Positions 1 to 64,000 of a stretch of 64,000 bases of DNA are shown piece after piece; the first letter of the stretch is position 1, and each line of letters starts with the position of its first letter. The position numbers were made by a program, and so were the translations under genes. Origin of the DNA: Phyllobacterium endophyticum (GTDB taxonomy: Bacteria > Pseudomonadota > Alphaproteobacteria > Rhizobiales > Rhizobiaceae); assembly GCF_003010935.1 (NCBI RefSeq), contig NZ_PGGN01000006.1, positions 186,001 to 250,000 of the forward strand. Reading direction: 5' to 3'. The notes below the pieces were generated by a model. It ran no database searches and was not told the origin of the DNA. It saw only the letters and a program-made list of their open reading frames with translations.

Positions 1-1580
1 CTTTCGGCATCCAGTGAGGAGGTTGCCTCGTCCAGCAGGAGGATGGGCGCGTCGCGGAGGATGGCGCGTGCGATGGCGATGCGCTGGCGTTGTCCGCCGG
101 ACAGCGTGATGCCGCGCTCGCCGACTTGCGTGTCATAGCCGCGCTCCAGCGCCTGGATGAACTGATGCGCCAAAGCTGCCTTGGCCGCGGCTTCGACATC
201 TGCCTTTGTGGCGCCCGGCCGGCCAAAGGCAATATTGTCACGCACGGTCGCCGCAAAGATCGTCGTGTCCTGCGGAACAATGGCGATGCGTGATCGGAGG
301 TCGGCGGGATCAACCTTGCGCGCATCGACCCCATCGACGCTGACAACACCGGAAACTGGATCGTAGTAGCGCAGCAACAATGAGAACACCGTGCTCTTGC
401 CAGCGCCGGAAGGACCCACGATGGCGACGGTTTCGCCCGGCTCAATCCTGAAGTTAAGGCCTCTTAGCGCCGGAGCACCCGGCCGCGACGGATAGTTGAA
501 CTGTACGTCGTCGAAGTGAACGGAACCGAGGGGCGGCTGCGGCAGCAGCACAGGAGTGGCTGGCGCCGTGATCGCCGGCTTCTCCGCCAGGATTTCCATC
601 AACCGCTCGGCCGCACCCGACGCTTGCGACAGTTCTCCCCAAACCTCCGACAGCGCTCCCAAGGCTCCCGCAGCAAAAACAGCGTAGAGCAGGAACTGGC
701 CGAGAGTTCCCGGCGTCATCGCGCCGGAAAGCACATCCCGCGAGCCAAACCAAAGTACGGCGACGACGCTGGAAAAGATCATGAAGATGGCGAAAGCGGT
801 CAAGATGGCTCTTGCCTTCACCGATGAGCGTGCGGCCGCAAACGCATCTTCCACTGAGGCGCCAAAGCGGGTTGTTGCCAGGTTCTCGTTGGTGAATGCC
901 TGTAAAGTGCGCACGGACACAATGGATTCGCTGGCATAGGCAGTGGCGTTGGCCAGAGTATCCTGGGCGGCACGTGATCGGCGGCGCACGGATCGTCCGA
1001 AAGCGACCAGTGGAATGATGATGAGCGGAATTGCAGCGATGACCAGTCCTGAAAGTTTGGCGCTTGTGATGACCATCATCACGATTGCGCCGAGGGCCAG
1101 AATGAGATTGCGCAGGGCTACCGAAGCCGTCGCGCCGACCGCCGATTTGATCTGCGTCGTGTCTGCGGTGAGGCGCGAGACAATCTCGCCCGATTGCGTA
1201 CCGTCGAAGAAAGCAGGAGAGAGCCTTGTCAGATGATCGAAAACATCCCGGCGCAAATCCGAGACGATCCGCTCACCCAGCGTAATGACGAAATAGTATC
1301 GTCCGCCGGAAGCGAGAGCCAAAAGCGCCGCGAGCACCACCAGCATGCCAAAGTAGTTGTTGATGAAGGCACCGTTTGCGCCAGAAAAGCCGTGATCGAT
1401 CATGCGCCGGACAGCCAGAGGAAGCGTCAGGGTCGTCACTGCCGCGAGGACGAGCGAGAATAGCGCACCAGCTATCATGCCCCGATAGCGAGACATGTAG
1501 GGGTAAATGCGCCGCAGCGGTTTCAAGGAGCGACGCCTTCTTTCCGTCTCCTGAAGATGAGATGGTTCCCTGGTGGCCAT
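1..1580 (-). CDS. ABC exporter, fused permease/ATPase (3' end outside window)
   Basis: Read on the minus strand from an ATG at 1580; the reading frame stays open to base 1, so the C-terminal part of the ATPase domain is outside the window. About 526 residues are visible. The first 310 or so hold the six-helix exporter-type membrane domain; the ATPase follows with Walker A GPSGAGKST near residue 390, signature LSGGQRQR (near base 90) and Walker B ILLLDEATSSLD (near base 30). This is the MsbA/lipid or multidrug half-transporter architecture, working as an inner-membrane dimer. The substrate cannot be read from sequence. Transcribed divergently from rpmE, with about 200 bases between them. Confidence 0.9.
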   Translation of the reverse strand, partial: MATREPSHLQETERRRRSLKPLRRIYPYMSRYRGMIAGALFSLVLAAVTTLTLPLAVRRMIDHGFSGANGAFINNYFGMLVVLAALLALASGGRYYFVITLGERIVSDLRRDVFDHLTRLSPAFFDGTQSGEIVSRLTADTTQIKSAVGATASVALRNLILALGAIVMMVITSAKLSGLVIAAIPLIIIPLVAFGRSVRRRSRAAQDTLANATAYASESIVSVRTLQAFTNENLATTRFGASVEDAFAAARSSVKARAILTAFAIFMIFSSVVAVLWFGSRDVLSGAMTPGTLGQFLLYAVFAAGALGALSEVWGELSQASGAAERLMEILAEKPAITAPATPVLLPQPPLGSVHFDDVQFNYPSRPGAPALRGLNFRIEPGETVAIVGPSGAGKSTVFSLLLRYYDPVSGVVSVDGVDARKVDPADLRSRIAIVPQDTTIFAATVRDNIAFGRPGATKADVEAAAKAALAHQFIQALERGYDTQVGERGITLSGGQRQRIAIARAILRDAPILLLDEATSSLDAE

Positions 1581-1780
1581 GTCTCAGGTCTTCCTCATAT
1601 CGCAGTGCGACTTTGCGGCCAGACGGCCTTGTTATTGCTTAAAGGCTGATGTATAGGCTCGCCAACAGTTTTGGAAGCCCACGCCCCTGTGACGTTTGGC
1701 TTCATCTCTACCAATCGGCTCCGACCGGAACCCCACTTAGCAGTGGCGCTGGTTGTGCCCACCAGTTTAGGACAATACAG

Positions 1781-2002
1781 ATGCAAGCCAAGATTCATCC
1801 AGATTACCACACAATCAAGGTCGTCATGACCGATGGTACCGAATACCTGACCCGCTCCACATGGGGCAAGGAAGGCGATACGATGAACCTCGATATCGAC
1901 CCCTCCACGCATCCGGCATGGACCGGCGGTTCGCAGCATTTGACGGATCGTGGCGGCCGCGTGTCGAAGTTCAAGACCCGTTTCGCCAATCTCGGTATAT
2001 AA
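1781..2002 (+). CDS. rpmE: 50S ribosomal protein L31
   Basis: A 73-residue protein starting [10 protein letters not shown], the usual L31 opening, and ending in the conserved RVSKFKTRF stretch. It binds the large subunit and contributes to intersubunit bridges. There is no cysteine, so this is the zinc-free (C-) form common in alphaproteobacteria. The longer upstream-open frame from 1649 is rejected because the family begins at the ATG at 1781. It stands alone and is followed directly by a strong terminator. Confidence 0.97.
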
Positions 2003-2026
2003 GATCCTCCGGGTAAACCGGATTTG

Positions 2027-2060
2027 AAACGGCTCCGATCTTCGGGGCCGTTTTCGTTTT
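2027..2060 (+). terminator. Rho-independent terminator of rpmE
   Basis: A 10-bp stem, AAACGGCTCC paired with GGGGCCGTTT with one T-G wobble, a 7-base loop and a following T-rich run. It lies 24 bases after the rpmE stop. Confidence 0.85.
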
Positions 2061-2072
2061 TCCTCTCCTCGT

Positions 2073-2101
2073 TTGACAAGCCGTTGTTTCGTCAATAGCT
2101 T
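2073..2101 (+). promoter_or_regulatory. Possible sigma-70 promoter of the amino-acid permease gene
   Basis: A perfect -35 TTGACA at 2073-2078, followed 17 bases later by a poor -10 (TAGCTT). It lies 43 bases before the permease start and just after the rpmE terminator, where a new promoter would be needed. The -10 is weak, so this is only a candidate. Confidence 0.35.
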
Positions 2102-2143
2102 TTCACATGCGTATCTGCATGCATAAGGGGGAGGGAAAACCCG

Positions 2144-3568
2144 ATGACCGACGTGACTTCAGGTATTAACACGGCACCGGGGGCAGTGATCGAGCCAAGT
2201 CTTCACCGGGTCATGGGTCCTTGGCTGCTGCTTCTCTTCATCGTTGGCGATATTCTTGGCACTGGCATTTATGCGCTGACGGGACAAGTCGCAAAGCAGG
2301 TGGGAGGCGTTGTATGGCTACCATTCCTCGTCGCCTTCATTGTCGCTGTCGTCACCGCCTTCAGCTATCTCGAGCTGGTAACGAAATATCCGAAAGCGGC
2401 AGGTGCGGCACTCTATACGCATAAGGCCTTCGGCATTCACTTCATTACGTTCATCGTCGCCTTCACCGTCATGTGTTCCGGCATCACCTCCGCATCGACT
2501 GCGTCACGTGCATTCGCCGCTAATCTTTCCGGTGCCTTTCAACTCAACCTTGAAACCGGGATCGGCATCTCGCTCGTTGCGCTTGCCTTCATGGCAGTCG
2601 TCGCAGTGGTGAACTTCCGCGGCGTTGGTGAAAGCGTCAAAGCCAATGTGGTTCTGACAATGGTCGAACTGACGGGCCTTCTGATTATCATTTTCATCGG
2701 ACTATGGGCCATTGCTGCGGGTCAGGGCGACGTCTCGCGCATCACGCAGTTTGCCTCCTCTCCCGATGGGAGCGTCTTCTGGTCAGTGATGGCTGCGACC
2801 ACCCTCGCCTTTTTCGCCATGGTGGGCTTCGAGGACTCGGTCAACATGGCCGAGGAATGCAAGAATCCGTCGGGTATTTTCCCAAAGGTGCTGCTGGCGG
2901 GTTTGTTCATTACCGGCGCTATCTATGTGCTGGTGTCGATCTCGGCGATAACGCTCGTTACGCCGGCTGATCTTGGTGAAGGCGAAACCCCGCTGCTCAA
3001 GGTTGTTCAGGCGGGAGCGCCGAACTTCCCTCTTTGGATATTCGGCTTCATTACCATGTTTGCAGTCGCCAACAGTGCTCTGATAAACATGCTGATGGCG
3101 AGCCGTCTCGTCTATGGCATGAGCCGCGAACACGTGCTGCCGCCGATCTTCGGCAAAGTTCACGCCGTTCGCCGTACGCCATATCTCGCGATCGCCTTTA
3201 CCACTCTTCTGGCGTTTGCACTGATCCTGTTCGTTGGTGAGGTCCCGGCGCTTGGAGGTACGACCGCGCTGTTGCTCCTGTTCGTCTTCACGATCGTCAA
3301 CATCGCAGTGCTTGTCCTGCGGCGCGAAACGGTTGATCATGACCATTTCCGCACACCAACTTTTCTGCCCGTCATTGGCGCTATCTGCTGTGCTTTCTTC
3401 GCGGGCCCCTGGACCGGACGCGATCCGGTGCAATATAGGATCGCCGGGATCCTCATAGGCATCGGCGTGGTACTGTGGGTTGTCACGATTCTGGTTAATC
3501 GCGCCGCCGGCGTGAAGGCGACCGACGCGGACATGGCGGCTCTTGGCGGGGACGGTCCGGTCAACTGA
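2144..3568 (+). CDS. APC superfamily amino-acid permease
   Basis: A 474-residue protein with about 12 hydrophobic segments along its length. The first helix carries the APC substrate-binding glycine pattern (GDILGTGIYALTG). The later SVNMAEECKNP segment, after the sixth helix, is the conserved loop of amino-acid/polyamine/organocation permeases. It should import an amino acid or related cation across the inner membrane by proton or ion coupling; the substrate is not evident. The start at 2144 follows a purine-rich GGGGGAGGG ribosome site. It is a single-gene unit between two terminators. Confidence 0.9.
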   Translation: MTDVTSGINTAPGAVIEPSLHRVMGPWLLLLFIVGDILGTGIYALTGQVAKQVGGVVWLPFLVAFIVAVVTAFSYLELVTKYPKAAGAALYTHKAFGIHFITFIVAFTVMCSGITSASTASRAFAANLSGAFQLNLETGIGISLVALAFMAVVAVVNFRGVGESVKANVVLTMVELTGLLIIIFIGLWAIAAGQGDVSRITQFASSPDGSVFWSVMAATTLAFFAMVGFEDSVNMAEECKNPSGIFPKVLLAGLFITGAIYVLVSISAITLVTPADLGEGETPLLKVVQAGAPNFPLWIFGFITMFAVANSALINMLMASRLVYGMSREHVLPPIFGKVHAVRRTPYLAIAFTTLLAFALILFVGEVPALGGTTALLLLFVFTIVNIAVLVLRRETVDHDHFRTPTFLPVIGAICCAFFAGPWTGRDPVQYRIAGILIGIGVVLWVVTILVNRAAGVKATDADMAALGGDGPVN

Positions 3569-3579
3569 ACGCAAATAAA

Positions 3580-3607
3580 AACCCGCCAGATCGTTAGCTG
3601 GCGGGTT
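3580..3607. terminator. Bidirectional terminator
   Basis: A perfect 10-bp stem, AACCCGCCAG and CTGGCGGGTT, with an 8-base loop. A-rich DNA precedes it and T-rich DNA follows. It sits between the convergent permease and yebC genes, so it can serve both. Confidence 0.85.
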
Positions 3608-3623
3608 ATTGTATCTCGTTGGA

Positions 3624-4373
3624 TCAGGCTGCGCTGAGCTTGGCCAGGACTTCGTCGCTTACTTCGAAGTTCGCATAGACATTCTGCACGTCATCATCGT
3701 CGTCGAGGGTCGAAATCAACCGAAGCACCGACTGAGCCTTCTCCTCGTCAACGGGAGCGGTAGTTGCTGGCTTCCAGATCGCCTTGATCGATTCTGCCTC
3801 GCCGAGGGCGGCCTCGAGCGCCTTCGAAACATCACCTATATCCTCGAAAGCGCATAGGATGAGGTGCCCCTCTTCGTCACTGGTTACATCGTCGGCGCCA
3901 GACTCGATGGCAGCTTCCATAACCTTGTCGGCGCTGCCTGCCTCGGGCTTGTAAGTGATTTCGCCGACGCGATTGAACATGAAGCCAACCGAACCAGTTT
4001 CGCCCAATGCACCACCCGCCTTGGTGAAGGCCGCGCGCACATTCGAGGCGGTGCGATTACGGTTGTCCGTCAGGGCTTCAACGATGACGGCAACGCCGCC
4101 TGGACCGTAGCCCTCGTAGCGGACTTCTTCGTAATTGTCGGCATCGCCACCGGACGCCTTCTTGATGGCTCGTTCGATATTATCCTTCGGCATCGATTGC
4201 GCCCTGGCGTTCTGGACAGCCAGGCGCAAGCGTGGATTCATCAACGGATCAGGCAGCCCTTGCTTGGCCGCGACCGTGATTTCACGCCCGAGTTTGGAAA
4301 ATATCTTTGACCGAACGGCATCCTGGCGCCCTTTGCGGTGCATGATGTTCTTGAATTGTGAATGGCCTGCCAT
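3624..4373 (-). CDS. YebC/PmpR-family regulatory or translation factor
   Basis: A 249-residue protein, the family's usual length. It opens [15 protein letters not shown] and carries the diagnostic [10 protein letters not shown] segment near residue 90. YebC proteins are cytoplasmic; some members act as DNA-binding regulators and others relieve ribosome stalling at proline-rich stretches. The acidic DDDDD segment near the C-terminus is also typical. In many bacteria yebC sits beside ruvC; that neighbour is absent here. It is the only gene between the terminator and a 150-base non-coding gap. Confidence 0.93.
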
Positions 4374-4524
4374 GGCACCCCTGCGTGCTTGTCTGTGGTT
4401 GTTGATGTTTCACTTCAGGGCCCTGCAATGAGGTTCGCGGGCTACACCGAGCGGAAACATGCTTCTGGAATGGCGCCCTTATAGGTAAAAACCGGCGCTT
4501 CGTCCAGCACCAGTCGCTCGCTGT

Positions 4525-4950
4525 TCATCCAAGCTTCAAACGCACATCTGCATAGCCGGCTTTCGACACCGCGGAGCAAAAATCGAACCACTCGCAATCC
4601 GCGCAGGCGCGCCGGCTCTCGCCTTTCGCAAAGGCGATGCGCAGCTTGTCGACCGCGGCGGCATCGAGATTGATCGTATCGCCGATCCGGAGCGGTCGGC
4701 CAAGCAAATGTCCGACGTCGGACATCGCTTGAATGTCACGATCGGCAACGCTGCCGTTGACGCAATGCGGTTCGGTGGTTGCAAGAAGGGGCTGGCAGAT
4801 ATCGTCCGGCCCTTCCCTTATCAAGATATTCTCGCCCGCCGCCAGTCTTGCAACAACCTTGTCGTAATTTTCAGTGAAGGCGGGGCTATAGCCCCTGCCA
4901 ACATAGGTCAGCATGCACAGAAGGTGGTGCGCGCGAAGTTCGACCGTCAA
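4525..4950 (-). CDS. DUF1284 protein, cysteine-rich, coupled to bioY
   Basis: A 141-residue protein matching the DUF1284 pattern: RAHHLLCMLTYVG at the N-terminus and a CADCEWFDFC cluster near the C-terminus. Six cysteines (12, 52, 63, 116, 119, 125) make an iron-sulfur or other metal site plausible, although none is shown for this protein here. Its start overlaps the bioY stop by four bases (ATGA), so the two are co-translated. Function is unknown; the coupling suggests a role tied to biotin or vitamin uptake. Confidence 0.85.
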   Translation of the reverse strand: MTVELRAHHLLCMLTYVGRGYSPAFTENYDKVVARLAAGENILIREGPDDICQPLLATTEPHCVNGSVADRDIQAMSDVGHLLGRPLRIGDTINLDAAAVDKLRIAFAKGESRRACADCEWFDFCSAVSKAGYADVRLKLG

Positions 4951-5522
4951 GACAGGCGGATACCTGAACGCCGCAACATTTCAATCGTTGCCGCTGCCAG
5001 CGCTGACTTGAGGACGCCGCCGATGATGAAAGGCGCGACACCGAAGACCCATGCCTTCTCGAACCCGATCATGTTCGCCAGCCATGCCCCGCCGAGCGCG
5101 AGGCAAAGTGCGTTGCCCATAAGCATGACACCGAAAGCCGTGAAAGGATTTCGCGTCAGCCCCCGTTCGGCCAAAAGGCCAACGAATGCCGCTACAACAG
5201 GAAAGGAAAGGAGATACCCCGCTGTCGGACCCGCAAAGGCGATCTGGCCCGGCGTGCCGTCAGCCAAAACAGGCAACCCGACGAAAGATTGGAGAAGCCA
5301 TGCGATGACCGTGATGCCCCCAAGCCGCCAGCCGTAAAGTGCCCCGACCATCGTTACCGCGAAGGTCTGCATGGTCACCGGTACCGGAATCATCGGCACC
5401 GAAATCCACGAACTGACCGCCAGCAATGCTGTGCCGATCAGAACGGCGATCGCCTTGTAGAGAAGCGAGCGGTTGGCAAGTTTGAGCGGAACGAAAGCCT
5501 CGGCAAAAATGGTCTGGGTCAT
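4947..5522 (-). CDS. bioY: BioY biotin transporter substrate-binding subunit
   Basis: A 191-residue membrane protein with about six hydrophobic segments. It has the BioY-type sequences GTALLAVSSWISVPMIPVP and GLPVLADGTPG followed by GPTAGYLLSFP. BioY captures biotin and works either alone or with an energy-coupling factor ATPase and permease (BioM, BioN); neither is encoded here. It is downstream of TerC on the same strand with a 44-base gap. No convincing BioR-type operator was found upstream. Confidence 0.9.
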   Translation of the reverse strand: MTQTIFAEAFVPLKLANRSLLYKAIAVLIGTALLAVSSWISVPMIPVPVTMQTFAVTMVGALYGWRLGGITVIAWLLQSFVGLPVLADGTPGQIAFAGPTAGYLLSFPVVAAFVGLLAERGLTRNPFTAFGVMLMGNALCLALGGAWLANMIGFEKAWVFGVAPFIIGGVLKSALAAATIEMLRRSGIRLS

Positions 5523-5566
5523 TGAGTGGGAATCCTCCAGTAGGCGTTGATGTACTTGTATCGTAA

Positions 5567-6310
5567 TCAGTGCTTCTTTTTTCTGCGGCGCGCCAGCATG
5601 TTGAGCGCCTCGACCAGAGCCGAAAAACCCATCGCCGCATAGATGTAGCCTTTAGGAACATGGTAGCCAAACCCATCGGCGATCAACGTCATACCAATCA
5701 TCAAAAGGAAGCCCAGCGCAAGCATGACTATAGTAGGGTTGTTTGCGATGAATCTTGACAGTGGCTCGGCGGCAAGCAGCATGACAGTCACGGCGGCAAG
5801 CACGGCGATCACCATGATGGCGATTTCGTCGGTCATGCCGACGGCGGTTATGATCGAATCCACCGAGAATACCAGATCGAGCACGAGGATCTGCGCGATT
5901 GCTGCACCCATCGTCAGCGTAACCGTTTTGCCGATGACGTCATCCTTGGCGTCCTCGTGGTCCACGGTGTGATGGATTTCCTTGGTGGCCTTCCATACCA
6001 GGAACAGGCCGCCCGCGATCAGGATGAGGTCGCGCCATGAAAACCCGTGTCCGAAGGCTTCGAAAATCGGTTCGGTGAGCTGGACGATGATCGAGATCGT
6101 GAACAATAGCACAAGACGAAGCACGAGGGCGGCACTGATGCCGAGCCGGCGGGCACGCGCCTGCTGTTCCTTCGGCAGTTTGTTGGTGAGGATCGATATG
6201 AAGATCAGGTTGTCAATGCCGAGCACGACTTCCATCACGACGAGCGTAACCAAAGCTATGAGACCGGATGGCGTGTAGATGAAATCGAAGTAGGAGAGTA
6301 GCGCTTCCAT
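5567..6310 (-). CDS. TerC-family integral membrane protein
   Basis: A 247-residue protein starting [10 protein letters not shown]; this ATG at 6310 has an AGGAA site upstream and is preferred to the longer frame from 6349. It carries the TerC hallmarks [13 protein letters not shown] in the first part and a second [15 protein letters not shown] near residue 140, each with a membrane-buried acidic residue. TerC proteins are inner-membrane, probably metal-ion (for example Mn) exporters or partners in metal loading of exported proteins. The C-terminal ARRRKKKH is cytoplasmic in character. Confidence 0.9.
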
Positions 6311-6391
6311 GGGGGTCGTTCCTGTGTTGCTGTGGCCCGGATGGTGCAAACCGATGACACGACTTAGGTGAGCGTTCGCGGTTCGGTCAAC

Positions 6392-7216
6392 TCATTTCCA
6401 GAATGATGGGATAGTTTCTTCAAGTCTCGGGCCAAGACGCAAGGGCGCGATCTTCTCGGCCAGACCGGTCCGGTCGGAAATCTCGACGCCGACCCCGCAG
6501 ATTGTCGCTTTGCCGCTGGCAGCCTCGAACCGGCCTTTCGGCACCTTCGAAAGAAACCTGTTAAGCGGCTCTTCCTTGTCCATGCCGAGCGAGGAATCAT
6601 AATCGCCGCACATGCCCGCATCGGACATATAGGCGGTTCCGCCATTCAGGATCTGCGCATCTGCCGTGGGCACATGCGTATGGGTGCCGACGACGAAACT
6701 GGCACGGCCGTCTACAAAGTGGCCGAAACACTGTTTCTCGCTGGTCGCCTCGGCGTGAAAATCGAAGACCACCGCGTCAGCCTGCTCGCCGAGCGGACAT
6801 GCGGCCAATATTTCCTCGGCGACCGTAAAGGGGTCATGTAGATCGGGATGCATGAAGACGCGCCCCATGATATTCGAAACAAGCACACGCGCGCCATTCC
6901 TGGCGAGAAAAACGCCAGAGCCTTTTCCCGCCGTCCCAAGCGGGAAATTCGCCGGCCGCAGAAACCGCTGTTCGCGTGCGGCGAAGACCAGTGCCTCGCG
7001 CTGATCCCAAACGTGGTTGCCGGTGGTGACGACATCGGCACCGGCATTGATCGTATCGTGGAATATCTCTTCGGTGATGCCAAAGCCGCCAGCGGCATTC
7101 TCGCCATTGACGATAGTGAAGTCGAGATTGAGGTCGGCTATCAATCCAGGCAATTGCTCATAAACGGCCGTCCGGCCCGAGCGGCCCACCATGTCACCAA
7201 GAAAAAGTAATCTCAC
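6392..7216 (-). CDS. YmdB-type metallophosphoesterase (TIGR00282)
   Basis: About 274 residues from a GTG at 7216, giving the family start (M)RLLFLGDMVGRSG; an ATG at 7258 would add 14 unconserved residues. Metal-binding motifs are visible in order: GDMVG, NGENAAGGFG, TTGNHVWDQ, FDFHAEATSEKQ and VVGTHTHVPTAD. The family hydrolyses 2',3'-cyclic nucleotides and, in Bacillus, affects biofilm choice. It is just downstream of the 5-FCL gene on the same strand, a common neighbour pair. Confidence 0.9.
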   Translation of the reverse strand: MRLLFLGDMVGRSGRTAVYEQLPGLIADLNLDFTIVNGENAAGGFGITEEIFHDTINAGADVVTTGNHVWDQREALVFAAREQRFLRPANFPLGTAGKGSGVFLARNGARVLVSNIMGRVFMHPDLHDPFTVAEEILAACPLGEQADAVVFDFHAEATSEKQCFGHFVDGRASFVVGTHTHVPTADAQILNGGTAYMSDAGMCGDYDSSLGMDKEEPLNRFLSKVPKGRFEAASGKATICGVGVEISDRTGLAEKIAPLRLGPRLEETIPSFWK

Positions 7217-7281
7217 GCGCACATCCTGAGTGAGAGCGCCCGTCCCTTCGGGGCTCATGATTGTCGACTGGCTTTATCGGT

Positions 7282-7869
7282 CTAGTCAAAGCTGCGCAAG
7301 CCGCTTTCCGTCAGGATCGCCTCCAGCGGAACATCGTGCGGTTCGTCCGGCACGACTTCTACCTCCTGGCAGTTGAATGCCACGCCTATCAATCGCGGAT
7401 TGACGCAAGCGTCCTTCAGCCGCGCGATTGCCCTGTCATAATAGCCCGCGCCATAACCGATCCGGTGACCGCGCTCATCGAAAGCAGCAAGTGGAACCAG
7501 CATCAACGACGGATCGAGAACTGCCGCGTCCTCGGGCGGTCCGATCGTACCGAATCCCGTCTCGACCAACGGCGCGCCGCGCACAAGTTCCCGAAAAAGG
7601 ATTGTTCGTTTGTCGATAATAACGGGAAGACACAGCCGTGCACCTTTTTCGCGCATATGGAAAAGCAAAGGCCGCAGATCCACTTCAGAACGGATCGGCC
7701 AAAAACCTGAAACGCTGGTTCCCGGAGCAAAAGTCAGGGAAGCCGTTCCGGTATCTGCAATACGAAGGGACGCGTCGATGCGATAGTCGACGGGTAACGC
7801 ATCGCGTCGGCCGAGAGCCTCGAGCCTCAATTTCTTCTTAAGTTGTTTGATGCTGGAGAGATGCTGCAC
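7282..7869 (-). CDS. 5-formyltetrahydrofolate cyclo-ligase
   Basis: Converts 5-formyl-THF to 5,10-methenyl-THF with ATP. The substrate and ATP loops are recognisable: PIRSEVDLRPLL, then PLAAFDERGHRIGYGAGYYDRAI near the C-terminus. The start was set at a GTG at 7869 (195 residues, the usual length); the longer frame to 7941 would run into the 6S RNA. The ribosome site is weak, so the start is uncertain by some residues. The 6S RNA-ygfA arrangement is conserved in many proteobacteria. Confidence 0.88.
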   Translation of the reverse strand: MQHLSSIKQLKKKLRLEALGRRDALPVDYRIDASLRIADTGTASLTFAPGTSVSGFWPIRSEVDLRPLLFHMREKGARLCLPVIIDKRTILFRELVRGAPLVETGFGTIGPPEDAAVLDPSLMLVPLAAFDERGHRIGYGAGYYDRAIARLKDACVNPRLIGVAFNCQEVEVVPDEPHDVPLEAILTESGLRSFD

Positions 7870-7928
7870 GCAGGTGACTTCATGAGGCGCCGGCAGCCAG
7901 GCCAGCTCGGGATGAGCACAAATTGAAA

Positions 7929-8088
7929 GTGGCGTCCACACAACCGATGGAGAAGTCGATCCCGGGAACCTACAAAGTAGGTGGGTGCCGTGTGAAGAAG
8001 CCCACGGGCCTCCTCAGGGACAGCTCCCTAAGGGATCATTAAGGCCCCGGGGAATATGTCTCTCCTGTCGAGAAGCGCAGAGCGCCAG
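7929..8088 (-). ncRNA. ssrS: 6S RNA
   Basis: About 160 bases upstream of and co-oriented with 5-FCL. The ends pair (TGGCG near 8087 with CGCCA near 7932). The interior has paired arms around a central bubble, including the GAGGAGGCCCGTGGGC and CCTACTTTGTAGG segments typical of alphaproteobacterial 6S RNA. 6S RNA binds sigma-70 RNA polymerase by mimicking an open promoter. A TATATT -10 box at 8098-8093 places the 5' end at about 8087. End points are estimated from pairing. Confidence 0.78.
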
Positions 8089-8092
8089 TGCA

Positions 8093-8098
8093 AATATA
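8093..8098 (-). promoter_or_regulatory. -10 box of 6S RNA gene
   Basis: TATATT on the minus strand, six or seven bases ahead of the inferred 6S RNA 5' end. No clear -35 element is seen. Confidence 0.4.
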
Positions 8099-8212
8099 GG
8101 ATGGTTGGTGGGATTGCACCAGTGGCGTTGTTGGCTAATTTCAGCCTCTTGCGCGCATTAAGTGTCAACCCTAATCTCGCGCGGCTCTAGGGAGACGAAG
8201 ACAGGAACGAAT

Positions 8213-8659
8213 ATGAGCGTTGAAATTCGCCCTTTGCAGAAATCCGATGAAGCCGAATGGCGCCGGCTTTGGGCGGGCTATCTCGCCTTCTATGAGACGA
8301 CCGTCGCGGAGGAAGTCTACCGGACGACCTTCGCGCGACTGATCTCAGGCGCCGGCAATGAGTACCGCGGATTCATTGCGTGCCTTGAGGCAAAGCCGGT
8401 AGGCTTGGCTCACTACCTGTTTCACCGGCACAATTGGAGCATCGAGGATGTCTGTTATCTGCAGGATCTTTATGCCGATCCGCAGGTGCGCGGCAAGGGT
8501 GTTGGCCGCGCACTCATCGAAGCCGTGCATGGCGAGGCGATCAAAGCCGGCGCACATTCTGTTTATTGGATGACGAATAAGGACAATACGACGGCACGGC
8601 AACTATATGACAGGATCGCCAAGGTCACGCCTTTCATCAAGTATGTGAAGGCGGTTTAA
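8213..8659 (+). CDS. GNAT-family N-acetyltransferase
   Basis: 148 residues from the ATG at 8213, which has an AGGA site eight bases upstream; the frame also runs to 8162 but without a site. The acetyl-CoA loop is clear: LYADPQVRGKGVGRALIEAV (Q/RxxGxG/A), and the C-terminal TARQLYDRIA motif follows. It transfers an acetyl group to an unknown amine substrate in the cytoplasm. It is a single gene, divergent from the 6S RNA/5-FCL unit. Confidence 0.9.
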   Translation: MSVEIRPLQKSDEAEWRRLWAGYLAFYETTVAEEVYRTTFARLISGAGNEYRGFIACLEAKPVGLAHYLFHRHNWSIEDVCYLQDLYADPQVRGKGVGRALIEAVHGEAIKAGAHSVYWMTNKDNTTARQLYDRIAKVTPFIKYVKAV

Positions 8660-8842
8660 CATCTGGAACTGCGAAGGATCTGAAACGGTCGAGGATAGGA
8701 GCTGAGACAGAACCTCTTCTGTCAAGCGATCCACACGTTAACTTTGCAACCGTTTCCCGGCCCTCACAATATTGGCGTTCCGTCCCGCTACTGTGCCGCT
8801 TTGAACATCAATCGACACGAGCTTCTCGCTGGCAGCCATTGC

Positions 8843-10327
8843 TTACCGTTCGCCCATTGCCTCGGACGAGATCTCGGCCAGCGGCGAGAACAGATACTCG
8901 AGAATACGGCGCTTGCCGGTCTTGACTTCCACGGTAACCGCCATCCCGGCCGATAGAGGCATGGCTTTGCCATCTACATCGATGGTGGTCTTGCCGGGCT
9001 TGATGGTGACGGGGAATACCAGGTTCTGAACACGTTGTGCATTGCCGGTGGGGATTGTGTTCTGGAGTTCCTTGGCGGCCTCTGCCTCCACTTGCTGGGC
9101 GTCGGGCTCAGCGATGGCGTCCGTAGCGACGCGCAGGACCTGGCCTTCGATCATACCGTAGCGGGTGAACGGGTACGCTTCGACTTTTATTATAGCATCC
9201 TGCCCTGCCTTGACGAACCCGATATCGTGGTTCGGCAGATAGGCCTCTATTTCGAGGGCTGCATCCTCCGGAACGATCCGCATGAGCTCGGTTCCAGCGG
9301 AAACCACCTGACCCACCGTGGTGATGGCCGACGCCTGCACCACTCCTGCGACCGGGCTTGCGATCGACATCGATTGCCTGCGCTTTTTCAGTTTTATCGT
9401 CTGTTGCGTCAATTCATCGACCTGCCGTTCGGCAGCCGACATTCTTTCGATATTGTCCGCTACGAATGTATGGATCACCTTCGCGGACTCGCTGACAGCC
9501 ACGTTCAATGCAGTGCGGGCGGTTTCGCGCTGCCCGTTCTGGCTTGCGAGTGTCGCCTGGGCTTCCTGCAGCTGCTGCAGCGCGTCGATGACCTGCGCCC
9601 TTGATCCGGCTTGCGAAGCGATGAGTTCCGAGCGCATCGAAACGCGCTCCGCCAGAGTTTTCGCCAAATTCCCTTGCGCAGTGATGGTTTCGTCCAGGCT
9701 GCGGATTTCTGCCCGGCGCTGGGCACTTTGTGCATCGAGATTATCGAGAGATGATGCGAGCTGCGAGATATCCGCATCGTAGTTGAGCTGTTCGCGCGTG
9801 GCGATATTGTCCGGCATGTCTGGCGGAAATACCAGCCGCAAGCCGGTGCCGTTGCGGCCAGCGCCCGTTATTGCCTGCTTGAGCCAGCCGGCAACCGTGT
9901 CCTGAACCGCCTTGCGCCGCAGAACTTCGGCGCGAGAGGCTTGAAGGTTGGTCTGACTGGCGTTTTCCTCTGCCCTTATTTCCGTATCGTCAAGCACGAC
10001 CAGCACGTCGCCGGCTTTGACCTTGGTTCCGTTTGTCACGGGTATCGCGATGGTTTTACCCATCTCGATCGACTGGATGACCTTGACGCGCCCTGCCGGC
10101 TGCACTTTTCCCTGTGCCGTTGCGACGATGTCGAATTTGCCGAACCAGGTCCAGGCAAGTGCGCCGACCGCCAGAACGCAGATGAACCAGATCATGGCGG
10201 TGCGAACCGGCGATGCGGGCGTTTCCAGTATCTCGAGCGCCGCAGGCAGGAATTCATTGTCCGCGGACAGGCGCTTCGGCGCACGGCGCGCCGGCGCCAT
10301 GGCCTGCGGCTTGGCTTGAACGTTCAT
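8843..10327 (-). CDS. Type I secretion membrane-fusion (HlyD-type) protein
   Basis: 494 residues from the ATG at 10327, which overlaps the upstream ATPase stop (ATGA) and follows GGAGG; an in-frame ATG at 10354 lies inside the ATPase gene. Order: short cytoplasmic tail rich in Ala/Arg, one membrane segment near residues 55-75, lipoyl-like half (SIEMGKTIAIPVTNGTKVKAGD), a long helical hairpin of about residues 130-320, the second lipoyl half (SIASPVAGVVQ) and a C-terminal barrel domain. It bridges the inner-membrane ABC protein to a TolC-like channel. No TolC gene is in the window. Confidence 0.93.
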   Translation of the reverse strand: MNVQAKPQAMAPARRAPKRLSADNEFLPAALEILETPASPVRTAMIWFICVLAVGALAWTWFGKFDIVATAQGKVQPAGRVKVIQSIEMGKTIAIPVTNGTKVKAGDVLVVLDDTEIRAEENASQTNLQASRAEVLRRKAVQDTVAGWLKQAITGAGRNGTGLRLVFPPDMPDNIATREQLNYDADISQLASSLDNLDAQSAQRRAEIRSLDETITAQGNLAKTLAERVSMRSELIASQAGSRAQVIDALQQLQEAQATLASQNGQRETARTALNVAVSESAKVIHTFVADNIERMSAAERQVDELTQQTIKLKKRRQSMSIASPVAGVVQASAITTVGQVVSAGTELMRIVPEDAALEIEAYLPNHDIGFVKAGQDAIIKVEAYPFTRYGMIEGQVLRVATDAIAEPDAQQVEAEAAKELQNTIPTGNAQRVQNLVFPVTIKPGKTTIDVDGKAMPLSAGMAVTVEVKTGKRRILEYLFSPLAEISSEAMGER

Positions 10328-12489
10328 TCCTTGCCTCCCGATTGCAGCTTCCACAGGTGCGCATAAAGCCCGCCTTCCCGCGTCAGCAAACTCTCATGCG
10401 TGCCTTCCTCGACGATGCGCCCGTCCCGCATGCCGACGATGCGGTTGCAATGACGGACGGAGGCCAGGCGATGGGCAATGATGATGACGGTGCGGCCACG
10501 CACGATATGTTGCATGTTGGCGAGCACGATGCGCTCGCTTTCATAGTCCAGCGCGCTCGTGGCTTCGTCCAGGATCAGGATTGGCGGATTGGTTGCAAGC
10601 GCACGGGCGATCGCCAGCCGCTGGCGTTGACCACCCGAAAGGTTCGCGCCGCGCTCTTCGATCAGCGTGTCATAGCCGCGCGGGAGCTTCGAGATGAACT
10701 CGTCCGCTCCCGAAAGCCGAGCCATTGCCATGGCACCTTCACGCGACATGGCAGGGTTTGCGAGCACGATATTGTCGTGCACCGTGCGATTGAACAGCAT
10801 GTTCTCCTGCAGAACGACGCCGATGTGCTTTCGCAGCCAGGCGGGATCGGTCTGCGCGATGTCCTGGCCGTCGATGAATATCTGGCCGTTATTGGGGATA
10901 TAGAAGCGCTGCACGAGCTTGGTCAGGGTCGATTTACCGGAACCGGAAGGCCCTACGATGCCGATTACCTCTCCAGGACGGATGGAAATGCCGATATCCC
11001 TCAAAACGTCCTGGCTATCGGGGTTGTAGCGGAACGTCACGGATTTGAAGACGATGGCGCCCTTCGGTGCCGGCAGGCTTATCGGCGTTGCCGGGCGTGG
11101 TTCCTGCGGAGCGTTGAGAATGTCGGCGAGCCGAGAGATCGAGACCTGAACCTGCTGGAAATCCTGCCACAGCTGTGACAGCCGCAAAATGGGCTGGGAA
11201 ACCTGGCCGGCAATCATATTGAAGGCAACGAGCGCGCCCACCGTCAGTTCTCCATTGATGACGGCTTGCGCACCGAACAATAACAGGGCGGCGCTGGTGA
11301 TCTTGCTGATATATTGAATGGCATTCTGGCCCTTCGCCGCGAGCATGGTCGCCGCGAAGGATGAGCGCACATAGGCCGCCAGCCGCTCCTCCCATTCGGC
11401 GGCCACGACCGGCTCGACAGCCGAGGCCTTCAGCGTCTGCACGCCAACCACGGTCTCGACCAGCAATTGCTGGCTGAATGCCCCGCGATCGAATTTCTCG
11501 TCGATACGCTCCTTGAGGAAAGGACGAATGAAGAACCCGATGGCGAGATAGAAGGGAATGGACGCGACGACAATCCAGGCAAGCTTGGTCGAATAGCAGA
11601 ACAGCACAAAGATGAAGACGAATGTAAAGACCAGATCCAGGCCGGAAAACAGTCCCTGGCCGGTGAGAAAGTTGCGGATCGTTTCGAGCTCACGTATCCG
11701 CGCGACAGTCTGGCCGGCTGCCCGCGTTTCGAAATAACTGAGCGGCAAATTGAGAAGATGCCGGAAGAGCCTGCGGCCAAGCTCGACATCGATGCGGTTG
11801 GTCGTGTGTGAAAGTGCGTAGGTTCGAAGATATTGCAGGACGACATCGAAGAGACCGATAGCCGCCAGACCGAAGACGAGTACGATCAGCGTCGAGTAGC
11901 TGCGATGCGCCAGCACCTTGTCGACGACGACCTGGAAGAACAGTGGGGTCACAAGAGCAAACAGCTGAACGAAGAGCGAGGCGACCAAGACATGTCCGAA
12001 CGCTTTGCGGTACCGCCAGATCGATGGCAGAAACCACCGGAAGCCGAAACTTTCGCGTGAGGCGCCAGCGCCGGCGAACCGCCGCTGAACCAGGATGAAT
12101 TCGCCGTTCGTCAGCGCCAGCAGTTCCGCGGCACCAATGATTTTTGAGGTGAAGCCGATCGGATTGATCAGTTTGAAGCCGTCTTCCGAAGACCCGACCA
12201 GCAGGGCAAAGCTTCCGTCGTCAAGACAGGCGACGGCGGGAACGGGCAAGGTCTTGAGCCGGTCTGTCCCGCGCACGCTTACCATACGCGACTTGAGGCC
12301 GATCGACAGCGCTGCCCTGACAATATCCGTTTGCCGTGCGTGGGCTCTCAGTGCCAGTTCACGCGCCAGCGTCTCGGGCTGTGTTGCGATACGATAGAAA
12401 CCCGCGATAGTTGAAAGCGCCATCAGCCCGGTGTCGGGTGCATAGTCTTCTGCGGTCGCGGGAGAGACATCAATGTCTGCATCATCCAT
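10324..12489 (-). CDS. Type I secretion ABC permease/ATPase with C39-like domain
   Basis: 721 residues. Residues 1-130 form a C39 peptidase-like domain. The position of the catalytic cysteine is replaced (GLMALSTIAGF instead of a Gly-x-Cys pattern), as in HlyB-type transporters that bind rather than cleave substrate. The membrane domain (about 160-440) and ATPase follow, with Walker A GPSGSGKST near 513, LSGGQRQR and ILILDEATSALD. It should export an unfolded protein with a C-terminal signal directly to outside. It is translationally coupled to the HlyD gene. No RTX-type substrate is in the window. Confidence 0.93.
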   Translation of the reverse strand: MDDADIDVSPATAEDYAPDTGLMALSTIAGFYRIATQPETLARELALRAHARQTDIVRAALSIGLKSRMVSVRGTDRLKTLPVPAVACLDDGSFALLVGSSEDGFKLINPIGFTSKIIGAAELLALTNGEFILVQRRFAGAGASRESFGFRWFLPSIWRYRKAFGHVLVASLFVQLFALVTPLFFQVVVDKVLAHRSYSTLIVLVFGLAAIGLFDVVLQYLRTYALSHTTNRIDVELGRRLFRHLLNLPLSYFETRAAGQTVARIRELETIRNFLTGQGLFSGLDLVFTFVFIFVLFCYSTKLAWIVVASIPFYLAIGFFIRPFLKERIDEKFDRGAFSQQLLVETVVGVQTLKASAVEPVVAAEWEERLAAYVRSSFAATMLAAKGQNAIQYISKITSAALLLFGAQAVINGELTVGALVAFNMIAGQVSQPILRLSQLWQDFQQVQVSISRLADILNAPQEPRPATPISLPAPKGAIVFKSVTFRYNPDSQDVLRDIGISIRPGEVIGIVGPSGSGKSTLTKLVQRFYIPNNGQIFIDGQDIAQTDPAWLRKHIGVVLQENMLFNRTVHDNIVLANPAMSREGAMAMARLSGADEFISKLPRGYDTLIEERGANLSGGQRQRLAIARALATNPPILILDEATSALDYESERIVLANMQHIVRGRTVIIIAHRLASVRHCNRIVGMRDGRIVEEGTHESLLTREGGLYAHLWKLQSGGKE

Positions 12490-12696
12490 GAAGGATCACC
12501 AATAATATTCTTTGAGTACAACGTGTCAGGCAATAAAAATTGTAATAGAGCAGCAAGATAGAGTGCCGGAAAACACCGGATTTCTGCCGATATCACTCTT
12601 GTTGCAACATGTCCATAGATGGAGAAAACCGGAAGTCGCGGCGCCAAAATCCCGTAATCTGACGCTCGCAACTCAGGATTGAACTACCGGCCAGAT
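12490..12696 (-). promoter_or_regulatory. Intergenic region ahead of the secretion pair
   Basis: 207 bases separate the barrel gene from the secretion ATPase, enough for a separate promoter. The stretch nearest the ATPase is AT-rich and contains TATTAT about 15 bases before the start, with a loosely matching TTGTAC upstream. The sites are weak; only the spacing argues that the secretion pair can be transcribed on its own. Confidence 0.3.
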
Positions 12697-15561
12697 TCAG
12701 AACTTGCCGACGACATTGAGGAAGACGCCCTGATCATCCAGCGTAAGATCGCGCAGGTCCTCCGAGAACTGACCGAAATTATAGCCGACGCCGACTTTGA
12801 AATTGTCGCCGACATGCCGGTAAAGAGCGAGCAAGGCACCATAGTCGGTGGTGCCGGCGTCCGGCATTGCCAGCACACGCCCTTCGACGAGAAAGTCCCA
12901 GCTCTTGACGAAAGTCAGGTCGGCGCGAAGGATCCCGAGGTGCGCCGAAGATTTTTCCCAGCCAGAGAAGACTTCCCGATCGTCGTCCTGACGCTGCCGG
13001 GTCTCACCGATGCGAAAGCCGTATTTGCCGCCGATCGTAAGCCATGGATAAAGGTCATAGTTGGCATCCGCCGAGAGGATATGGCTGCGCTGGGACGGAC
13101 CATATTCGTCGCCACTGATCGCGCTGACCTGATCCTCGCCCGGTGTATCACGTAGCCACGCATACTTGAACAATGCATTGAGCCGATCATTGGCGATAGG
13201 TCTGTAGGCGTAGCCGAAAGACGCTTCTGTATAATCGCCGTCGCGAAAGGAGGTTTTCCTGTCGGAGTCCGAGAAAACAGCCTCCACGCTGACAAGCAGC
13301 CGCCAGTCCTCCGAGGTTTTCCAGCTAAGGCCGCTTGCGACCAGATAGGTGTTGGCATCCCGACTGTCATCATCGCTGTTTTCGAAACGGGCCTCGCCGC
13401 GCAGACGCGCCGTGATCCTTTCTTCATCCTTGTAACCGATCGCCAGCGAAACGGCCCTCCGCTCGAAATCCGAGTTCTCCAAACCGTCATTTGGATTGAT
13501 CGTATCATCCTCGACGATCCCCGCCTCGAACCCTCCGTCGATGGTCCAGGCCTCGTCAGGCGTATAGACGACACCATAGGTTTGGGTGAGCGAATTTCTC
13601 GCACCGAACAAATCGTAATTGCGTTCCGCATAGGCCGATAGCGTATCGTTCAATTTGCGCTTTGCGCCAAGGACCAGAGTACCTCGATCGGTTCCTACCA
13701 GGTCATAGCTCCTGTCTAGGCCGAAGGAACGGTCCGGGTCCAGCCGGTATCCGAGATAGTAACTGTCATCGGCCGTCGGATGGTAGTCGATGCCCGCCAA
13801 TCCCCCGAAGCCCTGGTTTCCATAGGACACTTCGCCGCTAAGGCTGATCTTCTCCGTAAGCTCATAGACGGTGCCGGCACCGGCGCGGTCATTCCGGTTG
13901 ATATCGCCGGCACGTGATAGTGTAGCTTGGCCAAAAAGATAGTAAGTGTGGTCGTCGTCCGGTTGATATTCCAGCCGGGCGCCTGTGTCGAGGCGCGATC
14001 CATTGTACCCGGATTTGCGCGTCGCGCGAGCAATGGGTGATTGCAATGCGCTATAGGTCAAGCCAAAGGAGGCTTTCCAATACTCGTTCAGTTGCCAGCT
14101 GACCGCACCGGCACCCTTGCGTTTCGACCGGCGGCCAATCTCCCGATCGTCGATATCGCTTCGCCCGCTCCCTTCATGGTAATCGTCATAGTTGAGATCA
14201 AGATTGAGAGCTTTGCTCAGTTCTATGTTGGCAAAGGCTCCCCAAAGGCGCTCATCCACCGAAACCTGTTCCGAGATCGTCGAGAACCCTGCGTTTTTCT
14301 GCTCGTAGTAGCTTCCAACTATGCCACTGAAGCCGTCGGCGGCGATATCCTCTAGATCCACCTGAGCTTTGGCGCGCCAGGACGTTGCCGCGCGATTGCG
14401 CGTACCGGTCGTGCCGACGTCGCTTAGGGTCAACCCGCCATCGGTCGAACGCGATGTGCCGAATCCCGGCCCTTTGGAGCGGGCGACCTCCGCCTCGATG
14501 AAGGTCTGTTCAGAGTGTCTTATCTGGATGTCGGCTCCGTAGGCCTGCTGGTTGGCGAGACCGGTATTCTCGTTCATGCCGGTTGCACCAATGCGAAGCT
14601 TGTCGGCAAACCAGTGTTGAACCCTGCCGCCATAAACATAACCGTCTATGGTTCCCGCGGTCGGCGTAAACTCATACTGTGATATGAGATAGAGTTTATT
14701 TCCACCGAGCGCCCCCTCACGAACCGGAGCAGCAGTGCCGATAGAAGAAGACAGCGGCCGCTTCAGGATCAGCGTTCCTTGCAGATAGTCGAAGGAATAG
14801 TCTTCGCCATAGCGCAAGGTGCGTCGTTCCATGACTTGCCCGGTTACCTGATCGCGCACCTCCACGCTGACCGTTTCGGAGCCGATAGTAATATCCTGGC
14901 GCTTCATGAAATAGGCGGAGCCACCGGTGCCAAGAAACTCATCGCGCTGCGGCAGCGTAGCTGGTTCAGCAGCGTAAACCGTGGCTTCGGTTTGTCGCTC
15001 ACCGAACGTGGTCGTCTTTTCGGAGCGGTAAACTCCGCTGGCCCCATATAGTGCCCTGTCCGAGCGCATGAATTCATTGCCGGTAATCGACGCTTTGTAG
15101 TTGCCCCACATGACATGGCTGTCGCCGCGATCCAGCCGGACATAGAATTTGCCGTTGGTCGGCGCGTCATCGATCGCGGTCGAATCATCGCCATAAATGG
15201 GATAGAAATCATCGGGATCGATGCGCCGCAGCAGGTTGCGCGGGTCTTTTGCGTCGAGGCCGCGAAACATGTTGTCGAGATCGTCTTCGGCGCTGTCTCC
15301 TGCGGCAGTCAGCAGATATTTGCCTTTGATCTTGCCCTTCACATAAAAGGCCAGCCGTCCCTTGGCATAGACGTCATCATATTCCCCTGGACGTACAGTT
15401 TCTATATTGTCGTCTCCAAAGCGTTTGCCGACCGTAAGGTCCGCCAACCCGACATAGAACCATTCGTTTCTAGGTATCGTGATACGCCGGCTGAACGCCA
15501 GTCCGCCACTTTTTGAAATACCTGATACTGCCACGTCCACCTCGTGGTTGCCGGCCGGCAA
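12697..15561 (-). CDS. C-terminal part of the barrel protein
   Basis: 954 residues opened by a TTG that is probably not a real start, since the frame continues the upstream one. After a short domain (AFSRRITIPRNEWFYVGLADLTVG) come many short amphipathic, aromatic- and charge-alternating segments (YEQKNAGFSTISEQVSVD, YYLGYRLDPDRSFGLDRS, GVGYNFGQFSEDLRDLTL). It ends ...DDQGVFLNVVGKF, with a terminal phenylalanine, the usual outer-membrane beta-barrel insertion signal. No TonB box or plug is evident. I read it as a 20-plus-strand barrel. It probably belongs to the large barrel proteins found beside DUF11/DUF7507 proteins in alphaproteobacteria. Confidence 0.75.
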   Translation of the reverse strand: MPAGNHEVDVAVSGISKSGGLAFSRRITIPRNEWFYVGLADLTVGKRFGDDNIETVRPGEYDDVYAKGRLAFYVKGKIKGKYLLTAAGDSAEDDLDNMFRGLDAKDPRNLLRRIDPDDFYPIYGDDSTAIDDAPTNGKFYVRLDRGDSHVMWGNYKASITGNEFMRSDRALYGASGVYRSEKTTTFGERQTEATVYAAEPATLPQRDEFLGTGGSAYFMKRQDITIGSETVSVEVRDQVTGQVMERRTLRYGEDYSFDYLQGTLILKRPLSSSIGTAAPVREGALGGNKLYLISQYEFTPTAGTIDGYVYGGRVQHWFADKLRIGATGMNENTGLANQQAYGADIQIRHSEQTFIEAEVARSKGPGFGTSRSTDGGLTLSDVGTTGTRNRAATSWRAKAQVDLEDIAADGFSGIVGSYYEQKNAGFSTISEQVSVDERLWGAFANIELSKALNLDLNYDDYHEGSGRSDIDDREIGRRSKRKGAGAVSWQLNEYWKASFGLTYSALQSPIARATRKSGYNGSRLDTGARLEYQPDDDHTYYLFGQATLSRAGDINRNDRAGAGTVYELTEKISLSGEVSYGNQGFGGLAGIDYHPTADDSYYLGYRLDPDRSFGLDRSYDLVGTDRGTLVLGAKRKLNDTLSAYAERNYDLFGARNSLTQTYGVVYTPDEAWTIDGGFEAGIVEDDTINPNDGLENSDFERRAVSLAIGYKDEERITARLRGEARFENSDDDSRDANTYLVASGLSWKTSEDWRLLVSVEAVFSDSDRKTSFRDGDYTEASFGYAYRPIANDRLNALFKYAWLRDTPGEDQVSAISGDEYGPSQRSHILSADANYDLYPWLTIGGKYGFRIGETRQRQDDDREVFSGWEKSSAHLGILRADLTFVKSWDFLVEGRVLAMPDAGTTDYGALLALYRHVGDNFKVGVGYNFGQFSEDLRDLTLDDQGVFLNVVGKF

Positions 15562-16397
15562 GTACGTTGAACCACGAATGCATGTTCCCGATCGACGGGG
15601 ATCGTGTCGCCAAGCGCCTTGACCAAATAACCCTCCGGTACATGCCGCCCGAAGATGGTCACCGCGCCGCCGTGGACCGGAATATTGCGCAGGGCGGTGT
15701 TGTCTTCCCCCATTCCGGGTGCAGTGACCGCGCCTTCGTCTGCCCCCACCCGGCCGGTATTCGTCTCTTGCTGGGGTAATTCACTGCTCGTTCGCGCCAG
15801 AGTTCGCGGCAAGGTCTCGTCATACCTTCTATCGGCATCATAGACACGCAGAACATACTTGAACCGCTTCTCCTTCTCCTCCTTGGCCGGCATGGTCCAG
15901 GAAGCCTCGCCATTGACGGCAACGGGAACGATGACGACGGGCTTGCCCGCAACTTCCTCGGAATCCTCGAAGATTCGTATCTCGGCGTTTCTGATGAACG
16001 CCGGATAATTTGCCGTGGCGAGAAAATCGATGGTCTCGCCCGGAAGATACGCGCGGCGTACCGGTATCGTCGATATGTTCAGCATGGGGCTGACGTCGAG
16101 GCCATCGAATTTGACCTGGATGTCAACAGCAGCAAGGCCAACGTCCGTCTTGCGCCGCTGATTGCCGATCGCGGCTGCCGCCGCTTTCGTGGGTCCTTGC
16201 CGAAGCGTGCCACCTTTGGCGAGGGGCTCGCCGTCGACACTGATGGAGAACGGAATGGAGCTTCCGTCCCTTTCCTGCGCAACGGCTGGAAGACTGGCAA
16301 ACACCATCGAAACACACCCGGCGAGCATGCCGCGCGTGTTACCGGACGGTCGGCGGGACATGGCACGGCACATTGGACTGGCAAGATAATTGGTCAT
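15402..16397 (-). CDS. N-terminal part of the barrel protein
   Basis: 331 residues, of which about 280 are in the original frame. A signal peptide (MLAGCVSMVFASLPAVAQ, cleavage after AVA-Q near residue 40) is followed by an Ig-like region with VDIQVKFDGLDVSP and YLPGETIDFLATANYPAF. A second strand-rich domain holds HGGAVTIFGRHVPEGYLVKA. The last 50 or so residues after HAFVVQ are out of frame and resemble nothing. The periplasmic Ig-like domains could contact the repeat protein encoded upstream. Confidence 0.75.
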   Translation of the reverse strand: MTNYLASPMCRAMSRRPSGNTRGMLAGCVSMVFASLPAVAQERDGSSIPFSISVDGEPLAKGGTLRQGPTKAAAAAIGNQRRKTDVGLAAVDIQVKFDGLDVSPMLNISTIPVRRAYLPGETIDFLATANYPAFIRNAEIRIFEDSEEVAGKPVVIVPVAVNGEASWTMPAKEEKEKRFKYVLRVYDADRRYDETLPRTLARTSSELPQQETNTGRVGADEGAVTAPGMGEDNTALRNIPVHGGAVTIFGRHVPEGYLVKALGDTIPVDREHAFVVQRTCRPATTRWTWQYQVFQKVADWRSAGVSRYLETNGSMSGWRTLRSANALETTI

Positions 16398-19300
16398 TGA
16401 TCTGCCTCCGTGCGTGTCTCGATGTTCAGCTCATAAGTTCCTCCGGCCGCTTTCCAGCGTTTCCCTATATCCTCTCCGATCTCTGCGAGGCGTTCCTCCG
16501 CGAGCTTTCTGGCGACGGTGACAAGATAGAAAATGCGCAAGGTTGAAGGTTGCGCCTTCAGGACCTCGACCAGTCCGTCCAAGCTGTCGCTCCATTCCAT
16601 TTTCAGGACGGTCGTGCCGTCTTCGAAGGCTCCATCGGTCAGATCAAGCCGCACGACATGGCCGATCGAGGCACCGAAATTGAGCTTTGACATCTTGCCG
16701 GCCGTCAGGCGGATCACCCTCGGATTCTCCGTCGTCACGCTGTAGCCGGTGGGCAAGGTGCGTGGATCCAGCTTCATGATGAAGTTGGAGCCAATGCGCT
16801 TGTCCGGCAGATCGGCACAGGCAACATGGAAGCGGCCATGCTTGTCGGTCGTAACCAGCAGACCCTTGACGGTGGCGACCCGCACACCCGGAAGGCCCGG
16901 CTCGTCAGGATCGGCATAGCCATTATTGTTCACATCATCGAAGACCTTGCCGGCGATATCGCCGCAGTCGAAAACCGGATCGATGATGATTTCGATTGTG
17001 GCACCGGCTTCAGGCGCCAATTGGCCGCCGCCAGCTTCGTCTACACGTGCCCGGTTGGTGTGTTTTCCAGGTTCTGCCGTGCTCAAGGCAAGCATCTGCA
17101 GGCGGATTGTCAGGTCAGCCTTGGGGCCCAACCGCAGGTTATCGAAGCGGACATTTCGACCAAGAATGACAGGGATTGCCGCGACACCATTTACGGTTGC
17201 GGAGCCCTCCACATAGCGGAAGCCTGATGGCAGCACGTCGGTTACGCTGATCGCGCCGACATTACCGAGGTTGTTGTTGACCACCTTGATGGTGAAGGGA
17301 GCTTTTTCGCCTCGCCGGATTTGGCGCAAGCCGGCCTGTTTCGTGATGGAGACGTCTTTGCCATCGGCTGCCGGGAGATCGATGACGGACGAGCTCTCCG
17401 GTGAATGGAACAGAGTACTCGTCGCACCATCACCATTGTATCCTTGGGCAGTCGCCTTGTTCTTGACCCCTCCTTCGAGGGACGCCGCCGCGTCGATATC
17501 ATCCTGACCCAGCCTGTAAGTGGCTGTGAATGTCTGGTTCTTGCCCGGTTCTATCGAAGCCGACACGGGTTCGCGGCGCGACAATTTATTCTGTGCCGGA
17601 CGACCGTTGAAGACCGGACCCTCATCGACGACGGACACGTCGTGAATTGTTGCAGTACCCTTGTTGCCGACCACGAACCGATATGTGATCGTCTCATCGG
17701 CATTGGCATGCCCGTCACCGTTCTCATCGTTGAACCGCCCGGTTTTGACGAGGTCCAGTTCCGGATTCTCTTCCCCGATTTCCAAGAGGGCAGCGCTTTC
17801 GCCGCTATCAATCGGGGCAGCGCCACCCTCCCCGCCTCCGCTCGATACCTCATCTCCAGGTGCCCGCAACGGCATCGGAGCTCCGTTCAACTCGCCTGGA
17901 GTTCCGACGGACCTGGCGATCATCGGAACATCTTTACGGACAAACATGGCTGTCTTCGGCGGCGCTTTGGCGGGCACGCGCCCATGGGCCTTCGCCTTGT
18001 TGAGAACGCGCTTGGCGACAATGTCCGCCTGAGTAAGGATGTAAGTGGCGGTAAAAGTGGTCGTATCGGTCTGCCCGGGCGCCAAAACCGGTATGGGTCC
18101 GCCCTTGATGACAATGCCTGGCAAAATGTCGGTGATCGTAATGTTGACGAGCGTGACATTGCCCGAATTGCTGACCTTGAATGTGTAGGGAACGCTGGCA
18201 CCAGCCGTCCTGCCGCTCGGCTTGCCTATACTCTTGAGAAGATCGAGCTTCGCTGCGGCCACGATAGGCGTGGACACTTTTGGCGATATTGCTGTGATCG
18301 GGACGCCCGTTGGCGGGTTAGCCTTCACATTGGCCGTATTTTCAACCGAACCCGCGTCGATATCGCTCTGTTTGAGCGTGTAGACTGCCTGGTAGGCGGT
18401 CGTATTGACTTCGCCCGGCGCGAGGGACTTGATCGGCTGCCCCTTGAGAAGCACGCCCGGCAGGGCGTCGGTCACCGTGACGTCGCTCAACGTCACATTG
18501 CCGGTATTCGTAATAACAAAATCGTAGGCAATCGTAGCCCCCGGCGTATTGCCGGATGGCGCGCCCGCCCTCTTCAGGATCGTAAGTTCCGGACCGGCGG
18601 CTAGCGCCACCGGTACTGTGACTTCCGGACTCTTGATTGGTTCTTCACCGAAGATGATGAGGCCTTCTCCGGCAACAGGTCTGCGGCTATGAGTGCCCGT
18701 GGCCGTCGCCTTGTTGACCACCTTGCCTGCGTCAACATCCTTCTGCGTGAGGACGTAGGTGGCGCTGAATGATGTGCTATTCGCCTCGCCAGGGGCGAGG
18801 GCTGCGATCGGACCGCCCTTCAGCACAACTCCGGGAAGTGTATCCTGGACCGTGACATTCGAGAGTGTCACGTTGCCTTCGTTCCTCACGACGAATGTAT
18901 ATTTGATCGTATTCCCGGCTTGGACGACTGCGGGAGCGTCGGCCGTTTTCTCGACAGTCAGTTTCGATACTACGTCCGCGACTGTTGTCACCGGCGCCGA
19001 TTCTATCGGCATGAGCGGTGTCCCGTCGGGACCGTCGCCAGTCAGCGTCGCGACGTTCCTCACTGCTCCAGTGTCGAGATCGGCCTGCTTTACGATATGA
19101 TCTGCACTGCAGCTTGTTTCTGCCGCGGGCGCGAGCTGCTGGACCCTGCAGATTGGCAAGGTGGACAGCAACTTGTCACTGACCACGAGATTCCTCAGCG
19201 TCACATTGCCGATATTGGTGATTGTGAAAATATAGGTGATCTTGTCGCCGACTTTTGCAAACGAGGTACGGTCCGCCTTCTTGGCGATCGCCATCTCAGG

Positions 19301-22300
19301 CTTTGAGGCAAGCGCCACGGTTGTTGCGCTAGGGTCGCTCACGACCCTCGTCTTGTCGGGCGAAGTACCCGTGGCCGTTACCGCGCCTTCGACCCTGCCC
19401 TTGTCGAGATCGGCCTGCGTGATCTCATGCACCGCAGTAAAGCTCGCAGCGTCTTCCGCGCCCGGCGAAAGCTCAAGCAGCTGGCCCTCTATCTTCAGTC
19501 CCGGCTCATCAAGCACCACGTCCTTCAGCGTCACATTGCCGGTGTTCTTCACCGTGAACGTATAGGTGATCTTGTCGCCGGGCCTGTTGCCGGTGGGAAC
19601 ACCCGCCGTCTTTTTGACTTCAAGCTTGCCTAGCGCCGGGAACTTTGACGTCACCGGCGCCGATATCGCCGTCACCCAATCACCGACTGGCGGCTGGCCG
19701 GTGACGCTCGCCATATTCTCGACCCCGCCTCTGTCGAGATCGGCCTGCGTCAGCGTATAGATGGCGGTGAATGTCTTCGCATCCTCCGCGTCAGGCGCAA
19801 GCGAGGCGATGGGCCCTCCGCTCAGCAAGATGCCCGGCAATTTGTCGGAGACCGCCACGTCCTTCAGCGTGACATTGCCGATGTTCTTGATCACGAATGT
19901 ATAATTGATGGTCGAACCCGCCACGTTGCCCGAGGGCTTGCCCGCCATCTTGACGATCGAGAGCTTGCCCTCTGCGAGAAGCGCCACGGTTGTTGCGTTA
20001 GGGTCGCTCACGACCCTCGTCTTGTCGGGCGAAGTACCCGTGGCCGTTACCGCGCCTTCGACCCTGCCCTTGTCGAGATCGGCCTGCGTGATCTCATGCA
20101 CCGCAGTAAAGCTCGCAGTGTCTTCCGCCCCCGGCGAAAGCTCGATCAGCTGGCCCTCTATCTTCAGCCCCGGCTCATCAAGCACCACGTCCTTCAGCGT
20201 GACATTGCCGGTGTTCTTCACCTTGAACGTATAGGTGATCTTGTCGCCAGGCCTGTTGCCGGTGGGAACTCCCGCCGTCTTTTTGACTTCGAGCTTGCCC
20301 TCTGCGAGAAGCGCCACGGTTGTCGCACTCGGGTCGCTCGCCACCCTCGTCTTGTCGGGTGCAGTACCCGTGGCCGTTACCGCGCCATCGACCCTGCCCT
20401 TGTCGAGATCGGCCTGCGTGATCTCATGAACTGCGGTAAAGCTCGCAGTGTCTTCCGCCCCCGGCGAAAGCTCGATCAGCTGGCCCTCTATCTTCAGCCC
20501 CGGCTCATCAAGCACCACGTCCTTCAGCGTGACATTGCCGGTGTTCTTCACCTTGAACGTATAGGTGATCTTGTCGCCAGGCCTGTTGCCGGTGGGAACT
20601 CCCGCCGTCTTTTTGACTTCGAGCTTGCCCTCTGCGAGAAGCGCCACGGTTGTCGCACTCGGGTCGCTCGCCACCCTCGTCTTGTCGGGTGCAGTACCCG
20701 TGGCCGTTACCGCGCCATCGACCCTGCCCTTGTCGAGATCGGCCTGCGTGATCTCATGCACCGCGGTAAAGCTCGCAGCGTCTTCCGCGCCCGGCGAAAG
20801 CTCAAGCAGCTGGCCCTCTATCTTCAGCCCCGGCTCATCAAGCACCACGTCCTTCAGCGTGACATTGCCGGTGTTCTTGATCACGAATGTATAATCGATG
20901 GTCGAACCCGCCACATTGCCCGAGGGCTTGCCCGCCGTCTTGACGATCGAGAGCTTGCCCTCTGCGAGAAGCGCCACGCTTGTCGCACTCGGCGCGCTCG
21001 TCACCCTCGTCTTGTCGGGCGAAGTACCCGTGGCCGTTACCGCGCCATCGACCCTGCCCTTGTCGAGATCGGCCTGGGTGATCTCATGCACTGCGGTAAA
21101 GCTCGCAGTGTCTTCCTCGCCCGGCGAAAGCTCTAGCAGCTGGCCCTCTATCTTCAGCCCCGGCTCGTCAAGCACCACGTCCTTCAGCGTCACATTGCCG
21201 GTGTTCTTCACCTTGAACGTATAGGTGATCGTATCGCCGAGCCTGTTGCCGGTGGGAACTCCTGCCGTCTTTTTGACTTCAAGCTTGCCTAGCGCCGGGA
21301 ACTTTGACGTCACCGTCGTCGAGGTTGCCGTTACCGGAACACCGACTGGCGGCTGGCCGGTGACGCTCGCCATATTCTCGACCCCGCCTCTGTCGAGATC
21401 GGCCTGCGTCAGCGTATAGATGGCGGTGAATGTCTTCGCATCCTCCGCGTCAGGCGCAAGCAAGGCGATGGGCCCTCCGCTCAGCACGATGCCCGGCAAT
21501 TTGTCCGAGACCGCCACGTCCTTCAGCGTGACATTGCCGGTGTTCCTGATCACGAATGTATAATTGATGGTCGAACCCGGCGTGCTGCCAGAAGGCTTGC
21601 CAGCCGTCTTGACGATCGACAGCGCTGGACTTTTGTCCAAAGTCACGCCCACAGTTGAGGGTAAGCTCGCGAACTTGTCGCCCTGAGGCGTTACACCGGT
21701 AGCCGTCGCCTCATTGGATACGATTCCACCGTCGAAATCCGCTTGAGTAAGTGTATATTGCGCCGTGTAGGCGGTTTTCTCGGTTTCTCCAGGGGAGAGT
21801 TTGGCAATCGGCTTGCCAGTCAGCACCAGGCCGGGAAGTGTGTCCTCCACAACAATATTCGTCAGTGTGACGTCACCCGTGTTCTTGACGGTGAACGTGT
21901 AGTCAATCACACCTCCCACCGCCATTACCGTCGGACCTTCGGCATCCTTGAACAACATCAGGTCAGGAGCCGCACCGGTAAACATAGTCAGTGTCTTTCC
22001 CGGTAGGCTGGTGGTTGTTTCGCCGGATGGCGTGCTCCCGGTGGCAGTGGCGGAATTTTCCAGCTGCCCCGCATCGACATCGGCCTGAGTAAGAGCGTAG
22101 CTGGCGGTAAACGTGGATTTGTCTTCAGCACCAGGCGCCAGAGAAGCGATCGGGCCGCCTTTCAGATCGACGCCCTTCAGCGATTCGGAGAGTGTTATGT
22201 TGGTCAGGGTTACAGTGCCGATATTCCTGATCGTAAACGTATAGGGAATAACAGAGTCGGCCTTGAAGCCGTTTGAAGGTTTTCCTGCCTCTTTTGCGAT

Positions 22301-22903
22301 GGCCAAGCCTTTTACCTGATCGAAGGTGACCGTCACCGGCGCCGATATCGCCGTCACCCGGTCACCGACTGGCGGCTTTCCGGCAACCGACGCCACATTC
22401 TCGACCTTGCCGGCGTCAACGTCTTTTTGCGTCAGCGTGTAAGTGGCCGTGAACGTTTGTGTATCTTCCGCCCCCGGCGCAAGCGAGGCGAGGGGGCCGC
22501 CCTTCAGCACAACACCTGGCAGTGTGTCCGTCGCGCTCACATTTGTCAGCGCCACATTGCCGATGTTCTTGATCACGAATGTATAATCAATGGTCGAACC
22601 CGCCACATTGCCCGAGGGCTTGCCCGCCGTCTTGACGATCGAGAGTTTGCCCTCCGCGAGAAGCCCCACGGTTGTTTCGCTAGGGCCGCTCACGACCTTC
22701 GTCTTGTCGGGTGCAGCACCCGTGGCAATCACCGCGCCATCGACCCTGCCCTTGTCGAGATCGGCCTGCGTGATCTCATGCACTGCGGTAAAGCTCGCAG
22801 TGTCTTCCTCGCCCGGCGAAAGCTCTAGCAGCTGGCCCTCTATCTTCAGCCCCGGCTCATCAAGCACCACGTCCTTCAGCGTCACATTGCCGGTGTTCTT
22901 CAC
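16394..22903 (-). CDS. C-terminal part of the giant repeat protein
   Basis: 2,169 residues; the ATG at 22903 lies inside a repeat and is not a natural start. It holds about sixteen repeats of roughly 110 residues with the pattern KTAGxPSGN...YTFxxKNTGNVTLxxV...LAPGxEDxxxFTAxYxLTQADxDxGxVxNxAxxTG. Near residues 1700-1760 is a Gly/Ala-rich linker (SSGGGEGGAAPIDSGES). Then come a DUF11 domain (DVSITKQAGLRQI...), an SdrD-B-like fold with a calcium-type loop DDVNNNGYADPDEPG, and a last domain ending near TYELNIETRTEADQ that follows such proteins in other alphaproteobacteria. Confidence 0.82.
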   Translation of the reverse strand: MKNTGNVTLKDVVLDEPGLKIEGQLLELSPGEEDTASFTAVHEITQADLDKGRVDGAVIATGAAPDKTKVVSGPSETTVGLLAEGKLSIVKTAGKPSGNVAGSTIDYTFVIKNIGNVALTNVSATDTLPGVVLKGGPLASLAPGAEDTQTFTATYTLTQKDVDAGKVENVASVAGKPPVGDRVTAISAPVTVTFDQVKGLAIAKEAGKPSNGFKADSVIPYTFTIRNIGTVTLTNITLSESLKGVDLKGGPIASLAPGAEDKSTFTASYALTQADVDAGQLENSATATGSTPSGETTTSLPGKTLTMFTGAAPDLMLFKDAEGPTVMAVGGVIDYTFTVKNTGDVTLTNIVVEDTLPGLVLTGKPIAKLSPGETEKTAYTAQYTLTQADFDGGIVSNEATATGVTPQGDKFASLPSTVGVTLDKSPALSIVKTAGKPSGSTPGSTINYTFVIRNTGNVTLKDVAVSDKLPGIVLSGGPIALLAPDAEDAKTFTAIYTLTQADLDRGGVENMASVTGQPPVGVPVTATSTTVTSKFPALGKLEVKKTAGVPTGNRLGDTITYTFKVKNTGNVTLKDVVLDEPGLKIEGQLLELSPGEEDTASFTAVHEITQADLDKGRVDGAVTATGTSPDKTRVTSAPSATSVALLAEGKLSIVKTAGKPSGNVAGSTIDYTFVIKNTGNVTLKDVVLDEPGLKIEGQLLELSPGAEDAASFTAVHEITQADLDKGRVDGAVTATGTAPDKTRVASDPSATTVALLAEGKLEVKKTAGVPTGNRPGDKITYTFKVKNTGNVTLKDVVLDEPGLKIEGQLIELSPGAEDTASFTAVHEITQADLDKGRVDGAVTATGTAPDKTRVASDPSATTVALLAEGKLEVKKTAGVPTGNRPGDKITYTFKVKNTGNVTLKDVVLDEPGLKIEGQLIELSPGAEDTASFTAVHEITQADLDKGRVEGAVTATGTSPDKTRVVSDPNATTVALLAEGKLSIVKMAGKPSGNVAGSTINYTFVIKNIGNVTLKDVAVSDKLPGILLSGGPIASLAPDAEDAKTFTAIYTLTQADLDRGGVENMASVTGQPPVGDWVTAISAPVTSKFPALGKLEVKKTAGVPTGNRPGDKITYTFTVKNTGNVTLKDVVLDEPGLKIEGQLLELSPGAEDAASFTAVHEITQADLDKGRVEGAVTATGTSPDKTRVVSDPSATTVALASKPEMAIAKKADRTSFAKVGDKITYIFTITNIGNVTLRNLVVSDKLLSTLPICRVQQLAPAAETSCSADHIVKQADLDTGAVRNVATLTGDGPDGTPLMPIESAPVTTVADVVSKLTVEKTADAPAVVQAGNTIKYTFVVRNEGNVTLSNVTVQDTLPGVVLKGGPIAALAPGEANSTSFSATYVLTQKDVDAGKVVNKATATGTHSRRPVAGEGLIIFGEEPIKSPEVTVPVALAAGPELTILKRAGAPSGNTPGATIAYDFVITNTGNVTLSDVTVTDALPGVLLKGQPIKSLAPGEVNTTAYQAVYTLKQSDIDAGSVENTANVKANPPTGVPITAISPKVSTPIVAAAKLDLLKSIGKPSGRTAGASVPYTFKVSNSGNVTLVNITITDILPGIVIKGGPIPVLAPGQTDTTTFTATYILTQADIVAKRVLNKAKAHGRVPAKAPPKTAMFVRKDVPMIARSVGTPGELNGAPMPLRAPGDEVSSGGGEGGAAPIDSGESAALLEIGEENPELDLVKTGRFNDENGDGHANADETITYRFVVGNKGTATIHDVSVVDEGPVFNGRPAQNKLSRREPVSASIEPGKNQTFTATYRLGQDDIDAAASLEGGVKNKATAQGYNGDGATSTLFHSPESSSVIDLPAADGKDVSITKQAGLRQIRRGEKAPFTIKVVNNNLGNVGAISVTDVLPSGFRYVEGSATVNGVAAIPVILGRNVRFDNLRLGPKADLTIRLQMLALSTAEPGKHTNRARVDEAGGGQLAPEAGATIEIIIDPVFDCGDIAGKVFDDVNNNGYADPDEPGLPGVRVATVKGLLVTTDKHGRFHVACADLPDKRIGSNFIMKLDPRTLPTGYSVTTENPRVIRLTAGKMSKLNFGASIGHVVRLDLTDGAFEDGTTVLKMEWSDSLDGLVEVLKAQPSTLRIFYLVTVARKLAEERLAEIGEDIGKRWKAAGGTYELNIETRTEADQ

Positions 22904-24000
22904 CGTGAACGTATAGGTGATCGTATCGCCGAGCCTGTTGCCGGTGGAACTCCCGCAGTCTTTTTGACTTCAAGCTTGCCCTCCGCGAGAAGCGGCACGC
23001 TTGTCGCACTCGGCGCGCTCGCCACCCTCGTCTTGTCGGGCGAAGTACCCGCGGCAATCACCGCGCCATCGACCCTGCCCTTGTCGAGATCGGCCTGCGT
23101 GATCTCATGCACCGCAGTAAAGCTCGCAGCGTCTTCCGCCCCCGGCGAAAGCTCAAGCAGCTGGCCCTCTATCTTCAGCCCCGGCTCATCAAGCACCACG
23201 TCCTTCAGCGTGACATTGCCGGTGTTCTTCACCTTGAACGTATAGGTGATCTTGTCGCCGAGCCTGTTGCCGGTGGGAACTCCCGCCGTCTTTTTGACCA
23301 TCAGTCCGGGTAAAGGTATCCCGGTGGTCGCAGTGCTGGGCTTTGGCTCGGGCAAGGGAGGACTGCCGGGGGGCGGCGTTCCGGTGACCGTCGCAGTGTT
23401 CTCCACCTTGCCGGCCGCTACATCAGCCTCGGTCAGCTTGTAGACCGCCGTCACCGTCTTTACGCCGGTGGCAAGAGTGCCGATCGTGAATGCGGGAAGT
23501 TTGCCTAGCTTGTCGTCAGTGATCTTCACCCCTGTCAAAGTCACGTTGCCGGTGTTTTCCACCTTGAACGTATAGGTGATCGTGTCGCCGGCCTTGCTGC
23601 CAGATGGAGCGCCGGATGTCTTTTCGATTGACAGACCTGACAAAGCGGGAAGCGTAACCGTTGCCGATGAAGGCAAGCTTGTAAGCGTCTTGCCATCAGG
23701 CGTGCTACCGCTTGCGCTCGCCGTATTGATGATCTGGGTTCCACCCGCCTTCTTGAGGTCGGCATCGGTCAGGGCATAGGTAGCGGTAAAGGTCGTCTCG
23801 TCGACTGTCGGCTTGTCCCTGGAGCCTGCGGCTAGCGTAATTGGCTCGCCCTTGATGACCACACCCGGCATCGTGTCCGTTATCTGCACATTCGTCAGCG
23901 GAAACGCACCAGGATTTGAAACCTTGAATTTATAGGTGATAAGCGCGCCGACAGCGAACACAGCGGGCGGTGTCGCGGTTTTAACGAGCTGGATATCAGG
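17390..24000 (-). repeat. Array of about nineteen ~330-bp coding repeats
   Basis: Coding repeats of about 330 bases (110 residues) in the giant gene, each with KNTGNVTL-like and LTQADxDxG motifs. Outer copies (17.4-19.2 kb, 21.7-22.6 kb, 23.3-24.0 kb) are diverged. Copies between about 19.3 and 21.6 kb, and around 22.6-23.3 kb, are nearly identical in DNA. That mosaic suggests recent duplication or gene conversion in the centre. Confidence 0.9.
20106..20758 (-). repeat. Perfect direct tandem copy, unit 330 bp
   Basis: By eye, bases from about 20106 to 20428 are identical to those 330 bases further on (20436 to 20758). The first differences are CTGCGG against CCGCAG at the left edge and CATGAA against CATGCA at the right. 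It encodes two consecutive identical repeats (KLEVKKTAGVPTGNRPGD). It is a hotspot for unequal crossing over and a known trouble spot for short-read assembly. Confidence 0.85.
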
Positions 24001-25146
24001 ATATAGAATCGTAACGCGGGCCTTGCCAGATTCGCCATTAGCTGTCGTGGCCGGTTTTCTTTTGTCATAGAGGCCATTCTTGAACGTATATTCTACAGGC
24101 GTCGGCGAACCGCGGAATCCGGCCTCCGGATTGAAGGTCAAGCCACCCGTGTGGTCATCGTAGGTCCACGTGCCCTGACCCTTAACAGTGAAGCCGGTAA
24201 TCGCGTCCCCGAGCGCTTCTCCACGTTTGATCGTGACGGGACTGCTCGCGCCTGACGGCAGCACGAGGCTTACCGTTCCTTTGGCGAAACTTGTCACGGA
24301 ACTGACCGAAAATGCCCCTCCTGCCAGTTCGTTTCCATCATTCTCCAAAATGTGCAGGGTGACGGGCGTTCCGGACTCGGCCTCCTTGCGATCATCCTTG
24401 GCGGCAGGTTTGCGCATATCCGAGCATTTGAGATCGAACGACTGGGATTCCTTGTAGCTGTGGTCGTCGAGGGCAACCGTAAGCTTATTGACGCCGATAC
24501 GGCCCATGCGGAAAACGCTGGTCTTGGAATAGGAAACTTCCGCTCCGGATGTCGGCTCGTTACTATAGGTTTTATCACCGATGGCGCTGAAAACGCTGTC
24601 CACCCCGGCCACAGTGCCGAATTCTCGCGGAAGCGTGGATTGCCTGGAAATACGGACAAATTCGACCGGAGGCGCGCATAGCTCAATAAACAGGCGCTCC
24701 TGATTGGGGCCGTCCAGATCGTTATATTGAACGAAGACTTCCGCCTCGACCGCTACGCCGCCTTTATCGGTCGCGAGATTGTAGGTTCCCGCCTCGTAGA
24801 TATACCAATCGGCCCATATCGCGGCGCTGCCTTTGCCCATTATCGAGGCAATGCCTGGCTTTTTCAAATCATTGTGAACCGAAAACTCATTGGCGCTCGT
24901 TCCAGTCGATGCCTTCGCCACCAGGTCTACGTTTTTCCCGCCGACAGTGCCTGCGTTCTTGAAAAGGGCGCGCTTGTTTGAACCACTGGTGGCATCGCTA
25001 AAATCCGATTGTTTTAAATCGTTGAACTTAAGTTCGGCGGCAGACGCGGGAGCGGTTGCCGCGATCAATGCGAAGACGACCGCGAGAAAAATGAAGGGGC
25101 AAATCAGCCATTTGATGCTGGAAAGGCGGGCGCAATATGTTGTCAA
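22900..25146 (-). CDS. N-terminal part of the giant repeat protein
   Basis: 748 residues from a TTG at 25146; no ATG or GTG fits. The signal peptide has a hydrophobic core ICPFIFLAVVFALIA and a likely cleavage at ASA-AE near residue 36. Residues 37-250 form a domain I do not recognise, rich in Ser/Asp/Lys. A cadherin- or Ig-like domain follows (DDRKEAESGTPVTLHILENDGNE...). Four DUF7507-type repeats start at IQLVKTATPPAVF; the fourth is cut by the frameshift, and the last dozen or so residues are out of frame. An AT-rich upstream region precedes it. Confidence 0.82.
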   Translation of the reverse strand: MTTYCARLSSIKWLICPFIFLAVVFALIAATAPASAAELKFNDLKQSDFSDATSGSNKRALFKNAGTVGGKNVDLVAKASTGTSANEFSVHNDLKKPGIASIMGKGSAAIWADWYIYEAGTYNLATDKGGVAVEAEVFVQYNDLDGPNQERLFIELCAPPVEFVRISRQSTLPREFGTVAGVDSVFSAIGDKTYSNEPTSGAEVSYSKTSVFRMGRIGVNKLTVALDDHSYKESQSFDLKCSDMRKPAAKDDRKEAESGTPVTLHILENDGNELAGGAFSVSSVTSFAKGTVSLVLPSGASSPVTIKRGEALGDAITGFTVKGQGTWTYDDHTGGLTFNPEAGFRGSPTPVEYTFKNGLYDKRKPATTANGESGKARVTILYPDIQLVKTATPPAVFAVGALITYKFKVSNPGAFPLTNVQITDTMPGVVIKGEPITLAAGSRDKPTVDETTFTATYALTDADLKKAGGTQIINTASASGSTPDGKTLTSLPSSATVTLPALSGLSIEKTSGAPSGSKAGDTITYTFKVENTGNVTLTGVKITDDKLGKLPAFTIGTLATGVKTVTAVYKLTEADVAAGKVENTATVTGTPPPGSPPLPEPKPSTATTGIPLPGLMVKKTAGVPTGNRLGDKITYTFKVKNTGNVTLKDVVLDEPGLKIEGQLLELSPGAEDAASFTAVHEITQADLDKGRVDGAVIAAGTSPDKTRVASAPSATSVPLLAEGKLEVKKTAGVPPATGSAIRSPIRSR

Positions 25147-25757
25147 TGAAATACCTGTCTTTTCAAAATTCAGTCGCGCTAAAATACAACTTTAAGTAGT
25201 ACTAACTCAAAACAGCAAAATCAAAATGATCAAAAACAAGGCAAACTATGAACCTGCTATATTTGTCCACTGGACTACAGTCAAGGACAAAAATATTTCA
25301 GCTACGGATAAAATAGTCCTAAATTCAACATGTTAGGTCAAATACAGCAACTAGCGATGTGTAGCCGATTGTATTTCCAAAATAGACAAAGCATGACGTC
25401 CACCCTGAAAACGCACACTTTATACGTGCACCCCCTGACCGCGCCTGCCGCCCTGTCTCGATACCGCCATCGAAACATTCCTCCCCGGATTGCTCCGGCA
25501 CCTGATGTCGGCGGATAATTTCGGTCGGATGTCGGCTTCAGACCCATCTGGCTTGACCGTTGCGCCTGTCTCCCGCCGAAGTTGTATTTCTTTGGCAAGA
25601 TTGCTACCGTCGCCTTCACCTGGAAAGGACGAAACGGACTGCCGGAACTGGCGGTCACCGAAACGAATTCCCAGGCAGTCGAGCGTCCGGGAGGCTGACG
25701 GCTCCAGGAACCAATCCGTCGCAAGTGCATTTGGTTACGAGCCGTGGGAGTTTAGCG
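25147..25757. other. AT-rich intergenic region between giant gene and Ku
   Basis: 611 bases without a supported gene. The first 250 or so (25150-25400) are strongly AT-rich against the rest of the window, with A-runs and TTTTTG/CAAAAA tracts. They should contain the promoter of the giant gene, reading leftwards, and could bind a nucleoid protein such as a MucR/Ros- or H-NS-like silencer. The second half has normal GC and leads to the Ku start. Open frames here on both strands show no family features. No EcfG motif of correct spacing was found ahead of Ku. Confidence 0.6.
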
Positions 25758-26606
25758 TTGGCGCCAAGAGCAAACTGGAAGGGTTTTCTGAAAGTAGCGG
25801 AGCTTACTTGCCCCGTTGCCCTTTATACCGCCGCTTCAACTTCCGAAAGAATAGCCTTCCACACGCTCAACCGCGCAACGGGACACAGGGTGCATCGGCA
25901 GTTCATCGATACGGACAACGGCAAGCCGGTAGAGAAGGACGACCAGGTCAAGGGCTACCCCGTCGGCGACAATAATTACATCGTGCTTGAGCCTGACGAG
26001 ATTGCTGCCGCAGTGCCGGAGAGCGACAAGACGCTTGCTGTCGAGGCGTTTGTGTCATGCGATGATGTGGATGACGTCTTCTTCGACAAGCCCTACTATC
26101 TGGCCCCGAGCGACAAGCATGGCGAAGAGGCCTTCGCTCTTATCCGCGACGGTCTGGCCAAGAAGAATGCCGTCGCCGTCGCGCAGACCGTGCTGTTCCG
26201 CCGCGAACGTACGCTGTTTATCCGCGCTTTCAATGGCGGGCTGCTCGCCAACACCTTGCATTTCGACTATGAAGTGCGCTCCGCCAGGGAAGCATTCAGC
26301 GACGTTCCCGAGATGAAGATTACTGGCGAGATGCTGGATCTTGCCAAGCACATTATCGAGACCAAGCGTGGAACATTCGATCCGTCCCAGTACAAGGATC
26401 GGTACGAAGCCGCGCTTGCGGAACTTGTGCGGGCAAAGCTCGAAGGCAAGCCTCTTCCGGAGAGGAAGCCGGCCAAATCCGAAAAGGTCGTGGATCTCAT
26501 GGAAGCCCTGCGCCAGAGCGCCGGTGTCGGAAAGAAGGAAGCCAGCGCCAGGAAAGGCCCCGCCCGCAAGGCGAAAGCGGAGCCCGCACGGAGGAAGGCG
26601 AGCTAG
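25758..26606 (+). CDS. Ku protein, DNA end-joining
   Basis: 282 residues from a TTG at 25758 with a GGGAG site; this gives the family start (M)APRANWKGFLKVAELTCPVALY. The frame is open to 25560, but the extra 66 residues match nothing. Core Ku motifs include IAFHTLNRATGHRV, KGYPVGDNNYIVLEPDEI and DVFFDKPYYLAP. The C-terminal tail after residue 230 is Lys/Ala/Arg rich (KKEASARKGPARK), typical of DNA-binding extensions. It binds DNA ends as a homodimer and recruits LigD, whose gene begins three bases after the stop. Confidence 0.93.
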   Translation: MAPRANWKGFLKVAELTCPVALYTAASTSERIAFHTLNRATGHRVHRQFIDTDNGKPVEKDDQVKGYPVGDNNYIVLEPDEIAAAVPESDKTLAVEAFVSCDDVDDVFFDKPYYLAPSDKHGEEAFALIRDGLAKKNAVAVAQTVLFRRERTLFIRAFNGGLLANTLHFDYEVRSAREAFSDVPEMKITGEMLDLAKHIIETKRGTFDPSQYKDRYEAALAELVRAKLEGKPLPERKPAKSEKVVDLMEALRQSAGVGKKEASARKGPARKAKAEPARRKAS

Positions 26607-26609
26607 TCC

Positions 26610-29153
26610 ATGGTTGCTCTTGAAACATACCGCAAGAAACGTGATTTCAAGACAACGTCCGAGCCCCGGGGGCGCAAGGCCAGGAAGACCGGGAACAGTT
26701 TCGTCATACAGAAACACGATGCGACGCGGCTGCATTACGATCTGCGCCTGGAAATGGACGGCGTATTGAAGAGTTGGGCTGTTACGCGCGGCCCGAGCCT
26801 GGTTCCGGGTGAGAAACGGCTCGCGGTTCATGTCGAGGACCATCCACTGGAATATGGCGACTTCGAAGGTACGATTCCCAAGGGGGAATATGGCGGCGGC
26901 ACCGTCATCGTCTGGGATCGCGGGACGTGGATTCCGGTCTTCGATGAGCATCGAGGCTACCAGAAGGGCCATCTCGAATTCGAGCTACATGGCGAAAAGC
27001 TGTCTGGACGCTGGCATCTTGTGCGCATGCAGGGCAAGCCGCGGGAAAAGCGTGAAAACTGGTTGCTGATCAAGGGCGAAGACGAGGCAGCCCGCTCCGA
27101 AAGCGATCCGGATATTCTTGAAGAACGACCAGAGTCGGTGAAGACCGGGCGCCAAATCGCGGATGTCGCCGGCGAACAACCGGGTTGGTCATCCAAGACC
27201 GGCAAGATCAGCAAGAGCAAATCGTCGAGCAAGGCGGCCAAGGGCAAGACATCACCAGCCATGGCAGCGGAACCGGACATCCCAGATCCTTCCGGCTTGA
27301 AGGGCGCCAAAAAAACGGCTCTACCGTCGTTTGTGGAACCGACGCTGGCGACGCTTTCGCCGAAGCCACCGACCGGCGACCGCTGGATTCACGAAATCAA
27401 GTTCGACGGCTACCGCCTGCAGGCGCGCATCGAAGCCGGACGAGTCAAGCTTTTCACCCGCAGCGGCCTCGACTGGACCAAGAAATTCGGCAAGGAGATC
27501 GTCGCCGCCTTTCAGGATCTGCCTGTCGGCACTGCCCTCATAGATGGCGAAGTGGTGGTCGAGACCGCCGGGGGAGCCTCGAACTTTTCGGCGCTCCAAG
27601 CTGCCCTCAGTGACAATCGCACCGACCGCTTCGTCTTCTACACCTTCGACCTTCTCTATCTCGATGGTTTCGATTTGCGTGGTCTGCCCCTGATTGAACG
27701 CAAGGCGCTGCTTGAAAAACTCGTGTCAGGAGCGCCAGGGCTGATCAGGTATAGCGGACACTTCGAAGAGAACGGCCCCCTCATACTCGATCACGCCTGC
27801 CGCCTCAGCCTTGAAGGAATCGTGTCGAAACTGCGAGATGCCCCCTATCGTTCCGGCCGGGTCAAGGACTGGATCAAGTCCAAATGCTCGCAGCGACAGG
27901 AATTCGTCATTGCCGGCTATGTACCTTCGACCACGTCGCGCAAAGCCATCGGTTCGCTCGTCATGGGCGTTTACAATGGCAAGAAACTCGAGCATGTGGG
28001 CCGCGTTGGCACGGGCTATAGCACGTCCGTGGCCGAGGACCTATTTAGCAAGCTGGAACGGATCCGCACTCCGGAGAGCCCTTTTGCCGAACGCCTGAGC
28101 GCGGAGGCGGCAAGGCAGGTGCGCTATGTGAAACCGCAACTCGTTGCCGAGGTGGAATTCCGGACCTGGACTTCGGACAACATTCTCCGCCATGCTGCCT
28201 TCCGAGGCCTGCGCGAAGACAAGGATGCCAGCGAGGTCGTGCGCGAAACGGCGAAGACCAGGGCTCCGGCGACACCCGAGAGGTCAAGCGTGAAACTCAC
28301 CCATCCGGATCGCATATATTGGCCTGGAGAAGGCGTCACCAAGGAAGGGCTGGCCGATTACTATACGGAGGTGTGGAAATACATCGCCCCGTTTGTCGTT
28401 GGGCGTCCACTCGCCTTGCTTAGGGGACCGGAAGGCATTACCGGCCAGACTTTCTTCCAGAAGCACGCCTGGAAGGGCCTCAACTCCAATATCGTGCTGG
28501 TGAAGGACCCAACGGACACCGACGACGAACCACTGATCAGCATCGATGACCTCGACGGATTGATCGGCCTCGTCCAGTCGGCGGTGCTCGAGATTCACCC
28601 CTGGGGCTCGACTGTCGCCAATTGGGAGCGCCCGGACATGATCATCATGGACCTTGACCCGGGAGACGGCGTTGCCTGGGACGAGGTCATCGCGGGCGCT
28701 CTTGAAACCCGCGAGAGGCTGGAACGTGCAGGGTTGAATTCCTTTATCAAGACATCCGGCGGCAAGGGGCTCCATGTCGTAGCGCCAGTCAAGCCAAAGG
28801 CTGCCTGGCCCGAGGTCAAGGCGTTCACCAAGGCTATCGCCGATTCCATGGCCTCCGATAGTCCGGATCGCTATGTCTCGACCATCACCAAGTCGAAACG
28901 CAAAGGCAAGATCCTCATCGATTACCTGCGCAACCAGCGGGGCATGACCGCGGTCGCACCCTATTCGACGCGGGCCCGCCCGGGTGCGGCCGTTTCCATG
29001 CCCCTGGAATGGGACGAACTGACGCCGGGCATTGGGCCTGCTTATTTTACGGTCTTGAACACTCCGACGCGGCTTGCCTCGCTCAAGCGGGATCCATGGG
29101 CGGACTTTAGATCAGCCGCCGCTCCAATAGAAAAATCGAAGAAGAAGCCCTGA
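26610..29153 (+). CDS. ligD: ATP-dependent DNA ligase D (LigD)
   Basis: 847 residues with all three activities of end-joining LigD. The 3'-phosphoesterase domain is at about 30-190 (FVIQKHDATRLHYDLRLEMD and HVEDHPLEYGDFEG). The ATP ligase domain is at about 240-530, with the nucleotide-binding lysine in EIKFDGYRLQAR, then LIDGEVV and SLEGIVSK. The primase-polymerase domain is at about 560-840 (MIIMDLDPGDGVAWDEV; TSGGKGLHVVAPV). A Ser/Lys-rich linker separates the first two. Domain order PE-Lig-Pol is the Agrobacterium/Rhizobium type. It shares an operon with the first Ku. Confidence 0.96.
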   Translation: MVALETYRKKRDFKTTSEPRGRKARKTGNSFVIQKHDATRLHYDLRLEMDGVLKSWAVTRGPSLVPGEKRLAVHVEDHPLEYGDFEGTIPKGEYGGGTVIVWDRGTWIPVFDEHRGYQKGHLEFELHGEKLSGRWHLVRMQGKPREKRENWLLIKGEDEAARSESDPDILEERPESVKTGRQIADVAGEQPGWSSKTGKISKSKSSSKAAKGKTSPAMAAEPDIPDPSGLKGAKKTALPSFVEPTLATLSPKPPTGDRWIHEIKFDGYRLQARIEAGRVKLFTRSGLDWTKKFGKEIVAAFQDLPVGTALIDGEVVVETAGGASNFSALQAALSDNRTDRFVFYTFDLLYLDGFDLRGLPLIERKALLEKLVSGAPGLIRYSGHFEENGPLILDHACRLSLEGIVSKLRDAPYRSGRVKDWIKSKCSQRQEFVIAGYVPSTTSRKAIGSLVMGVYNGKKLEHVGRVGTGYSTSVAEDLFSKLERIRTPESPFAERLSAEAARQVRYVKPQLVAEVEFRTWTSDNILRHAAFRGLREDKDASEVVRETAKTRAPATPERSSVKLTHPDRIYWPGEGVTKEGLADYYTEVWKYIAPFVVGRPLALLRGPEGITGQTFFQKHAWKGLNSNIVLVKDPTDTDDEPLISIDDLDGLIGLVQSAVLEIHPWGSTVANWERPDMIIMDLDPGDGVAWDEVIAGALETRERLERAGLNSFIKTSGGKGLHVVAPVKPKAAWPEVKAFTKAIADSMASDSPDRYVSTITKSKRKGKILIDYLRNQRGMTAVAPYSTRARPGAAVSMPLEWDELTPGIGPAYFTVLNTPTRLASLKRDPWADFRSAAAPIEKSKKKP

Positions 29154-29182
29154 GCAAATCCTGTCTGATCAGGAAGTGTGCG

Positions 29183-29986
29183 CTAGCTTTTCTTCGACTT
29201 GCCCTCGCTGGCGATGCTCTTCTTCAAGGCATCCATGATATTGATCACGTTGGTCGCGGGCTCCGGTTCCGCCTTGGATTTTGCCGGGCGCTTCTTGCCC
29301 TTCTTCTTCGCCGCGATGATCTCCAGTAGACGGTCCTGCACCGGATCATCGACCATCTTGGGGTCCCACGGCTTCATCCGCTCATCGATGAGCTTCTGTA
29401 CCAGGGGCATCAGCTTGCTATCGGTTTTATCCTTCTTGATATCGCCGAAATAAGCTTCATGATCGCGCACCTCGTCGCCATATCTCAACGTCCATAAGAT
29501 GATGCCGCGATCCCGGGGCTCGATCATCACCGCCCGCTCACGCCGGTACATCACCAGCCGCGAAATTCCAACCTGTCCGGTAGCCTCCATTGCATCGCGA
29601 ATAACCGAGAACGCCTCCTCACCCACCGGATCGTCAGGAGTGAGATAATGCGGCTTGTCGTACCAGATCCAATCGATACTGTCGCGCGGCACAAACATCT
29701 CTATGTCGATCGTGCGCGTGCTTTCGAGCCCGACAGCATCGATCTCGGCATCCTCGAGCATGACATATTCGTCTTCGCCCCGCTGATATCCCTTTACCTG
29801 CTCGTCATCGTCCACAGCCTTGCCGCTGACTGCATCCACATACTGGCTCACGACGCGGTTTCCGGTTTTCCGGTTAAGCGTGTGAAACTTCACCTTTTCA
29901 TTGTCGGTGGTGGCAGGAACCATCGCCACCGGGCAGGTGACCAGCGAAAGCTTCAGATAGCCTTTCCAGAATGAACGTGGCGCCAT
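29183..29986 (-). CDS. Second Ku protein
   Basis: 267 residues starting MAPRSFWKGYLKLSLVTCPVAM, a paralogue of the Ku at 25758. Shared motifs are KFHTLNRKTGNRV, VKGYQRGEDEYVML and IWYDKPHYLTP. The C-terminus ends in NVINIMDALKKSIASEG, like the VVDLMEALRQS stretch of the first Ku; this stretch is the expected LigD contact. It converges on ligD. Rhizobia often carry several Ku genes with different uses, for instance heterodimers or growth-phase-specific forms. Confidence 0.93.
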   Translation of the reverse strand: MAPRSFWKGYLKLSLVTCPVAMVPATTDNEKVKFHTLNRKTGNRVVSQYVDAVSGKAVDDDEQVKGYQRGEDEYVMLEDAEIDAVGLESTRTIDIEMFVPRDSIDWIWYDKPHYLTPDDPVGEEAFSVIRDAMEATGQVGISRLVMYRRERAVMIEPRDRGIILWTLRYGDEVRDHEAYFGDIKKDKTDSKLMPLVQKLIDERMKPWDPKMVDDPVQDRLLEIIAAKKKGKKRPAKSKAEPEPATNVINIMDALKKSIASEGKSKKS

Positions 29987-30058
29987 GCCTTTCCTTTCCT
30001 CTCCCTATGCCGAACGGGCGGCGTGCGATTGTCACCTTGCGCCTTTTTTAACCTCCAG

Positions 30059-30084
30059 GGAACAGTCCCGCCACAAGCGGCGTT
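30059..30084 (+). promoter_or_regulatory. EcfG-type (general stress) promoter of topoisomerase IB
   Basis: GGAAC at 30059-30063, 17 bases, then CGTT at 30081-30084, matching the alphaproteobacterial sigma-EcfG consensus GGAAC-N16/17-CGTT. The predicted start near 30092 leaves a 20-base leader before the ATG at 30112. Confidence 0.65.
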
Positions 30085-30111
30085 CATCAAGCGCAACAGC
30101 AAGGTGAAAAA

Positions 30112-31149
30112 ATGCAGCCGGATTATGCGTATTATGCAGAGCTACTTGGTATAAAACTGGTCGATCCGGAAACATTCACCCTAAAACGCGAACCACTAAA
30201 AGATGGTTTCCAATATATTTGGACCAATGGCCGTCCCGTCTCGAAAAAACATGTCGAGCGCCTCACGGCCCTCGTCATACCGCCTGCCTGGACCGAGGTC
30301 TTTTGTTGCGATGAGTGCGACGGCCATATCCAGGCTGTTGGCATAGATGCGTTGGGGCGCCGCCAGTACATCTACCACCCGAGATGGGAAGGCGTACGCA
30401 ACAGCATCAAGACGCGCCGTCTTCTGACGTTCGGCAAGGCACTGCCGCATATTCGCAAGCGCATCCTTCGCGACATGAAACGCCCTCCGACGTCGAGCCG
30501 ACCGCTGGCTGCGCTGGCAGTCAAGTTGATCGACCAGAAGGCTTTTCGACCGGGACATGAGAAATACGCGAAAGATGGCGGCCGCGGCGTCGCTTCCCTC
30601 AAGAACAGCGATCTGAAGATCAACGGAAATGTTGCCAATTTCGTTTTCCCCGGCAAGTCGAAAAGAAAGAACGAGATTACTATCAAGGATCGCGCCGCTG
30701 TCAGGCGCTTGAAGACATTGAAGCGGCGCGGACGGTTGTTCCAGTACAAGGATAACGAGCGCTGGCGCAGCCTGCACGCGGGAGACCTCAACAATTATCT
30801 GCGCGAGATTGCCGGCGCAAAGGTCAGCGCCAAGGATTTCAGGACATTTCACGGTTCCGCTCGTGCATTGGAGATCCTGGCACAGGTCGACGCCAAAACC
30901 GAGTCGGCCCGGAAGCGGGCCCTGGCTGCCGCCATGCGGGAGGTCAGCGAGTTTCTTCGCAATACCCCCGCGGTTGCGCGATCAAGCTACGTTCACCCCG
31001 TTGTGACAGAATGCTTCAACGCCGGAGAGCTCGATAGATCACTTCTCCGGGCGCCGCATCGCAAAGGTCTCAGCGGACCCGAGACCGGCCTGATGAGGCT
31101 TCTCGAAAGGTTGCCCGATGTTTTGCCAGGCGTGGGTACGAACCAGTGA
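30112..31149 (+). CDS. DNA topoisomerase IB (poxvirus-like)
   Basis: 345 residues. N-terminal DNA-binding part with FQYIWTNGRPVSKKHVERLTAL, a catalytic core with KINGNVANFVFPGKSKRKNEI and KDFRTFHGS. The active-site tyrosine is 293 in ARSSYVHP, followed by a 52-residue tail. It relaxes supercoils by a 3'-phosphotyrosyl intermediate. This family is often encoded with Ku/LigD and stress genes. It is preceded by an EcfG-type promoter and is divergent from the second Ku. Confidence 0.93.
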   Translation: MQPDYAYYAELLGIKLVDPETFTLKREPLKDGFQYIWTNGRPVSKKHVERLTALVIPPAWTEVFCCDECDGHIQAVGIDALGRRQYIYHPRWEGVRNSIKTRRLLTFGKALPHIRKRILRDMKRPPTSSRPLAALAVKLIDQKAFRPGHEKYAKDGGRGVASLKNSDLKINGNVANFVFPGKSKRKNEITIKDRAAVRRLKTLKRRGRLFQYKDNERWRSLHAGDLNNYLREIAGAKVSAKDFRTFHGSARALEILAQVDAKTESARKRALAAAMREVSEFLRNTPAVARSSYVHPVVTECFNAGELDRSLLRAPHRKGLSGPETGLMRLLERLPDVLPGVGTNQ

Positions 31150-31366
31150 CCGGCGAGCGCGGAAAAACAACATTTGCCCTGCCAGATTTGTCTCCGCACG
31201 CCGCTCTTTTGCAATGCGGTAAGTGGCCGGTGGACAAGGCGAATCCGTTTCGATTTGCAGCGGCATTGAAAATGCGCTTAGCTTTTTTCACATCGCCGCA
31301 AGTGCAACCCAGCGGATTGGCGGCCCGCTTTGAGATGTGTTCTCGCTGAACGGATGGGAGCGTATC

Positions 31367-31666
31367 ATGGCATTCACAGACAGAGACAGGCGTATATTCG
31401 CAACGACCGATTGGGAGACCATGCAGCGTGCCCACAACCGGGCGTCGCAACTGCTGGATCGTTGCCCGAGGACCCACGAGCGTTGCAATGACCTCGCCCG
31501 GATCATCATGGCCATCTTCGAAAGCGGGGTCCGCGACGAGGACGAACTGGCGGCAATGGCTGCCAATCGAGAGCTGAACTACATGGCGGGGCGAGGGATC
31601 TTTCAAAAACCCTTTCCCTTCAAGAAGCCGGCGCATGCAACGCGGGAGTCTCTGACCGAACACTGA
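31367..31666 (+). CDS. Small conserved-looking protein of unknown function
   Basis: 99 residues from the ATG at 31367 with a GGGAG site; the in-frame ATG at 31337 has none. The sequence is helical and charged (IFATTDWETMQRAHNRASQLL, then CPRTHERCNDLARIIMAIFESG), with two cysteines seven apart and no membrane segment. I do not recognise a family. It stands alone, 217 bases after topoisomerase IB, and converges on the GGDEF/EAL gene. Confidence 0.65.
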   Translation: MAFTDRDRRIFATTDWETMQRAHNRASQLLDRCPRTHERCNDLARIIMAIFESGVRDEDELAAMAANRELNYMAGRGIFQKPFPFKKPAHATRESLTEH

Positions 31667-31696
31667 AAAGCACACGGCTGCATTGATATACACTGG

Positions 31697-33457
31697 CTAC
31701 GGCCGGACCGGTTGCCCCTGTTGCTCAGCCACAAGCTGATCGAAAAGCTCCAGGCCCGGAACAGGAAAGGCTATCGCATTGCCCTGCAATGTGTCGCAGC
31801 CCAGGCGCCGCAAAAGCCTGACATGTGCCAGTGTCTCCACACCCTCGGCGATGACATCTATCCCGAGCGCTCTGGCAATATCGACAATCGACCTGATCAG
31901 ACTTCTTTGTTCGCGTGATGTGGTGATCGGCATGACCAGCCGTTGGTCGATTTTCAGTCGTTGCGGCTTGAGCTTCAGCAGTCCGATAATCGATGCGTGT
32001 CCCGAGCCGAAGTCGTCCACCTCGATATCTATCCCCATCTGCCGCAGCGCCGATATGTTCATCATCACGTCCTCCTCGATATCATCGAGAAAGACCGTTT
32101 CCAGAAGTTCAAAGGAAACCGTACCCGGCTGGATGTTCAGGCCCTTGATCTGTTCCATCAAGGCAGGGTCTGACAGACGCGCCGCGGATGTGTTGACAGC
32201 GATCCGCGGAACGTCGATGCCCCTGCTTTCCCAGGCCTCCCGGTCGCGCAACACGCGTCTGAGAATTGCTGCGTCGAGCTCTGCCAGCAGGCCAAGCGTC
32301 GCCGTCACTTTGAGAAACGCTTCAGGCAGGAGAATTCCCCGCTGGGGATGCTTCCAGCGCGCCAGTGCCTCGATGCCCGCGATACGGCCGGTTCGGGCGT
32401 CCACCTGGATCTGGTAGAATGGCACGAACTCATCCCGCTCGAGGCCGAGTTTGACGTGCTCGGCGATACGACGGTTGCGAGACAGCTCGGTTTTCAGGTT
32501 TGGGGCGAAGAACTCGACCCTGTTACGCCCGAGTTTCTTGGCGCGGTAAAGCGCAATGTCTGATTCAGCCAGAAGGTTTGCGGCGTTTCCATCGTTCATC
32601 CAGGCCACGCCTATCGATGCACCTGCCTGGAGAAGCGAGCCGCCATAGGATACTCCCTGCTTGAGCAGCCTGACGATGTGCTGTGCCACCACGCGAATCT
32701 CTTCCACCGTATCGAAGTCCGGCAGCAGGACCACGAACTCATCGCCGCCCATCCGGGCGACGAAGCCGCTCACCGGAACGACGGAGGCGATCATGAGCGC
32801 AGCGGACTTCAGGACAGCGTCGCCTGCCGCATGACCCGCCGTATCATTGACCTGTTTGAAATAATCGAGATCGACGTGCAGAATCGCCAGGCGGCTTCGA
32901 TCGGGATCATTGGACAATTCCGAGAACCGCCTGTCGAAGTAACGCCTGTTGGGCAGGCCCGTCAGGTAATCATGTTCGGCGGCATATTCGATCTGTGCGG
33001 TACTTGCCTCCAGTGCCACTGCCCTGGCTTCGGCGATCGACTTCTGGTGCGTCAACTCGCGATTGAGCATGACGTCTGCCGTAACATCCCATTCCGCGCC
33101 CACATAGGTTGTCGTTTCGCCATCCTCGTAGTAATGCGCTCGCGACCTGAGATAACGCACGTCGCCGTTTAGCAGAATGATCCTGAACTCGGAGGAATAA
33201 TCGCCTTTGCGCTGGATCGCTTCCTCGAACTCCCTCTCGGCTCTTTCCCGGTCGTCGGGATGGATCGCCTGCACCCAGACGTCGGATGTCACTTTCCGCT
33301 GCGTCTTGCCGGTCGCGTAGAGGCGGTGCATCTGCAGATCCCAAAGCACCTCATTTTTGGCATTGTGTTCCCACACGCCGATCTGCGAGGCGTCGAGAGC
33401 AAGCTCCAGCCGCCGTAGGACGCTTTGAAATTCCCACTCTGATCTCGCAAGTCTCAT
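31697..33457 (-). CDS. PAS-GGDEF-EAL cyclic-di-GMP protein
   Basis: 586 residues from the ATG at 33457 (MRLARSEWEFQSVL); a frame to 33529 adds unconserved sequence. PAS/PAC domain at about 10-130 (ALDASQIGVWEHN). GGDEF domain at about 165-320 with intact RMGGDEFVV. EAL domain at about 335-580 with GIEALARW, EVDDFGSGHAS and AEGVET. The synthesis and hydrolysis motifs all look intact, so it could be bifunctional or act mainly one way. No membrane segment is seen, so it is cytoplasmic. It is divergent from the CSS-EAL gene. Confidence 0.93.
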   Translation of the reverse strand: MRLARSEWEFQSVLRRLELALDASQIGVWEHNAKNEVLWDLQMHRLYATGKTQRKVTSDVWVQAIHPDDRERAEREFEEAIQRKGDYSSEFRIILLNGDVRYLRSRAHYYEDGETTTYVGAEWDVTADVMLNRELTHQKSIAEARAVALEASTAQIEYAAEHDYLTGLPNRRYFDRRFSELSNDPDRSRLAILHVDLDYFKQVNDTAGHAAGDAVLKSAALMIASVVPVSGFVARMGGDEFVVLLPDFDTVEEIRVVAQHIVRLLKQGVSYGGSLLQAGASIGVAWMNDGNAANLLAESDIALYRAKKLGRNRVEFFAPNLKTELSRNRRIAEHVKLGLERDEFVPFYQIQVDARTGRIAGIEALARWKHPQRGILLPEAFLKVTATLGLLAELDAAILRRVLRDREAWESRGIDVPRIAVNTSAARLSDPALMEQIKGLNIQPGTVSFELLETVFLDDIEEDVMMNISALRQMGIDIEVDDFGSGHASIIGLLKLKPQRLKIDQRLVMPITTSREQRSLIRSIVDIARALGIDVIAEGVETLAHVRLLRRLGCDTLQGNAIAFPVPGLELFDQLVAEQQGQPVRP

Positions 33458-33690
33458 ATTATGTCTGTTATTTCCCCGCTCCCCGTAGCCTATTCTGAAT
33501 GAAACTCTCTTAAGAATATATTGTTGCAATGTCGCTGCCCTGCGTGTCGCGGTTGAATAAACTCCTTGGTTTCGGGCCGGAATCCCAAAAAATCAGAGAA
33601 ATATTAACGGTCACGATGCCATTGATATATCGGCGCTGACGTCAGCAACCTGACGTGGGGATTCATGGTGGGAACTTGGTGGATTTGCGA

Positions 33691-35304
33691 ATGTCGCGCT
33701 ATTTTGACCGGCTGTGGTTCCGGGCAATTCTGATTGTCGTTCTGGCTGCTGCCGGTGCCCTGTGCGGGATGTGGATCGGCAGGCTTGTCGTCATCTCCAG
33801 CGACCGGGGCGAGATGCGGATTTTTTCAGAACAGCTTCTGGATCGCGCGGTTCAGGTCTTTACTGAAGCGGACATGATGCTGACCGTCATCAACACGTCC
33901 CCCTATCCGTTCTGTTCCGACAAGGAAATATCCTACCTGCGCGACGTCCTGTTCGGCACCAGGTACCTCAAGGACATGGGAAGAGTGAGGGAGGGCCTTT
34001 TTCACTGTTCCGCCGTCTTCGGTAACGGCAAGACGCCAATGCCGCTTAACAAGCATGACCTTGAAACCCCCGGAGGCAAGCTGGTTTACGCCAACTCGCG
34101 GCTGGCCATATCCAAGTCTACGGCGCCGATAATCGGTATTGGCTACGCCAACGTGGTGCTGGACCCTGCTTCTTTCGAGCCGATGAAGAACGCTGCCTAT
34201 ACGTTCAGCGTCATGTATAATCCGCAAGGCATCGCGTCGACTGTCGGCATGTTCGGCACGTTGGATATAGGCAAGATCGATGACAGGTCGCCCGATGCGG
34301 TCGGCCGGATCGAGGACATCGTCTACCGCAATGCATGCCGGGAGATGGCCTGCGTCTCCGTGAATGCTGAAGTCAGTCAGCTTGAAGCGTCGGCAGAGCC
34401 CATCACCTCGATAATCACGATACTTGGCGCCACCCTTGGCGGCGCTCTGGCGATCATCCTCATCCTGCTACAGCGTAACAATCTGAGCCTCAAAACAAGG
34501 TTGCAACAGGCGATAGGCCACAACAGGCTGACGGTGGAGTACCAACCCATAGTTGACGTTACCAGCGGCCGCCCGGTCGCGGCGGAGGCCCTTGTCCGTT
34601 GGAGGGAAAAGGGCGAATCCATCCCTCCGGACGTGTTCATTCCCGTTGCCGAAAAGGCCGGGCTGATCAATCGCCTCACTCTGTGCGTTATCGACCAGGT
34701 TCTCAAGGACATGGCAGCGGTCCTGAATGCCAATTCCGGCTTTCACATCAGCGTCAATATCTCGGCGGCGGATTTGTTCAACCGTGACTTCAGCGCCGCA
34801 CTCGCGCTTCGTCTCGAGAGTGCAGGCGTTGCCAGCCAGCAGGTCGTGCTTGAGATCACCGAACGCTCCACTGCCAACGCCGCCGGCGCCATAGAGGCCA
34901 TCAAGCGGTTGAGATCCAGCGGGCACCGCATCTTCATCGACGATTTTGGCACCGGATACTCCAGCCTTGCCTATCTCGGCGAACTCAACGTCGATGGAAT
35001 CAAGATCGACCGCTCCTTCACGCAGACGATCGGCACCGGTTCCGTATCCGTGTCCATTGTTCCCCAGATCATAGGCATGGCCCATGTGCATCATCTGGAT
35101 ATAGTCGTCGAAGGCATAGAGACGCCTGCACAGCGCGACTATTTTGCTGCTCTCGTACCCAAGGTAGATGGGCAGGGCTGGCTTTTTGGCCGTCCTGCAA
35201 GTGCGGCTTCAATCCGGGAAATGTTGAACTCGGCTCCCGCGCATCGGTCCCCGCCCCAACGCGCCGACTTGAAATCCCTTCAGCATCGATCGCATGTAAA
35301 GTGA
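33691..35304 (+). CDS. CSS-motif EAL phosphodiesterase, membrane-bound
   Basis: About 537 residues from the ATG at 33691 (MSRYFDRLWF); alternative GTG/TTG starts lie up to 36 bases upstream. Two membrane segments (about 10-32 and 240-262) flank a periplasmic CSS-type domain with cysteines in SPYPFCSDKEI and LFHCSAVFG. The EAL domain follows with AEALVRW, ITERS, IDDFGTGYSS and VEGIET, all catalytic motifs present. Relatives are c-di-GMP hydrolases whose periplasmic cysteines sense redox state. It may head an operon with the next three genes. Confidence 0.9.
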   Translation: MSRYFDRLWFRAILIVVLAAAGALCGMWIGRLVVISSDRGEMRIFSEQLLDRAVQVFTEADMMLTVINTSPYPFCSDKEISYLRDVLFGTRYLKDMGRVREGLFHCSAVFGNGKTPMPLNKHDLETPGGKLVYANSRLAISKSTAPIIGIGYANVVLDPASFEPMKNAAYTFSVMYNPQGIASTVGMFGTLDIGKIDDRSPDAVGRIEDIVYRNACREMACVSVNAEVSQLEASAEPITSIITILGATLGGALAIILILLQRNNLSLKTRLQQAIGHNRLTVEYQPIVDVTSGRPVAAEALVRWREKGESIPPDVFIPVAEKAGLINRLTLCVIDQVLKDMAAVLNANSGFHISVNISAADLFNRDFSAALALRLESAGVASQQVVLEITERSTANAAGAIEAIKRLRSSGHRIFIDDFGTGYSSLAYLGELNVDGIKIDRSFTQTIGTGSVSVSIVPQIIGMAHVHHLDIVVEGIETPAQRDYFAALVPKVDGQGWLFGRPASAASIREMLNSAPAHRSPPQRADLKSLQHRSHVK

Positions 35305-35356
35305 GCCAGGACGCACTCGCCTGAAAAGGCGCCGGTAGAACAGGAAAGGAAACGCA

Positions 35357-35779
35357 GTGGAGGAAGACGCCGCCACCTTCGCCGCACGGCTTAAACATCG
35401 TGCCCACACCTATGGTTTCTTGACATGTTTCCTGTTGGTCGCTTCATCGATCGTCGGCGACGCCGGCGGGCCGCTATTCAGCTGGCTCTGGCCCCTGATG
35501 ATCATTGGTGGTCTCGCAACACTTTTCCTCGCGGTCTATCTCCGGTTCGATGCTGCACTTTTCCGGTACATCGCGTCCCACGAGGACGAGACTGAGGGCT
35601 GCCGCGCCGTAGACGATCTTCTTGCACGCATGCATCTGCGCAAACGGCCGGATCGGACACGTCCTCTGCATGCACGCATGACGCGAACCAATAGCCTCTT
35701 GATGAAACTACACCTTGCTTTCGCGGCTTTTCTTGCTTTATTCGCTGCGATAACAGCCTATGGGTTGTGGACCGGTTAA
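35357..35779 (+). CDS. Small inner-membrane protein, unknown function
   Basis: 140 residues from a GTG with an AGGAAAGGA site. Hydrophobic segments at about 20-35, 43-62 and 115-138, with an Arg/His-rich stretch between (LRKRPDRTRPLHARMTR). No family recognised. Its stop lies 20 bases ahead of the acyltransferase start, so it is probably part of the same lipid operon. Confidence 0.7.
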   Translation: MEEDAATFAARLKHRAHTYGFLTCFLLVASSIVGDAGGPLFSWLWPLMIIGGLATLFLAVYLRFDAALFRYIASHEDETEGCRAVDDLLARMHLRKRPDRTRPLHARMTRTNSLLMKLHLAFAAFLALFAAITAYGLWTG

Positions 35780-35798
35780 AAACAACCGGAGGGGGCAT

Positions 35799-36455
35799 AT
35801 GATCGAGAACAAACCGCTGCGGCGAGTGGCTGCCATGGTGCTCGCCGGGGTCGCGCGCGCCATAACCGGCGTGCGGCCAATCTGGCAGGGCTGTGCGCCA
35901 TCGAAGCGCCAGCGCATCTACTTCGCCAATCACTCCAGCCACGGCGATTTCATCCTGCTCTCCACATGCCTGCCCCCGGAGGAACGCCAGCGAACGCGTG
36001 CCGTTGCCGGGGCTGACTACTGGCGAAAAAACAGGATCCGGCATGTGCTTGCCCGCGACTTGCTCAACACAGTCCTTGTCGAACGCACCGGAGCGGAGCG
36101 CGCGCAGGACCCGATGGCCATCATGCTTGGTGCCCTCGAGGAGGGTCATTCGCTGATCATCTTTCCGGAAGGCACGCGCAATATGACCGGCGAGCCGCTG
36201 CTTCCCTTCCGTTCGGGCCTGTATAACCTTGCCTTTGCGCGGCCCGATGTCGAACTTGTTCCGTGCTGGATAGAGAACATGTCGCGCGTTCTCCCCAAGG
36301 GAGCGTTCCTGCCCGTGCCATTGCTTTGCCGCGTCATCTTCGGCACGCCTGTCGAGCTGGGACCGAATGAAGATCGCCACGTCTTTCTTCAAAGGGCACA
36401 GCATGCCCTGCTTGAACTCAATCCGGAACACCAGAGGTCGCTCAATCATGGCTGA
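35799..36455 (+). CDS. 1-acyl-glycerol-3-phosphate acyltransferase (PlsC-like)
   Basis: 218 residues from the ATG at 35799, after a GGAGGGGG site. Acyltransferase motif I NHSSHGD (HxxxxD) near residue 47 and motif III FPEGTRN near 125 are clear. It should acylate lysophosphatidate or a related lysophospholipid at the inner membrane. It overlaps by eight bases the CdsA-like gene, so the two consecutive phospholipid-synthesis steps are co-translated. This looks like an extra copy, separate from the main plsC/cdsA genes expected elsewhere. Confidence 0.88.
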   Translation: MIENKPLRRVAAMVLAGVARAITGVRPIWQGCAPSKRQRIYFANHSSHGDFILLSTCLPPEERQRTRAVAGADYWRKNRIRHVLARDLLNTVLVERTGAERAQDPMAIMLGALEEGHSLIIFPEGTRNMTGEPLLPFRSGLYNLAFARPDVELVPCWIENMSRVLPKGAFLPVPLLCRVIFGTPVELGPNEDRHVFLQRAQHALLELNPEHQRSLNHG

Positions 36456-37386
36456 AACGATCTGGCTGTTCCTTGGTCTCCTCGGCATATTGACCACCGC
36501 CAGTGGAGTCGCGACGGCGCTCAGTTGGAAAAGCACACGCAAGGGAGATGCGCTGCCGGCGACACTGGGCAATTTGAACTCGCGCATCAAGGCGTGGTGG
36601 ATCATGATTGCCGCGATCTCCATTGCCTTCCTGTTCGGCAAGGGCGGCGTCATCCTGTTGTTCGCCTTTGTTTCCTTTGCAGCCCTGCGAGAATATGTGA
36701 CGCTCACGCACACACGCCGCGGCGATCACTGGATACTGCTCGGCATGTTCCTGGTGATCATTCCGGTGCAATATTATCTGCTGTGGATCGAGTGGTACGG
36801 CCTGTTCGCCATATTCGTTCCGGTCTATTGCTTCCTTGCAATGCCTGCGCTGACAGCAGTCTCTGGCGATACGGAACGGTTCCTCGAACGCGTCAGCGAG
36901 CAGCAATGGGGCCTTATGCTCTCGGTCTATTGCCTCAGCCACGTACCGGCCCTGCTCACACTGCCGATAGCGGGGTTCGAAGGCAAGGGACTGCTGCTTA
37001 TCGCCTTTCTCATAGCGACGGTACAGGGTAGCGATGTGCTGCAATACGTCTTCGGCAAACTATTCGGCAAGAACAAGGTCGCGCCGAAAATATCGCCATC
37101 GAAGACCTGGGAAGGCTTGATCGGCGGTGTCATCAGCGCGTCGCTGCTTGGCGCTTCGCTGTTCTGGCTGACGCCATTCTCACCCTTGCAGGCCGGCTTG
37201 ATGGCGGGTGTCGCCTGCATCATGGGGTTTTTCGGCGGATTGGTTGCCTCGGCAATCAAGCGCGATCGCGGCGTCAAGGATTGGGGTCACATGATCGAAG
37301 GGCATGGTGGCATGCTGGACCGGGCCGACAGTCTGGTCTTTGCCGCCCCGGTATTCTTTCACCTGGTCCGCTATTTCTGGGTTTAG
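36448..37386 (+). CDS. Phosphatidate cytidylyltransferase (CdsA-like)
   Basis: 312 residues from the ATG at 36448. About eight membrane segments. The CDP-diglyceride synthase signature KRDRGVKDWGHMIEGHGGMLDRADS is near residue 272, preceded by the conserved SPSKTWEGLIGG. It activates phosphatidic acid to CDP-diacylglycerol. It follows and overlaps the PlsC-like gene. In other bacteria such pairs sometimes serve accessory or stress lipids; that is an inference here. Confidence 0.9.
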   Translation: MAETIWLFLGLLGILTTASGVATALSWKSTRKGDALPATLGNLNSRIKAWWIMIAAISIAFLFGKGGVILLFAFVSFAALREYVTLTHTRRGDHWILLGMFLVIIPVQYYLLWIEWYGLFAIFVPVYCFLAMPALTAVSGDTERFLERVSEQQWGLMLSVYCLSHVPALLTLPIAGFEGKGLLLIAFLIATVQGSDVLQYVFGKLFGKNKVAPKISPSKTWEGLIGGVISASLLGASLFWLTPFSPLQAGLMAGVACIMGFFGGLVASAIKRDRGVKDWGHMIEGHGGMLDRADSLVFAAPVFFHLVRYFWV

Positions 37387-37390
37387 CAAT

Positions 37391-37406
37391 TTTGCTCTAG
37401 AGCAAA
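37391..37406. repeat. 16-bp palindrome between convergent genes
   Basis: TTTGCTCTAGAGCAAA is a perfect palindrome lying at the 3' ends of the CdsA-like and FAH genes. A related piece (GCGCTAGAGCAAGTTTT) is at about 47565-47580. GCTCTAGAGC fragments are common in intergenic repeat elements of rhizobia and Brucella, so this may be a remnant of one. Confidence 0.45.
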
Positions 37407-38551
37407 TCTGCTTTTGCCAGATCGCGCAAAAGATGGCTTGCCCCATAGGTCCAGGGCGCGCATTCGGTCGAAAGCCTTACCCGATTGGACAATGTCCCAA
37501 GTGACGGCGTAGAGATGGAAACGACGTCGTTCATCTTGTGGGTAAAGCCCTTGCCCGGTCCATCGCGGTCCTTCACAGGTGCGAACATGGTGCCAAGGTA
37601 AAGTACGAGGCCATCCGGATATTGATGATGCCGGCCGATAGTGGCTTCAACCAGCGATTCCGGGGTGCGCGAGATTTTCGCCATGTTGGAATGTCCGTCA
37701 AGCACGAACCCGTCCTCTCCCTCGACCCGCATGCTGAGTTCTGCGGACTTGACGGTTTCAATCGTAAAATCACTATCGAACAGCCGGACAAACGGCCCCA
37801 CCGAACCGGAAGCATTATTGTCCTTCGCCTTGCCGAGCAGCAATGCCGAACGTCCTTCCACGTCCCTGAGATTGACGTCGTTGCCGAGCGTTGCGCCAAC
37901 GATGCGTCCGGTGCTTGATATCACCAGCACGATTTCCGGTTCCGGGTTGTTCCAGCTGGATATGGGGTGAAGGCCGACATCTGCACCAAAACCGACCGTC
38001 GACATGGGCTGTCCCTTGCTGAAGATTTCCGCATCCGGGCCGATTCCGACTTCCAGATACTGGCTCCAGACGCCGCGTGCGATCAAGGCCTCCTTGACCT
38101 GCATCGCAGCCGGGGACCCCGGTACGATCTTCGAAAGATCCGCACCTATAAGCTTGAGAACATCCTCGCGCAGCGAGTCAGCCCTTGCCTTGTCGCCCTT
38201 TGCCTGTTCCTCGATCACTCGCTCGAGCAGGGAAGCGACGAAGGTGACGCCGGAAGCTTTGACGGCCTGCAAGTCGATGGGCGAAAGCAGCGCCGGTAAC
38301 TCGGGGTCGTAATTCTCCGACCAGCTGTTTTCGATGATTTGGCTGGCATCGCCGCATCTCGCGCCGGGTGCACCGGCCACATAGGAAGCCGGGTTATCGA
38401 GTTCGGCAATGTCCCGCACTGTCGGTGCATTTCTGCTGGTGATGTCGAAGACTCCGCCGTCACGGATCGTGACGATCCGCGGATAGGCATGGCCGGGCAA
38501 CTTGGCGCGTCCAACAAGAACACCGGAGCTGGGGATAATCGTATCTGGCAT
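37397..38551 (-). CDS. Fumarylacetoacetate hydrolase-family protein
   Basis: 384 residues from the ATG at 38551 (MPDTIIPSSGVLVG); the longer frame to 38731 has no support. The catalytic FAH-type domain covers the second half, with the metal-site segment GIGPDAEIFSKGQPM and EPEIVLVISSTGRIVGATLGNDVNLRD. The family includes hydrolases, decarboxylases and sugar-acid dehydratases; this length and pattern fit the 2-keto-3-deoxy sugar acid dehydratase-like branch, but the substrate is not certain. Single gene, divergent from the EamA exporter. Confidence 0.82.
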   Translation of the reverse strand: MPDTIIPSSGVLVGRAKLPGHAYPRIVTIRDGGVFDITSRNAPTVRDIAELDNPASYVAGAPGARCGDASQIIENSWSENYDPELPALLSPIDLQAVKASGVTFVASLLERVIEEQAKGDKARADSLREDVLKLIGADLSKIVPGSPAAMQVKEALIARGVWSQYLEVGIGPDAEIFSKGQPMSTVGFGADVGLHPISSWNNPEPEIVLVISSTGRIVGATLGNDVNLRDVEGRSALLLGKAKDNNASGSVGPFVRLFDSDFTIETVKSAELSMRVEGEDGFVLDGHSNMAKISRTPESLVEATIGRHHQYPDGLVLYLGTMFAPVKDRDGPGKGFTHKMNDVVSISTPSLGTLSNRVRLSTECAPWTYGASHLLRDLAKADLL

Positions 38552-38732
38552 ATTCTGTTTCCTGAACAAGCATAGGATCGGCGCTCCAGCTGCGAGGTGG
38601 CGCGACGGTTGCGGAACGCTGTTATGCGGCACCGGTTCGCGGCGATCAAGCCACTGGCTGCAATCTCCTGCAATGTAGACGTGCGGGCACACCTTCGCAT
38701 TTCTTGCGGTAAGTTTTGGCTTACGCCTCATC

Positions 38733-38750
38733 CTGACACAAGCCTGTCAG
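38733..38750. promoter_or_regulatory. Inverted repeat in the FAH/EamA intergenic region
   Basis: CTGACA-CAAGCC-TGTCAG, 6-bp arms, within a 294-base divergent intergenic region. Could be an operator; no regulator is adjacent. Weak evidence. Confidence 0.25.
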
Positions 38751-38845
38751 CATGAAATAAAATCCGCGTTGCCAATTGCCTTGCAAATTGCTGAGTTCTG
38801 CACTTGTCAGGCAACACTCCGCCCATCAAACCGTTCAGGACCATC

Positions 38846-39724
38846 ATGAAGCCGACCGCTTATCAACTGGGCCTGATTTTTGTGGCCGCATCCGCCATCG
38901 CATGGAGCCTTGCGGGGCTGTTCACACAGGTCATCCCGCAAGATAGCTGGACGATCCTGGCCTGGCGCGGCATCTTCGGCTCTCTCGGCATAGCGGCGGT
39001 GATGGCCGTTACCGACCACGGCCGGATCTTGTCCAGCTTCCGCGATCTGGGCCGTTCGGGCTGGCTCTTTGTCGCCGTCTCGGCACTCGGCATGGTGTTT
39101 TTCATCTGTGCGTTGAAAGAAACCACCGTCGCCCACGTGGCCGTCATTTACGCGACCATTCCGTTCGTGGCTGCACTCCTTGGCTGGATCGTCCTTGGCG
39201 AAAGATCGACATGGAGTGCCATCCTCGCCAGCGTCGCCGCGGCAATCGGCGTCGTGCTCATGGTAGGCTTTAGCGTCGAAGGTACACTTTTTGGCGATGC
39301 GCTCGCTTTTGGTATGACGCTGTGCATGGCGGTGCTCATGGTCATTATCCGGCGCTCGCCCGATATTTCCGTCATGCCGGCCGCCTGTCTTTCGGCTCTG
39401 GTCAGTTCGCTGGTTTGCTGGCCGCTTGGCAATCCGCTGGCGGTATCCGCCCATGATCTCCTGCTCATCGCCCTTTTCGGTCTCCTGGTTTCGGCCGTTG
39501 GCCTTGCCCTCTTCACCCTTGGCGCCAAACTCCTGCCGCCTGTGGAAACTGCGCTGATCGGGTCGCTCGATGCGCCGCTCGCACCCTTCTGGATCTGGCT
39601 CGTCTTCAACGAAGTTCCGAGCAAAAGCACAGTGTTCGGCGGGTTGATCGTACTCGCTGCTGTGGTCATGCACGTCGTGATCGGGGTATCGAACAAGCCG
39701 GCTCCGCAGAAGTTGAATCCCTAA
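38846..39724 (+). CDS. EamA/DMT-family transporter
   Basis: 292 residues from the ATG at 38846 with a CAGGA site; the TTG at 38804 is less likely. Ten hydrophobic segments in two EamA halves (each about 140 residues), with the conserved EamA-type patterns near the end of each half (VALLGWIVLGER; PFWIWLVFNEVPSKS). An inner-membrane exporter of metabolites, often amino acids; substrate unknown. Confidence 0.9.
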   Translation: MKPTAYQLGLIFVAASAIAWSLAGLFTQVIPQDSWTILAWRGIFGSLGIAAVMAVTDHGRILSSFRDLGRSGWLFVAVSALGMVFFICALKETTVAHVAVIYATIPFVAALLGWIVLGERSTWSAILASVAAAIGVVLMVGFSVEGTLFGDALAFGMTLCMAVLMVIIRRSPDISVMPAACLSALVSSLVCWPLGNPLAVSAHDLLLIALFGLLVSAVGLALFTLGAKLLPPVETALIGSLDAPLAPFWIWLVFNEVPSKSTVFGGLIVLAAVVMHVVIGVSNKPAPQKLNP

Positions 39725-39801
39725 ATCTTTACGCTGATTGACAAGCTGAGCCAAAACCGCAGAAAATCCAGCCACCATTCGAGGTCGGGGGGCACGCGCC
39801 A

Positions 39802-40692
39802 ATGTTGGAAGCCGTCATAAAGCCGGACGTTCATGCGTTCTTCGACAAGCGAACATGTTCCGTGCAGTATGTCGTTGCCGATCCTGCCACCCGGAAGTGC
39901 GCGATCATAGACGCCGTCCTGGATTTTGATGAGAAATCGGGAGCGACGGCGACCCTCAATGCCGATTGCATCCTGCAATTCGTTGAATCGAATGGCTTGA
40001 GCGCCGAGTGGATCCTGGACACCCATCCTCACGCCGATCATTTTTCCGCCGCAAGCTATCTGCGATCGAAGACAGGCGCTGCAACTGCCATTGGCAGCCA
40101 TGTTGTCGAGGTGCAGGCACTGTGGAAGCAATTATATAACTGGCCGGATTTTCCTGCCGACGGATCGCAATGGGACAAGCTTTTTGACCAGGGAGATCGG
40201 TTCTGCATTGGCGAACTGGAGGGCCATGTGATGTTTTCGCCCGGCCATACGCTCGCTTCCATCACCTATGTGATCGGCGATGCCGCCTTCGTGCATGATA
40301 CGGTGTTCATGCCCGACGGCGGAACAGCCCGTTGCGACTTTCCCGGGGGGAGCGCCGCACAATTGTGGCAGTCCATTGCTTCGATCCTTGCGCTGCCGGA
40401 GGAGACGAGAATCTTCGTCGGCCACGATTATCAGCCCGGAGGGCGCGACCCCTTGTGGGAGAGCACCGTCGCCGAGCAAAAATTCCGGAATATTCACGTC
40501 TCTGCGTGCAGGTCAGAGGCGGAGTTCGTGGCCATGAGGACAGCTCGCGACAAGACCCTGCCAATGCCCCGGCTGATTCTGGCTGCCCTCCAGGTCAATA
40601 TGAATGGTGGTCGGCTGCCCGAGCCGGAAGCAAATGGAGCCCGTTTCTTGAAGATCCCGCTGAATGCCCTCGGCGACACGAAGTGGGACTGA
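39802..40692 (+). CDS. MBL-fold hydrolase, persulfide dioxygenase/BLH-like
   Basis: 296 residues. Metal motif THPHADH near residue 75, then FSPGHT and VGHDY with spaced His/Asp ligands, and ARCDFPGGSA. These are the patterns of ETHE1/Blh-type persulfide dioxygenases, which oxidise glutathione persulfide using one Fe(II). In rhizobia, Blh proteins belong to sulfide detoxification under BigR. No BigR-type regulator or rhodanese is beside it here, so the exact role is inferred. Confidence 0.85.
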   Translation: MLEAVIKPDVHAFFDKRTCSVQYVVADPATRKCAIIDAVLDFDEKSGATATLNADCILQFVESNGLSAEWILDTHPHADHFSAASYLRSKTGAATAIGSHVVEVQALWKQLYNWPDFPADGSQWDKLFDQGDRFCIGELEGHVMFSPGHTLASITYVIGDAAFVHDTVFMPDGGTARCDFPGGSAAQLWQSIASILALPEETRIFVGHDYQPGGRDPLWESTVAEQKFRNIHVSACRSEAEFVAMRTARDKTLPMPRLILAALQVNMNGGRLPEPEANGARFLKIPLNALGDTKWD

Positions 40693-40784
40693 CAGGTTTT
40701 GCGCCCAGAAGGTGGAAGACTTGCATTGTCAGGTCATGAGCGCCAAGGTATGCCGATGACCAGAATGACAGGTCACGGCAGGAC

Positions 40785-41393
40785 ATGAACAAGATTGAGC
40801 TCGACAAGGCGCAAAGTAATATCACCGAGACCAATCCGGCCCGGCTTGGTACCAGGCTGAAATTGGCACGGCAGACGCGCGGCCTCACACTGAAGGCTCT
40901 TTCCGAAGCGGCCAATTGTTCGGAAAGCCTTCTGTCTAAAATCGAGAATGGCAAGGCCTCGCCCTCGCTTCCCATGCTTCACCGGCTGGTTCAGGTCCTC
41001 GAAACCAATATCGGCTGGATGTTCGAGGAGTCCGATGGGGAGGAAGGCATTGTCTTTCGCGCCGGCGCAAGGCCGCTGATCGCACTCGATCCCTTGCGGC
41101 GCGGCGAGGGCATATCGCTCGAGCGCGTCATTCCCTACTCGCAAGGGCACCTCCTCCAGTGCAATATTCATCATATCGAAAAGGACGGAGCCAGTGCCGG
41201 ACCGATCCAGCACGCAGGTGAAGAAGTTGGCTACATCCTCGCGGGCGAGGTGGAACTTACCGTGGGTGAGAAACAGTTTCAGCTGGCAGAGGGAGACGCC
41301 TTCGTCTTCAGCTCCGATCTGCCCCACTCGTACCGCAACACCGGCGACAAGCGCGCGAGCATCTTCTGGGTCAACACGCCGCCGACGTTCTAG
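40785..41393 (+). CDS. XRE-family regulator with C-terminal cupin domain
   Basis: 202 residues. Helix-turn-helix at about 20-75 (LGTRLKLARQTRGLTLKAL, SESLLSKIENGKASPS) and a cupin-2 domain at about 125-195 (HAGEEVGYILAGEVELTVG, EGDAFVFSSDLPHSYRN). Proteins of this form sense a small ligand in the cupin and control adjacent catabolic genes. It is followed on the same strand, after 153 bases with a palindromic operator candidate, by the transporter operon it probably controls. Confidence 0.9.
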   Translation: MNKIELDKAQSNITETNPARLGTRLKLARQTRGLTLKALSEAANCSESLLSKIENGKASPSLPMLHRLVQVLETNIGWMFEESDGEEGIVFRAGARPLIALDPLRRGEGISLERVIPYSQGHLLQCNIHHIEKDGASAGPIQHAGEEVGYILAGEVELTVGEKQFQLAEGDAFVFSSDLPHSYRNTGDKRASIFWVNTPPTF

Positions 41394-41451
41394 ACGACGC
41401 CTGAAGCTTTTTTGCACGCGATCGAGTTCGACAAAGACGTTTTCAAACTAC

Positions 41452-41480
41452 TTGACATGCATTCAAGTCTCTTGAATGAT
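41452..41480 (+). promoter_or_regulatory. Promoter of the transporter operon
   Basis: A perfect -35 TTGACA at 41452-41457, then 17 bases, then AATGAT at 41475-41480 as a -10. It lies 67 bases before the binding-protein start and overlaps the inverted repeat described separately. Confidence 0.5.
41460..41478. promoter_or_regulatory. Palindromic operator candidate
   Basis: CATTCAAG-TCT-CTTGAATG, a perfect 8-bp inverted repeat with a 3-base spacer between the -35 and -10 elements. A protein bound here would block RNA polymerase. The XRE-cupin regulator encoded immediately upstream is the obvious candidate; whether it is a repressor is inferred. Confidence 0.6.
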
Positions 41481-41546
41481 GCCCTGCGTTCAGTTTTACA
41501 ATGGGCCCCGTTATGGGCCATCCATCAGAAAAAAAGGGGAATCGGA

Positions 41547-42485
41547 ATGCGTTTGAACAAAGTACTTTCCGGCTGCACAGCAGCCATCGCAATGACTCTC
41601 GCGCTCGGGGCGTCTGCTTGGGCCGACACTTTTGCCCTCGTGACGATCAACCAGCAGGCACTCTTCTTCAACCAGATCAACGAAGGCGCACAGAAAGCGG
41701 CCGACGCCGCCGGTGCCAAGCTGGTTATCTTCAACGCCAACAATGTTCCAAGCGCACAGAATGACGCGATGGAAAACTACATCACCCAGAAGGTCGACGG
41801 CATCATTCTTGTCGCGATCGATGTTAATGGCGTTAAACCCGCGATTACCGCTGCCAAGACCGCCGGTATTCCCGTCATCGCCATCGATGCGCAGATTCCG
41901 GAGGGCGACAATGTAGCGTTCGTCGGCGTCGACAATACCAAGGCCGGTGAAGATATCGGCAAGTTCTATGCCGATTACGTGAAGGCCAACATGGCCGGCA
42001 CCGCCAAGATCGGTGTCATCGGTGCGCTGAATTCTTTCATCCAGAACCAGCGTCTGGACGGGTTCAAGAAGGCAGTTGCCGATAGCGGCCAAAAGATCAC
42101 CTTCCTCGATACGGTGGACGGCCAGAACGTGCAGGACGTGGCATTGACTGCCGCTGAGAACCTGATGACCGCCAATCCTGACATGACGACACTCTACGCC
42201 ACCGGTGAACCCGCTCTGGTCGGCGCAGTCTCGGCGGTAACGAGCCAGGGCCGCACGGGCGATGTCAAGGTCTTCGGATGGGATTTGACCAAGCAGGCTG
42301 TCGAAGGCATCGACGCCGGTTGGGTCACAGCCGTGGTACAGCAAGATCCGGCCGGTGAAGGCAAGGCTGCCGTCGAGGCGCTGGTCAAGTTGAAGAAGGG
42401 CGAAAAGATCGAGCCGATCATCAATGTCCCGGTCACGATCGTTACCAAGGAAAATGTCGATCAGTTCCGCGGCATGTTCAAATAG
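41547..42485 (+). CDS. Ribose-type ABC transporter periplasmic binding protein
   Basis: 312 residues from the ATG at 41547, which has an AGGGGA site; this gives a clean signal peptide (VLSGCTAAIAMTLALGASAWA, cleavage before DTFAL). The mature part is a type I periplasmic binding fold (RbsB-like): QINEGAQKAADAAGAKL, YITQKVDGIILVAIDVNG, IPVIAIDAQI. The family carries pentoses, other sugars and related small molecules. The enzymes encoded downstream suggest a substrate with an ester, lactone or carbamoyl/amide group. Confidence 0.9.
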   Translation: MRLNKVLSGCTAAIAMTLALGASAWADTFALVTINQQALFFNQINEGAQKAADAAGAKLVIFNANNVPSAQNDAMENYITQKVDGIILVAIDVNGVKPAITAAKTAGIPVIAIDAQIPEGDNVAFVGVDNTKAGEDIGKFYADYVKANMAGTAKIGVIGALNSFIQNQRLDGFKKAVADSGQKITFLDTVDGQNVQDVALTAAENLMTANPDMTTLYATGEPALVGAVSAVTSQGRTGDVKVFGWDLTKQAVEGIDAGWVTAVVQQDPAGEGKAAVEALVKLKKGEKIEPIINVPVTIVTKENVDQFRGMFK

Positions 42486-42498
42486 AACATGGCTGTGA

Positions 42499-42523
42499 GG
42501 GCGCGGCCGCACATGCCGCGCCC
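42499..42523 (+). terminator. GC-rich hairpin after the binding-protein gene
   Basis: Perfect 9-bp stem, GGGCGCGGC with GCCGCGCCC, 7-base loop, followed by a moderately T-rich segment. In ABC operons such hairpins limit read-through or protect the upstream mRNA, so binding protein exceeds the membrane parts. Likely an attenuator or stabiliser rather than a full stop. Confidence 0.6.
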
Positions 42524-42556
42524 GCTCCTGTTTCATTTTAACCCCATGGTATTGCG

Positions 42557-43360
42557 ATGAACGATATTGGCAATGAAACTTACCGGGTCCGCATGACCGG
42601 CATATCCAAGCGGTACAACACGATCCAGACGCTCGACAACGTCTCGCTCAGCCTCAGGCCAGGTGAAGTGCTCGGCCTCGTCGGCGACAATGGCGCGGGC
42701 AAGTCGACCCTGAGCAAAGTGTTGTCCGGCGCAGTCATACCAGACGCGGGCACCATCGAGATCGATGGCAAGGTCGTATCGTTTTCCTCCCCCGCAGATG
42801 CCCGGTCGGAACATGTGGAGATGGTCTATCAAGACCTTTCCCTTTGCGACACGGTCGATGTCGCCGGCAACATTTTCCTCGGGCGCGAGCCGAGACGGCG
42901 GATTCTCGGCGTGCCCTTTCTCGACAAGAAGCGCATGCACGACGAAGCCCGGGCCATGCTCGACCGCCTCGGTATCGTCATCGCCGATACAGGTCTCAAG
43001 GTTGAAAACCTCTCAGGTGGCCAGCGCCAATCCATCGCTATTGGCCGGGCTGCATCGTTCGAGCCGTCCGTCCTGATCATGGACGAACCCACGGCGGCTC
43101 TCGCCGTCGCCGAGGTCGAGGCCGTTCTTGACCTCATCCGCGCCGTCAGCGCCCGCGGCGTAAGCGTCATTCTCATCACGCACCGCCTGCAGGATCTGTT
43201 CCTTGTCTGCGATCGTATTCAGGTCATGTACGAAGGCCGCAATGTCGCCGAACGGCGTATCGAGGACACCAGCATCGAAGACGTCGTCAACCTCATTGTC
43301 GGTCGCAAATTCCAGGCGCGGTCGGCTCGCCGCAGCGAAGACAATGGAGTACGGCCATGA
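42557..43360 (+). CDS. ABC transporter ATPase, sugar type
   Basis: 267 residues. One nucleotide-binding domain with Walker A GDNGAGKST near residue 45, signature LSGGQRQSIAIG near 155 and Walker B VLIMDEPTAALA near 175, and the H-loop in VILITHRL. Unlike RbsA/XylG of many operons it is a single domain, about half their length, so it would dimerise. Its last four bases overlap the permease start (ATGA). Confidence 0.93.
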   Translation: MNDIGNETYRVRMTGISKRYNTIQTLDNVSLSLRPGEVLGLVGDNGAGKSTLSKVLSGAVIPDAGTIEIDGKVVSFSSPADARSEHVEMVYQDLSLCDTVDVAGNIFLGREPRRRILGVPFLDKKRMHDEARAMLDRLGIVIADTGLKVENLSGGQRQSIAIGRAASFEPSVLIMDEPTAALAVAEVEAVLDLIRAVSARGVSVILITHRLQDLFLVCDRIQVMYEGRNVAERRIEDTSIEDVVNLIVGRKFQARSARRSEDNGVRP

Positions 43361-44385
43361 GCAATCCATCGACGTCAAGCAATGACGCCCTGCACCCGGC
43401 AGCGGCCCAGACACGCGTTCGCAAAAGCACTCTGCACGACCGTTTCATGGCCAATGGCAGCGTCGTCTCCATCGCCATATTCTTCCTCGTCGTATGTCTC
43501 TTGTTTTCGGGCATCACGGATGCCTTTCTAACTGCACCCAATCTCCTCAACATCGTCAGGCAATCGGCACCCTTGCTGATCGTGGCTGCTGCCATGACCT
43601 TCGTAATCACCACCGGGGGAATTGACCTCTCTGTCGGGTCAGTATTGGCGCTTGTGGCTACCCTCTCCGCCGTCACACTGCAGGCGGGCCTGCCCTGGCC
43701 ATTGGTTATCATCGCCATGCTCTTGCTCGGCGCTGCCGTCGGTGCAATCCAGGGCTTCTTCATCGCTTACGAGCGCATCCCCGCGTTTATCGTTACGCTA
43801 GCCGGGCTTTCCGTCATTCGCGGAATAGCCCTTCTGATCACTGGCGGTTATTCCATTCCGGTCGAGGCGACCAGCCCTTTCACGGTCATAGGGCGTGCGT
43901 GGTTCCTCGGCGTTCCCGTCCCTGCCCTCATTGCTCTTGTCGTGCTTGTCGTCGCGTATCTCGTTTTCAATGAAACCCGCTTCGGCCGTTATGTCACCGG
44001 CATAGGCGCCAATGCCGAGGCCGTGCGCCGCGCCGGTGTCGATACACGCCTCACGACGATGATGGTCTATATCCTCTCGAGCACTGCGGCTGCAGCGGCT
44101 GGCATCATTCTCGCTGCCCGCCTCGGCTCCGGTTCGTCAAATGCCGGACAGGGATTCGAGCTTGAGGTAATCGCAGCGGTCGTCCTTGGCGGCACCAGCC
44201 TCTTCGGTGGTCGGGGAACACTCGTCGGCACCGTGCTCGGAGCTCTGACCGTCGCCGTTATCGGCAATGGCCTTATACTCGCGCACATGTCACCGTTTTT
44301 CACGCCCATTGTTACCGGCACGATCATTCTCGTCGCAATCTGGCTGAACTTCCGGCTGTTTCGCGGCGCGATCCGGAGCAGATGA
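43357..44385 (+). CDS. ABC transporter permease, ribose/xylose type
   Basis: 342 residues with about ten membrane segments and the permease-type motif GIDLSVGSVLALVATLSA, GAVIGAxQG-like AVGAIQGFFIAYERIPAFIVTLAGL, and GGTSLFGGRGTLVGTVLGAL. The arrangement is the RbsC/XylH/LplB type. The gene directly precedes the phosphotriesterase-like gene with no spacing. Confidence 0.93.
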   Translation: MSNPSTSSNDALHPAAAQTRVRKSTLHDRFMANGSVVSIAIFFLVVCLLFSGITDAFLTAPNLLNIVRQSAPLLIVAAAMTFVITTGGIDLSVGSVLALVATLSAVTLQAGLPWPLVIIAMLLLGAAVGAIQGFFIAYERIPAFIVTLAGLSVIRGIALLITGGYSIPVEATSPFTVIGRAWFLGVPVPALIALVVLVVAYLVFNETRFGRYVTGIGANAEAVRRAGVDTRLTTMMVYILSSTAAAAAGIILAARLGSGSSNAGQGFELEVIAAVVLGGTSLFGGRGTLVGTVLGALTVAVIGNGLILAHMSPFFTPIVTGTIILVAIWLNFRLFRGAIRSR

Positions 44386-45477
44386 ATGACGGGGCTCGAT
44401 TTTGAAAGCGGACCGGCAGGACGTTTGCCAATCGGCGTGAATTCCGGGATGGTGATGACCGTTCAGGGTCCGGTTCCGGTCGCTGAAATGGGCATCACGC
44501 TGATGCACGAGCATATCCTGCTCGATGGTGCAAGTTCATGGAAGTGCCCATGTCATCTCGAAGAAAGGGCGATCGCGCAGCAGCCCGTCTCGATAGAAAT
44601 CATCGGCGAGCTGCGCATGAATCCATATATGAATCGCGATAACGTTTCCCTGGACGATTCCGACCTTGCCCTTTCCGAGCTCAAGCGCTTTCAGGCGCTC
44701 GGCGGCCACACAGTCGTTGATCCCACCAATATTGGCATTGGCAGGGACCCGGTGAAGCTGCGGCGGATCTCGCGCATGTCCAATCTGAAGATCGTCATGG
44801 GCTCCGGGTTCTACCTCCAGCATACCCATCCCGAATGGCTGAAAGACATGGATGTCGATGCCGTCACCGAATTTATCGTCAATGATGTTGGCGGCAAGGA
44901 CACCCAGCCCGAGATAATGGCAGGAATTATCGGCGAGGTCGGCGTCAGCAAGGATTTCACATCCGAAGAGCGCAAGTCGCTGCGCGCCTCGGCCCGCGCG
45001 TCTCGACTTACGGGGGTTCCGCTCTCGATTCATTTGCCAGGCTGGGAGCGTCTGGCCAATGAAGTGCTGGACATTGTCGAGCATGAGGGCGCTGACCTGC
45101 GCCACACCATTCTCTGCCACATGAACCCCAGCCATGAGGACTTGCCCTATCAGGCGAGCCTTGCCGAGCGCGGTGCGCTTCTGGAATATGACATGATCGG
45201 CATGGACTATTACTATGCCGATCAGGATGCCCAATCGCCTTCCGACGAACAGAATGCCCGTGCCATCCGCTCTCTCGTCGACATGGGCTTCGGCGACCGC
45301 ATTCTGCTTTCGCAGGACGTCTTCCTGAAGATGATGCTCACACGCTACGGCGGCTTCGGCTACGGCTATATCCTCAAGCACTTCGTGCCGCGCCTGAAGC
45401 GCCATGGCGTCGACGCTGCAACCATCGAGCGCATGCTTGCCGACAACCCGAAATCTGTATTTTCCGCGGCGGCCTGA
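44386..45477 (+). CDS. Phosphotriesterase-family (PHP-like) metal hydrolase
   Basis: 363 residues, (beta/alpha)8-type amidohydrolase. The HxH site is MHEHILLDG near residue 41. Where true phosphotriesterases and lactonases have a carboxylated lysine, this one has a glutamate (GIIGEVGVSK), as in the E. coli PHP group. The later metal residues are in LSIHLPGWER, LCHMNPSH and SQDVFLK. The natural substrate is probably an ester or lactone delivered by the ABC transporter, not an organophosphate. The start abuts the permease stop. Confidence 0.85.
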   Translation: MTGLDFESGPAGRLPIGVNSGMVMTVQGPVPVAEMGITLMHEHILLDGASSWKCPCHLEERAIAQQPVSIEIIGELRMNPYMNRDNVSLDDSDLALSELKRFQALGGHTVVDPTNIGIGRDPVKLRRISRMSNLKIVMGSGFYLQHTHPEWLKDMDVDAVTEFIVNDVGGKDTQPEIMAGIIGEVGVSKDFTSEERKSLRASARASRLTGVPLSIHLPGWERLANEVLDIVEHEGADLRHTILCHMNPSHEDLPYQASLAERGALLEYDMIGMDYYYADQDAQSPSDEQNARAIRSLVDMGFGDRILLSQDVFLKMMLTRYGGFGYGYILKHFVPRLKRHGVDAATIERMLADNPKSVFSAAA

Positions 45478-45505
45478 TCGCTGCTTTTTGCTACAAGGAG
45501 TTTTC

Positions 45506-46276
45506 ATGTCCAGACACAAAGTTCTTCTCGCGGGCGAGTCGTGGGTCTCCACTGCCACCCATATCAAGGGTTTCGATCAGTTCCCGACGGTCACGTACCA
45601 CACAGGCGCCGACGAGTTGCTGAAGGCGCTGAAGGACAGTGATTTCGACGTGAAATTCATGCCTGCGCACGAAGCGCAACGGGATTTTCCGCAGACCATC
45701 GAGGCGTTGTCAGAGTACGAGGCAATCATTCTTTCCGACATCGGCGCCAACACACTGCTGTTGCATCCCGACACATGGATACACTCGAAGACCACGCCGA
45801 ACCGCCTTCGCCTGTTGCGTGATTACGTCGGCAATGGCGGTGCATTGCTGATGTTTGGAGGTTACTACAGTTTCCAGGGCATCAACGGCGGCGCGCGCTA
45901 TCACAGAACTGCGGTCGAAGAAGTCCTGCCCGTCACCTGCCTCTCCGTCGATGACCGCATCGAGGTCCCTGAAGGCTTCACCCCCGTCGTCACCGGCGCC
46001 GGCGACCATCCCATCCTGCAGGGTCTCGGCAAGGATTGGCCGATCCTCCTTGGATACAACGAAGTCACGGTCAAGGACGATGCGGAAGTTCTTGCTACCG
46101 TATCCACCGACTATGGCTCGCAGCCGCTGCTCGTCACGGGAACCTATGGCAAGGGCCGTACGCTTGCCTGGACGTCGGATGTGGGACCCCATTGGCTGCC
46201 GTCGGAATTCATCGCATGGAAGGGCTACAAGACACTGTTTGAACAGATGCTCGCCTGGGCGGTCGCAAAAGATTGA
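45506..46276 (+). CDS. GATase1-like protein (DUF1355 type)
   Basis: 256 residues from the ATG at 45506 after an AAGGAG site. Class I glutamine-amidotransferase-like fold with EAIILSDIGANTLLLHPDTW and GGALLMFGGYYSFQGINGGA. The position of the catalytic cysteine in true amidotransferases is occupied by FGGYYSF, so hydrolase or transferase activity is doubtful. It occurs with sugar-acid and amide-degrading operons elsewhere. It is joined to the next gene by overlapping stop and TTG start. Confidence 0.8.
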   Translation: MSRHKVLLAGESWVSTATHIKGFDQFPTVTYHTGADELLKALKDSDFDVKFMPAHEAQRDFPQTIEALSEYEAIILSDIGANTLLLHPDTWIHSKTTPNRLRLLRDYVGNGGALLMFGGYYSFQGINGGARYHRTAVEEVLPVTCLSVDDRIEVPEGFTPVVTGAGDHPILQGLGKDWPILLGYNEVTVKDDAEVLATVSTDYGSQPLLVTGTYGKGRTLAWTSDVGPHWLPSEFIAWKGYKTLFEQMLAWAVAKD

Positions 46277-47538
46277 CCCAAAGCACGATTGATACCAGCG
46301 CCCGGATCGACGGTGAGCGCCTCCTGAAACGGCTGGACGAGTTTGCTGCCATTGGCGCCACACCCGCCGGAGGCGTCAACCGCCAGGCGCTTTCCGTCGA
46401 AGACCGCGCTGCAAGGGCAAGGCTCGCAGCTCTGGCGCAGGAGCGCGGCTTTGCCGTGTTCCAGGATCCGATGGCAAATCTCTTCATTCGCAGACCCGGC
46501 GTCTCCGACGACCTCCCGCCCTTCCTCATCGGCAGCCATCTCGATAGCCAGCCGATGGGGGGGCGGTTTGATGGCGCGCTTGGCACCTTGTCAGCTTTCG
46601 AAGTGCTTGAGACGTTGGAGGACGCCGGCATCCGAACTCCTATGGCTGTGGAAGTCGTCGCCTGGACAAATGAGGAGGGCAGCCAGTACTCGCCCGGCTG
46701 CATGGGTTCGATGGCATTTGCCTCGGGTGCGATCCCCGGCGAATGGCAGGCGGCCCGCTCTCCTGACGGGAAAGTGCTCGGCGAAGAGCTCACAGCAACG
46801 CTCGACGCGCTTCCTCGAGCGATCCAGCGTCCCTTGGGAGGTGCAGTCTCCGGTTACCTTGAGGTTCATATCGAGCAGGGGCCGACGCTCGAGCGCGAGA
46901 ACATCCCTATCGGCATCGTTCATGCCATTCAGGGCACGCGATGGCTTGAGGTCGTCGTCACTGGTCAGACTGCCCATGCAGGCACGACGCAACTCTCGTT
47001 CCGCCGCGATCCGCTCGTGGCAGTCACCGATGCGCTGCAGGACCTTTACAATACCGTCATGCCCAATGATGAGCGTGCCCGGCTCACAATCGGTCGCATC
47101 TCGGTAGAGCCCGCTTCGATCAACGCTATCCCCGGCAAGGTATCCTTCAGTGTCGACCTCCGCCATCCGGACGCCGCCGAACTGGCGCGGCTTGAGAACC
47201 ATGTTCGCGCCATTTGCGAAACCAAGGCCTCTGCGCTTGGCTGCGAAGCAACCATCCGCCGCACATTCGACATGCCTCCAGCGCAGTTTTCGCCGTCGCT
47301 GCTGCAGGCGGTCGAACAGGCCGCATCACGCCTTGCAGTCCCGTTCAGGCCAATGCTGTCTGGCGCCTTCCACGACGCGCTTTTCCTCGCGCGCGTAACA
47401 GACGCCGCCATGATTTTCGTGCCTTGCCGCGATGGACTCAGCCATAACGAAGCCGAATTCGTTGAGCCGGAACACTGCGTCCTCGGCGCTCAGGTCCTGC
47501 TGCACTCTACCCTGGCCGCCTTGGCTGCTTACCGATGA
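46273..47538 (+). CDS. M20-family amidase (N-carbamoyl-amino-acid hydrolase-like)
   Basis: 421 residues from a TTG overlapping the previous stop (ATTGA). Di-zinc ligands are in IGSHLDSQPMGGRFDGALG, WTNEEGSQYSPGCMGS, EVHIEQGP and the C-terminal LSHNEAE. A dimerisation/lid domain is inserted at about 215-330 (VTGQTAHAGTTQ). This is the AmaB/HyuC/ureidoglycolate hydrolase group, which cleaves carbamoyl or ureido amides. As last gene of the operon it may finish degradation of the imported compound. Confidence 0.9.
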   Translation: MTQSTIDTSARIDGERLLKRLDEFAAIGATPAGGVNRQALSVEDRAARARLAALAQERGFAVFQDPMANLFIRRPGVSDDLPPFLIGSHLDSQPMGGRFDGALGTLSAFEVLETLEDAGIRTPMAVEVVAWTNEEGSQYSPGCMGSMAFASGAIPGEWQAARSPDGKVLGEELTATLDALPRAIQRPLGGAVSGYLEVHIEQGPTLERENIPIGIVHAIQGTRWLEVVVTGQTAHAGTTQLSFRRDPLVAVTDALQDLYNTVMPNDERARLTIGRISVEPASINAIPGKVSFSVDLRHPDAAELARLENHVRAICETKASALGCEATIRRTFDMPPAQFSPSLLQAVEQAASRLAVPFRPMLSGAFHDALFLARVTDAAMIFVPCRDGLSHNEAEFVEPEHCVLGAQVLLHSTLAALAAYR

Positions 47539-47595
47539 TCCATCTCGCATCAATCGAGTGAAGCGCTAGAGCAAGTTTTGTCTATCAGAGTCGTT

Positions 47596-48429
47596 CTAGA
47601 TCATCTCCAGCGGCCGCTTTCGGCTTGGCGGCGGAAATGCCTCGTCGAGGATCGCGATCTGACCGGCGCTCAGCTTTACTTCAAGTGCACGGCAATTCTC
47701 GTGAATATGTTTGGACGTACTCGACTTCGGTATGGCGATAACGCCCTCCTGGCTGAGGACGAATGCCAGCGCCACCGCAGCTGGGGTCACACCGCACTCC
47801 TTGGCGACCCGTGTCAAAGCGGGATGGTTCAGCATTCGGCCCTGTTCGATCGGCGAATAGGCCATCAACGGAATTTTTCGTGACTGGCACCAGGGTAGAA
47901 GGGCGAATTCGACGCCGCGGCGGCTCAAATTGTAGAGAACCTGGTTGCTTGCGGCGGTCTTGCCCCCGCTCACCGAGTCAAGCTCTTCCATATCCTCCAC
48001 ATCGAAATTGCTGACGCCCCAATAGCGGATTTTACCCGCCTTGATGAGTTCCTCGAAGGCGGCGACCGTTTCCTCCAATGGATGTCCGCCTCGCCAGTGC
48101 AGAAGATAGAGGTCGATTGTCTCGCATTTCAGCCGTTTCAGGCTGCGTTCGCAGGCGAGCACCGTGCCCCGGCGCGAAGCGTTCGATGGCAGGACCTTGC
48201 TTACGAGAAAAACATCCTTGCGGCGTCCTTCGATTGCCTCGCCGACAACCTCCTCCGCCCCGCCATCCCCATACATTTCCGCCGTATCGATCAGGCTCAT
48301 GCCGAGATCGAGGCCAAGCCGCAGCGCGTCGGCCTCCTGATGAAACTGCCGGCCGTCCTCGCCCATGAACCAGGTGCCCTGACCAAGTATCGGCACCATT
48401 TCACCAGAGGGAAGTGCAGTATGCCTCAT
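47596..48429 (-). CDS. Aldo/keto reductase
   Basis: 277 residues. TIM-barrel AKR with the catalytic tetrad visible: DTAEMYGDG (Asp, Tyr), SKVLPSNA (Lys) and LLHWRG (His); the NADPH motif near the C-terminus is [13 protein letters not shown]. It should reduce an aldehyde or ketone with NADPH; substrate unknown. It converges on the M20 amidase with 57 bases between stops. Confidence 0.92.
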
Positions 48430-48549
48430 CGCTATTCACCTCGCTGTCGATTATTGCTGTTCATCGCCCGGAAGTGGGACCCCGTCTGATCATCGCGCAA
48501 CTGCGCCGCGAATGGAAGGCTACGTTGCGCATGCGGCGCCCCGCTGTTG

Positions 48550-49620
48550 TCATGTCAGCGTAAACACGGCGCATGGCAAGGCAATGCCGCGGAGCTTGTG
48601 CTCGCCGAGCGGGATCAGCGGCTGTGTCGTTTCTGCGGCAAACGTGCCGGACAGCAACAAGGTCTGGCCGAGAGGCCGGCAAAGGCCCTGCAGGCGGCTC
48701 ACCAGGTTCACGGCTGGACCGATCGCGGTGAAATCCAGCCGGTCGGCAGTGCCGATATTGCCCCATAACATTTCGCCGAGATGCAGCGCCATCCCGAACG
48801 GCAGGGGCGGCGCGCCCTCTTCGGTGCGGACATGCTGAAGATGATCCATGCCGGCGCGGGCCGCAGCGACCGCACGCAGTGCCGCCTCGCATGCAGCAGC
48901 CGTGTCGCGCTGGCCGCCGATCGGAAAGATGGCCAGCACCCCATCTCCAATGAATTTCAGGACCTCTCCTCCGAAAGCATGGACGGCACCGGCAATCCGG
49001 TCGAACCACGCATCGAGGGCAGCGATGACCTGTTTCGCCTCGGCCGCTTCCGATAGTTCCGTGAAGCCGCGCAGATCGGCAAAAAGCAGGGCTGCCTGTA
49101 TCGTCTCCCCGGGCCCGCGCCGCAGGCGGCCGGCCAGCACCTGTGCCGCACTGCGTCGTCCAAGATAGGCCGTCAGCAGGGCTGACGTGGTTGAGCGTGC
49201 GGCGAGCAAGGCTAGCGGCGCGGCGGCAAAGCGCGCAACTTCGCGCAAGCGTTCCGATTCGGAGCTGCTGAAAGGCCTGCTCGCCTTCCAGGCGAGTACG
49301 GCACCGTCACCCGCCCCGGCAAAATCCTCCTGTGCAACACCCGTGCCTATGCCCGCGAGCCAGTTGCGGGCGACATTGCCTGGGCCGGCGCCAGCAGGCA
49401 GGGCAAGGTTCAGCGCCTCGATCACCTTCCCCGTGTCGGCGCGCCACAGCCAGGTGCGCCGCTCGATGATCGGGTGCGGAGCCGCTTGCGTAAGCGCGCC
49501 TCCCGCCAGCTTCATGCCATCGGCGATGAGCCGGTCTGCAAGCTCCGTGAGGAAGGCATCCCCGTCAGGCGCGTTGATCGCCTCATCGACCAGATAGGTA
49601 AGCGCGGACGGCAGTTGCAT
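48550..49620 (-). CDS. Class III adenylate/guanylate cyclase
   Basis: About 356 residues from the ATG at 49620 (MQLPSALTYL); ATGs at 49629 and 49632 are alternatives. N-terminal half without a clear family, Ala/Leu rich. Cyclase homology domain at about 180-355, with ALLFADLRGFTELSE (first metal Asp) and LKFIGDGVLAIFP (second), and GEMLWGNIGTADRLDFTAIGPAVN. Soluble; product cAMP presumed. It is divergent from the SRPBCC gene. Confidence 0.88.
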   Translation of the reverse strand: MQLPSALTYLVDEAINAPDGDAFLTELADRLIADGMKLAGGALTQAAPHPIIERRTWLWRADTGKVIEALNLALPAGAGPGNVARNWLAGIGTGVAQEDFAGAGDGAVLAWKASRPFSSSESERLREVARFAAAPLALLAARSTTSALLTAYLGRRSAAQVLAGRLRRGPGETIQAALLFADLRGFTELSEAAEAKQVIAALDAWFDRIAGAVHAFGGEVLKFIGDGVLAIFPIGGQRDTAAACEAALRAVAAARAGMDHLQHVRTEEGAPPLPFGMALHLGEMLWGNIGTADRLDFTAIGPAVNLVSRLQGLCRPLGQTLLLSGTFAAETTQPLIPLGEHKLRGIALPCAVFTLT

Positions 49621-49741
49621 GGCCGTCATCATGCAACCAAGCTGGAGCCCTGTCACGACCTTTTGTTTCTTGCGCGAAATCCCGATTGGCTTAGATTATG
49701 CGAATGCGATTGCTATTGCGCCGAGCCGGGAGGGATCGCCG

Positions 49742-50176
49742 ATGACAGAGACGCTATACAGTGAGATCGAGATTGCTGCCCCGCAGGCAACGGTCTTCGC
49801 CTTCTTCACCGACCCCGACAAGATCTTGCGCTGGATGGGTACGAAAGCGACCGTCGAACCACATCCGGGTGGCATCTATCTGCTCAGCATGAATGACACG
49901 CAAACGGCCCGGGGCCAGTTCACGGAGGTGATTCCGGTCCATCGCCTGGCCTACAGCTTCGGTTGGGAGGGACACGAGACTGTGCCGCCGGGTTCGGGAT
50001 TGATAGAGATCGACCTTGTTGAGAAGAACGGGGGCACCCTGGTGCGCTTCACCCATAACGGGCTTCCCGACGAGCAGGAACGCGCCAGCCACGAAAAGGG
50101 CTGGAACCACTATCTGCGCAGGCTCTCCATAGCCGCATCTGGCGGCGACCCCGGACCGGATACACATCTCGACTGA
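49742..50176 (+). CDS. SRPBCC-fold (AHSA1-type) protein
   Basis: 144 residues from the ATG at 49742 after GGGAGGGA. START-like fold: IEIAAPQATVFAFFTDPDKILRWMG at the N-terminus and GWNHYLRRLSIAA at the C-terminus. These proteins bind hydrophobic ligands; toxin resistance, stress and co-chaperone roles are known in relatives. It converges on kdpC. Confidence 0.87.
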   Translation: MTETLYSEIEIAAPQATVFAFFTDPDKILRWMGTKATVEPHPGGIYLLSMNDTQTARGQFTEVIPVHRLAYSFGWEGHETVPPGSGLIEIDLVEKNGGTLVRFTHNGLPDEQERASHEKGWNHYLRRLSIAASGGDPGPDTHLD

Positions 50177-50223
50177 GAACCAGTCGCGGGCGTGGCAGCG
50201 CCGGGCCGGGTATCTGCGGTCAA

Positions 50224-50793
50224 CTACTGCACCGTCAGGCTGTCGAGTGCCTGATTGAGCGCCAGGACATTGACGACTGGCTCACCCATGAACCCGAGCT
50301 CGCGGCCCTGAACGTGTTGGTCGACGAGCTGGCGAACGCGAGCCGCATCGACACCCCGGGCTTTGGCGACGCGCGGAACCTGAAAATAGGCTCCTTCCGG
50401 CGAAATATGCGGGTCGAGACCGCTAGCGGATGTCGTGACCAGATCCATCGGTACGCGCGTAGCGGGATTGGTCGCCTGCAGTTCTGCCAGTTCCACCTCG
50501 ATGCGGCCGATGAGTTTCGGATTTGCCGGGCCGAGATTGGAACCGCTGGATGCGGCGGCATCATATCCGCTTCCCGCAGCAGACGGCCTGCCATGAAAGT
50601 ACTTTTCGGAGGTGAAAGCCTGGCCGATCAACGTCGAACCGATGATGGTGCCATCCTTCTCGACAAGGCTGCCATTGGCCCGCCGCGGGAACAGGACCTG
50701 GGCAATGCCCGTCATTGCGAGCGGATAGACAAGTCCCGTGATGATTGTGAAGGCGGTGATCATGATGATCGCAGGTCGGAGTTGTTTCAACAT
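50224..50793 (-). CDS. kdpC: Potassium-transporting ATPase subunit C
   Basis: 189 residues. One N-terminal membrane helix ([24 protein letters not shown]), then a soluble domain with [26 protein letters not shown] and [16 protein letters not shown], all KdpC marks. It assists KdpB in the ATP cycle. It starts eleven bases after kdpB and is the last gene of the operon: no kdpD/kdpE sensor pair follows, since the next gene is on the opposite strand. Confidence 0.96.
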
Positions 50794-50804
50794 CGGTATG
50801 ATCC

Positions 50805-52895
50805 TTATGCCAGGCCGAGACTTGTGATGATCACATCGATGGCTTTGATACCGGCGAAGGGAACGATGACGCCGCCCAGGCCATAGATGAGAAGGTTGCG
50901 GCTCAGGAGCGCGCCTGCCCCGACAGCCCTGTATTTGACGCCTCTCAGCGACAGCGGAATAAGCGCGACGATGATCAGCGCGTTGAAGATGATCGCCGAG
51001 AGAATGGCGCTCTGGGGTGTTTGCAGCCCCATGACGTTAAGCGCACCAAGTTGCGGATAGAAGGCCAGGAACATCGCCGGGATGATGGCGAAGTACTTCG
51101 CGATGTCATTTGCAATCGAGAAGGTCGTCAGCGCACCCCGTGTCATCAGCAATTGTTTGCCGATGCCGACAATCTCGATCAGCTTGGTGGGATCGCTGTC
51201 GAGATCGACCATGTTACCGGCCTCGCGAGCAGCCACGGTGCCGGTGTTCATGGCTACGCCGACGTCCGCCTGGGCAAGCGCCGGGGCATCGTTGGTGCCA
51301 TCGCCGCACATCGCGACGAGTTTCCCCTTCGACTGCTCCTCGCGAATAAGGTCGAGCTTGTTTTCCGGGGTTGCCTGCGCGAGGAAGTCATCGACGCCCG
51401 CCTCCGCGGCAATGGCAGCAGCGGTGAGCGGATTATCGCCGGTGATCATCACGGTGCGGATACCCATGCGGCGCAGCTCGGCGAACCGCTCGCGAATGCC
51501 ACCCTTGACGACATCCTTCAGGTATATGACGCCAAGCAGGTCGCCATCCCGGGCAACCGCGAGCGGTGTGCCGCCGCCTCTGGCGATCTGGCCGGCGATA
51601 CCCTGCAAATTCCGGACAACATCCGCTGTCGCACGTGTGGCAAGGGTCGTTCCGCTTGTCCCGGATGCAGCGGCGGTACGGTTGACATAGGCGAGAACGG
51701 CGTCGACCGCACCCTTGCGGATCGCCGATCCAACCATGTCGACGCCACTCATGCGGCTCTGTGCCGTGAAGGGCACGAAAGTCGCGTCCAGGCCGTGAGT
51801 GTCGCGGGCGGCGACGCCATACCTCTCCTGTGCAAGGATAACGATCGAACGGCCCTCGGGCGTCTCGTCCGCCAGCGAAGCTAGCTGGGCCGCATCGGCG
51901 AGTTCCTCGTCCGTCACGCCCTTGACCGGCAGGAACTCGGCTGCCTGCCTGTTTCCAAATGTGATCGTGCCGGTCTTGTCTAACAGCAAGGTGTCGACGT
52001 CACCCGCCGCTTCGACTGCCCGTCCCGACATCGCGAGCACATTGAACTGGATGAGCCGGTTCATTCCGGCAATTCCAATTGCCGACAGGAGTGCGCCGAT
52101 AGTAGTGGGAATCAAAGTCACGAAAAGCGCGACAAGCACGACGACTGGAATTGACCCGCCTGCGTAGGCTGCAAAGCTTGGAATCGTCGCTGTTGCCAGC
52201 ACGAAGATCAGCGTCATCCCGGCAAGGAGGATATTGAGCGCAATCTCGTTTGGCGTCTTCTTTCGTTCTGCACCTTCGACGAGCGCGATCATCCGGTCAA
52301 TGAAGGTCGAACCGGCTGCGGACGTGATGCGAACCCACAGCCAGTCCGACAGGACCTGCGTTCCACCGGTCACGGCAGAGCGGTCGCCGCCGGATTCGCG
52401 GATCACCGGAGCGGACTCGCCGGTGATTGCCGATTCGTTTACCGAGGCTATTCCCTCGATCACCTCGCCGTCAGACGGGATGATGTCGCCAGCCTCGATG
52501 AGGACGATATCGCCGACCTTGAGGCTCGCGCCGGGAACCAGCCTGAACGTCGTGCGGTCTTCGCCGGAAAGAAGCTTCGCCTGGGTTTCGGTTCGGGCCC
52601 TGCGTAGCGAGTCGGCCTGTGCCTTGCCGCGCCCCTCGGCCACCGCTTCGGCAAAGTTGGCAAAGAGCACGGTGAACCACAACCATATGATGATCTGGAA
52701 AGAAAAACCGAGGCTTGGCCCCCCTGTTGCCACGTCCTTGATGAAAAGTACCGTGGTCAGGGTTGAAACCACGGCGACGACGAACATCACCGGATTTTTT
52801 GCAAGTGTGCGCGGGTTCAGCTTCTTGAAGGCGCCCGCGATGGCAGGTGCAAGAATGGATGAGTCCATGAGACTCGGGGACTTGGACTGGCTCAT
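50805..52895 (-). CDS. kdpB: Potassium-transporting P-type ATPase subunit B
   Basis: 696 residues from the ATG at 52895 ([10 protein letters not shown]); the longer frame to 53033 overlaps kdpA and is rejected. Seven membrane segments. Phosphorylation motif [13 protein letters not shown], actuator motif AITGESAPV, and hinge [14 protein letters not shown] are intact. It hydrolyses ATP to drive K+ uptake through KdpA. Confidence 0.97.
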
Positions 52896-52950
52896 CTGAG
52901 ACTCCAGTTGTGAAATGTGAATTGACCCGTATGCGCCAGCCAGATGCGGC

Positions 52951-54654
52951 TCAGAATGTCTGGCCGAGGCCGATAGCGAGATGTTCGACAATCGGCCCGA
53001 CGGCGAGCGCCGGGAAGAACGTGAGACCGCCAACGATCAGGATGACACCGATGAGCAAGCCAACGAACAGGCCCCCATGGGTCGGGAATGTCCCCGGGGA
53101 TTCCGGAACGGTCTTCTTGGCGGCAAGGGAGCCAGCGATCGCCAGCGCCGGTATGATGACGAAGAACCGGCCCATCCACATCGAGATGCCAAGAGTAATG
53201 TTGTACCAGGGCGTGTTACCCGTCAGACCGCCGAAAGCCGAACCATTGTTCGCCGCAGCGGACGTATAGGCGTAGAGGATTTCGGAGAAGCCATGCGGAC
53301 CGGCGTTTGCGACGGAAGCAACCGCTGTTGGCAGGATGGTGCTTATCGCCGTAAAGCCCAGCATGGCCAGAGGCAGAACCAGGACGGCAAGCATGGCCAT
53401 CTTGACCTCCTTGGCTTCGATCTTCTTGCCAAGATATTCCGGTGTGCGGCCGACCATCAGGCCTGCCACGAAGACGGTGATGATCACGAACAGAAGCATG
53501 CCATAAAGCCCGGCTCCGACGCCGCCGATTATGACCTCGCCAAGCATCATGTTTATGAGGGGAATCATGCCGCCGAGCGCCATGAAGCTATCATGCATCG
53601 CGTTCACTGCACCGCAGGATGCAGCAGTCGTGATGACGGCGAAGAGCGCGGAGAGCGCTATGCCGAAGCGCGTCTCCTTGCCCTCCATGTTGCCGCCGTC
53701 CACTCCGAGCGCGTGAACCAGCGGGTTACCGGCAGCTTCGGCCCAATAACAGGCGGTTACACCTGCGAGGAAAAGAATGCCCATGGCAGCAAAGATCGCC
53801 CAACCCTGCCGCTGGTTGCCGGCCATGCGGCCGAACACATTCGTCAATGCCGCGCCGATGGCGAAAATCGTCACCATCTGGATCAGATTGGATACGGCGT
53901 CGGGATTTTCGAAGGGATGCGCGGAGTTGACGTTGAAGAACCCGCCGCCATTCGTGCCGAGCATCTTGATCGCAAGCTGGGAGGCAACAGGACCTAGGGC
54001 GATCGTCTGTCTGGCGCCTTCCAGCGTCGTCGCATCCACATAGGTGCCGAGTGTTTGCGGAACACCGAGATAGACATAGACGAGCGTCAGGATGATACAG
54101 GGTGGCAGCAAAATATAGAGCGTGCACCGGGTAAGATCGACCCAGAAATTGCCGATCGACTTGCCTGAAGCTCTGGTGAACCCGCGGATCAGTGCGATGG
54201 CAATAGCGATACCGGTTGCAGCCGATACGAAGTTCTGCACCGTGAAACCGGCCATTTGCACGAGGTAGGACATCGTGCTTTCGCCGCCATAGTTCTGCCA
54301 GTTCGTGTTTGTGACGAAGCTGATAGCCGTGTTGAACGCGAGTCCCGGCTCCGTCCCCCCCATTGCAGCAGGATTGAACGGAAGTGCACCCTGGAAGCGC
54401 TGCAGGCAATAGAGAACCAGAAAACCGGCCAGGCTGAAGACCAGCAATGAAGCACTATAGGTTGTCCAGCGCTGTTCTTCCCGCTCACTAGTTCCGGCCA
54501 TGCGGAATAGTGCTCGCTCAACGGGAACAAGAACAGGTGAAAGCAGCGTGCGATCACCATTGAAGACACGGGTCATGTAGCCGCCGAGCGGTTTCACGAG
54601 TAAGATGATGATGCTGCAGAACACGAGGATCTGCATCCAGCCGTTGACAGTCAT
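52951..54654 (-). CDS. kdpA: Potassium-transporting ATPase subunit A
   Basis: 567 residues from the ATG at 54654 ([12 protein letters not shown]); the frame is open upstream to 55044 but the family starts here. Ten or so membrane segments with four selectivity-filter-like loops, including [32 protein letters not shown] and NNGSAFGGL. It is the K+-binding channel-like subunit of the Kdp pump. Confidence 0.97.
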
Positions 54655-54752
54655 GTGTAGCTTTCCAGGCCTTGCCAGTGTGTACGAGGTGCCGTTTGAA
54701 GAATGCAGCCTGTCGGAGTTGTACCCGTCATGCCGTGATGATCGACGGTCGC

Positions 54753-54842
54753 TCAGAAACGCTCCGGACGAACGAGGGCATAGGTGAGATAGACGACGAG
54801 AAACAGGGTCACGGCGCCGCCAAGAAGAAGGTCGATAGACAA
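54753..54842 (-). CDS. kdpF: KdpF small subunit, TTG start
   Basis: A 29-residue single-helix peptide read from a TTG at 54842: (M)[16 protein letters not shown], then [12 protein letters not shown]. The RPERF ending is the KdpF hallmark. A GGGGCGG site precedes it. KdpF stabilises the KdpABC complex in the membrane. The gene is too short for most ORF searches. Confidence 0.85.
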
Positions 54843-54854
54843 TTTGCCGCCCCT

Positions 54855-54935
54855 TCAGAGAATGTCGCAGATTTTGGTGTAGGCCATCGACAGGACGAAC
54901 AGCAAAATACCCGATGCGAGAACAATTATGTCCAT
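54855..54935 (-). CDS. 26-residue membrane peptide upstream of kdpF
   Basis: An ATG at 54935 after a strong CAGGAG site opens a 26-codon frame: [18 protein letters not shown] then YTKICDIL. It has one hydrophobic helix and a short Cys-containing tail. It ends 12 bases before the kdpF start and belongs to the same operon. I am not aware of a named function; similar short peptides ending in a C-D-x-L-like tail appear ahead of kdpF in some relatives, from memory. Confidence 0.7.
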
Positions 54936-55174
54936 TGGTGGAACTCCTGCATTTGCGCGAATGACGCGGCCCGGCCGAAGGATGGACAAGGCCGCTGATC
55001 ATCCAGACTATGGACCCGCGCGCCATAAGAATTCGAGACGGCATCTATGAACGAAGGATAAGGAAACCATAAGGATTCCAGTTTCGCTCGCAGCGCCTGC
55101 CAGTTCTGGCGTTTGGCAACCTTGTTCATGCTGGCGCGTTGGTCACTTTCACAAGGTCTCATTGGAGGGTAGCC

Positions 55175-56512
55175 TTGAAAACCGCGTTCCTCATCATCGC
55201 GACGCTGCTGGTATTGGCGGCGATCGCTGCGGCCGGCGTTTACTTTTACTCGCGAGAGGCTGCCACCATTCCTGTTGAACAGGGCTATGGACCAGACCCC
55301 GCACTCCCGCCACCAAACCCCAGGCCCATTCCGACGGTGCACGTCGCAGAGGCTTCCGGTTGGCCGCAGGACAGGACGCCAGTTGCGGCATCAGGAATGA
55401 AGGTCGACGCGTTCGCCAGGGATCTTGAACATCCGCGCTGGCTGCATGTCCTGCCGAATGGCGACGTCCTGGTTGCAGAGACCGACGCACCGCCCAAGCA
55501 AAATGACGAATTTAGTATCAAGGGCTGGATCCAGGGCCTGGTCATGGCCAAGGCGGGAGCGCGCACGCCCAGTCCAAACCGGATCACTCTCTTGCGGGAT
55601 GCTGACAATGACGGTGTCGCCGAAATCAGGGAGGCTTTCCTCGATAACCTCAATTCGCCGTTCGGAATGACCCTTTCGAACGGCAGGCTCTACGTCGCCA
55701 ATACGGATGCTATCGTTGCCTTTCCCTATGTCGACGGGGACACCAGGATCACCGCGCCTGCGGAGAAGATCGCCAACCTGCCGGCAGGTCCACTCAATCA
55801 CCACTGGACTAAGGATGTGATTGCCAGCCCTGACGGGACGAAGCTTTATGCGACCGTGGGCTCGAACAGCAACGTTGGCGAGAACGGCCTCGACGCGGAA
55901 GCCAATCGAGCCGCGGTCCTTGAGATCGATCTGAATACGAGGAAAACCAGGCTTTTTGCCTGGGGATTGCGCAATCCGAATGGACTTTCCTGGAATCCGG
56001 AAACCGGCGCGCTCTGGGTTGCCGTCAACGAGCGCGACGAGATCGGCAGCGATCTTGTCCCCGATTACATGACCTCGGTCAAGGATGGCGGCTTCTATGG
56101 TTGGCCGTATAGCTACTTCGGCCAGAACGTCGACACCCGGGTCAATCCGCAGGATTCGAAGCTGGTCGCTTCTGCCATCAAGCCCGATTATGCACTCGGA
56201 GCTCACACAGCATCGCTTGGCCTGACGTTCTACACCGGTACACTCTTTGGACCCGAGTACAAGAATGGCGCGTTCATCGGGCAGCACGGGTCATGGAACC
56301 GCAAGCCGCGCAGCGGTTACAAGGTCATCTTTGTTCCGTTCAGCAATGGCAAGCCGGATGGGCTGCCAAAAGACATCCTGACGGGATTCCTCGACGGCGA
56401 CAGGGCCTTGGGCCGTCCGGTGGGCGTGGCCGTCGACAAGACCGGAGCTCTTCTCGTCGCCGACGACGTGGGTAATGCGGTGTGGCGCGTTACACCAGCG
56501 GGCACTCCATGA
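55175..56512 (+). CDS. PQQ-dependent sugar dehydrogenase-family protein
   Basis: 445 residues from a TTG at 55175, chosen for its GGAGGG site; in-frame TTG at 55139 is less likely. N-terminal hydrophobic signal or anchor ([21 protein letters not shown]). Six-bladed propeller of the soluble glucose/sorbosone dehydrogenase type: [72 protein letters not shown]. Probably periplasmic oxidation of a sugar or aldehyde with PQQ; no PQQ genes are nearby. Confidence 0.88.
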
Positions 56513-56515
56513 AAT

Positions 56516-56540
56516 GGAACCTATCGACTTTCGGGCGGTT
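56516..56540 (+). promoter_or_regulatory. EcfG-type promoter of the 52-residue protein
   Basis: GGAAC at 56516-56520, 16 bases, GGTT at 56537-56540. It begins three bases after the sugar dehydrogenase stop. Predicted start near 56548 and 32-base leader. Confidence 0.55.
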
Positions 56541-56579
56541 ACACCCTGACGGGAAAATCGACACGAAAGAAACCCAGCG

Positions 56580-56738
56580 ATGACAGAATTTCTATGGCTT
56601 TTGACCATTGTGGGCGGTCCTATCGTACTCGGCGTGCTGTTCGCGATGGGGATGCGGCAGCGGCGCCTCAGCAGGTCGGAACGGAAAGCCCGTGATCGGG
56701 CCACTGACCGGATTTATCACGAAGAACAGGGGAAGTAG
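56580..56738 (+). CDS. Small single-helix membrane protein
   Basis: 52 residues: one membrane helix (FLWLLTIVGGPIVLGVLF) followed by a very basic cytoplasmic tail (RQRRLSRSERKARDRATD). Too short for the usual ORF cut-off. Similar small proteins are common in stress regulons of rhizobia. An EcfG-type promoter lies 40 bases upstream. It converges on UdgX with three bases between stops. Function unknown. Confidence 0.72.
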   Translation: MTEFLWLLTIVGGPIVLGVLFAMGMRQRRLSRSERKARDRATDRIYHEEQGK

Positions 56739-56741
56739 GAC

Positions 56742-57371
56742 TCAAGCCGAAAAGTATTTGGCAATTTCTGCCAGATCACGAACGAACTCGCGCATTTCGG
56801 CGCTTGCCTGCTCCCTCTCCCGTATCCGTAAAATATATGATGGGTGGATGGTTACGAGCACCGGGGGCAATCCCTCCGGGTGAAAGATCTTTCGGCGATC
56901 CTTGGTGATGCGGACGCTATTGCCGACGAGAAAGCCGGCAGCCGTCGCCCCGAGTGCGACGACTATTTTCGGCCTGATCAATTCCAGTTCGTTTTTCAAC
57001 CACCACGAACAGATACGAATCTCGGTCGCGTTGGGCTTTGAATGCAGGCGGCGTTTGCCGCGCGGCTCGAACTTGAAATGCTTGACGGTATTCGTGACGT
57101 AACACCGGTTGCGGTCGATATGTGCCTCTGCCAGTGACTTGTTTAGCACGGCGCCCGCGGGACCGACAAATGGCCGTCCCGCAAGGTCCTCCTTGTCGCC
57201 GGGCTGTTCTCCCACCAGAACGACGTCGGCACGTTGCGGCCCTTCACCGAAAACCGTCTGTGTAGCGTTCCTGTAAAGGTGGCACCGGGTGCAGTGTTCC
57301 GCCTCGGCCTTCAGTTCGCTCAGGCTATCTGCGTGAGATACGTCCTCTTCGTAAAGGTGAGGCTTGTCCAT
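56742..57371 (-). CDS. udgX: UdgX uracil-DNA glycosylase, covalent uracil binder
   Basis: 209 residues. Family-4-like UDG with four iron-sulfur cysteines (27, 30, 90, 121), motif GEQPGDKED at 54-62 and HPSYILR at 176-182. The R-loop KRRLH at 106-110 is the mark of UdgX, whose histidine (here 110) bonds covalently to the abasic site after uracil release. Downstream of the hypothetical gene at 57387 with 15 bases between them, so both likely use the EcfG promoter at 57726-57750. A repair or uracil-DNA tolerance role under stress is inferred. Confidence 0.9.
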
Positions 57372-57386
57372 GACGCCACCATAAAA

Positions 57387-57701
57387 CTACCTTCTGATGA
57401 TCTCGTGAAAATCGTCGCGTTGCCCCGGAACGTCCTCTGCTACGACCAGACCAAGCCCCTCGGCGTCGAATACTGCAAACCATTCATCCCATTCGACGAG
57501 CCGGGGTCTTCCGAGATCGCCTGGACGATCGGCACCCTGGTCGTCATTATCTTCATAGGCATGCTGGCCGAACTGGATCGAGAGCACAGGGACATCGTTC
57601 CCGATCAGTTCCGAAGTATCGCGAATGGCCGGATAGCCTGATCGGCCCGCCGCCCAGTCCCTGATATCCTGGTGGTCCGTGAGCAGTCTTGTTTCGGCCA
57701 T
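57387..57701 (-). CDS. Small hypothetical protein, EcfG-linked
   Basis: 104 residues with a CAGGAG site. Opens MAETRLLTDHQDIRDWAAG and is rich in acidic and aromatic residues (LVEWDEWFAVFD). No known motif. Soluble. Its upstream region has a well-spaced EcfG promoter, and it is the first gene of the unit with udgX. The pairing suggests a stress or DNA-related role; I would not assign a function. Confidence 0.75.
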   Translation of the reverse strand: MAETRLLTDHQDIRDWAAGRSGYPAIRDTSELIGNDVPVLSIQFGQHAYEDNDDQGADRPGDLGRPRLVEWDEWFAVFDAEGLGLVVAEDVPGQRDDFHEIIRR

Positions 57702-57725
57702 GGTGTTTTCTCCTGTTGGATTTTT

Positions 57726-57750
57726 AACGCGTCAGGCAGATGCCGGTTCC
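57726..57750 (-). promoter_or_regulatory. EcfG-type promoter of the 57701/udgX operon
   Basis: On the minus strand GGAAC at 57750-57746, exactly 16 bases, then CGTT at 57729-57726. Predicted transcription start near 57718, 17 bases before the ATG at 57701. Confidence 0.7.
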
Positions 57751-57866
57751 AGTCGGACTGGACGCGGTGGATCGGCCGGCTATTATTGGGCGGCGGGAAC
57801 ATTTTGCTTCCTGATCGATTCAAACTCAACCAGACTTCGCCCGGTCAACTACGATAGGAACGAACC

Positions 57867-58202
57867 ATGGACAGCGGCATTACCATCCAGCCTTACTCCC
57901 ACCCCGTCACCGTCAGGTTCCACGACGTCGTCATAGCTTCGACGGAGCGGGCATTGGAACTGCTGGAACCCGGCCACAACCCGGTCCTTTATATCCCCTT
58001 CGAGGACATCTACTTCGTGCATCTCGAAAAGACGGATACAAGTACTAAATGCCCCTGGAAGGGAACCGCATCCTACTGGCGGGTGAGGGGTCAGGGCGAG
58101 TCGGCCAAGGACGCCATGTGGGCCTATGAGGATCCGCTTCCCGACATGGGCGCCATCCGTGCGCATGGAGCGTTTGACCCGCAGAAAGTCACGTTCGAAT
58201 AA
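57867..58202 (+). CDS. DUF427 protein
   Basis: 111 residues. DUF427 pattern: VRFHDVVIASTERALELLEPGH, PVLYIPFEDI, then CPWKGTASYWRV and WAYEDPLPDMGAI. The fold is known from relatives but the activity is not. RBS TAGGAA. A GGAAC sits upstream at 57796-57800 but lacks a proper second half, so no EcfG promoter is claimed. Followed by DUF3175 after 21 bases, likely an operon. Confidence 0.88.
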   Translation: MDSGITIQPYSHPVTVRFHDVVIASTERALELLEPGHNPVLYIPFEDIYFVHLEKTDTSTKCPWKGTASYWRVRGQGESAKDAMWAYEDPLPDMGAIRAHGAFDPQKVTFE

Positions 58203-58223
58203 TCCGTGATGGAGGGTTTCCCG

Positions 58224-58505
58224 ATGAGGAAACCGAGGAAGAAGTGGTCCCGGGAGGTCACGGAGCACAGTGACGCTCTGGACCTTGAGCCGCATGTTTT
58301 CGAACAGGATGATCCGCATGAGATCGCCAGGTCGTTGAAGCGGTCTGCGGAGCATTCGAATCGGCGCAAATCCAGTCCATATCGCTCCGCGATGTCGATG
58401 CTCACCTTCTATGTCAACCGGGCGGGCCGCAATCTTCCCGAGCAGCAGAAAACCGTCCTTGAGCAGGCTAAGGACGAACTCCGCAAGGCGTTTGGCCGCG
58501 CCTGA
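58224..58505 (+). CDS. DUF3175 protein
   Basis: 93 residues from the ATG at 58224 with a GGAGG site (the GTG/ATG 15-18 bases earlier would absorb that site). Opens MRKPRKKWSREVTEHSDALDLE, the usual start of DUF3175, then KSSPYRSAMSMLTFYVNRAG. Basic and soluble. The family is unstudied and is typically found in stress gene clusters. Confidence 0.86.
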   Translation: MRKPRKKWSREVTEHSDALDLEPHVFEQDDPHEIARSLKRSAEHSNRRKSSPYRSAMSMLTFYVNRAGRNLPEQQKTVLEQAKDELRKAFGRA

Positions 58506-58613
58506 CGACCCCCGGCAATTTCATTCCGCCCATGTGTCTCCTACTGGACATACAATTGCGCTCAACTATAAAGAGAGTACTGTTGTTGCGCGGTATCGCG
58601 GAAGGGTGCTGGA

Positions 58614-58895
58614 ATGGCGCAGAGACTTGATCACAAACTTGAATGCGCCGACTGTGGTACAATCTATCTCGACATACCTGCCGACGTAACCTCGAGCACC
58701 CCGATCCATTGTAGTTCTTGCGGCAACTTTCTCGGTTCGTGGGGCGACCTCGAAATGGACTTCGCCAAACAAGGCGGACAGCATGGAATTTTTCGCATGG
58801 AACAAGGCGTTATTACCCGCGTCGATGACGCTGCCCAGGCCCTGCGTTCGGCGAACGAAAACAAGCCCCCGATGAAATCCGACGAAATCGTCTGA
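58614..58895 (+). CDS. Small zinc-ribbon-like protein
   Basis: 93 residues. Two CxxC pairs at 11-14 (CADC) and 33-36 (CSSC), fitting one zinc. After these comes GSWGDLEMDFAKQGGQHGIFRM. Preceded by GGAAGGG. No family name comes to mind. A TATAAA lies at 58577 or so upstream; no EcfG motif. Confidence 0.75.
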   Translation: MAQRLDHKLECADCGTIYLDIPADVTSSTPIHCSSCGNFLGSWGDLEMDFAKQGGQHGIFRMEQGVITRVDDAAQALRSANENKPPMKSDEIV

Positions 58896-58898
58896 TCC

Positions 58899-58923
58899 GG
58901 AACCAGCCTCAAGCTGAGCAGTT
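58899..58923 (+). promoter_or_regulatory. Weak EcfG-type promoter of the GFA-like gene
   Basis: GGAAC at 58899-58903, 16 bases, AGTT at 58920-58923 (consensus CGTT). The leader to the start at 59007 would be about 75 bases. Confidence 0.35.
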
Positions 58924-58937
58924 GTAGTTCAACTGCT
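58917..58937. repeat. Stem-loop upstream of the GFA-like gene
   Basis: AGCAGTTG-TAGTT-CAACTGCT, perfect 8-bp stem with a 5-base loop, overlapping the promoter candidate. No T-run follows, so not a clear terminator; may be an operator or a leftover terminator of the gene before it. Confidence 0.4.
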
Positions 58938-59006
58938 TGGAGGTTGCCGGCAAGCGCAAGCTGCCTGCAACTCCCGGCAAGCACCGGGCGGAGGTTAGGA
59001 TCAGAC

Positions 59007-59405
59007 ATGGATCACACTGGCGGCTGTCTTTGCGGACAGATCAGGTTCGAGATCAAAAAGATTCAGCGGACACATCTTTGCCATTGTGAAATGTGCCGCC
59101 GAGCAACGGGCGGGCCCTTTGCCGTATTGAACTGGGTCAAGACCAGCGATCTCACCTGGACCGGTCCATCCCGCCCGGTCGTGCGACGATCGTCGCCAAT
59201 CGGATCGCGCAGCTTCTGCGCGGGCTGCGGCACGCCCATTGCATTGGTCTACGACCGGAATTCCCGTGAGACGGCAATCCATGCCGGCACTCTCGATCAC
59301 CCCGAACTTGCCACGCCTGCGTATAATTACCATAACGAGTCGCGGCTTCCGTGGGTGAAATGCGGCGAAGGCCTGCCGAGCCGCCAAGGCGATGAGGATT
59401 GGTAA
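59007..59405 (+). CDS. GFA-family (glutathione-dependent formaldehyde-activating-like) protein
   Basis: 132 residues from the ATG at 59007; an in-frame upstream start at 58944 adds non-conserved sequence. Cysteine motifs GGCLCGQIRF, CHCEMCRR and FCAGCGTP are those of the GFA/centromere protein V-like family and bind two zincs. Only some family members act on glutathione adducts, so function is uncertain. Confidence 0.9.
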   Translation: MDHTGGCLCGQIRFEIKKIQRTHLCHCEMCRRATGGPFAVLNWVKTSDLTWTGPSRPVVRRSSPIGSRSFCAGCGTPIALVYDRNSRETAIHAGTLDHPELATPAYNYHNESRLPWVKCGEGLPSRQGDEDW

Positions 59406-59471
59406 AGGTTCCCCCCTCGCTGCGGGCGAAGAACGGCAGCTTTCGCACAAGACGCTTCTGACCGGGCATGA

Positions 59472-59497
59472 GGAACAACACGACACGATCCGGCGTT
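59472..59497 (+). promoter_or_regulatory. EcfG-type promoter of the ABM/GGCT operon
   Basis: GGAAC at 59472-59476, 17 bases, CGTT at 59494-59497. Predicted start near 59505, 35 bases before the ATG at 59540. Confidence 0.65.
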
Positions 59498-59539
59498 TGA
59501 ACCACTTCCCGTCGACACCAGTCCCTGAGGAGAAACCGG

Positions 59540-59893
59540 ATGACCAAACGACCGACGATTGCCCGCATCTGGCGCGGTCGCACACGGCCGGAGCGAGCCG
59601 ATGAGTACGAAGCCTACAATTACGAGGCTGGAATCAAGCCGCTCATCGAGAAGGCGCTGGGCGTTCAGACGCTGCGCGAAGACCGGGAGAACGAAACGGA
59701 GTTCATGACGATCTCCTATTGGGAGGATAAGGAGGCAATGGCGCGGTTCACCGGCGGCGACCCGAACAGCATCCATCATCTTGAGCGTGATGAAGAGTTT
59801 CTGATCGAACTTCCGGACCGGGTACAGGTACTCCGGATACGGTCGAGCCATGGGGTGACCGGCCCGAGCGAGTTCTTTGCAGGATCCAGATGA
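59540..59893 (+). CDS. ABM-domain-like (dimeric barrel) protein
   Basis: 117 residues after a GAGGAG site. The ferredoxin-like dimeric alpha/beta barrel pattern is seen in IARIWRGRTRPERADEYEAYN, TEFMTISYWEDKEAMARFTG and FLIELPDRVQVLR. Members include heme-degrading and antibiotic-biosynthesis monooxygenases, but this one lacks clear catalytic marks. Its stop overlaps the next start (ATGA). An EcfG promoter lies upstream. Confidence 0.8.
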   Translation: MTKRPTIARIWRGRTRPERADEYEAYNYEAGIKPLIEKALGVQTLREDRENETEFMTISYWEDKEAMARFTGGDPNSIHHLERDEEFLIELPDRVQVLRIRSSHGVTGPSEFFAGSR

Positions 59894-60300
59894 GAATATT
59901 CGCCTTCGGCACACTCAAGAAAGGCTATGCGCTCCACGACGAGGGATTGAGCGATGCGGAATTTCTCGGAAACTACCGCACTGTCCAGAGATTTCCCATG
60001 CTGATTGCCGGATCGTGGTTCGCACCCATGATGCTGGACGCGCCGGGCAAGGGTCTGCGCGTCAAGGGCGAGCTCTACAATATTGCTGAAAGCAAACTAC
60101 CCCTCCTGGACGCGCTGGAATCCGTTGGTTCGCCGGGTCATTTCCGCAAGTCCATACAGGTTTGCCGCGATGACGGCAGCGAGACAGGATGGGCCTTCGC
60201 TTTCCTGAAGTCGCCAGACCTCGCTATTCCGGTACACTCGGGTTATCTCGATGAATATACGGATGGGAGGTTTGTCCCGCCGTGGGAACGGCAGAAATAA
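59890..60300 (+). CDS. Gamma-glutamylcyclotransferase-like (AIG2) protein
   Basis: 136 residues. Opens MRIFAFGTLKKGYALH (the FGTLxxG loop of the GGCT fold) and holds VKGELYNI and LDALESVG. Gamma-glutamyl peptides or amines are typical substrates; the catalytic glutamate in this subfamily is probably the one in LDALESVG. Co-translated with the ABM-like gene and followed by a terminator. Confidence 0.85.
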   Translation: MRIFAFGTLKKGYALHDEGLSDAEFLGNYRTVQRFPMLIAGSWFAPMMLDAPGKGLRVKGELYNIAESKLPLLDALESVGSPGHFRKSIQVCRDDGSETGWAFAFLKSPDLAIPVHSGYLDEYTDGRFVPPWERQK

Positions 60301-60303
60301 GGA

Positions 60304-60330
60304 AAAGCCCGCCACCAAGTGACGGGCTTT
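60304..60330. terminator. Bidirectional terminator
   Basis: AAAGCCCGCCAC / GTGACGGGCTTT, 12-bp stem with one mismatch and a 3-base loop, A-rich before and T-rich after. It lies between convergent GGCT-like and KGG-like genes. Confidence 0.85.
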
Positions 60331-60337
60331 CAGTATG

Positions 60338-60535
60338 TCATTTGTTCTTGTGGCTTTGCTGACCGGCTTTCGAGTGCTGCTCCGAGGAGCCGCCCCGTGT
60401 GGATCCGGACCCTTGCTGCGTTCCTTTCGATCCGCCTTCCTGCTGATGCTGACCACCCATCTTCTTGTCGCCGCCCTGCTGGCCGGACTTGGACTGCTCC
60501 GACGAACCGCCACGATTTTTTTCATTGTTAGCCAT
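60338..60535 (-). CDS. KGG-like stress protein, Gly/Ser/Gln rich
   Basis: 65 residues from the ATG at 60535; the GGAGGAAG right before it is the ribosome site, so the ATG at 60547 is not the start. Low-complexity and hydrophilic: MANNEKNRGGSSEQSKSGQQ, with the GGSSEQ unit twice. Resembles the GsiB/KGG type of desiccation and stress proteins, which are disordered. An EcfG-type promoter lies upstream. Confidence 0.75.
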   Translation of the reverse strand: MANNEKNRGGSSEQSKSGQQGGDKKMGGQHQQEGGSKGTQQGSGSTRGGSSEQHSKAGQQSHKNK

Positions 60536-60573
60536 GACTTCCTCCATAGGGTTTCCCTCTCCCTGCCCTTTTC

Positions 60574-60598
60574 AACCCGCGACAAAGGAGTTTGTTCC
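60574..60598 (-). promoter_or_regulatory. EcfG-type promoter of the KGG-like gene
   Basis: Minus-strand GGAAC at 60598-60594, 16 bases, GGTT at 60577-60574. Predicted start near 60566, 31 bases before the ATG. Confidence 0.6.
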
Positions 60599-60615
60599 AG
60601 GGAGGCGAAATCGTT

Positions 60616-60806
60616 TCAGCTTTGCGACTTCTTCTGCGGCAAACCTTTTGCGGCGAACGTGGCGTCGCCGTCTTTTTTGCTGGAGATCACACGCGGGTCG
60701 GCACTTGCCACGCCATCATTGTCGGCCGGGACTTTGTTCTTGCAAGTTGGCCCTTGGCGTCGTTCTCGGGTTTGCTCCTGGCCTGGGCCGGTGGTTTGTC
60801 GGGCAT
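60616..60806 (-). pseudogene. Small hydrophilic protein gene with a frame break
   Basis: An ATG at 60806 with a strong GGAGGAA site reads MPDKPPAQARSKPENDAKGQL, then out of frame to a stop after 39 codons. In another frame the DNA continues as NKVPADNDGVASADPRVISS and KKDGDATFAAKGLPQKKSQS, ending at 60616. Joined, this would be a 60-odd residue Lys/Asp/Pro-rich stress-type protein. The break is near 60740. The length (191) is not a multiple of three. The call rests on my reading of coding character, so it is tentative. Confidence 0.45.
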
Positions 60807-60899
60807 GAACAGTTCCTCCGCAATGCTCTCACAGAGGATAACCGCGCGGGCTCACGATGGTTGCGCTCCGCCGGCCGGCGTGGCAACGCGAGAAAGTGC

Positions 60900-61586
60900 T
60901 TAGCCGAATGAGTACCCTGCACCGCGTACGGTGCGTATCGGATCGACGGAGCGGCCGATATTGATCGCCTTGCGCAGGCGCCCGACATGGACGTCCACGG
61001 TGCGGTCATCCACATAGATGTCCGCGCCCCAGACATTGTCGAGCAGCTGCCCGCGCGAGAACACTCGGCCGGGCGATTGCATCAGGAATTCCAGCAGGCG
61101 GAATTCGGTCGGTCCAAGCTTCAGCTCGCGTTCCTTGCGGTAGACACGATGTTGCTCGCGGTCGAGCTTGAGATCGCCGAAGCTCAGCACGTGCGAGAGC
61201 AGGCTCGGATTGACCCGGCGCAGCATGGATTTTATGCGGGCAAGCAGTTCGGGCGTCGAGAACGGCTTGACCATGTAGTCGTCTGCCCCCGTTGCTAGAC
61301 CACGGACGCGTTCGCTTTCCTCGCCTCGTGCGGTCAGCATGATGATCGGCAGGATTTCGGTCTCGCGCCGTGCTCTGAGCCTGCGGCATAGTTCAATGCC
61401 GGAAAGCCCGGGCAGCATCCAGTCGAGGATCAGCAGATCGGGCACCTTCTCGCGCAGTGCTATTTCAGCTTCATCGCCGCGAGCTATCGTATCGACCGTA
61501 TAGCCTTCAGCTTCAAGATTGTACCGGAGGAGAACGCTTAGGGCCTCCTCGTCTTCGACAACAGTGATTTTGGGAGCTATCGCCAT
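60900..61586 (-). CDS. phoB: Phosphate regulon response regulator PhoB
   Basis: 228 residues. Receiver domain with phosphate-accepting aspartate in PDLLILDWMLPGLSGIEL (about residue 54) and TGADDYMVKPF. The C-terminal winged helix (about 130-225) has LKLDREQHRVYRKERELKLGPTEFRLLEFL and YVDDRTVDVHVGRLRKAIN. Activated by a sensor (not in the window), it turns on pst and other genes. Gene order pstA-pstB-phoU-phoB is the alphaproteobacterial one. Confidence 0.96.
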   Translation of the reverse strand: MAIAPKITVVEDEEALSVLLRYNLEAEGYTVDTIARGDEAEIALREKVPDLLILDWMLPGLSGIELCRRLRARRETEILPIIMLTARGEESERVRGLATGADDYMVKPFSTPELLARIKSMLRRVNPSLLSHVLSFGDLKLDREQHRVYRKERELKLGPTEFRLLEFLMQSPGRVFSRGQLLDNVWGADIYVDDRTVDVHVGRLRKAINIGRSVDPIRTVRGAGYSFG

Positions 61587-61600
61587 TTTGTGCCCTTGAA

Positions 61601-62332
61601 TTAAGATGCGGCTGGTTCATCCACGACGATGGTGTGGGATTGGTCTTCCTTCGGACGCTCTACCGGTAGCTGCGTTCCCGTCACAATATAGTAGACTGTC
61701 TCTGCTATGTTCGTCGCATGATCACCGATGCGTTCGATATTCTTTGCGCAGAAAAGCAGGTGCGTGCAGGCCGAGATATTGCGCGGATCTTCCATCATGT
61801 AGGTGAGGAGTTCGCGGAACAATGACGTATAGAGCGCATCGATTTCATCATCGCGCTCGCGCACGATGTTCACTTGGGCGACCGAGCGGGTCGCATAGGC
61901 ATCGAGAACGTCCTTCAACTGCGTCAGGGCCAGCTCGGCGATGGTCTGCAGCCCGCGATAGACGGAAATCGTCTGCCGCGTGTCTGTGACGGCAACCACG
62001 CGCTTGGCGATGTTCTTGCCGAGATCGCCGATGCGCTCCAGGTCTGACGAGATGCGAATCGTGCCGATGACTTCACGCAGGTCGATCGCCATGGGCTGGC
62101 GCTTGCCGATGATCGTAATGGCTTTTTCGTCGATCTCGCGCTGACCGGCGTCAAGAATCAAATCGTCCGAAATCACCCGCTGCGCCAGGGCATTGTCGGA
62201 ATTCACCATGGCGGCAACCGCCTGTTCGACCATGCGTTCCGCATGCCCGCCCATTTCGGCGATCTTATGGGTCAGGAATTTCAATTCTTCGTCGTAGGAG
62301 CGGACGGTGTGCTGTGCTGCCTGTTCGGTCAT
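61601..62332 (-). CDS. phoU: Phosphate transport regulator PhoU
   Basis: 243 residues. Two three-helix PhoU repeats with the acidic metal motifs SSDLERIGDLGKNIAKR (near 95) and CAKNIERIGDHATNIAETV (near 195). It links the Pst transporter to the PhoR sensor and restrains the regulon at high phosphate. Starts 22 bases after pstB and ends 14 before phoB. Confidence 0.96.
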   Translation of the reverse strand: MTEQAAQHTVRSYDEELKFLTHKIAEMGGHAERMVEQAVAAMVNSDNALAQRVISDDLILDAGQREIDEKAITIIGKRQPMAIDLREVIGTIRISSDLERIGDLGKNIAKRVVAVTDTRQTISVYRGLQTIAELALTQLKDVLDAYATRSVAQVNIVRERDDEIDALYTSLFRELLTYMMEDPRNISACTHLLFCAKNIERIGDHATNIAETVYYIVTGTQLPVERPKEDQSHTIVVDEPAAS

Positions 62333-62354
62333 GGTATCAACCTCTCTCCCGTGA

Positions 62355-63176
62355 TCAGCCGAAGCGTCCGGTAATATAATCCTGCGTGCGCTTTTCCGTC
62401 GGGCTGGTGAACATCATTTCCGTGTCACCGACCTCGACAAGGTTCCCGAGATGGAACATCGCCGTGCGCTGCGACACGCGCGCCGCCTGCTGCATCGAGT
62501 GCGTCACGATCACGATCGTATAGTTTTCGCGCAATTCGTCGATGAGTTCCTCCACCTTGGCAGTGGCGATCGGATCGAGCGCCGAGCATGGCTCGTCCAT
62601 CAGGATCACCTCGGGGCTGACGGCAATGGCGCGTGCAATGCAAAGACGCTGCTGCTGTCCGCCGGAAAGTCCCGTGCCAGCCTCATGCAGTCGATCCTTG
62701 ACCTCCTCGAAAAGGCTGGCGCGGCGCAGGCTCTTCTCGACGATCTCATCGAGTTCCTGGCGGTTCTTGGCAAGACCGTGAATGCGTGGGCCGTATGCCA
62801 CATTCTCGAATATTGATTTCGGGAAGGGGTTTGGCTTCTGGAACACCATGCCGACGCGGGCACGCAGTTCCACCACATCGATCTTCGGGTTGTAGATGTC
62901 CTCATCGTCAAGAGTGATCAGACCGCCGACCCTGCACCCTTCGATAGTATCGTTCATCCGGTTGAGGCTGCGCAGGAAGGTGGATTTGCCGCATCCGGAT
63001 GGGCCGATCAGGGCCGTTACCATCTTCTCCGGTACATCGAGGCTGACGCCGAACAGCGCCTGCTTGTCACCATAGTGTACGGTGACGTCCTTGCCCTGCA
63101 TCTTGATCGCGTTTGCCTGAGCGCTCATTTTATCGTTTACCGCTTTTTCCAGATTCCGTTCCGTCATCAGGTTCAT
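62355..63176 (-). CDS. pstB: Phosphate ABC transporter ATPase PstB
   Basis: 273 residues; start at 63176, or a later ATG at 63128 ([11 protein letters not shown]). Walker [10 protein letters not shown], signature LSGGQQQR, Walker [13 protein letters not shown] and the PstB-typical [20 protein letters not shown] are all present. Energises phosphate import with PstA/PstC. Confidence 0.97.
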
Positions 63177-63194
63177 AGATTTTCTCCCGATCCT

Positions 63195-64000
63195 TTACCA
63201 GCGGCGCTCGAAGCGGCGACGCAGAATGATGGCTGTGATGTTCATGACCGCGAGGAAAATCAACAACACGATGATAGCGCCAGATGTGCGCTCGACAAAG
63301 GCGCGTTCTGCCTCGTTGGCCCACATGTAGATCTGAACCGGGAGGGCCGTCGAAGGGTCGAGCGGTGTAACCGGGTTGTTGGCGACGAAAGCGACCATGC
63401 CGATCAGGAGCAGCGGAGCCGTTTCACCGAGGGCATGTGCCAGACCGATGATCGTTCCCGTCAGAATCCCGGGAGCGGCAAGCGGCAGGACATGGTGGAA
63501 AACCATTTGCGTCTTCGACGCACCGACGCCGAGAGCTGCCGCGCGGATCGACGGCGGAACGGCCCTCAATGCAGCGCGAGTAGCGATAATGATCGTCGGC
63601 AATGTCATGAGCGTCAGCACCAGGCCGCCAACCAGCGAAGCAGAGCGCGGCATGTGGAAGAAGTTGATGAAGACAGCCAGTCCGAGAAGCCCGAACACGA
63701 TGGACGGAACAGCCGCGAGATTGTTGATATTCACCTCGATAATATCCGTCAGCCGGCTCTTCTTGGCATATTCTTCCAGATAGATCGATGCCGCGACACC
63801 GATCGGCAGGGAAAGGCACAGGACTATCAGCATCATGTAAAGCGAACCGATGAGCGCGACGCCGAGGCCCGAGGTTTCGGGTCGACTTGATGCGCCATAG
63901 GTGAACAGGCCGGTGTTGAAGCGCTGGGCCATGGCGCCTTCGCTCTTGAGCTTGTTCATCCACTCGACCTGGCGGTCCGAAACCTTGCGCCGCTCCTGAT
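63195..64000 (-). CDS. pstA: Phosphate ABC transporter permease PstA (5' end outside window)
   Basis: The frame is open to the end of the window, and residues upstream of the ATG at 63959 (QERRKVSDRQVEW) look like normal PstA N-terminal sequence, so that ATG is internal. About 268 codons are visible, with six membrane segments and the EAA-type loop AALRAVPPSIRAAALGVGASK. It forms the membrane channel with PstC. In alphaproteobacteria PstA is often over 400 residues, so a good part lies outside. It is 18 bases ahead of pstB. Confidence 0.94.
   Translation of the reverse strand, partial: QERRKVSDRQVEWMNKLKSEGAMAQRFNTGLFTYGASSRPETSGLGVALIGSLYMMLIVLCLSLPIGVAASIYLEEYAKKSRLTDIIEVNINNLAAVPSIVFGLLGLAVFINFFHMPRSASLVGGLVLTLMTLPTIIIATRAALRAVPPSIRAAALGVGASKTQMVFHHVLPLAAPGILTGTIIGLAHALGETAPLLLIGMVAFVANNPVTPLDPSTALPVQIYMWANEAERAFVERTSGAIIVLLIFLAVMNITAIILRRRFERRW

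Follow-up and report, generated by a model that had tools for sequence, protein, structure and literature searches.

A repeat protein with a conserved tail and a large predicted outer-membrane barrel are encoded as a recurrent gene pair in Pseudomonadota

In the window, by which we mean the whole 64,000-nucleotide stretch of Phyllobacterium DNA that was analysed, a gene for a long repeat protein is followed by a gene for a large predicted outer-membrane barrel, and comparison of sequences across relatives gives good support to a partnership of the two proteins. The repeat protein is probably an adhesin with a docking or sorting tail (DUF11-SdrD_B-END) and its neighbour a dedicated outer-membrane barrel, acting as exporter or anchor; the surface location of the adhesin, the contact between tail and barrel and the direction of export are parts of this reading that we infer. 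The pair is widespread and, apparently, undescribed.

Both genes are transcribed from the minus strand, the repeat gene (25,146 to 16,394) ahead of the barrel gene (16,397 to 12,697), and the locus comprises the following features:

22,900-25,146, minus strand: repeat protein, first open reading frame piece, 748 aa, with Sec-type signal, head, DUF11 and the first DUF7507 units
24,079-24,252, minus strand: CshA-like repeat in the head, aa 299-356, from a profile scan
22,930-22,960, minus strand: frame change in the repeat gene, position approximate, within a unit that hardly differs from its sisters, located by comparison with the sister repeats
16,394-22,903, minus strand: repeat protein, second piece, 2,169 aa, with 16 DUF7507 stretches, DUF11 and the tail
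16,976-17,356, minus strand: last DUF11 (CLIPPER) domain, part of the constant tail
16,670-16,975, minus strand: SdrD_B-like part of the constant tail (25.3 bits, short of the Pfam cut-off of 29.7; E 1.8e-5)
16,397-16,669, minus strand: END domain, 91 aa, predicted strand-helix-strand-helix-strand
16,394-16,397, minus strand: overlap of the repeat stop and the barrel start, 4 bases, ATGA
15,402-16,397, minus strand: barrel protein, first piece, 331 aa, with signal and periplasmic N-terminal domains (barN)
15,549-15,561, minus strand: frame change in the barrel gene, in unique sequence, located by comparison with the same-genus relative
12,697-15,561, minus strand: barrel protein, second piece, 954 aa, with barMid and the C-terminal outer-membrane barrel
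8,843-12,489, minus strand: type I secretion genes resembling HlyB and HlyD (TIGR01846, TIGR01843), immediately following the pair

The preliminary description had read the two genes as single open reading frames, of about 9 kb and of 1,230 residues respectively. Each turned out to be split over two frames, into 748 and 2,169 residues for the repeat protein and 331 and 954 residues for the barrel; the four-base overlap between them, which had also been described, is present. When 321 open reading frames of a same-genus genome were compared with 498 kb of the 5.5 Mb Phyllobacterium genome that contains the window, 121 stretches (142 kb) were intact and 3 breaks were flagged, the barrel gene among them, which indicates that such breaks are not widespread in this genome. 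That of the repeat gene, which was directly visible on comparison with the sister repeats, went unflagged in this test. Relatives carry unbroken versions of both genes, and a same-genus relative carries the P. sophorae locus referred to below. Since the genome of the window yields a single barrel match and a single END match, the broken copy is apparently its sole copy. Decay or assembly error may underlie both frame changes, and with changes in both genes the window copy is possibly inactive.

The repeat protein starts with a Sec-type signal, read by eye, carries DUF11 above cut-off in both pieces, and contains 3 + 16 = 19 DUF7507 stretches across them, in agreement with the signal, the DUF11 domain and the roughly 19 repeats described beforehand. 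The DUF7507 score on the larger piece (1,098.5 bits) lies far beyond chance, and the solved CLIPPER domain 9ifr is matched as well. In the head, the CshA_repeat profile reaches 29.1 bits (cut-off 27) with the first 400 residues scanned alone and 25.5 bits, under that cut-off, when the piece is scanned in full, and comparison of the head with the CshA structure 6szc gave an E value of 0.64. An alignment of the stalk units, read by eye, shows the Lys-Asp-Asn triad intact in 12 of 20; Gly replaces the bond-forming Asn in seven and Glu replaces Asp in one. The seven Gly-bearing units (repeat units within, for example, 18,000-23,300 on the minus strand) are near-identical, as would result from recent amplification of a unit without the bond, and the frame change of the repeat gene sits in one of them. 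According to the available text of the source, DUF7507 is now called CLIPPER_2 and DUF11 CLIPPER, Lys-Asn isopeptide bonds are predicted for both, and the bond is proven for DUF11 by crystal structure 9IFR (PMC12617251). Isopeptide bonds would be expected to form in the window protein, too. As far as the accessible parts of two papers describe them, DUF11 and DUF7507 are the isopeptide-bonded CLIPPER domains that occur in fibrillar adhesins of Gram-negative bacteria (PMC12617251, PMC10952558). Judged by its sequence, the repeat protein is a fibrillar adhesin of this already described type, and as its architecture matches the one given there, the adhesin half is not a new type.

The conserved end domain claimed for the repeat protein was confirmed. 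Among 37 distinct complete END proteins the heads fall into eight clusters (75 of 666 pairs alike), and the tails form one (666 of 666 pairs). The SdrD_B-like domain, likewise part of the earlier claim, is matched at its place in this tail, although its score stays under the Pfam cut-off. END itself has no Pfam match at E values up to 1; its predicted order of strands and helices is compatible with OmpA-like domains, and an hhalign comparison with one OmpA domain gave E 0.03 at a probability of 1.7%. The fold-search matches listed for the repeat protein do not extend over END.

The barrel protein reaches the cut-off of no Pfam or NCBIfam family and has no sequence relative in the PDB; the P. 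sophorae barrel likewise matches no NCBIfam family. A fold search with the predicted model found that the C-terminal part resembles solved outer-membrane barrels of porin-like type. With a transmembrane barrel fold and a C-terminal aromatic residue the protein shows the features by which outer-membrane beta-barrels are recognised, and the terminal Phe is nearly invariant. The model places about 25 strands within residues 719-1192 alone, at a poor overall quality (pLDDT 58.8).

Pairing was assessed mainly in 62 relative barrel loci from named genomes, some of which are copies within one genome. A repeat protein lies directly upstream in 44 of them, 37 of these with the same 4-base ATGA overlap. 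The others comprise one fused locus, six at contig edges lacking upstream sequence, and 11 that have no neighbour despite sufficient room, namely 10 Nitratireductor barrels and one truncated barrel. Paired or fused loci thus make up 45 of the 56 with enough upstream sequence, and the idea of a functional pair survives the comparison with relatives by which the preliminary description had proposed to judge it. The pairing recurs in more distant Pseudomonadota: among 20 distant loci from the genome draws, 16 are paired, one is fused and three are without an upstream partner. As 11 of 62 and 3 of 20 loci have no adjacent partner, adjacency is not universal and a partner-independent role of the barrel is possible. 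Trees of barrel and tail are similar (r = 0.86; 351 pairs, 27 loci), a value that still includes shared species history and to which we therefore give no weight.

Within the genus, a barrel match was found in 9 of 19 other genomes, in one of them as a remnant only. In one same-genus genome (L073, G006) a piece of an adhesin head abuts the last 111 barrel residues, as if the intervening sequence had been deleted, and at one contig-edge locus (L049) we observed, by eye, a degraded stretch resembling the end of the partner. On a single 91-kb contig, Pseudorhizobium tarimense (L016, L017, L026, L061) carries the pair several times over in opposing orientations, and stretches of N separate or interrupt the repeats.

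The two halves also occur in one polypeptide. SdrD_B and barrel are joined in a single chain in Phyllobacterium sp. 21LDTY02-6 (L033), in L143 (G260) and in L209 (G641), and DUF11 is joined to the barMid region in Acinetobacter haemolyticus (L078) and in all 13 of the loci L130-L142, which had been picked for their long frames and in which the SdrD_B profile matched 6 of 13 and the barC profile 3 of 13. Domain order is identical between split and fused forms. The gene order can be reversed: in one genome (G581) the barrel is followed by a 3,520-aa protein with 24 stalk matches, SdrD_B and END. The L143 chain (G260:C38) spans at least 4,218 aa and ends in SdrD_B and the barrel, and its genome additionally carries a stand-alone barrel and two END matches. 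In A. haemolyticus (L078:12,437-16,476) an OmpA family gene and then another DUF11 gene come after the DUF11-barrel fusion, an arrangement that could possibly be a three-part version of the system.

END was detected in none of the fused chains examined. Of 16 distant split pairs, 6 gave no END match either, nor did the pair of Vibrio campbellii, which rules END out as the sole docking element. L200 and the fused chain of L209, each with barN but no END, speak against a strict link by which END and barN come and go together. END seems to be needed just where tail and barrel are separate chains, though not in every lineage.

At the level of whole genomes, a phylum draw of 398 genomes gave 13 with END and 56 with the barrel, with a barrel in 13/13 END genomes; in a class draw of 385 genomes the numbers were 8 and 12, with a barrel in 7/8, and among 39 relatives 10 and 12, with a barrel in 9/10. 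The three draws overlap, and the large ones were scored on at most 13 END and at most 2 barrel candidates per genome. Hypergeometric P values for the association of END with the barrel are 2e-12 (phylum), 3e-11 (class) and 9e-6 (relatives), uncorrected for kinship and with the genome of the window included. Two END genomes have no barrel match; they are 81% and 85% complete, and one of them has a stop within the match. Conversely, of the 56 phylum-draw genomes with a barrel, 43 had no END match among the up to 13 END candidates scored per genome. The stalk domain DUF7507 occurs in 8 of 80 phylum-draw genomes (5 over the Pfam cut-off), 7 of these 8 being among the nine barrel genomes of those 80; in this phylum it also tracks the barrel, and END is therefore not uniquely informative.

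Stand-alone barrels bear on how the partners are matched. All nine searched genomes with such a barrel carry END matches elsewhere, which means that the relation between barrel and adhesin is not strictly one to one, and the six Nitratireductor genomes among them have one barrel match each versus 4, 5, 4, 4, 2 and 1 END matches. Some END genes form arrays, two or three adhesin genes long, whose members differ in head and length. The Nitratireductor stand-alone barrels (L035, L039, L041, L042, L045, L051, L053 and L054) have a different N-terminal extension, and the neighbours of the one at L042 look, by eye, like iron-siderophore ABC uptake genes. The preliminary description had suggested a two-component surface adhesin with its outer-membrane anchor or exit channel; this fits the pairing and the fusions, but not as a strictly one-to-one relation.

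We propose that adhesin and barrel protein would both be exported by Sec, the adhesin entering the periplasm, where its stalk units would fold and those with an intact triad would staple themselves. The tail would then dock on the barrel protein, whose N-terminal domains are the most likely site, and the barrel would anchor the fibre and probably let it reach the surface head outward. One barrel might serve the adhesin of the neighbouring gene or several adhesins encoded elsewhere; if it can serve several, the tail would act as a sorting signal. A more far-reaching form of this proposal, which we regard as possible but less likely than not, is that DUF11-SdrD_B-END is a transferable sorting tail and the barrel the single translocon and anchor for a set of Pseudomonadota adhesins, beyond the numbered secretion types and wide enough for stapled Ig domains; in that form, domains already stapled could not be unfolded for a narrow pore.

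A rather unlikely alternative, to be taken seriously all the same, is that the barrel is a docking platform or anchor only, the adhesin crossing the outer membrane by other means and its tail being held afterwards. Pairing, fusion and conservation of the tail fit this equally well, and the available text of two papers credits such proteobacterial adhesins with C-terminal OmpA-like anchors (PMC10952558, PMC12617251). Against it, no other conserved transport gene was seen beside the pair, the type I secretion neighbours are not kept, and the fused chains have the order known from autotransporters, passenger before barrel. Those neighbours could instead export the repeat protein, with the barrel as its outer-membrane exit, and in the window they do lie directly downstream on the same strand. 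Yet the repeat protein bears a Sec-type signal, P. sophorae has the pair without these genes, and across 74 loci, the window itself excepted, HlyB matches had 26-35% identity, as any ABC exporter would give, and HlyD had no match. No GGxGxDx(L/I/V/F) RTX-like motif was found in the six frames of the window. With the HlyB/HlyD-like genes not conserved with the pair and the motif absent from the window, we rejected type I export as the route and regard this explanation as very improbable. On the other side of the adhesin operon, the divergent genes at 25,560-29,153 (plus strand), recognised by eye and presumably Ku and LigD of non-homologous end joining, were likewise dismissed as part of the system, since they point away from it and P. 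sophorae has the pair without them alongside.

The repeat protein might also stay in the periplasm as a scaffold or tether, with the barrel a porin or receptor linked to it. OmpA-like domains bind peptidoglycan, and this explanation could draw on the predicted fold order of END, which is compatible with such domains, and on the stand-alone Nitratireductor barrels that adjoin ABC uptake genes, read by eye as siderophore uptake. The roughly 19-24 Ig-like units in line would, however, far exceed the width of the periplasm, judging from the usual domain size, strongly varying heads on constant tails are the pattern of surface adhesins, and membership of END in the OmpA family is not established by the Pfam and hhalign results given above; we consider the periplasmic scaffold improbable. 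Finally, two unrelated envelope genes might share one operon by chance, and stand-alone barrels do exist, but repeated adjacency, fusion, reversed order and genome-level co-distribution leave this idea with hardly any credibility, its strong form being refuted by the fusions.

Gram-negative adhesins with CLIPPER stalks, such as Acinetobacter silvestris B9T28_05395 (PMC12617251) and those of the CshA_NR2 type (PMC10952558), share with the window protein, as described in the accessible parts of these papers, a Sec-type signal, a putative CshA-like head region, a DUF11/DUF7507 stalk with the Lys-Asp-Asn triad and a C-terminal anchor-like domain. Unlike theirs, the window-type tail DUF11-SdrD_B-END goes together with a large barrel, either separate or fused; the available text of PMC12617251 uses neither 'outer membrane' nor 'barrel', and that of PMC10952558 mentions no barrel partner. 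Our search for the adhesin-barrel pair, which covered titles and abstracts of the open-access literature, found no description. The earlier suggestion of an undescribed system would thus apparently hold for the pairing with the barrel, and not for the adhesin half, which is known. Two-partner secretion (type Vb, TpsA/TpsB) similarly combines a large surface protein with a co-encoded outer-membrane barrel in one operon, but the conserved module is C-terminal here, one barrel may serve several cargos, and no POTRA/Omp85 or TPS domain was matched in barrel or head (Pfam, E up to 1). The fused forms recall monomeric autotransporters (type Va) in that a single chain has the passenger at its N-terminus and the barrel at its C-terminus. 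Classical autotransporter barrels have 12 strands, in contrast to the about 25 modelled here, and no autotransporter-barrel family of Pfam was matched in the barrels or in two fused proteins scanned. As in type IX secretion and sortase sorting, there would be several cargos with a common C-terminal tail for a single dedicated partner; unlike type IX the system is found in Pseudomonadota, and no T9SS family (SprA translocon, sorting domain) was matched by sequence. SprA is also missing from the fold matches listed for the barrel, an absence that carries no weight. Type XI secretion (Slam) also joins an outer-membrane barrel to a co-encoded cargo in Proteobacteria, but the Slam cargo, as far as the available text describes it, carries an eight-stranded barrel domain (PMC12282271), and the repeat and barrel proteins gave no Pfam match to Slam (DUF560).

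For the surface delivery and retention of very long, covalently stapled Gram-negative adhesins, the accessible parts of the literature cited here have so far offered only an OmpA-like anchor. That barrel and tail together make up a distinct secretion and display system is possible, if for now doubtful. With a barrel family whose members accompany one constant tail, are in some cases fused to it and in some genomes stand alone alongside several tailed adhesins, the display of these fibres becomes an experimentally tractable question. The role proposed here, if true, would also assign a function to outer-membrane proteins that currently bear such names as 'TonB-dependent receptor', 'outer membrane protein transport protein', 'OmpA family protein' and 'hypothetical protein'.
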